Shown: in pieces, positions 1 to 20,545 of the stretch
Layout: the number at the start of each line of letters is the position of its first letter
How positions within the stretch are numbered: the first letter of the stretch is position 1
Origin: a virus
DNA length: 20,545 bases
IMG/VR virus record: IMGVR_UViG_3300009374_000538
Location: 1 to 20,545 of that record
Direction: 5' to 3' (one strand)
The notes under the pieces: model-generated
Seen by the model: the letters and a program-made list of their open reading frames with translations, nothing else
Database searches by the model: none
Told to the model about the DNA's origin: nothing
Program-made: the position numbers and the translations under genes

Positions 1-1
1 A

Positions 2-157
2 TACGCTAATGCTCCCGGCGCGCAAATGATTATTCCCCCACGGATGTTCCTGACCGACATATTGAAGTACACCGAAGAACAAGCTGACAAAGCGGAAACG
101 ATCCTTGGTGGATTTCTGGAAGCTGAGAATGAGGAGATCGTCATTGAGGAAACCTAA
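2..157 (+). CDS. Probable portal protein, C-terminal end (partial)
   Basis: This is the open reading frame entering from the left edge. Fifty-one residues precede the TAA stop at 155-157; the start lies outside the window. The visible tail is acidic, ending in a run rich in Glu, and contains no recognisable motif. I infer a portal protein only from position: in tailed phages the portal gene normally lies just upstream of a MuF-type head protein, which is the next recognisable gene here. It could equally be another head gene. The following gene starts 21 bases downstream behind a good ribosome site. Confidence 0.45.
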   Translation, partial: YANAPGAQMIIPPRMFLTDILKYTEEQADKAETILGGFLEAENEEIVIEET

Positions 158-178
158 CCAAAAAGAGGAGTATAGGCC

Positions 179-601
179 ATGAGTATTAATGAACATGTAA
201 ACGAGTTACAGCGGCTGAAGCCTGAAATCTGGAATAACGATGATCTGGAGTCAATTGCTCGTGCGGCGTTATGCGACCTGATTGACGAACTGTTGGAAAC
301 TGCTGCCCGGTTTCAGGAACCGAAAGATGAGACAGTGACGTTGGAGTTTATTGGAACACAACAAGTTCAGTTCAAGCAAGCGGAGACGGGCGAATGGTTG
401 AATTCGCTGTTTCAATATATTCAGCAGGGAACGGTCTTTAGGGTGGTACAACCGGAAACAATTTTTGGTTTCTATGAAGCGTATCCGGGTGACGCTCATA
501 TATTTGAAGCGGTCCAGGACGTTTATCAGATAGCGCCAACAATTGAAAGTCATCATAACCCAATTCCAAATTGGAAGGTAATAGCAAAACCAATTCAATG
601 A
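179..601 (+). CDS. Phage protein of unknown function in the head gene cluster
   Basis: A 140-residue soluble, acidic protein with no signal peptide, membrane segment or family motif I recognise. The ATG at 179 follows an AAGAGGAG ribosome site at about 9 bases. Its TGA stop overlaps the ATG of the MuF gene (ATGA at 598-601), so the two are probably translationally coupled. Its place between the probable portal and MuF genes suggests a role in head assembly or an accessory role, but this is context only. Function unknown. Confidence 0.7.
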   Translation: MSINEHVNELQRLKPEIWNNDDLESIARAALCDLIDELLETAARFQEPKDETVTLEFIGTQQVQFKQAETGEWLNSLFQYIQQGTVFRVVQPETIFGFYEAYPGDAHIFEAVQDVYQIAPTIESHHNPIPNWKVIAKPIQ

Positions 602-2436
602 TACCACAGCGCAAAATAACGTTTCAAACCCTTCAGGCGATGGACCCAACTCATACCATCACGCTTAGGCGTCAGTTCACAGCGGATGTGAACAAGCGGC
701 ACCGGGCGCTGAAGGGAGTGATAAATGCGTCTATAATCGATAACGATTGTTTTGGGCTGAAGGAACCTCGTGTGAGACGGTTGACGTTGGCAGTACTGGC
801 TGAATTGGTGCCGATACCGCCTAAAACGTTTCAGTTTGAACGAGATTCGGGCAAGGTCGAAGGATTTATGGCGTGGCTAAATGAAATGGAAAGCCGGGGC
901 ACTCTCGAAGTAACTGAACTTCCCGGATTGCCGCCCGGTCCTGAGCCGTGGAGCAACATCCACATTCGGTCTTCTTATCAATCGGGGCTGGCCAAGGCAC
1001 GGTCCGATCTCATAAAAGCCGGTGTGGATGTTCCCAATTTCCTTCGGGGCGCTGAAGGCGTTTCTTTGAGCTTCAATCAACCTTTTCACGCGGACAAAGT
1101 GGGCCTTATTTATACGAGAGTATTTGAACAGCTGAAGGGCGTGGATGCGGTGATGGACGCTCAGATCTCCCGGTTGCTGGCGTTGGGTCTGGCTGAAGGA
1201 GACGGGGTGAGCGCCATCGCCAAGTCCATAAATGACCGGGTGGATAAGATCGGCATCACGCGTAGCCGGTTAATTGCCCGGACTGAAGTTGTTCAGACTT
1301 CCAACATAGCGGCTACCAACGAGTATGAAGCGGCGGAAGATATTGTGGGTGAGGAGATCTTTGTGCTTTGGCAAACGGCTCAGGATGAAGTGGTTCGAGA
1401 TACCCACGCAGATCGAAATCAGCGGATATACACCCGGAAACGGGCCAGGCAGCTGATAGGTGAGCCGAATTGTCGGTGCGCCTTGTTACCCTATATTCCG
1501 AGTTCTGAAGGTGTGGAGGTTGGACGTTCGGCTAAATCTACAGCGGGCAAATCAGGGATTAGGACGTCAAAATCAACAAAAGATGGTAGGATTGTTCCCA
1601 GAGGATCTGAAGGCGCGCCGCCACCTGGTCCCAGACGTCCCGCGCCACCACCACCGAGACGGGGAACAAGGGCTGATAGGGTATTGGAACCAACTCCAAC
1701 TCCTGAACCAACCAGACGGAGAACAGCGCCCGTCCCAATATCAGACATTGATCCTACAAAAGACAGAACGAGATCGCAATGGATTCCGGTTGATTCTAAA
1801 GCCGATGCCAACGTACAGTTTAAAAACAAGTTCAATATAGAGTCCGTCGCAACGGTAGGATTCCAGTCAAAGCCGGGCGCATCTTTGAAGATTGTTAACG
1901 CTTATGGACAAGCGTTGGCTGATGAGGTTAAGGAAACCCCATCTTTGGGAAAAGTCCTCAATAAAGGCAAACCAGTAAAAAAGATCACTCTCCATCGTCG
2001 TGGGGATTTGGGCGCTGTAGGACAAGGTTTGCGAAACGCTGACGGGACTTATAATGTGAGACGCAAAGAGATCCACGTGGCCGGGGCTAACAAAATTCTC
2101 AATAAGAATTACAGACGGGTTAAGTTGACATCAGGAAAAACATTTGTGGTATCAAACGGAGATCCTACCGGGACAATGATGCACGAATTGGGGCATCATG
2201 CTAAACTTGAAGCGTTGACCCGGCAGCAAAGAGTTGATTGGATTGATAATGTTTATCCACAGAATAAGCACCTGTCCAAAAAGATTTCGACTTATGCCCA
2301 AGAGACGCCCAACGAGTTTTGGGCTGAAGCGTTTGCGAAGTATTCTCACCCGGAATACAGCCAATTGGCATCCAATTCTCCAAAGCGCATTCCGAAGGGT
2401 GTTGAAAATTTTATGAAAGAGGTTTTTGAGGACTAA
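598..2436 (+). CDS. MuF-like head morphogenesis protein fused to a C-terminal metallopeptidase-like domain
   Basis: A 612-residue minor head protein. Residues about 140-300 match the Mu gpF/SPP1 gp7 pattern: RLIARTE (224-230), then a Trp..Asp..Arg..His stretch and the P-N-C-R-C motif at 290-294. MuF proteins associate with the portal and sit inside the capsid, some entering the host with DNA. A Pro/Arg/Ser-rich linker (about 330-390) leads to a C-terminal domain containing HELGHH at 529-534 and a downstream Glu in FWAEAF (574-579). This is the HEXXH...E arrangement of a zinc metallopeptidase. Typical MuF proteins lack this second domain. I chose ATG 598 because it overlaps the previous stop; a TTG at 571 would add nine residues and has no clear ribosome site. 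The MuF call is firm; protease activity and target are inferred (virion maturation or a toxin-type effector). Confidence 0.88.
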   Translation: MIPQRKITFQTLQAMDPTHTITLRRQFTADVNKRHRALKGVINASIIDNDCFGLKEPRVRRLTLAVLAELVPIPPKTFQFERDSGKVEGFMAWLNEMESRGTLEVTELPGLPPGPEPWSNIHIRSSYQSGLAKARSDLIKAGVDVPNFLRGAEGVSLSFNQPFHADKVGLIYTRVFEQLKGVDAVMDAQISRLLALGLAEGDGVSAIAKSINDRVDKIGITRSRLIARTEVVQTSNIAATNEYEAAEDIVGEEIFVLWQTAQDEVVRDTHADRNQRIYTRKRARQLIGEPNCRCALLPYIPSSEGVEVGRSAKSTAGKSGIRTSKSTKDGRIVPRGSEGAPPPGPRRPAPPPPRRGTRADRVLEPTPTPEPTRRRTAPVPISDIDPTKDRTRSQWIPVDSKADANVQFKNKFNIESVATVGFQSKPGASLKIVNAYGQALADEVKETPSLGKVLNKGKPVKKITLHRRGDLGAVGQGLRNADGTYNVRRKEIHVAGANKILNKNYRRVKLTSGKTFVVSNGDPTGTMMHELGHHAKLEALTRQQRVDWIDNVYPQNKHLSKKISTYAQETPNEFWAEAFAKYSHPEYSQLASNSPKRIPKGVENFMKEVFED

Positions 2437-2437
2437 T

Positions 2438-2641
2438 ATGTCATTAATTCAACCGAGATGTTGGACCAGAGGATGCGTCAATTATATAGGGGTCAGACAA
2501 CCGGACAATACGGAATTGTCTGAGCGAAATGTATGCGCGGCTTTCCCGGATGAGATCCCGGAGGATATAGCATATGGAGACAATCTCCATTTGACGCCGA
2601 TACCGGACCAAGTTAATGACATTGTGTTTGAAAAGGAGTAA
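2438..2641 (+). CDS. Small Cys-containing phage protein
   Basis: A 67-residue protein with three cysteines (positions 8, 13 and 34) and the phrases NYIGVRQPD and CAAFPDEIPEDI. This resembles a small family seen in many phage head clusters that carries a Cys pair and an AFP-x-x-IP segment and may bind a metal; I recall the pattern rather than having searched it. The ATG at 2438 has GAGG six bases upstream, within the end of the MuF gene, whose stop it follows by one base. Its stop is one base before the start of the protease gene. Function unknown; confident as a gene because of packing and codon-scale conservation of the motif. Confidence 0.72.
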   Translation: MSLIQPRCWTRGCVNYIGVRQPDNTELSERNVCAAFPDEIPEDIAYGDNLHLTPIPDQVNDIVFEKE

Positions 2642-2642
2642 C

Positions 2643-4112
2643 ATGAAAATATTACTATTCAAATCTAACATAGCAGCCAACGTGGAAACCCGGATGGAGA
2701 CTTTCAACGACCGGCAGCACCTTGTGGTCCCGGTCGTCATGATGGTTGAGGGAGTCCATAGTAATAATGCCGGGCCAAGTTTATATCCTCTGGAAGAGTT
2801 CAGCAAGATTCCGCAAGCGTGGAACGGGGTCCCAGTCCCGATCAACCACCCGTCCGATTCAAGTGGCAGTCCTATATCAATCGGAGATCCGGTTGCCGTA
2901 CAGCAGCTGTCTATTGGGAACGTCTGGAATTCCCGGATGGAGGGCGACAAGCTGAAGGCGGAACTGTGGCTGGATGTTCTGAAGGCTGACCAGATTGCTC
3001 CGGGGCTGCTCAATTCGATCCGGGCCGGTGAGGAGATCGATGTGTCCACAGGGCACTTTAGTGAAAATGAAATCGTTCCGGGAAATTTCCAGGGTGAAAC
3101 GTTCGATCAGGTTGTGAGGAATATCGTGCCGGATCATCTGGCCATTCTTCCCGGAGCACGTGGTGCGTGTTCGTGGTCAGATGGTTGCGGCATTCGGGCT
3201 AACAAAAAAGGAGGAGATATGAAAGTGAATGTGGTTCAGGAAAACAGCAACGTGGTCCAGATTTCGGTTGATGTTGAACGTAAGTTCGAACAAAAGGATT
3301 TGGACCGGCTTGAGGGCGTTATCATAAACGAATTGAGCCACGAGGATGTCCGCCATCAGTTACAAAAGGAAGTGGACAAGTTGGATTCAAATCTTGGATC
3401 TGAAATGGCCCGGATGCACTTTGTGAAAAACGTGTTTGATGATAATTTCGTCTTTGAAATGTCGTCCAGAGGGGAAACCAAATTGTTCCAGCAGGACTTC
3501 GAGATCAACGACGATATAGTTGAGTTGAAGGGCGATCCAAAAGAAGTACAGGAGAAAATAACCTTTGTGGAAGTTAACGCAATACAAACTAACAAGGAGG
3601 ACAAGAACATGCCTGACAAGAAATGTTGTGAAGAGAAGATCCAGTTGCTGATTGAAAACGAGGCAACGCATTGGGTGGAAGATGATCGGACGTTTTTAGA
3701 GACGTTGGATGAAAAGCAGATCGATAAGCTGGAACCCATCGTCAAGAAAGATGAGCCGGTTGTGAACAAAGATGAACCCAAGCCCAAAGATGAGCCGGTC
3801 AAGAAGGATGAGCCAGCGACCATGGATGAGTTCCTTGCGAATGCTGGTGAGTTCGGTCCGGTTCTCAGCGACGGTCTTCGTATGTACAATGATCGCAAGG
3901 CCAAGCTGGTGAAGGCGCTGGTGGAGAACAAGCGTTGCTCCTTCACCGAAGACGAACTGAAGGCCAAGGACATTGGGGAACTGGAACGGCTGGGGACGCT
4001 GGCACAGGTGTCGGCTGACTATTCCGTTAATGCCGGGCCGGGGGAACCGAAAGCGAATGAGTCTCAAGAGACTCCGCTGTCCACACCGAGTTTCGCCAAA
4101 CCCAAAGAATAA
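2643..4112 (+). CDS. DUF2213-type prohead protease with C-terminal scaffold region
   Basis: A 489-residue protein. Residues about 25-180 show the DUF2213 pattern: PVPINHPSD (64-72), GNVWN (92-96), IDVSTGHFS (132-140) and DHLAILPGARGACS (164-177). By analogy with HK97-type (U35/S78) prohead proteases, His69 and Ser135 are catalytic candidates; this is inference. From about residue 193 the protein becomes charged and low in hydrophobics, with four KDEP repeats (about 370-392), as expected for a scaffold. The position directly before the decoration and capsid genes fits protease plus scaffold. Two in-frame ATGs inside the gene have their own strong ribosome sites (see separate entries), suggesting nested scaffold products. 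The start at 2643 has AAGGAG at the right distance; a TTG at 2616 is in frame but unsupported. Confidence 0.85.
   Translation: MKILLFKSNIAANVETRMETFNDRQHLVVPVVMMVEGVHSNNAGPSLYPLEEFSKIPQAWNGVPVPINHPSDSSGSPISIGDPVAVQQLSIGNVWNSRMEGDKLKAELWLDVLKADQIAPGLLNSIRAGEEIDVSTGHFSENEIVPGNFQGETFDQVVRNIVPDHLAILPGARGACSWSDGCGIRANKKGGDMKVNVVQENSNVVQISVDVERKFEQKDLDRLEGVIINELSHEDVRHQLQKEVDKLDSNLGSEMARMHFVKNVFDDNFVFEMSSRGETKLFQQDFEINDDIVELKGDPKEVQEKITFVEVNAIQTNKEDKNMPDKKCCEEKIQLLIENEATHWVEDDRTFLETLDEKQIDKLEPIVKKDEPVVNKDEPKPKDEPVKKDEPATMDEFLANAGEFGPVLSDGLRMYNDRKAKLVKALVENKRCSFTEDELKAKDIGELERLGTLAQVSADYSVNAGPGEPKANESQETPLSTPSFAKPKE
3208..3221 (+). promoter_or_regulatory. Internal ribosome binding site 1 inside the protease gene
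   Basis: AAGGAGGAG at 3208-3216 lies just upstream of an in-frame ATG at 3219 (codon 193 of the protease gene). It falls exactly where the DUF2213 protease region ends and the charged region begins. It is as strong as the sites before the capsid genes. Confidence 0.6.
3219..4112 (+). CDS. Nested scaffold protein candidate (in-frame internal start in protease gene)
   Basis: A 297-residue product sharing frame and stop with the protease gene, beginning at the ATG behind AAGGAGGAG. It is charged, Lys/Glu/Asp-rich and without membrane segments. Many phages (lambda C/Nu3 is the classic case) make their scaffold from an in-frame start within the protease gene; the site here lies just after the protease domain. 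A second such start at 3609 would yield a 167-residue form starting MPDKKCCEEK and carrying the KDEP repeats. That these shorter products are made is inferred from the ribosome sites and domain boundary, not shown. Confidence 0.5.
   Translation: MKVNVVQENSNVVQISVDVERKFEQKDLDRLEGVIINELSHEDVRHQLQKEVDKLDSNLGSEMARMHFVKNVFDDNFVFEMSSRGETKLFQQDFEINDDIVELKGDPKEVQEKITFVEVNAIQTNKEDKNMPDKKCCEEKIQLLIENEATHWVEDDRTFLETLDEKQIDKLEPIVKKDEPVVNKDEPKPKDEPVKKDEPATMDEFLANAGEFGPVLSDGLRMYNDRKAKLVKALVENKRCSFTEDELKAKDIGELERLGTLAQVSADYSVNAGPGEPKANESQETPLSTPSFAKPKE
3594..3611 (+). promoter_or_regulatory. Internal ribosome binding site 2 inside the protease gene
   Basis: AAGGAGG at 3594-3600 precedes an in-frame ATG at 3609 by eight bases (codon 323 of the protease gene). 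Translation from here would give a 167-residue C-terminal product that includes a CC pair and the KDEP repeat region. Confidence 0.55.
3741..3818 (+). repeat. Short in-frame repeats coding for KDEP units
   Basis: Four KDEP units are encoded in about 75 bases of the scaffold region. The 14-base string aaagatgagccggt occurs twice (3747-3760 and 3786-3799). The result is a flexible charged linker. Confidence 0.7.
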
Positions 4113-4162
4113 CGGTCAAGGATATTCAAGGCGCAGTTAATGAAATAACAAACTTTAAAATG

Positions 4163-4180
4163 AGGAGGATTTGAAACATG
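4163..4180 (+). promoter_or_regulatory. Strong ribosome site of the decoration protein gene
   Basis: The 12-base box aggaggatttga at 4163-4174 precedes the ATG at 4178 with three bases between. The same box with the same spacing precedes the major capsid gene, which fits matched high expression of the two shell proteins. Confidence 0.7.
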
Positions 4181-4672
4181 AGTTCACATAAAACGATTAT
4201 GATTAAAGATGCCGGAGGACTTCGCAAGGAGTCTAACGCGGCAGCGGCTATTACACCGGGCCAGTTGTTAGAAAGGGCTTCAGCCACCACCGTTCAGCGT
4301 CACAGCGTGTCCGGTGGTGATGCGCAGAAAATGTTCGCCATGGAAGATGATCTTCAGGGCAAAGAGATCAGTCAGGATTATGCCACTGGCAACGTTGTGA
4401 TGTTTGCGTATTGCCTGCCCGGAACCGAGATCAACGCCATCCTGGAAAATGACACGGCAGCGGTTTCTGTGGGCGATCCTCTGATGTCTGCGGGGAACGG
4501 GAACCTGCGGAAGCATACCGCAGCGGCGTCGAACAGTGACGGGGCTTTCGATGAAGGCGGCGAAACTGTTTACAGCGAACCCATTGTGGCCTGGGCCATG
4601 GAGGCACTTGACCTGTCCGATTCATCCGGGGCAGATCCAGCCAGCGCCCGTATCCAAGTTGAAGTTGCCTAA
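4178..4672 (+). CDS. Head decoration (capsid cement) protein
   Basis: A 164-residue protein with the pattern of phage decoration proteins encoded just before the capsid gene: ITPGQLLE near the N-terminus, a FAMEDD segment, G-x-x-I-x-x-DYATGNVV, then GDPLMSAGNG and a C-terminal AWAMEALDLS. Such proteins bind the outside of the expanded HK97-fold shell and stabilise it. No signal or membrane segment. The family match is from recall of the motif order; position between scaffold and major capsid genes supports it. As an outer-shell protein it is one possible acceptor for the downstream sugar-modifying enzymes, but nothing in its sequence proves this. Confidence 0.8.
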   Translation: MSSHKTIMIKDAGGLRKESNAAAAITPGQLLERASATTVQRHSVSGGDAQKMFAMEDDLQGKEISQDYATGNVVMFAYCLPGTEINAILENDTAAVSVGDPLMSAGNGNLRKHTAAASNSDGAFDEGGETVYSEPIVAWAMEALDLSDSSGADPASARIQVEVA

Positions 4673-4743
4673 AAGCTAAAAGTACGTGGGCAAATCGGCA
4701 GAATAAAGGTATGAAAAGACTTATAACATTACTTTATACAACA

Positions 4744-4761
4744 AGGAGGATTTGAGTCATG
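4744..4761 (+). promoter_or_regulatory. Strong ribosome site of the major capsid gene
   Basis: The box aggaggatttga at 4744-4755 with three bases before the ATG at 4759 is identical in sequence and spacing to that of the decoration gene. The rest of the 86-base gap (4673-4743) shows no convincing promoter or hairpin. Confidence 0.7.
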
Positions 4762-5817
4762 GATTTGGAAAATATCAATTCAGAAATTTTACAGGGTGGT
4801 GGGTCTGTGGCCCAGCGTCTTTTGGCAAATGGAATGAACGTGGGTGCCCTTCGTCCGTGGGTTGCTGAGGATGGTTTTAACTACATCACAGTCAACGAAA
4901 AGGGCGTGGAAAAGGCCGTGCGTTTTAGTGGCAACGCAACTCTGCGGAAAGATGAGTGGAAAGCGTTGGATACAGCGGTCTTGAAGGCCGCGCAAACACG
5001 TCTGGTCGGCGTGGCGGATCTCGAAGCACGCGGCCTGACCTTTAACCTCGCCAACGGTCTGGGCACGACGGTCTTCCAGTATGAGGACATGTCGGACGTT
5101 CAAGGGGCGCAAGTCTCTATGGACGGTGTGACCCGTGGAGAGAATGACCGGGTGGAGTTCGACATCAATTCGCTCCCGATGCCGATCACGCATGGCGATT
5201 TCCAGCTGAACATTCGCGCACTTACGGCCAGTCGTACTCTTGGTGCTCCTCTGGACACCACGATTGCGGAGTTGAAAGCCCGGAAGATTGCGGAGAAGAT
5301 CGAAGAATACTTGTTTGTGGGTTCCAGCACTTATACGTTTGGTGGTGGAACGATTTATGGGTATCTTGATCAACCGGCCATCAACTCGGTTACGCTTTCC
5401 CAGAACTGGGATGCCAGCGGCAAAACCGGGGCGGAAATTATGGTGGATGTTCTCGCCATGAAACAGGCCTGTATCAATGCCCGGCATTACGGTCCGTATA
5501 TGATGTATATTCCTACGGCTTATGAGGCGACGTTGGACGACGACTTCAAGGCCAACAGTGACGTGACCATCCGGGAACGCATTCTGAAGATTGCCAATAT
5601 CATCGACATCAAGGTGGCGGACTCGCTCACGGCCAATAACGTTCTGATGGTCCAGATGACATCTGACGTTGTTCGCATGATCAACGGGCTGGCCATGACC
5701 ACCGTCGAATGGACTTCAGAGGGCGGCATGATCTTTCATTTTAAGATTATGCAAATCTCAGTTCCGCAGATTCGGGCCGATCAGAATGATCGATCCGGTG
5801 TTTGTCTTTTAAGCTAA
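4759..5817 (+). CDS. Major capsid protein, HK97 fold (encapsulin-like family)
   Basis: A 352-residue protein of normal length for a major capsid protein. The strongest signal is at about residues 139-190, where LPMPITHGDF is followed by NIRALTASRTLGAPLDTT and a helix ending EKIEEYLFVG. This is the spine-helix/P-domain pattern of encapsulin-like HK97-fold capsid proteins. The C-terminal part (QISVPQIRAD) reads like the closing beta strands of that fold. There is no long N-terminal delta domain, consistent with a separate scaffold made from the upstream gene. Best ribosome site in the window, suiting the most abundant virion protein. The capsid role is confident; the exact subfamily is not. Confidence 0.88.
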   Translation: MDLENINSEILQGGGSVAQRLLANGMNVGALRPWVAEDGFNYITVNEKGVEKAVRFSGNATLRKDEWKALDTAVLKAAQTRLVGVADLEARGLTFNLANGLGTTVFQYEDMSDVQGAQVSMDGVTRGENDRVEFDINSLPMPITHGDFQLNIRALTASRTLGAPLDTTIAELKARKIAEKIEEYLFVGSSTYTFGGGTIYGYLDQPAINSVTLSQNWDASGKTGAEIMVDVLAMKQACINARHYGPYMMYIPTAYEATLDDDFKANSDVTIRERILKIANIIDIKVADSLTANNVLMVQMTSDVVRMINGLAMTTVEWTSEGGMIFHFKIMQISVPQIRADQNDRSGVCLLS

Positions 5818-5856
5818 TCAGATTTACCGCATTAATGAATTGGAAGGAGACTAACC

Positions 5857-6186
5857 ATGTCACAATTCAAGTATAGGTTGAAAGAAGGGTTTGGGGCGCA
5901 TTATGGTAGGGCTGAAGGTAAAAAGGGCGGATTGAAGAGGATGAAACCGGGCACGGAAATAACGGTTGATGATCCGTCCGATTTGGGTGGGGTGGCTTTT
6001 AAGTTTGAGCTGATTGAGACGGTCCCTGATGAAGAGGAGCAGACCGAAGTCAGCTGGCTCGAAATGAAACACGTGGGCGGCGGAAGATATAATGTCGTCA
6101 ACACCGAGACGGGCCGCAACCTCAACGATGATTACCTGTCCAAGAAGGAAGCCACAGCCCTGATTGCCGAGCAAATGGAAGAATGA
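5857..6186 (+). CDS. Small virion-cluster protein of unknown function
   Basis: A 109-residue hydrophilic protein. It has a basic N-terminal half (KYRLKEGFG, GKKGGLKRM), a PGTEITVDDPSDL segment, and an acidic C-terminus. The ATG at 5857 has GGAAGGAG upstream. It sits where head-tail joining genes are usually found, after the capsid gene, but I see no motif tying it to a known connector. It is the last gene before the sugar-modifying cassette, separated from it by about four bases. Confidence 0.68.
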   Translation: MSQFKYRLKEGFGAHYGRAEGKKGGLKRMKPGTEITVDDPSDLGGVAFKFELIETVPDEEEQTEVSWLEMKHVGGGRYNVVNTETGRNLNDDYLSKKEATALIAEQMEE

Positions 6187-6190
6187 TCCA

Positions 6191-6835
6191 GTGGCTCGGT
6201 GGGTAGTCCCTAAACTTTGGCCTGGAGCGACAGTTGCGATTCTGGGCGGCGGTCCGAGTCTGATTGGTCAAGATTTATGCTATGATCTTGAGGCACTTTT
6301 GTCTCCCTTTCGGATCATTGGCGTCAATAATTCCTATCGATTCGGACCATGGGTTGATGTTTGCTGGTTCGGAGATTCCAATTGGTACAAACAACATCAT
6401 TACGAGTTGCGCACGTTTCCGGGGTTGAAGATCTGTTGTCAGCCTCAACTCGAAGACGATCCGGGGGCAAGGGCCGAAGGCATCAAGGTAATAGCCAGAG
6501 GTCAACCGGAGGGATTAGAAAGGCGCAAGGGATACGTGTGTTGGAACCGGAGCAGCGGGGCGTCAGCAATCAATCTCGCTGTAATTTTCGGGGCCAAACG
6601 CATTATATTATTGGGTTTCGATATGCGGGTGATCAACGGAACAAAGAACTGGCACAAGGATCACCGCAGTCAGGACCACGATCCATTCGAACGGTTCCTT
6701 CAGCCATTTCCAGCGATCAAGAGAGATGCCGAAAAGATGAAGGTGGAAATCTTGAACGCAACGCCTGATAGCGGGTTGAAAGATCTGTTTCCATATGTAA
6801 CATTATCGGAGATTGCGAAGTGGGCAAAACCGTAA
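6191..6835 (+). CDS. MptE/DUF115-like Rossmann protein, copy 1 (putative sugar transferase)
   Basis: A 214-residue protein with the glycine-rich loop GGGPSL at 19-24, then VNNSYRFGPWVDVCWFGD, CWNRSSGASAINLA and GAKRIILLGFDM. This is the layout of the MptE-like/DUF115 family, whose fold is shared by Maf proteins that put nonulosonic acids on flagellin and resembles GT42 sialyltransferases. The end carries ILNATPDSG. Substrate unknown; a role in glycan transfer fits the neighbours. The GTG at 6191 is preceded by GGAAG at nine bases and leaves six residues before the PKLW motif. A TTG at 6164, overlapping the previous gene, is the alternative. It overlaps its paralogue downstream by 16 bases. 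Confidence 0.78.
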   Translation: MARWVVPKLWPGATVAILGGGPSLIGQDLCYDLEALLSPFRIIGVNNSYRFGPWVDVCWFGDSNWYKQHHYELRTFPGLKICCQPQLEDDPGARAEGIKVIARGQPEGLERRKGYVCWNRSSGASAINLAVIFGAKRIILLGFDMRVINGTKNWHKDHRSQDHDPFERFLQPFPAIKRDAEKMKVEILNATPDSGLKDLFPYVTLSEIAKWAKP

Positions 6836-7491
6836 ACAGCGAAGGGGCCAGCTACATAGCGCCGAAAATGTGGAAGGGTGAAACCGCGATTGTAATTGGC
6901 GGCGGTCCTTCGCTGATTGGGATGGATTTGTGTCTTCCGTATCCGGGGCTTGAAAGATATTTTGATCGCAATCGTGTTATCGGGGTTAACAGCGCCTGTT
7001 ATTTCGGTCCGTCAATTGACGTCTGTTTTTTCGGAGACGCGAAATGGTACTGGCACAATCGGGATTATCTCCAGAAGGAATTTAGCGGATTGATGGTCAC
7101 GGTTAACGCCAGAGTTCCGGGCCGGGAACCGGGAGTGGAGAACGAGCCAAATGTGAATGTGATTCGCAGGGGTGGTTCGAGAGGGGTGCTGTTCGACGGA
7201 GATGCGATTTGCTGGAACAAATCCTCTGGAGGAGCAGCGATCAACCTGGCGGTGTTATTTGGGGCCAAGCGGATCGTCTTGCTTGGATACGACATGAAAC
7301 GGGGCGGTGGAATGAAAAACTTTATTCCGCATCATTGGGAGAGCACAAATTCAAACCCGTATGAAGGAATGATGATGACGATGGAGCATCTCAAAACCTT
7401 TACGGACAAACGGGGCATAGAGATCCTGAACGCAACGCCCGGATCGGCGCTGAATGTATTCCCAAAGGTGAATCTTCATGAATGTTGTTGA
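6820..7491 (+). CDS. MptE/DUF115-like Rossmann protein, copy 2 (putative sugar transferase)
   Basis: A 223-residue paralogue of the preceding gene, with the same landmarks in order: PKMW (15-18), GGGPSL (27-32), VNSACYFGPSIDVCFFGD, CWNKSSGGAAINLA, GAKRIVLLGYDM, and ILNATPGSA at the end. The two copies clearly share an ancestor but differ at many positions, so the duplication is not recent. The region after GYDM differs most (a NFIPHHW segment here, NWHKDHR in copy 1), which may reflect different acceptors. Start GTG 6820 lies inside copy 1. The gene overlaps the GT-D fusion gene by 14 bases. Function inferred as for copy 1. Confidence 0.8.
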   Translation: MGKTVNSEGASYIAPKMWKGETAIVIGGGPSLIGMDLCLPYPGLERYFDRNRVIGVNSACYFGPSIDVCFFGDAKWYWHNRDYLQKEFSGLMVTVNARVPGREPGVENEPNVNVIRRGGSRGVLFDGDAICWNKSSGGAAINLAVLFGAKRIVLLGYDMKRGGGMKNFIPHHWESTNSNPYEGMMMTMEHLKTFTDKRGIEILNATPGSALNVFPKVNLHECC

Positions 7492-8680
7492 AGAATTTGA
7501 AACTGTTAAGACTATAAAGGAAACCGGGGCCAGCATCGCCCGGTATGGTGACGGGGAACTGCGGTGTGCCGTTGGTAATTCCGCTTGTTTCCAAAAGTCA
7601 GATCCGGTTATGGCAAAAATGCTCAAGAAGATCCTCCGGGAAGACGTGCCGGGGTTGTTGGTTGGAATTCCAAGGATTGCCGGGCCAAAAGCTCATTTGT
7701 GGGAAAAGATAATGGCCAAGCCTTCATTCGCTGAGATGTTAAATCCCAAGCATCAGTATTATTCAGCGTTCATTACCCGGCCTGATTCTGCTCCACAGAT
7801 CGATACGGGCGAATATTGGACTATGTGTAAATCCCTTTGGGAAGACCGGAACGTTGTGATGGTTGAAGGGACAGCGAAAAGATTCAGCAAGGGCAAGAAC
7901 GTATTTGACAATGCGAAGTCTGTTACAATTATTAGTGGGCCAAGCAAAGACGCCTTTGTGGAACTGGATCGGCTGACGAAAAAGGTTCTGGTTCATGACC
8001 CTGACGATTGCGTTGTGATCCTTTCGTTAGGCCCAACGGCTACCATCCTTGCGTATCAGCTTCATAAACACGGATATCAGGCGCTGGATATGGGTCACTG
8101 GTCGTCATTCTATAATCGGGCGCATCCCAAATCAAAGATCAAGGGTGTGGGGATGGTGATCACCGATTATCACCGGGATCAAAACCGTCAGCTTCATCGA
8201 AAGGACTATGGCGGCAGCGGATACAAATGGTCAAAGTTTGTTTATGATTTGATCGTGGGTTATAAGCTGAAGGGGTGGCTGGACTACGGTTGCGGTCAGT
8301 CCACGTTGTACAAGGAGTTCAAAAAGTTCCACAAGAAATGTAAAGTGGGCTACATTGAATATGATCCCGCCATACCTAAAAAGTCATGGCTCCCAATTTC
8401 ACGAGAGTTGGTGAGTTGTACGGATGTTCTGGAACATATCGAACCTGAGCTTTTGGATAATGTTTTAACGCACATATTTCAGCTGGCGAAAAAAGTGGTG
8501 TTTCTTGTTATTGCTTTGAACCCGGCCAACAAGGAATATCCAGACGGGCGGAACACACATCTGATTTTAGAATCTCCTGCTTGGTGGGTTGAGAAGTTGG
8601 CAAGACCGGGTTGGCGTATGCGGAGATTCAAAGCAGAGCGGACAGAAAAGGATCTGGTGATTGTTATGGTGAAAGAATGA
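7478..8680 (+). CDS. Two-domain enzyme: GT-D type glycosyltransferase fused to a class I methyltransferase
   Basis: A 400-residue protein. Residues 1-215 carry the GT-D (DUF1792-like) pattern: SIARYGDGEL (19-28, with the DGE motif), a VGIPR segment (62-66), LGPTATILAY (184-193) and QALDMGH (201-207). GT-D enzymes transfer sugars from nucleotide-sugars, known from serine-rich-repeat adhesin glycosylation. Residues about 255-400 are a SAM-dependent methyltransferase: DYGCGQ (269-274, motif I), YIEYDP (292-297) and CTDVLEHIEP (314-323). The join suggests one polypeptide that adds a sugar and methylates the glycan. No frameshift or stop lies between the halves. ATG 7478 has an AAAGGTG ribosome site. 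The stop overlaps the next ATG (ATGA). Confidence 0.85.
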   Translation: MNVVEEFETVKTIKETGASIARYGDGELRCAVGNSACFQKSDPVMAKMLKKILREDVPGLLVGIPRIAGPKAHLWEKIMAKPSFAEMLNPKHQYYSAFITRPDSAPQIDTGEYWTMCKSLWEDRNVVMVEGTAKRFSKGKNVFDNAKSVTIISGPSKDAFVELDRLTKKVLVHDPDDCVVILSLGPTATILAYQLHKHGYQALDMGHWSSFYNRAHPKSKIKGVGMVITDYHRDQNRQLHRKDYGGSGYKWSKFVYDLIVGYKLKGWLDYGCGQSTLYKEFKKFHKKCKVGYIEYDPAIPKKSWLPISRELVSCTDVLEHIEPELLDNVLTHIFQLAKKVVFLVIALNPANKEYPDGRNTHLILESPAWWVEKLARPGWRMRRFKAERTEKDLVIVMVKE

Positions 8681-9336
8681 AGCAGATGAAACAAATGGAG
8701 GGATGGTGGTGGCCTGATATGGCGAATGAGCGGCATGTACGGTTTTCTCTCACCCGTATTAAGTCTCTTCAGGCCGTTCTGAAGTATTGGAAACGCACAA
8801 GGTCAGTTATACAGGCTGGGGGCAGTTACGGGGTTTGGCCGAAGATGTTGGCAAAGAAGTATGACAACGTTTATACGTTCGAACCTGATGCGGTATCTTT
8901 CCGCTGTCTTTGCCGGAATTGCCCGGAGAAAAACATCCACGCTTTCCGGGCTGCGCTCGGTTATCGAAAGGAGTGTTTGACGATTCGGCCCAAAAGTTTC
9001 ACTGCCCACCGGGTGATTGGAGTGGGGGCCACGGTTGGAATAAGGGTTGATGATATCGGCTGGCCCAGATGTGATGCGATCCTGTTGGATGTGGAGGGGT
9101 TTGAGCCGTATGTTCTTCAGGCGGCCAAATCCACCATCCATACGTTCCGCCCGTTGGTGTTGGTTGAGATTCGTCCTGAGATGTTCAAGTTTTACGGATT
9201 GAAAGATGGCGCTTGTGAATCGTTCATGGAGAATATGGGATATATCGAAGTGGCCAATATTCAATGCGATAAGATTTTTGTTCATCATCTCGAAATGAAA
9301 CATTGGAAAAGACCGTTGGACGGGAAAGGGAAGTGA
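8677..9336 (+). CDS. FkbM family SAM-dependent methyltransferase
   Basis: A 219-residue protein with AGGSYGVWP (47-55, SAM-binding motif I), YTFEPD (66-71) and LLDVEGFEP (136-144), the marker of FkbM methyltransferases. These typically O-methylate sugars or polyketides and are frequent in capsule, O-antigen and flagellin glycan loci. The ATG at 8677 overlaps the previous TGA by four bases; an in-frame upstream start at 8611 is rejected because it would overlap the GT-D fusion far more. The start of the next gene overlaps the stop by one base (TGATG). Likely methylates a sugar made or transferred by its neighbours. Confidence 0.86.
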   Translation: MKQMKQMEGWWWPDMANERHVRFSLTRIKSLQAVLKYWKRTRSVIQAGGSYGVWPKMLAKKYDNVYTFEPDAVSFRCLCRNCPEKNIHAFRAALGYRKECLTIRPKSFTAHRVIGVGATVGIRVDDIGWPRCDAILLDVEGFEPYVLQAAKSTIHTFRPLVLVEIRPEMFKFYGLKDGACESFMENMGYIEVANIQCDKIFVHHLEMKHWKRPLDGKGK

Positions 9337-10097
9337 TGAAAGATTTGACGCTCATTGTTCCGTATTACGACAGCCCGGATATGTTTCAGGTTCAGCAAGA
9401 GAACTGGATGAGTTATCCAGAGAAGATCCGGGACCGAATGGAGTTCATCGTTGTGGATGATTGTTCTCAGGAGTTATACGCCAGAGACAACGTGATATTT
9501 CCTCCGGGTTTCCCGTTTCGATTGTTCTTTATTACAGAACATATGTTATGGAATTGGGAAGCAGCCCGGAACATTGGCGCCAAACACGCAGAGGGCAAGT
9601 GGTTGTTTCTAACGGATATGGATCACCTGTTACCGCCTAAAAGTTGCGGGAAGATCTTTGACCGAATTGATAACGGGCTTTCAGTTAACAAGCCCATGGA
9701 GGAACGGTTTTTTTATACGGTGGACCGGGTCAATGCGCCAGACTTAACTATGTACAAGAACCACCCAAACACGTATCTTCTTACACGTGAACTGTATTGG
9801 TACATAGGCGGATATGATGAGGAGTTTAACATCATCACCGGGGGCATATACGGCATGGACGGTCCTTTTCGCAGGTGGGCGGAGAAGATGACAGACGGGA
9901 ATATCCATCTGGATGGAATTCCAATTGTTCGGTATCCGAGGGAAATTGTGGCTGATGCCTCTTGTACTTTGCCACGGAAGACCGGGCGCAATGAAGCGGA
10001 TCTGAAAGCGGTTCGGGCGCTGGCCCGTCGAAAGATGGTGAAGGAAATTATGCCAACGGTTTTGAAATCGTCATATACAGAGGAGAAATGGGAATGA
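9336..10097 (+). CDS. GT-A fold glycosyltransferase (GT2-like)
   Basis: A 253-residue protein with the GT2-type opening LTLIVPYYDSP (4-14), IVVDDCS (38-44), the donor-side AARNIGAKHAEGKWL (76-90), and FLTDMDH (91-97), whose DMD is the metal and nucleotide-sugar binding DxD motif. GGYDEEF (158-164) matches the acceptor-side motif of galactosyl/GalNAc-type GT2 enzymes. No membrane segments, so it is soluble, unlike many lipid-linked GTs. ATG 9336 lies in the stop of the FkbM gene behind GGGAAAGGGAAG. Sugar and acceptor unknown. Confidence 0.85.
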   Translation: MKDLTLIVPYYDSPDMFQVQQENWMSYPEKIRDRMEFIVVDDCSQELYARDNVIFPPGFPFRLFFITEHMLWNWEAARNIGAKHAEGKWLFLTDMDHLLPPKSCGKIFDRIDNGLSVNKPMEERFFYTVDRVNAPDLTMYKNHPNTYLLTRELYWYIGGYDEEFNIITGGIYGMDGPFRRWAEKMTDGNIHLDGIPIVRYPREIVADASCTLPRKTGRNEADLKAVRALARRKMVKEIMPTVLKSSYTEEKWE

Positions 10098-10665
10098 GTT
10101 TAGCTACAATCACAGCTGATATCGATCAGCGCCCGGTGTTAGAGCATTTGGTCAATTCTCACGGATGGAAGAAGGGCGCTGAAGTTGGACTCCTTCGGGG
10201 CAAGACGTTTTTCCATATGCTGAAGACATTCCCGAATCTTCGACTGGTTGGAATAGATCCGTGGTTGACTGGTCTTCCGGGTTTCGGAGACAAAAATGGG
10301 AGAAGGGCTTTAACGCTTACAACGTTAACTTCATGGACGAATACGCTGAAAGGGTCACAACGGAAGCAAAAAAGCCCGGATACGATGGCAGAGCAGAAAT
10401 TCATCGCATGACGTCTCTGGAAGCTGGAGAGATGTTTCCAAATGAGACGTTTGATTATGTTTTCATTGACGGAGATCACCGGGAGTCTTTTGTCAGGGCG
10501 GATATTGCGGTCTGGGCACCGAAAGTGAAGCCAGATGGTTGGTTGATTGGACACGATTCGATAATCCCATCTGTTCAAAGGGCGGTTTGCGCGTTGCTGC
10601 CGGGCTGGCGGCCATATACAGGATCTGTTTGGGCGATACCGAAAAGAGAGATCAAATGGGCTTGA
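10094..10665 (+). pseudogene. Class I SAM methyltransferase interrupted by a single-base frameshift
   Basis: The N-terminal frame gives MSLATITADI..., AEVGLLRGK (29-37, motif I) and VGIDPW (52-57), then degenerates and stops at 10411 (105 residues). The same protein continues in the -1 frame with KWEKGFNAYN, then FDYVFIDGDH and KPDGWLIGHD, ending at 10665. The two halves join at the A-run of CAAAAAT at 10291-10297; adding one A restores a 190-residue Methyltransf_24-like enzyme. The cause may be a sequencing or assembly error in the homopolymer, a real mutation, or less likely recoding. Start ATG 10094 overlaps the previous stop (ATGA) with AGGAG eight bases upstream; ATG 10088 is too close to that site. 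If real, loss also breaks translational coupling to the next gene. Confidence 0.78.
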
Positions 10666-11288
10666 AGACTGAATATTTAAAATTCATGTTCGATAAGGTT
10701 TTGGGTTTTGATATTCCGCCACGGAAACATTATGCTATGTTGGAATTGGGAAATCAACGGATGAAGTACGGAGATGAGACGCTTTGGCCGTTTATTAATA
10801 CCATCAAGCTGTTTTCAAAGCAGCCGTTTACAGGCAAGGAATTTTTTACAAAGTTAGGTTATCATCATATCAGTATTGATTTGAATGGATTCGACGGGTC
10901 GCAGAGAATGAATTTGGCAACGCCGATTGTGGCTGAAAATCTTCTCTTTCAATTTGAAGTTCTGACAAACTTCGGGACCACCGAGCACGTGACGGATCAA
11001 TATCAATGTTTTCGAAATATAGACAACCTCGTGAAAGATAACGGGTATATGGTTCACCTTGTGCCGGCCAGAGGGAGAGGGACTGCGCATGGGCGGTGGC
11101 ATTATACTTTAGCGTTTTTTGCGATGCTGTCTGATCTGGCCGGTTATGAAATTGTTGCAGGTCCGGGTGTCCATTATTTTGGAAAGCCCGGTAATTTATA
11201 TATCACTTGTGGATACAAAAAGAAACGGGGCCATAATTTTATGAACCGCAAAGATTTTCCAATTGGGTTAATTGATAAAAATGAATAG
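10656..11288 (+). CDS. Methyltransferase-like protein
   Basis: A 210-residue protein with features of a class I SAM methyltransferase: MLELGNQ (28-34) at the motif I position, HISIDLNG (71-78) resembling motif II, and FEVLTNFGTTEHV (100-112), then DNGYMVHLVP (128-137) like the post-motif strand. Motif I lacks the usual GxGxG, so SAM binding is less certain than for the FkbM gene. Such divergent forms occur in polysaccharide and phage loci. ATG 10656 overlaps the end of the frameshifted methyltransferase gene; an earlier in-frame TTG would run far into it. Likely acts on a sugar or lipid-linked glycan; substrate unknown. Confidence 0.72.
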   Translation: MGLKTEYLKFMFDKVLGFDIPPRKHYAMLELGNQRMKYGDETLWPFINTIKLFSKQPFTGKEFFTKLGYHHISIDLNGFDGSQRMNLATPIVAENLLFQFEVLTNFGTTEHVTDQYQCFRNIDNLVKDNGYMVHLVPARGRGTAHGRWHYTLAFFAMLSDLAGYEIVAGPGVHYFGKPGNLYITCGYKKKRGHNFMNRKDFPIGLIDKNE

Positions 11289-11955
11289 GCCGATTGTCAT
11301 ATTGGGTTGTCCTCGTTCCGGGACTTCGTTGACTACTGGATGCTTTCATGTTTGTGGGGCTTGGGTGGGTCGATGTAGACCGGGAGACAAACGAAATCCA
11401 AAGGGCTATTTTGAAAACTTTCTGATTAACAATATCGTTTATATGGCCAATGAAAATATTCTGCCTGAAGAGATCCGGGCGCTAATTGTTGCTGCGATGG
11501 GCGCTCAAAAATATCGGGGTGGACCATGGGCGGTTAAGTTCGGGATTCATGTTGAAGCGGTTGAGCGGCTGGCACCTTTAAAGCCGGTCTGGGTTCTGGT
11601 TAGGCGGAATGTGAACGATATTGTCCAATCGCAAATACGCTCATTTGAATTGCGTCAGGAAATGAATCAGGTCGAACAGGACAAAAAGTTTGATGTTACC
11701 AAATCGCTTTCTAAGGCAATCCGGGCGAATCAGTTTCTGACGCAGGTCCGGGACAAATATCAGGATTCAGCTTTTGACATTTGGCCTTCGGATTTGATGA
11801 ACGGTAATTTTAAGGGTTTCAAAAAAGCGATCTCGTATTATGGTCAGGGGATGAATTTGGATCGTTCAAAGTTGAACGAGTTTATTGAACGCGCTCATTG
11901 GCATTTCGATACAAAGGAACGAGATGATTTCAGTGGTCACGTGGAAATGGAATAA
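11281..11955 (+). CDS. Sulfotransferase-like protein, copy 1
   Basis: A 224-residue P-loop protein. VILGCPRSGTSLTTG (6-20) is the 5'-phosphosulfate binding loop of PAPS-dependent sulfotransferases. VLVRRNVNDIVQS (105-117) fits the 3'-phosphate binding motif (Arg, then Asp-Ile-Val). KGYFENFLIN (41-50) is shared with the second copy at 13553. The family moves sulfate from PAPS to hydroxyls of sugars or other acceptors. No PAPS-making genes are present, so the host would supply the donor. ATG 11281 lies in the end of the methyltransferase-like gene; its ribosome site is weak, suggesting coupling. A kinase reading of the P-loop is less likely because of the CPRSGTS signature. Confidence 0.8.
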   Translation: MNRPIVILGCPRSGTSLTTGCFHVCGAWVGRCRPGDKRNPKGYFENFLINNIVYMANENILPEEIRALIVAAMGAQKYRGGPWAVKFGIHVEAVERLAPLKPVWVLVRRNVNDIVQSQIRSFELRQEMNQVEQDKKFDVTKSLSKAIRANQFLTQVRDKYQDSAFDIWPSDLMNGNFKGFKKAISYYGQGMNLDRSKLNEFIERAHWHFDTKERDDFSGHVEME

Positions 11956-12904
11956 CGGGTTACACCCAAAGAAAGGGCTGGTGTTCGGATCGAAGCATGT
12001 GAACGTCCTATACAGTATGATCTGGCGCCACCTTCATGTTCCATTTCGTTTCTTTTGTATCACGGATGATTCTCTTGGGCTTCACCCGGCCATCGTTCCT
12101 TTTAAGTTGTGGGATGATTATTCAGATACACCGGGATGTTTTCGGCGGCTGAAGATCTTTTCCACCGAGATGAAAAAATATTTTGGAGATCGGATATTGT
12201 CTGTGGATTTGGATTGCGTCATAACAGGAGACATCACCTCACTGGTCGAACGGGATGAAGACTTTGTTATCTGGGGAGAAGAATGGCGCAAGACAAAATA
12301 CTGCGGGTCATTATTCCTTTTGCGGACTGGAAGCAGAGCGCAGGTTTGGGAGGGCTTTAATCTGGAACAGTATCCGCCCAGACGCGATAAAATGTATCCG
12401 AAAGGAACAGACCAGTGGCGGATTTCTGATTGTTTGTATCCGGGAGAAGCAACCTACACCTCAAGGGACGGGATATACAACCTTGAGTTTGACGTTCGAG
12501 TGAATATGAACAAGCGTCATATGCCGAAAGTCCGGGCACAACGGGACCAGACAAGAAGGGAAGTGGGGAAGCTGAACAATCGGATCAAACGAGTTCAAGC
12601 GGAACTGGATGCGGATCTTCCAAGAAAATATTCGTCGAAGTTTCGGCAGAAAAAGTGGGAGACTTTAGAACGGGAACGTCAAGAACGGGATTACAAAGAT
12701 TTGAGTGAGCGACGTGCGAAGTTATTTGGATCACTCCCGGAGAACAAAGGCGTTGTTCACCGGGGCAAAAAGCGAATAAAGGTGAAGGGCGGAGACGGAC
12801 TTTTGCCCGATAATTCCCGGATTGTTTTTTTCAATGGAAAGTATGACCCATCACAGGACTGGTTACAAGAGGAGTTGCCGTGGATAAAAGACCATTGGAG
12901 ATAA
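11924..12904 (+). CDS. GT-A glycosyltransferase with a charged coiled-coil insertion
   Basis: A 326-residue protein. ISVVTWKWN (2-10), a KHVNVLY segment (24-30), RFFCITDD (42-49), GCFRRLK (71-77) and ILSVDLDCVITGD (91-103, with the DxD motif) mark a phage-borne GT-A family related to GT8/GT32-type enzymes. The closing motif SRIVFFNGKYDP (298-309) and PWIKDHWR (319-326) are also typical. Between DGIYNLEFD (182-190) and the closing motif lies about 100 residues dominated by Arg, Lys, Glu and Gln (193-290), which looks like a coiled coil and is absent from the sister gene at 12880. ATG 11924 has AAGGA six bases upstream and sits in the sulfotransferase gene. Sugar unknown. Confidence 0.82.
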   Translation: MISVVTWKWNNGLHPKKGLVFGSKHVNVLYSMIWRHLHVPFRFFCITDDSLGLHPAIVPFKLWDDYSDTPGCFRRLKIFSTEMKKYFGDRILSVDLDCVITGDITSLVERDEDFVIWGEEWRKTKYCGSLFLLRTGSRAQVWEGFNLEQYPPRRDKMYPKGTDQWRISDCLYPGEATYTSRDGIYNLEFDVRVNMNKRHMPKVRAQRDQTRREVGKLNNRIKRVQAELDADLPRKYSSKFRQKKWETLERERQERDYKDLSERRAKLFGSLPENKGVVHRGKKRIKVKGGDGLLPDNSRIVFFNGKYDPSQDWLQEELPWIKDHWR

Positions 12905-13560
12905 CTGTCTGTTGTTTCTTTTGGGGTGATTGGTGTGAACCACACGGGCCAGATTATGTCAACCGGCTTTTCCGGGGCGTGAAAAAGCATTTGACCGTTC
13001 CTCATAGGTTCGTTTGTTTTACTGACCGTTTGATAGGTCACAAATTGGAGTCTGGGATTGAGACAATCAAATTCGATCTTCCACGGTGGGATTGGAACTT
13101 GCGGAAATCGTTTCTATTTAATCCAAATAACGGATTAAAGGGAAGGGTTGTCTGTTTGGATTTGGATGTCGTTATCGTGGCGGATTTTGGCGATTTAGCC
13201 GGTTATGACGGTTGGTTCGCCACCTGTGAGGCAGCGTACCGGAAGAAGAAGTGCGGCGGCAGCATTATCGGGTTTGAAGCCGGTGATAAACAGCTTCAGG
13301 AATTACTCTGGAACCCGTTGTTGCGGGACCGAAAAATCATTGAACAACAGACGATGGGATCTGAACGAAAGTATTTCAATCAAAGGCTTCCAATGTCGCA
13401 GATCGACTTTTGGCAACAGCTGTATCCGGGGAAAGTTCTGAGCTACAAGCTGGATTGTAAAGAGGGGTTGCCGGACGGGGCTTCAATAGTTCGTTTTCAC
13501 GGAAGACCGAGACCACACGAAGTTAATGATGACTGGGTGAAGGAACATTGGTATGGATGA
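12880..13560 (+). CDS. GT-A glycosyltransferase, sister of the preceding gene
   Basis: A 226-residue protein with the same core as the gene before it: YVNRLFRGVKKHL (26-38), HRFVCFTD (42-49), RVVCLDLDVVIVAD (89-102, DxD at 94-96) and the closing SIVRFHGRPRP and WVKEHW. It lacks the charged insertion of its neighbour. The GTG start at 12880 sits behind AAGAGGAG inside the preceding gene (25-base overlap). Soluble, no membrane segments. The two may add successive sugars. The next gene starts eight bases before its stop. Confidence 0.82.
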   Translation: MDKRPLEITVCCFFWGDWCEPHGPDYVNRLFRGVKKHLTVPHRFVCFTDRLIGHKLESGIETIKFDLPRWDWNLRKSFLFNPNNGLKGRVVCLDLDVVIVADFGDLAGYDGWFATCEAAYRKKKCGGSIIGFEAGDKQLQELLWNPLLRDRKIIEQQTMGSERKYFNQRLPMSQIDFWQQLYPGKVLSYKLDCKEGLPDGASIVRFHGRPRPHEVNDDWVKEHWYG

Positions 13561-14269
13561 AGTAAAGAAAACCATGAGCGATATAGACAGGCCCATTCTG
13601 ATTACGGGGTGCGCCAGATCCGGGACCAGTATGACAGCCGGCATTATTGCTTTGTCCGGGGCGTGGGGCGGTCAGGTAGCAGGGCCAACGAATCAAAATC
13701 GGAAAGGGATGTTTGAGAATTCCAAAATCAGGCGGACAATTGTGAAGCCGTTTTTGAAATCTTTGGGTTGCGATCCTATGGGCCAAGATCCTCTCCCGGA
13801 TATAGATGCGGTGAAGCTGGTTACGTGGAAGACTGTATACAACTGGCGTAAGCGGATCAAGGGTGTGATTCTACATCAGGGCTATGAGGGCGGCATTTGG
13901 TATTACAAAGGGGCGAAGATGGCGAACCACTGGCCCATCTGGTCAAGGGCTTTCCCGTATGCCCGGTGGATTGTTGTTAGGCGGAAAAGTGACGAGATTG
14001 TGAAGTCCTGCTTGAAGACAAGTTTCATGCGGGCTTTTAAAACTAGTGAGGGCTGGTTTAGGTGGGTTGACTATCACAAGGACCGATTTCTGGAAATGGA
14101 AGAAGCAGGAATGGATATTCAGTACGTCTGGCCCCAAAAGATGATTGATTTCGATCTCTCGGAGATCAAAGGCGTTGTTCAGCATTTAGGACTTCGGTGG
14201 GATCGGGAAAAAATTGAGAAATTTATCGAACCGGCGTTGTGGTCAGGAGGACAAAGCAATGGCAAATAG
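13553..14269 (+). CDS. Sulfotransferase-like protein, copy 2
   Basis: A 238-residue P-loop protein homologous to the gene at 11281. LITGCARSGTSMTAG (16-30) is the phosphosulfate loop, with Ala replacing the usual Pro. NRKGMFENSKIRR (49-61) corresponds to the KGYFEN block of copy 1, and VVRRKSDEIVKS (141-152) is the second PAPS motif. The middle is richer in aromatic residues than copy 1, suggesting a different acceptor. ATG 13553 has AAGGA eight bases upstream. Its last 11 bases overlap the head-tail connector gene, making it the final member of the cassette and tying it to virion genes. Confidence 0.8.
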   Translation: MDEVKKTMSDIDRPILITGCARSGTSMTAGIIALSGAWGGQVAGPTNQNRKGMFENSKIRRTIVKPFLKSLGCDPMGQDPLPDIDAVKLVTWKTVYNWRKRIKGVILHQGYEGGIWYYKGAKMANHWPIWSRAFPYARWIVVRRKSDEIVKSCLKTSFMRAFKTSEGWFRWVDYHKDRFLEMEEAGMDIQYVWPQKMIDFDLSEIKGVVQHLGLRWDREKIEKFIEPALWSGGQSNGK

Positions 14270-14651
14270 AGTTACAGGAGCAGAAGTTATCGCCATAATG
14301 GATACAACCTTGACCGCTGTGACCATTGATCCTTTTATTACCGTGGCCAATCTGGTTGTGACGGAGAAACTGACTGATGCCGGGCATTCGGCGGCGTTGT
14401 TGAAGGAGATCGAACGGTGGCTGGCGGCGCATTTTGCTACGGTCAAAGATCCGCGTATCATGAATGAGAAAGCTGGCGATATGTCTGCCAAGTATGAAGT
14501 GGCGACGTTAGGAAAGGCGTTGGACGGGACCGTGTACGGTCAGACGGTCAAGGTGCTTGACTCCTCCGGGATACTCGCCAATGTAGGCAAGATGGCGGCA
14601 AAGTGGGAAACGATTGACAGTCCAAGTTATGATCCTGAGACGTCAAGTTAA
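14259..14651 (+). CDS. Head-tail connector (adaptor) protein
   Basis: A 130-residue protein with the helical pattern of phage head-tail adaptors (gp6/gp15-like): two N-terminal helices (VTGAEVIAIMD; DPFITVANLVVTEKL), LLKEIERWLAAHF with a conserved Trp, a DPRIM segment, MSAKYEV, and a C-terminal VKVLDSSGILANVGK. Such proteins form a ring under the portal that connects head to tail. The ATG at 14259 follows CAGGAGG at eight bases and lies within the end of the sulfotransferase gene. An in-frame start at 14214 is rejected as it has no ribosome site. Confidence 0.78.
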   Translation: MANRVTGAEVIAIMDTTLTAVTIDPFITVANLVVTEKLTDAGHSAALLKEIERWLAAHFATVKDPRIMNEKAGDMSAKYEVATLGKALDGTVYGQTVKVLDSSGILANVGKMAAKWETIDSPSYDPETSS

Positions 14652-14665
14652 AAGGAGACTGTGAT

Positions 14666-14962
14666 ATGGCAAAGAATGTAAGAGCAACGATAGCAGCAGC
14701 GGATACATTCACTGAATGGATTAGTCCAAGGGCCGGGAAAGGGATTGGCGGAGAGTTGAATTTGAGTATCTCTGGGACGTTTAGTGCAACCATCACTCTC
14801 CAGTGGCGGTTCGGATCTTCCGGCAGTGCGTTGGACGTGGAAGATTATACAGTGCCCTTTGAAGGATCTTTTGAGGAAATTGAAGAAGAAGTCCAATACA
14901 GGCTGGGCGCAAAGGCCGGGAATTATTCGTCTGGGTCGGCGGAAGTGAGGTTAAGCAAATGA
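14666..14962 (+). CDS. Small virion-associated protein of unknown function
   Basis: A 98-residue protein rich in Ser, Thr, Gly and beta-type residues. It contains GGELNLSISGTFSATITLQW and a closing YRLGAKAGNYSSGSAEVRLS, which reads like a beta-sandwich. Proteins of this pattern recur near head-tail genes in phages and are probably surface or fibre components; I recall the pattern only. ATG 14666 follows AAAGGAGA. The stop overlaps the next start (ATGA). Confidence 0.7.
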   Translation: MAKNVRATIAAADTFTEWISPRAGKGIGGELNLSISGTFSATITLQWRFGSSGSALDVEDYTVPFEGSFEEIEEEVQYRLGAKAGNYSSGSAEVRLSK

Positions 14963-15645
14963 GCGGACAAAGATTGCTTGGATTAGTTCGAGGGCTTTTG
15001 GCTCCTGGTATTGATTCCGCTGTGAACCGTTATATGCGGGATGTAATTGGAAACAAAAGTGATACTGTTGGCGGCGATTCAATTGTATCTCTGATAAAGA
15101 TACTGGACGCTGTGGCGGATCTTATACAGGCGGAAACGGACAAAATTGATTCTGCTGTAACAGACGGGTTGGCCGGGACTGTTAACAGTTTGACGTATAG
15201 GGTTCATGAGATTGAGAAACATTTCCATAACAACGATTGTTATTTTGGAGATGGAGGATCAAACGATCTGGCGGTCAATCTTACGGAGATTCAAATTGCG
15301 GCAGAGACCGGGCTGGCTTTTGGAAGTGAGCTTCAGATTCATGATGGGTCAACGATTATAGCCGGGATGACCAAATTGGATTTGGGGAAGATGCTTGTTA
15401 CAGCGATTAGCGCCACAAGCAAAGTATATCTTTTCCAATTTTGGGCCGGTGCTGGGGCGTTTGGAGACGCAACGCTGGTTTGTGAAGACGTTGGGTTTTT
15501 TCCAGCGTCAACAGGGCGTAGTGTTTCAATTCCGTTGCGATGTGCGCGTTTTAATATGTCTGATAAACTTTGGGTCAGATCTAAGTGTGAAACAAACGGG
15601 GCCACGTTGGATTTTCTGCCCGGCCTTCATGGATATGTAGCATAG
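14959..15645 (+). CDS. Virion-associated protein of unknown function
   Basis: A 228-residue protein. The first 85 residues are mostly helical (SIVSLIKILDAVADLIQAE) and could form a stalk or trimer. From about residue 90 the protein is beta-rich, with an HFHNNDCYFGDGG turn and Gly/Ala/Ser strands. This two-part design fits a small head or tail fibre, but there is no diagnostic motif. ATG 14959 overlaps the preceding stop by four bases, so the two are probably coupled and may work together. Function not recognised. Confidence 0.68.
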   Translation: MSGQRLLGLVRGLLAPGIDSAVNRYMRDVIGNKSDTVGGDSIVSLIKILDAVADLIQAETDKIDSAVTDGLAGTVNSLTYRVHEIEKHFHNNDCYFGDGGSNDLAVNLTEIQIAAETGLAFGSELQIHDGSTIIAGMTKLDLGKMLVTAISATSKVYLFQFWAGAGAFGDATLVCEDVGFFPASTGRSVSIPLRCARFNMSDKLWVRSKCETNGATLDFLPGLHGYVA

Positions 15646-15656
15646 GAAAACACATT

Positions 15657-16007
15657 ATGCCTTCAAACTTTTTAACTCGAAATCTGAAACAAACCGCCGT
15701 GTATTGGGGCAATCCGGTGTCGAACGGATACGGAGGATGGACGTTGGATTCTCCCGTGGAGATAAGTGTGCGGTGGGAGGATCGGAACGAGCTATTCACC
15801 AGCCCGGATGGCAGAGAAGAAGTTTCATCAGCGATCATCTACACGGCTCAGGACGTTGACATCGGTGGTTATCTGTTTCTGGGTGAACTCACGGATCTCT
15901 CCAGCAGCCAGTTGTATTCGGATGAAGACGACTCTTTCAAGATCCGGCAGTTTTCAAAATCTCCAAATCAACGGGTTAGTGGTTTTGCCCGGAAAGCGTT
16001 TTTGTAA
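15657..16007 (+). CDS. Head closure / head-tail joining protein
   Basis: A 116-residue protein. The opening QTAVYWGNPVSNGYGGWTL, the VRWEDRNELF segment and the closing NQRVSGFARKAFL match small head-closure (stopper) proteins, which plug the connector after DNA packaging. Its position between connector and tail completion genes agrees. AGGAAAA precedes the ATG. The stop overlaps the next gene's start (TAATG at 16005-16009). Confidence 0.75.
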   Translation: MPSNFLTRNLKQTAVYWGNPVSNGYGGWTLDSPVEISVRWEDRNELFTSPDGREEVSSAIIYTAQDVDIGGYLFLGELTDLSSSQLYSDEDDSFKIRQFSKSPNQRVSGFARKAFL

Positions 16008-16573
16008 TGGGCGGCAGATTAATCGGAACAGAAAAAGTACTTAAAAATCTCAACCGGGAGATTGGGAAAGTTGAAGGAGACGTGTTGGCTGGCGTTATTA
16101 CAGCGGCGTTATTTATCCGGGGCCGGTCTCAGGTGAAGACGCCTGTGGTTGAAGGTAATTTGCGAAATAGCGCATATGTGGTTTCCTCATCCGGTTCAAC
16201 AAATGCTGGATCCAGTCCTAAATTCACCGGGAGAGATTCCGGGAATATGGCCACACAGCATGTGGGAGAAATGACCAAACAACGAAACATTGCGAAACGA
16301 TCTTTGAAAAAATTCGGGCCAATGGCGTCAATTGGTTACAGCGCGGTGTATGCTTTGGCGGTTCACGAGAATCCAAGGGCCGGGAAGACAGGCGGATTTT
16401 CTCCCACAGGACAGAAGTATACAGCTGGGCGAAATCCGAGCGGCAGAAAAAGCACGCGCAAGGTTTTCTCCACAGTTGGGCAGTGGAAGTATTTGGAGAA
16501 TCCGTTGAACTCGAATAGCAAACGGGTTTTGGCTATCATTAAAAATAAAGCGAAAATCAGGGGCGGCGCATGA
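16007..16573 (+). CDS. HK97 gp10-like tail completion (minor capsid) protein
   Basis: A 188-residue basic protein. The N-terminal helix with a repeated hydrophobic spacing (VLKNLNREIGKVEGDVLAG), then VKTPVVEGNLRNSAYV, and ASIGYSAVYALAVHEN match the HK97 gp10 family, which completes the tail at its head-proximal end. The Gly/Ser/Lys-rich stretch after residue 125 is a probable surface loop. The next gene overlaps by four bases (ATGA at 16570). Confidence 0.78.
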   Translation: MGGRLIGTEKVLKNLNREIGKVEGDVLAGVITAALFIRGRSQVKTPVVEGNLRNSAYVVSSSGSTNAGSSPKFTGRDSGNMATQHVGEMTKQRNIAKRSLKKFGPMASIGYSAVYALAVHENPRAGKTGGFSPTGQKYTAGRNPSGRKSTRKVFSTVGQWKYLENPLNSNSKRVLAIIKNKAKIRGGA

Positions 16574-16956
16574 ATAGTCCTGCGGATGACATAAAAGATA
16601 TTCTTGAAGCGGCGGTGAGCAGTTGGAGTTTTGGAACTAACTTATTTGTTGCGTTGGAGCCACCGTCTCCCAACGAGGTCGTGAGCGTTTTTGATACAGG
16701 TGGCTTTGACCCAGACTCCAATACCGATTTGGAGAATCCAACTGTTATGGTGCGTGTTAGAGGAGATAGGGGTGGTTACACAGAGACTTATTCAAGGGCC
16801 AGAGACGTGAAGGACAATCTTCATGAACTCGCAAACGAGACGTGGAACGGCACAAGATATATAGGCATATGGCAGGTGGGCGATATTTTGTTCATTGGTA
16901 TGGATGAAAATGACCGCCCGGTCTTCACATTAAACTTTAGAATAATGAGAACGTAA
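16570..16956 (+). CDS. Tail terminator protein
   Basis: A 128-residue protein. SPADDIKDILE at the start, the NPTVMVRVRGD strand, an YSRARDVKDNLHEL helix and a C-terminal RPVFTLNFRIMR strand follow the alpha/beta layout of phage tail terminators (lambda gpU and DUF3168-like), which cap the tail and fix its length. Its place directly before the tail tube gene is canonical. ATG at 16570 overlaps the preceding stop. Confidence 0.75.
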   Translation: MNSPADDIKDILEAAVSSWSFGTNLFVALEPPSPNEVVSVFDTGGFDPDSNTDLENPTVMVRVRGDRGGYTETYSRARDVKDNLHELANETWNGTRYIGIWQVGDILFIGMDENDRPVFTLNFRIMRT

Positions 16957-16973
16957 AAAGAGGAGGACAAAAA

Positions 16974-17477
16974 ATGGAATTTATTAATCCAAAATTGATG
17001 TTTATTGTTTTATTACTGATTGCGGCGATTTGGTTTTGGAAAACCCAAATTGCATATACCACTAACGCAATTGCGGGCGTTGGAACCGTTTTCAAACGTG
17101 GAGACGGAACAAGCAGCGAAACATTCAACGCTGTATCGGAAGTTAACTCAATTACAGGACCAACAAAAAGCCGGGGCACAATTGATGTTACGTCTCTGGA
17201 TTCCACCGGAGGATACCGTGAATTTATTGCCAGCTTTCGGGATGCCGGGACGGTAGTGCTTAACATGAACTGGACAAGAGACGGGTTTGACGATTTGAAC
17301 GATGACTTTGAATCGGATTCAACCCGTAATTTCCAGATTGTGATGCCGGATACCGGAGAGACGACTTTTGATTTTGCCGCCTATGTGACGGATATTAATC
17401 AGGGCATTCCGTTTGACGATAAAATCACAATGGATGTGACGCTGAAGATCACCGGTCAGGTTACGCTGACTTCATAA
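16974..17477 (+). CDS. Major tail tube protein with an unexpected hydrophobic N-terminal segment
   Basis: A 167-residue protein. From about residue 31 it is a typical siphovirus tail tube: FKRGDGTSSETF (40-51), SITGPTKSRGTIDVTSLDST, YREFIASFRDAG, and a C-terminal DVTLKITGQVTL. The tube polymerises around the tape measure. The first 30 residues are atypical: LMFIVLLLIAAIWFW (8-22) is hydrophobic enough for a membrane helix, flanked by Lys7 and Lys23. The start is well supported by GAGGAGG upstream of ATG 16974, and no in-frame ATG follows the segment before the tube core, so it should be translated. A late start, processing, an assembly artefact or a real membrane anchor remain possible. Confidence 0.85.
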   Translation: MEFINPKLMFIVLLLIAAIWFWKTQIAYTTNAIAGVGTVFKRGDGTSSETFNAVSEVNSITGPTKSRGTIDVTSLDSTGGYREFIASFRDAGTVVLNMNWTRDGFDDLNDDFESDSTRNFQIVMPDTGETTFDFAAYVTDINQGIPFDDKITMDVTLKITGQVTLTS

Positions 17478-17524
17478 GGGTTGAAGAAGGAAACCAACTA
17501 ACCATAAAAAAAGGAGACAGGCGA

Positions 17525-17893
17525 ATGACTGAAACAAAATGTTTAAGCAAGGGTGATATTCTCAAGTCCAAGGATATTAAAATTGAGCGGGTGGAAGTTC
17601 CTGAGTGGGGTGGTCATACGTTCGTAAAAGTAATGTCCGGGATTGAGCGCGAGAATTATGAAGATTCAATCTTTGAGGTTTCCAAAGAAGGAACTAAAAG
17701 GAAACCTGGAAGTGTACGGGCAAAGCTGGTTGCCAAAACTATGTGCGATGAAAAAGGAAAACTTTTGTTTAATGAGTTAGAGATCCGGGATTTAGAAAAG
17801 AAATCTGGCAAGGCGCTGGATCGGGTTTTTGATTGTGCCAAAATTATAAACGGAATTGGCGCTGATACGGTGAAGGAAAACGCAAAAAACTAA
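17525..17893 (+). CDS. Tail assembly chaperone (lambda gpG-like)
   Basis: A 122-residue acidic/basic soluble protein between tail tube and tape measure genes, the invariant location of tail chaperones. It contains VPEWGGHTFVKVMSG, AKLVAKTMCDEKGKLLF and a C-terminal ALDRVFDCAKIINGI helix, like gpG/XkdN-type proteins that bind and solubilise the tape measure. It ends in a canonical slippery sequence followed at once by TAA, so a share of ribosomes should continue in the -1 frame to make a GT-like fusion with the next frame. Ribosome site AAAGGAGA upstream of ATG 17525. Confidence 0.82.
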   Translation: MTETKCLSKGDILKSKDIKIERVEVPEWGGHTFVKVMSGIERENYEDSIFEVSKEGTKRKPGSVRAKLVAKTMCDEKGKLLFNELEIRDLEKKSGKALDRVFDCAKIINGIGADTVKENAKN

Positions 17894-17943
17894 TTGAAAG
17901 GCCAGACCGGATGATGCTCCATAAACTGGCGCTGGCCTTTCAA
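17884..17943 (+). promoter_or_regulatory. Programmed -1 ribosomal frameshift signal (slippery heptamer plus stem-loop)
   Basis: A_AAA_AAC at 17884-17890 lies in the 0 frame of the chaperone gene (codons gca aaa aac) and the stop TAA follows directly. A perfect 12-base stem, ttgaaaggccag (17894-17905) with ctggcctttcaa (17932-17943), encloses a 26-base loop. Slipping back one base opens a frame that runs through to the stop at 18165. Both elements have the standard spacing of bacterial -1 signals. Confidence 0.85.
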
Positions 17944-18165
17944 CGAACGATTCCTGAGCTTGTAAAATCGATGGACAGCAACGAAATTGGAGAGTGGATT
18001 TCATATTTTCTTGCTGAACGGATGTTGGATGAAAAAGCGCACAAAAAGTCGCAGGAACCAAAGCAACAAACGTCTCAGGACCATATGGGGATTATGATGG
18101 CTTTGGCCGGTGGGAGTAAAGCTGGCAAAAGTAAAGGCAAAAAACGAATAGTGAGGAAACGATAA
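17911..18165 (+). CDS. Tail assembly chaperone extension (lambda gpT-like, made by -1 frameshift)
   Basis: The open frame with ATG at 17911 codes for 84 residues: MMLHKLALAFQRTIPELV at the start, then GEWISYFLAERML, then a basic tail. This is the gpT domain pattern. I infer it is mainly translated as the C-terminal part of a G-T fusion entered at 17890 through the slippery heptamer, which adds LIERPDR before the Met and gives about 213 residues in total. The fusion form recruits the tape measure to tube protein in lambda-type tails. Independent initiation at 17911 is possible (weak AAGG upstream). Confidence 0.8.
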   Translation: MMLHKLALAFQRTIPELVKSMDSNEIGEWISYFLAERMLDEKAHKKSQEPKQQTSQDHMGIMMALAGGSKAGKSKGKKRIVRKR

Positions 18166-20545
18166 ATGGCCAACATAGGATCGCTTGTTGCCCAGATAAA
18201 AGCCGACACGCAGGATTTAAAAAGAGGTATGACCGAAACAAAGTCAGCGGTCAGAGGGGCGGAAACTGGCGTCAATAACTCTATTGGCGGAATGAAGTTT
18301 GCTGCTATTGGTGTTGCTGCCACAGCTGCCGCTGGTGTTGTTGCTTTTCAAATGGGCCGGTTGGTGAAGTCGTCTTTAGGTGCTGCCAGCGATCTTGAAG
18401 AAGCTACCAGCAAGTTCGAAGCTGTATTCAGTAATTTGGCCCCCACAGATGTGATGGTTGATATTGCGGTCGGTGTTGAGGTTGATAAAACTGATATTGA
18501 GGGGAAGTTTGAAACCGCTTTTGCGGATATAAAGACGCCCGAAGTCGATGTCAACAAACTCACTATCAGTATTGACGACGTAAATGATTGGGTGGAGGTT
18601 TTAACAGATGGATACGCGATGTCTACCAAGGAAGCACGAACGTATTTGGGGGCGGTTCAGGATCTTCTTGTCCCCATGGGAGTGCTTCCTCAAGAAGCTG
18701 CTGTCTTATCCAATGAAATTGTCAAATTATCAGCCGATCTTGGTTCGTTTAATAACTTACCCACAGAAAAAGTTATGTTGGATATACAATCCGCTTTGGT
18801 GGGTAATTTCGAAACAATGAAAAAGTATGGGGTGGTGTTGAATGTGGCCCGGACGGAACAGGAAGCACTGTCCAGCGGATTAGCGAAAACAAAAGAGGAG
18901 GCACTTGACCCGGCCATCCGTGCTCAGGCGGCGTATAACTTAATCGTTAAAGGATCTGCGGCTGCAATTGGCGATATGGAACGGACCATGGACGGGTATG
19001 CAAATTCGCTCAAAGGCGCTGAAGCGGCGGCCAGCGAAGTGTCTGCCGGGCTTGGAAAAGATTTATTGCCGCTTGTTGCAGAATTGTTTCGTGAGTTTAC
19101 AGCGTTTTCTAAAAGTGAGGATTTCAAAGCTGCGTTGAGCGAATTGTCGAAAGATCTGGCTGAAGTGGGGCGTTTCGTTATTGCTATTGTGAAGCATATG
19201 CCCAAATTAATTTCGTTGGCCTTGGATCTTAAAAATATTATTTTTAAATTGCCCGGTGAAACGATTTATGATGTTATACACGCTGGGGTGTTATCTGCGA
19301 CAAAGGGAACGGATAAACTTCATGACGCTGAAAAAAGCCGGGCAAAAGGAGAATTGGCCCGAAGACGTTCCGCAAATAAAACGTGGGTGGATGCTCGCGC
19401 AAATATAACTTTAACATCAAAAGAAATCGATGAACTTTCAACGGGATTTGAAGACGCTGGACGTGTTGAAAAGAAATTTGTGGGCGATACTGTTCAGGGC
19501 GCTGCCAAAATGAAAGCTGCGCTTGAACAGGCTAATAAAGCTAAAATGAAAGCGTTGGCGGAAAGTGAAAAAGCAGCAGCGGAAGCAGCCCAAAAAGAAA
19601 TTGACGCGCTGGAAAAATTAGCGGCTGAAGCGTTGAAGGCTTACGAAAAAATTGTAGCTGCGCGCATGAAAGCTCGTGATGATGAATTTGAGATTGTCGA
19701 AGATATTGAATCCAGAATTCGAAAGGAGCGCAACGACAGTTTTGTTATAATGATTGGCGACATGAATCAACACACCGCCGATCTTAAAAAAGCGATGGAG
19801 GACTGGGCTAGAGAAGCAGATGTCATCAATGATGATATAGAAACAGCCAATAAACTTTCAGCGGAACAAATGGAATCTGATTTCAGTTCCGAGTTTTTGA
19901 ATGCTGTCAAAGAAGGTTTGGAGGGGTCTGTTAAGACGGGCGGAGAATGGCCCACGTGGCAAGAAGGGGTTGAAACAATCGCCAAAAGCGCAGCCACCGG
20001 GGCCAAAAGCGCATTGTCGAAATCGTTCTTTGTTGCCATTAAAGGGGACATGGACGGCTTCGAAGTGATCTGGCAAAGTTTTCTTGACGGTCTTTTGAAG
20101 TCCTTTACGGATACGGTGGCGGATCTCGTCGTAGGGGAGTTGGTTGAATTTGGCGGAAATCTCCTTTTTGATCTGGTTACGTCTTCTGCAGATGAAGGGC
20201 GCTGGAAAGTAAAGGAAGATCAAGTCATCAAAGTTCACGAAGGGGAAATGATCCTTCCAAAAGAAGTTTCAGAAACCTTGAGATCAGCGTTCAGCGGGGC
20301 TGGCCCGGCGTTGTCTCCGTCTTTAGATGCTGCGACAGCTTCAACAGCGGCAGCGGCGGCGTTCGGAAAGGGCGCAGGGCAATCGTTTGGGCTCTCAGCA
20401 GCGGCGTCTTTGGTTAGCATGGGAACGGTTCCGATTGCGGCTATTCCTTTAATGGGGCTAAAAGCTGTTCTCTCAGGTGTGTTAGGGGCAGGACAAGTTA
20501 CCTCCAGTGCGCAGGAGCTTGCGTCAAACCTCGTTGCGTCTGCGG
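18166..20545 (+). CDS. Tape measure protein (partial, runs off the window)
   Basis: 793 codons are open from ATG 18166 to the window edge with no stop. The ATG directly follows the chaperone stop behind GTGAGG. Residues 1-35 (SLVAQIKADTQDLKRGM) and a hydrophobic segment at about 45-66 open the protein. Residues about 70-330 fit the TMP family: FEAVFSN, YLGAVQDLLVPMG, LSADLGSFNNLPTEKV, GNFETMKKYGVVLN. A Lys/Ala/Glu-rich coiled coil spans about 440-520. WKVKEDQVIKVHEGEMILP near residue 690-710 recurs in tape measures, followed by an Ala-rich hydrophobic stretch. It sets tail length and forms the tail core. An extra segment of about 45 residues (93-138) interrupts the TMP domain. The C-terminus is missing. 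Confidence 0.85.
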   Translation, partial: MANIGSLVAQIKADTQDLKRGMTETKSAVRGAETGVNNSIGGMKFAAIGVAATAAAGVVAFQMGRLVKSSLGAASDLEEATSKFEAVFSNLAPTDVMVDIAVGVEVDKTDIEGKFETAFADIKTPEVDVNKLTISIDDVNDWVEVLTDGYAMSTKEARTYLGAVQDLLVPMGVLPQEAAVLSNEIVKLSADLGSFNNLPTEKVMLDIQSALVGNFETMKKYGVVLNVARTEQEALSSGLAKTKEEALDPAIRAQAAYNLIVKGSAAAIGDMERTMDGYANSLKGAEAAASEVSAGLGKDLLPLVAELFREFTAFSKSEDFKAALSELSKDLAEVGRFVIAIVKHMPKLISLALDLKNIIFKLPGETIYDVIHAGVLSATKGTDKLHDAEKSRAKGELARRRSANKTWVDARANITLTSKEIDELSTGFEDAGRVEKKFVGDTVQGAAKMKAALEQANKAKMKALAESEKAAAEAAQKEIDALEKLAAEALKAYEKIVAARMKARDDEFEIVEDIESRIRKERNDSFVIMIGDMNQHTADLKKAMEDWAREADVINDDIETANKLSAEQMESDFSSEFLNAVKEGLEGSVKTGGEWPTWQEGVETIAKSAATGAKSALSKSFFVAIKGDMDGFEVIWQSFLDGLLKSFTDTVADLVVGELVEFGGNLLFDLVTSSADEGRWKVKEDQVIKVHEGEMILPKEVSETLRSAFSGAGPALSPSLDAATASTAAAAAFGKGAGQSFGLSAAASLVSMGTVPIAAIPLMGLKAVLSGVLGAGQVTSSAQELASNLVASA

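What the first reader, a model, noticed from the sequence alone, without database searches (positions are those of the whole stretch)
6191..14269. Eleven-gene glycosylation, methylation and sulfation cassette inside the virion operon
Seen: between the capsid block and the head-tail connector lie two MptE/DUF115-like genes, a GT-D/methyltransferase fusion, FkbM, a GT2-like enzyme, two more methyltransferase-type genes (one frameshifted), and a sulfotransferase/GT/GT/sulfotransferase block. Known: these families act on glycans, and tail or capsid glycosylation occurs in some phages. Inference: co-expression with the late genes means the virion (or the host surface at lysis) is given a methylated, sulfated glycan. 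I do not know of a described phage set of this composition.
Basis: partly seen in the sequence, partly recalled or inferred. Interest (0 to 1): 0.82.

Follow-up and report, generated by a model that had tools for sequence, protein, structure and literature searches.

The report
Phage capsid-operon sugar and sulfate cassette
Between its capsid gene and head-tail connector genes this uncultured phage carries an eleven-gene enzyme set that probably decorates its own particle with a methylated, sulfated sugar chain; about a hundred relatives carry changing versions of the set at the same spot, framed by the same first and last genes, and a three-gene core occurs in laboratory phage P1.

Summary
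Eleven overlapping genes (6191-14269) lie between capsid and connector: two DUF115-like, GT-D/methyltransferase fusion, FkbM, GT2, two methyltransferases (one frame-broken), two sulfotransferases, two GT8-like glycosyltransferases. An independent contig is identical from 12858 to 18070.

A census of 101 non-redundant relatives shows a bounded, variable locus. The capsid-connector gap runs from 0.3 to 10 kb. DUF115 is the first cassette gene in 85 of 87 loci that carry it; a sulfotransferase is last in 51 of 55. The variable interior adds sugar dehydratases and epimerases, radical-SAM enzymes and other transferases. Small APS-kinase-like genes (PAPS, the sulfo donor, needs this activity) abut a sulfotransferase in 17 of 19 cases. 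Key enzymes are under strong purifying selection (dN/dS 0.04-0.12). Lipid-carrier transferase, flippase and GtrA are absent from 50 related records, so a cytoplasmic acceptor, the virion, is the best explanation. No glycan was observed.

The kind is known: Corndog-type virion glycosylation. Tetraselmis virus S20 has six of these enzyme families at the same place, and P1 pmgO/P/Q are DUF115-DUF115-GT8. New here: the sulfotransferase family (no match in 50,697 phage records), the framed architecture, and a reading of pmgOPQ testable in P1.

The parts
4759..5817 (+). major capsid protein (DUF6260/phrog_771); left boundary
5857..6186 (+). small gene that follows the capsid gene in most relatives (gpX); function unknown
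   Evidence: no Pfam or PHROG match; recurs in the census
6191..6835 (+). DUF115/MptE-like protein 1 (phrog_4603): first cassette gene, putative initiating glycosyltransferase
   Evidence: model pLDDT 94.1, best PDB match MptE 8sd5 with probability 1.00
6820..7491 (+). DUF115/MptE-like protein 2 (tandem paralogue)
7478..8680 (+). GT-D glycosyltransferase (about residues 20-214) fused to a methyltransferase (about 265-380)
   Evidence: PF08759 1.4e-44; phrog_24759 6e-20; PDB 5v4a 2.6e-29, GalT1 4phr 3.6e-25
8677..9336 (+). FkbM-type O-methyltransferase
   Evidence: PF05050 29.0 bits over a 22.7 cut-off; ATGA overlap with the previous stop
9336..10097 (+). GT2-type glycosyltransferase
   Evidence: PF00535 7.1e-10; 43% identical to S20 TVGG_00044
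10088..10665 (+). Methyltransf_24 gene split over two frames (10088-10411 and 10261-10665)
   Evidence: PF13578 56.3 bits on the second part; alignment with relatives
10657..11288 (+). Methyltransf_23-like methyltransferase (weak match)
   Evidence: PF13489 23.4 bits against a 27 cut-off
11281..11955 (+). sulfotransferase 1 (divergent member of the family)
   Evidence: RSGTS and R-x7-S motifs shared with the family
11924..12904 (+). GT8-like glycosyltransferase with an insert in its C-terminal half (phrog_1962)
   Evidence: phrog_1962 7.9e-16; profile to glycogenin 1.4e-6
12880..13560 (+). GT8-like glycosyltransferase (phrog_1962)
   Evidence: phrog_1962 4.2e-20
13553..14269 (+). sulfotransferase 2, the conserved last cassette gene
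   Evidence: model pLDDT 92.8; best PDB matches tyrosylprotein sulfotransferases, 6.7e-6, probability 1.00; motifs invariant in 45 sequences
14259..14651 (+). DUF4054 connector gene; right boundary
   Evidence: PF13262 24.1 bits over a 23.9 cut-off; present in the census

Best explanation
It is a virion-glycosylation locus. A DUF115-like enzyme, first in the operon and the one gene nearly always present, probably attaches the first sugar to a structural protein in the host cytoplasm (a Maf- or GT42-like step; inferred). GT-D, GT2 and GT8-like glycosyltransferases lengthen the chain, O-methyltransferases cap hydroxyls, and the terminal sulfotransferases add sulfate from PAPS. The acceptor is probably the capsid or another head protein made from the same coupled late operon. 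The interior genes turn over between relatives while the first and last genes stay, so the glycan, and hence the particle's charge and outer chemistry, diversifies while the head machinery is kept. Shown: gene content, order, conservation, selection, and motifs and fold of the sulfotransferase. Inferred: catalytic activities, the order of reactions, the acceptor, and the benefit (shielding from binding, adsorption or stability).
For: Eleven coupled genes in the virion operon. Census of 101 non-redundant loci: DUF115 first in 85 of 87, sulfotransferase last in 51 of 55; in the 51 loci fetched by capsid alone, DUF115 in 38 (first in 36) and sulfotransferase in 14 (last in 14). Interior genes of relatives include Epimerase, GDP-Man_Dehyd, RmlD, GT2, GT11, GT29, methyltransferases and radical SAM. 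APS-kinase-like genes abut a sulfotransferase in 17 of 19 occurrences, and none abuts one in the 46 records of the third batch, mostly without a sulfotransferase. PAPS motifs invariant and PAPS sulfotransferase fold. dN/dS medians: sulfotransferase 0.047, GT8 0.043, DUF115 0.116, capsid 0.111. KdsA and KdsB genes beside the portal, MuF or terminase genes in three relatives read here. No lipid-carrier transferase, flippase or GtrA in 50 records. Independent DUF115 genes at head genes of D3 and PAJU2, and a P1/P7 operon annotated as (head) morphogenesis. Precedent: Corndog, with capsid glycosylation cited from Freeman 2023 (PMC4351075, PMC12363180).
Against: No virion or glycan was observed. The DUF115 model matches MptE (a pterin diphosphokinase) better than any glycosyltransferase: the GT42 sialyltransferase match at 3e-4 (5-sequence profile) was lost with 45 sequences and in the fold search. 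APS-kinase-like genes are short and below the NCBIfam cut-off. No acceptor signal was found: Ser/Thr content and length of capsid, decoration and gpX proteins do not track cassette state clearly. One gene of the set is frame-broken.
Confidence: 0.72

Rival explanations
1. The enzymes alter host surface polysaccharide late in infection (superinfection exclusion, seroconversion, or release of progeny).
For: FkbM, GT2, GT8 and sugar-nucleotide enzymes also occur in cell-surface glycan pathways (established family knowledge); KdsA/KdsB in relatives make CMP-Kdo, an LPS precursor; D3, which carries the DUF115 gene, is known as a seroconverting phage through other genes (own knowledge).
Against: No GtrA, lipid-carrier initiating transferase or flippase in 50 records although the controls ring; no clear membrane segment in the window's enzymes; the locus sits inside the head operon and not in a separately transcribed moron; the minimal state is a lone DUF115 gene.
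Confidence: 0.12
2. The set modifies phage DNA (base hypermodification) or packaged DNA.
For: Phages do glycosylate DNA bases, and glycosyltransferases and methyltransferases occur in such pathways (own knowledge).
Against: No Tet/JBP match in 50 records (but no control genome rang, so this is weak); sulfotransferases and sugar dehydratases have no known role on DNA; the set sits between capsid and connector genes; P1, which carries the DUF115-DUF115-GT8 core, has no reported glycosylated DNA (own knowledge).
Confidence: 0.06
3. The locus is a cargo or moron hot spot of miscellaneous genes with no common pathway; carbohydrate enzymes merely accumulate there.
For: Interior content is highly variable; a sub-lineage carries small membrane or coiled-coil proteins there instead.
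Against: Fixed first and last genes far above shuffles; sulfotransferase paired with APS-kinase-like genes; strong purifying selection; the interior consists mostly of linked carbohydrate functions.
Confidence: 0.1

Closest known systems
Corndog / Che8 / Myrna mycobacteriophage virion glycosylation (PMC4351075; Freeman 2023 as cited in PMC12363180 and PMC11256854)
   Same: Glycosyltransferases and, in Corndog, an O-methyltransferase encoded among virion genes; virion proteins reported to be glycosylated
   Different: Corndog genes lie between portal and protease; no sulfotransferase or DUF115 reported in the passages read; shown by experiment there, only inferred here
Tetraselmis viridis virus S20/SI1 (HQ632857, HQ632858)
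   Same: Between capsid and connector genes: two DUF115, GT-D, the same methyltransferase type, GT2 (43%), FkbM (31%), GT8 (38%)
   Different: Different capsid family (PF05065); GT-D and methyltransferase are separate genes; no sulfotransferase; annotated mostly as hypothetical
Phage P1 pmgO-pmgP-pmgQ (P7 hdmB-hdmC-hdmD)
   Same: DUF115-DUF115-GT8 core in an operon annotated as (head) morphogenesis
   Different: No methyltransferase or sulfotransferase; not beside the capsid gene; nonessential for plaques (PMC10695390)
Pseudomonas phage D3 orf7 and PAJU2 ORF010
   Same: Lone DUF115 gene at head-tail connector genes
   Different: A single gene, without elongation, methylation or sulfation genes beside it
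PAPS-dependent sulfotransferases (tyrosylprotein sulfotransferase, STF1/STF9, CurM)
   Same: PAPS-binding motifs and fold
   Different: About 15% identity; substrate unknown; own family, without a convincing PHROG and without a match in 50,697 phage records
GalT1/dGT1 GT-D enzymes of streptococcal adhesin glycosylation
   Same: Same domain, 3.6e-25 to PDB 4phr; acts on a protein-linked glycan (own knowledge)
   Different: Here fused to a methyltransferase, in a phage

Membership tests
[quoted passage not shown]
Virion-glycosylation cassette (Corndog type) | sugar-modifying enzymes beside them (O-methyltransferase) | tested here: met
   FkbM above cut-off, Methyltransf_24 above cut-off
Virion-glycosylation cassette (Corndog type) | glycan on virion protein | not testable with these tools
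   needs mass spectrometry
Virion-glycosylation cassette (Corndog type) | homology of the transferases to Che8 gp110 / Corndog gp38 | not tested
   tblastn of cassette proteins listed no mycobacteriophage among the rows shown, but no direct comparison was made
PAPS-dependent sulfotransferase | 5'-PSB loop and 3'-PB Arg-x7-Ser motif | tested here: met
   G-x2-RSGTS and R144/S152 invariant in 45 sequences
PAPS-dependent sulfotransferase | sulfotransferase fold | tested here: met
   model pLDDT 92.8, TPST2 3ap3 6.7e-6, probability 1.00
PAPS-dependent sulfotransferase | Pfam Sulfotransfer_3 curated cut-off | tested here: not met
   22.8 and 17.4 bits against 27
DUF115/MptE-like superfamily | GxGPS motif and MptE-like fold | tested here: met
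   GGGPS columns conserved; MptE 8sd5 probability 1.00
DUF115/MptE-like superfamily | Pfam MptE-like curated cut-off | tested here: not met
   21.1 and 24.7 bits against 34.6
GT42 sialyltransferase / Maf glycosyltransferase | sequence and fold kinship to CstII or Maf | tested here: inconclusive
   CstII at 3e-4 with 5 sequences, absent with 45 sequences and from the 50 best fold matches
GT8 glycosyltransferase | DxD-type motif and profile kinship to GT8 | tested here: met
   invariant D96; glycogenin 1.4e-6
Gtr-type seroconversion cassette | GtrA flippase | tested here: not met
   0 of 50 records including the window
Lipid-carrier polysaccharide pathway | initiating lipid-carrier transferase and flippase | tested here: not met
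   0 of 50 records for PF02397 and PF01943 with controls positive

The most novel reading that the evidence does not exclude
A widespread uncultured phage lineage carries, in a fixed slot of its head operon, a serotype-like locus that builds diversifying, sulfated (in some relatives possibly Kdo-derived) glycans on the virion, in some members with its own APS-kinase-like supply of the sulfo donor: phage-encoded sulfation of a virion glycoprotein.
Probability: 0.45. Interest if true: 0.86.

Novelty: new variant of a known kind. Interest (0 to 1): 0.72.

Why it matters
Glycosylated phage particles have been shown in only a few phages, mostly of mycobacteria. This locus suggests that decoration of the head is common, modular and fast-changing in a large uncultured lineage, and extends it to sulfation, which would make particles strongly acidic. 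The DUF115-GT8 core reaches into phage P1, where pmgO, pmgP and pmgQ have had only a putative morphogenetic label although dispensable for plaques; the proposed function can be tested there with laboratory strains.

Tried and rejected
Close-relative searches with a single query found few loci; alignments were needed. DUF115 as a proven GT42 sialyltransferase was rejected as unproven: conflicting. NeuB (nonulosonate synthesis) was not found in 50 records. Looking for the acceptor through Ser/Thr content or length of capsid, decoration and gpX proteins gave nothing clear. The promoter and terminator scan showed nothing beyond chance. The Tet/JBP negative cannot be used firmly because no control rang. 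PHROG and Pfam gave no name for gpX. Programmed frameshifting for the Methyltransf_24 gene was considered: no classic slippery heptamer was seen in the sequence, so a sequencing indel or a decayed gene is as likely. Literature searches found no phage sulfotransferase paper, within an open-licence library only. Freeman 2023 itself is not held and is cited through two other papers.

Full report
What is there. The window is the whole of a 20545-bp uncultured-virus record. Its + strand is a virion operon: MuF-like protein, DUF2213 protease, decoration protein, major capsid protein (4759-5817), a small gene (5857-6186), then eleven enzyme genes (6191-14269), then a DUF4054 connector, head-tail and tail genes up to a tape-measure gene running off the end. 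The eleven are two DUF115/phrog_4603 genes, a GT-D/methyltransferase fusion, FkbM, GT2, Methyltransf_24 (two frames), Methyltransf_23-like, sulfotransferase, two GT8-like (phrog_1962) and a second sulfotransferase. Neighbouring genes mostly overlap by 4-34 nt; no terminator excess; no clear membrane segment. Some family calls rest on profiles and not on curated single-sequence cut-offs: DUF115 (21.1 and 24.7 against 34.6 bits) and sulfotransferase (17.4 and 22.8 against 27).

Sulfotransferase. In 45 relatives the G-x2-RSGTS loop and the R144-x7-S152 pair are invariant, the PAPS-binding signature of the superfamily (established knowledge). The model (pLDDT 92.8) finds tyrosylprotein sulfotransferases and mycobacterial STF1/STF9 first (6.7e-6, probability 1.00). 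Two members had no tblastn match in 50,697 phage records, and no PHROG matches the family convincingly.

Census. Capsid, sulfotransferase and DUF115 searches in viral contigs plus phage hits gave 139 loci with capsid and connector, 101 after removing capsids at 95% identity or more. The gap between the two genes runs from 285 to 10017 bp. DUF115 is present in 87 and is the first cassette gene in 85; a sulfotransferase is present in 55 and is last in 51. In 73 loci with three or more cassette genes the positions far exceed shuffles of gene order. Because two of the three searches used cassette proteins, the fair frequencies are those of the 51 capsid-fetched loci: 10 without cassette genes, 38 with DUF115 (36 first), 14 with sulfotransferase (14 last). 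On a capsid tree of 99 rows the states cluster but change at least 14 times.

Interior. 118 representatives of unassigned interior genes matched Epimerase (12), GT2 (11), methyltransferases (11), radical SAM (10), GDP-mannose dehydratase (9), RmlD (8) and others including GT11 and sulfotransferases; one 1008-aa protein matched GT29. The counts overlap, since related SDR families hit the same proteins. All four exceptions to 'sulfotransferase last' have a small gene after it which is APS-kinase-like. Over all loci, 17 of 19 such genes abut a sulfotransferase of the family (a few of the 17 are near-identical contigs); an eighteenth (L191) precedes a gene that reads like a divergent sulfotransferase. 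Batches of records: 7 of 50 and 9 of 50 over the Pfam cut-off, mostly cassette-bearing, against 1 of 46 in the batch of mostly sulfotransferase-free relatives, where it lies upstream of the capsid gene. They score below the NCBIfam apsK cut-off, so the activity is inferred. KdsB genes occur in 5 of 50 records; in the three I read they lie beside terminase, portal or MuF genes, one with KdsA, so CMP-Kdo is a candidate donor in those relatives. I saw none of these genes in the window.

Selection. In relatives, pairwise dN/dS medians are 0.047 (sulfotransferase), 0.043 (GT8), 0.116 (DUF115) and 0.111 (capsid): the enzymes are kept working. The window itself has no relative close enough for this test.

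Known phages. The DUF115 family lies at head genes in D3 (orf7, between capsid and connector) and PAJU2, and beside tail genes in a Caulobacter phage. In P1, pmgO (1.6e-29) and pmgP (1.3e-9) are both DUF115 relatives and pmgQ is GT8-like (6.6e-45); the P7 record calls the same genes head morphogenesis. All three are nonessential for P1 plaques by knockdown and deletion (PMC10695390), as expected of a decoration. Tetraselmis viridis virus S20, with an unrelated capsid, has two DUF115, GT-D, methyltransferase, GT2, FkbM and GT8 genes between capsid and head-tail genes, with 31-43% identity to the window's for most. Corndog is the experimental precedent (Freeman 2023 as cited).

Mechanism. I commit to virion glycosylation (0.72): DUF115 starts, GT-D/GT2/GT8 extend, methyltransferases cap, sulfotransferases finish. 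The rivals need membrane or DNA parts that were looked for and not found (the Tet/JBP negative is weak). The weakest link is DUF115, whose model resembles the pterin kinase MptE and whose link to GT42 rests on one weak profile match. The acceptor is not identified.

Hosts. The capsid search in genomes found a prophage-like locus in a Zixibacteria chromosome (L215: capsid, gpX, DUF115, GT8, two more genes, connector) and several metagenome-assembled contigs; the host of the window is unknown.

Verdict. Observation confirmed, interpretation partly supported, a new variant of a known kind. Interest 0.72.

Noticed in passing
window 571-2436: MuF-like head protein with a C-terminal metallopeptidase-like part (HELGHH motif; weak PF07737 match, 0.0019), a MuF-fusion effector-like layout.
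   Followed up: no
window 14666-15645: Two genes (98 and 228 aa) between the DUF4054 connector and the next head-tail gene, without relatives in other loci except the identical contig L005; relatives join the connector directly to the next gene. Possibly surface or fibre proteins.
   Followed up: partly
L162 3111-3842, L138 1999-2733, L042 1542-3058: KdsB (and in L042 KdsA) genes placed among terminase, portal or MuF genes of cassette-bearing relatives.
   Followed up: partly
L171 5331-8354: 1008-aa cassette protein with a GT29 sialyltransferase domain, a family best known from eukaryotes (own knowledge).
   Followed up: no
L002 2938-4206 and 4203-6560: Radical-SAM-like protein beside a methyltransferase-GT9-GT8 triple fusion in the cassette of a relative.
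   Followed up: no
L080 3277-3858, L084 12174-12713, L112 4849-5277, L106 7019-7525: In a sub-lineage with DUF115 only, the next gene is a small protein with a strongly hydrophobic segment (19-residue mean 2.6-2.9), perhaps a lysis or membrane protein.
   Followed up: partly
L231 3843-5627 (Citrobacter phage phiNP): DUF115 and GT8 genes between lysis and terminase genes of a phage with lambda-type lysis genes, a further relocated copy of the core.
   Followed up: no
window 10088-10665: Methyltransf_24 gene broken between two frames near 10260-10300; decayed gene, sequencing indel or frameshifting cannot be told apart.
   Followed up: partly

Follow-up and report, generated by a model that had tools for sequence, protein, structure and literature searches.

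An in-frame hydrophobic leader on a lambda-type tail tube protein in a single viral lineage

Why would a tail tube protein, which belongs to the most constrained proteins of a phage, begin with a hydrophobic helix, and where could such a helix have come from? These questions are raised by the tube gene of a 20,545-nt stretch of DNA from an uncultivated phage (IMG/VR record IMGVR_UViG_3300009374_000538, hereafter the window). An earlier note, made from the sequence alone, had described a hydrophobic leader preceding the tube core. We have examined the start signal, composition, genomic surroundings and relatives of this gene. The leader is real, private to one lineage and very probably a genuine in-frame fusion within the tube gene.

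The leader-tube reading frame

The tube gene lies in the order terminator, tube, assembly chaperone and tape measure, the last being assigned by position and length only. The features of the region are as follows.

16570–16956, + strand: tail terminator gene, the intact upstream neighbor (PF12691, E 8e-18; phrog_2595), the same as in most relatives
16960–16966, + strand: Shine-Dalgarno sequence GAGGAGG of the leader-tube ORF
16974–17048, + strand: leader residues 1–25, MEFINPKLMFIVLLLIAAIWFWKTQ, found in no relative
16989–17045, + strand: predicted single hydrophobic helix, residues 6–24 (AlphaFold2, pLDDT about 84–87 over residues 1–20)
17049–17051, + strand: ATT (Ile26), possible site of the ancestral short-tube ATG (M-A-Y-T-T-N), aligned with M-A-S-N of the relatives and devoid of a Shine-Dalgarno sequence
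17061–17474, + strand: tail-tube core, from TTNAIAGVG to the end (PF16461, PF06199, phrog_158; alignment; Foldseek and VIA-align to lambda gpV)
17525–17893, + strand: tail assembly chaperone, the downstream neighbor (phrog_344, E 2e-24)
17911–18165, + strand: second tail-assembly ORF (phrog_337, weak)
18166–20544, + strand: tape-measure-like ORF, still open where the window stops (position, length, composition and synteny; no family match)

Leader and tube core share one frame in the ORF at 16974–17477 (+ strand, 167 aa), with no stop between them. The only well-supported start is ATG 16974, which follows the Shine-Dalgarno sequence with a 7-nt spacer. The duplex energy of that sequence with the 16S tail is −12.0, a value reached by none of 1,000 random window positions and close to the median of the tube starts in the 36 relatives scored (−12.9). 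Upstream of the core, the only other in-frame ATG, GTG or TTG codons (TTG 16995 and ATG 16998) are internal to the leader and lack a Shine-Dalgarno sequence. The leader is thus part of the predicted protein, barring initiation at the near-cognate ATT 17049. Since the terminator stop is separated from ATG 16974 by 17 nt, compared with a median of 18 nt in the relatives, the insert sits behind a native-looking start site.

The extra residues 1–27 consist of MEFINPKLMFIVLLLIAAIWFWKTQ-IA and are followed by the conserved tube N-terminus TNAIAGVG. The hydrophobic stretch, LMFIVLLLIAAIWFW, spans residues 8–22 (nt 16995–17039), in frame with ATG 16974. The hydrophobicity of the leader far exceeds what its base composition would give: when the same 72 nt were dinucleotide-shuffled, 6 of 2811 stop-free sequences were as hydrophobic, and among 20203 stop-free shuffled window segments none was. 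It is also the most hydrophobic segment among the + strand gene products tested, the runner-up being located in the tape-measure protein. The 72 nt after the ATG have a G+C content of 29%, compared with 48% for the window, which places them in the lowest 0.6% of 72-nt stretches. The low-G+C stretch starts already inside the 3′ end of the terminator gene, so that composition gives no sharp edge to the insert.

Elsewhere in the window, the major capsid gene is separated from the connector and tail genes by a block of roughly 8 kb (6164–14269) whose genes are of sugar and modification type. They include a tandem pair of sialyltransferase-like phrog_4603 ORFs, GT-D and family 2 glycosyltransferases, FkbM and other methyltransferases, and a sulfotransferase-like ORF. 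A Mu-F-like head morphogenesis protein (571–2436) carries the motif HELGH in its C-terminal part (residue 538), with a weak metallopeptidase-like profile match below the cut-off.

The tube core and its relatives

Apart from the leader, the protein is an ordinary lambda-type tail tube. It matched PF16461 (37.8 bits, cut-off 26.1) and PF06199 (32.8 bits, cut-off 23.8) from residue 46 or later, and the PHROG major tail protein phrog_158 (E 3e-18) from residue 27. All residues invariant in 34 relatives are kept in the window tube, which is itself one row of that alignment. AlphaFold2 modeling with the relatives (pLDDT 80.5, pTM 0.62) gave a helix at residues 6–24, a low-confidence stretch at residues 27–35 and then the tube fold; as the leader has no aligned relatives, its modeled helix derives from a single sequence. 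Foldseek aligned the model to lambda gpV with an E of 1.6e-7, and VIA-align returned a Z of 12–13 over 129–138 residues. Monocin, GTA and T6SS tubes were matched as well, with the lambda-type rows aligning from about model residue 26–33. Compared with the lambda-type tail tube (gpV N-domain), profiles, fold and neighbors are alike, whereas the window protein adds 27 N-terminal residues with a hydrophobic helix and its relatives start directly at the core.

The relatives were collected by scanning IMG/VR three times, with a protein or a profile as query, and GTDB genomes once; their tubes are 50–69% identical. They align with the window tube from residues 28–32 on, in agreement with the earlier placement of the core start near residue 31. 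N-termini were compared in 122 distinct tubes (IMG/VR plus one MAG), eight loci not being scorable by motif search, and none of the 122 carries a leader like that of the window; the leader is indeed as unexpected for a tail tube as had been proposed. The distance from the start to the GVG motif is 34 residues in the window and usually, though not by definition, 4–8 in the relatives. The furthest possible in-frame start lies at most 8 residues before GVG in 116 of the 122 tubes and 11–24 residues before it in the remaining six; the two tubes with a possible start more than 12 residues before GVG have no hydrophobic stretch. A clear Shine-Dalgarno sequence precedes nearly all tube starts in the first two sets of relatives.

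Six loci (L012, L018, L019, L022, L046 and L049) whose tblastn alignments extended up to residues 5–22 were rejected as leader carriers: the aligned DNA belongs to the upstream gene or the gap, its frame contains stops, and the true tube starts are short. In another relative (L028, 59–420), the N-terminus of the tube gene is broken and accompanied by an inverted partial copy near the contig end, either a hairpin assembly artefact or an inversion.

The leader DNA had one exact match in IMG/VR, the sibling contig L047 (IMGVR_UViG_3300009332_000139, 5213 nt), which corresponds to window positions 12858–18070 with zero differences and whose sample is possibly not independent. The carriers hence represent one lineage with two identical contigs, and the homologue comparison proposed in the earlier note found the leader in no relative besides this one.

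Origin of the leader

We favor, with a probability of about 0.6, the view that a short stretch coding for a membrane helix was recently captured in frame behind the native tube start site. The tube gene would have gained approximately 75 bp in frame, directly behind its normal ribosome-binding site, and these would encode the single hydrophobic helix. The likeliest source would be a small membrane-protein gene, part of which was taken up in the gap between terminator and tube. Such a capture is favored because this gap holds extra small genes in some relatives: ORFs of 71 aa (L012), 182 aa (L054) and 93 plus 86 aa (L067), the last two being of membrane type. The L067 pair had no family match above the cut-off, and none in Pfam. 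The L067 proteins, encoded at 620–1161 of that locus between the upstream genes and the tube gene, both contain long hydrophobic stretches and are perhaps a lysis or membrane pair; neither shows sequence similarity to the leader. In two other relatives (L057 and L065), gaps of 100–106 nt contain terminator-like inverted repeats, each with a T run behind it, immediately before the Shine-Dalgarno sequence of the tube gene.

The leader resembles holin- and spanin-like single-helix phage proteins in its short N-terminal tail, its 15–19 apolar residues and the basic residue that follows; it differs from them in having no stop of its own, running into the tube core instead, and no homologue was found. 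Among the ideas of the earlier note, the best fit is a chimera in which a small membrane-protein gene was joined to the tube, given the odd composition, the preserved frame and the extra genes in the gap, but the search for its donor was negative. The leader peptide had no match in phages or plasmids, where the BLAST low-complexity filter may hide one. Degenerate patterns (IAAIWFW, NPKLMFIV and looser forms) retrieved from IMG/VR, besides the sibling, only unrelated reading frames. The junction DNA gave only chance matches to phages, and the window region had no nucleotide-level match to named phages. Pfam and PHROG gave no family match and NCBIfam only PP0621 (E 0.21, below the cut-off), 30 residues being too few to exclude kinship. 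The idea that the leader was copied from elsewhere in the window or from a relative's locus was rejected, the matches being only short words or loci chosen by the leader's own motif.

The remaining explanations are all less probable. The old ATG could have been lost and the start moved upstream into formerly non-coding gap DNA, whose T-rich sequence would be hydrophobic by accident. Gaps of 100–164 nt do exist in some relatives, and thymine-rich DNA tends to encode membrane helices (PMC7005711). However, the scarcity of equally hydrophobic shuffles of the same DNA (6 of 2811) argues against an accident of composition, and as the typical gap is 18 nt, an insertion would be needed anyway; we consider this route unlikely. 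The ATT codon at 17049 may be the former ATG of the short tube N-terminus, as judged from the alignment. If translation actually began there, yielding I/M-A-Y-T-T-N-A, the leader would be absent from the protein and its ORF a by-product. A product starting with M-A-Y-T-T-N would fit the N-terminus of the relatives, but ATT is very rarely used as a start, the Shine-Dalgarno energy at this codon (−3.3) equals the random median and falls far from that of the 36 relatives, and nothing blocks the strong upstream site, which shares the frame. Initiation at ATT is, for these reasons, quite improbable.

The confinement of the leader to one lineage would also be expected from an assembly chimera or a sequencing error. 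The earlier note had held that short N-termini in related phages and a misjoin would together undo its reading; the short N-termini were found, but a misjoin is not indicated. The genes flanking the junction on either side keep their order, a second contig of 5213 nt has the identical junction, and a misjoin does not place 75 bp between neighbors in standard order. Moreover, the junction contains no repeat and the ORF remains open. An artefact of this kind is very improbable.

Possible consequences for tail assembly

Under the favored capture, every tube subunit would carry the helix when made. The helix would insert into or touch the membrane, and would then be trimmed by a protease or kept off the ring by a flexible linker at about residues 25–35. 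The A-I-A nearest to the helix (residues 32–34) lies, by reading, 12 residues past the apolar stretch and inside the conserved tube N-terminus. A signal-peptidase site thus does not seem well placed, K23 also following the helix, and secretion of the tube by the host would not be expected. Positive residues behind a helix generally favor the cytoplasmic side for what follows. The basic residues after the helix are, by reading, K23 and then K41 and R42, so the core would favor the cytoplasmic side, although this argument is weak.

Known tubes use their N-terminus for contacts between rings, and T5 forms no tubes once it is deleted (PMC8718954). The N-terminal loop of the lambda tube becomes ordered between rings (PMC10721106), and the GTA tube N-terminus binds the terminator (PMC7296036). 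Because the tube N-terminus makes ring contacts, a helix of 19 apolar residues on each of the six subunits of a ring must be removed, held outside or used.

A helix put to use, along the lines of the membrane-targeting or assembly-holding segment suggested in the earlier note, could hold the tube subunits at the inner membrane while the tail is built, with a protease freeing them later. The modeled leader, one helix of about 19 residues followed by a flexible linker, and a favorable insertion-scale score are consistent with such a tether, and the T4 prohead offers a precedent (PMC8718954). This would-be precedent, the T4 procapsid with gp20 and gp40, concerns virion parts that assemble on the membrane before cleavage releases them; it differs in involving the head rather than the tail and in working through separate proteins. 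Against a tether, the helix is conserved in none of the 122 relatives, the known relatives all assemble without one, no cleavage site was identified and the orientation argument is weak. We regard a tether as doubtful. A siphophage-type tail with membrane-anchored tube precursors, in which the inner membrane would retain the assembling tube or proteolysis of the anchor would set the timing of assembly, is a still more tentative and unlikely picture.

A natural tube gene with a membrane helix at a contact site offers a ready way to learn if an addition of this kind is tolerated, trimmed or exploited during tail assembly. A helix that is retained or put to use would imply a previously unrecognized membrane step in tail assembly, and a trimmed one would mean that there is a protease processing the tube; if the variant is neutral or a dead end, the locus would offer a momentary view of gene fusion affecting a structural gene.
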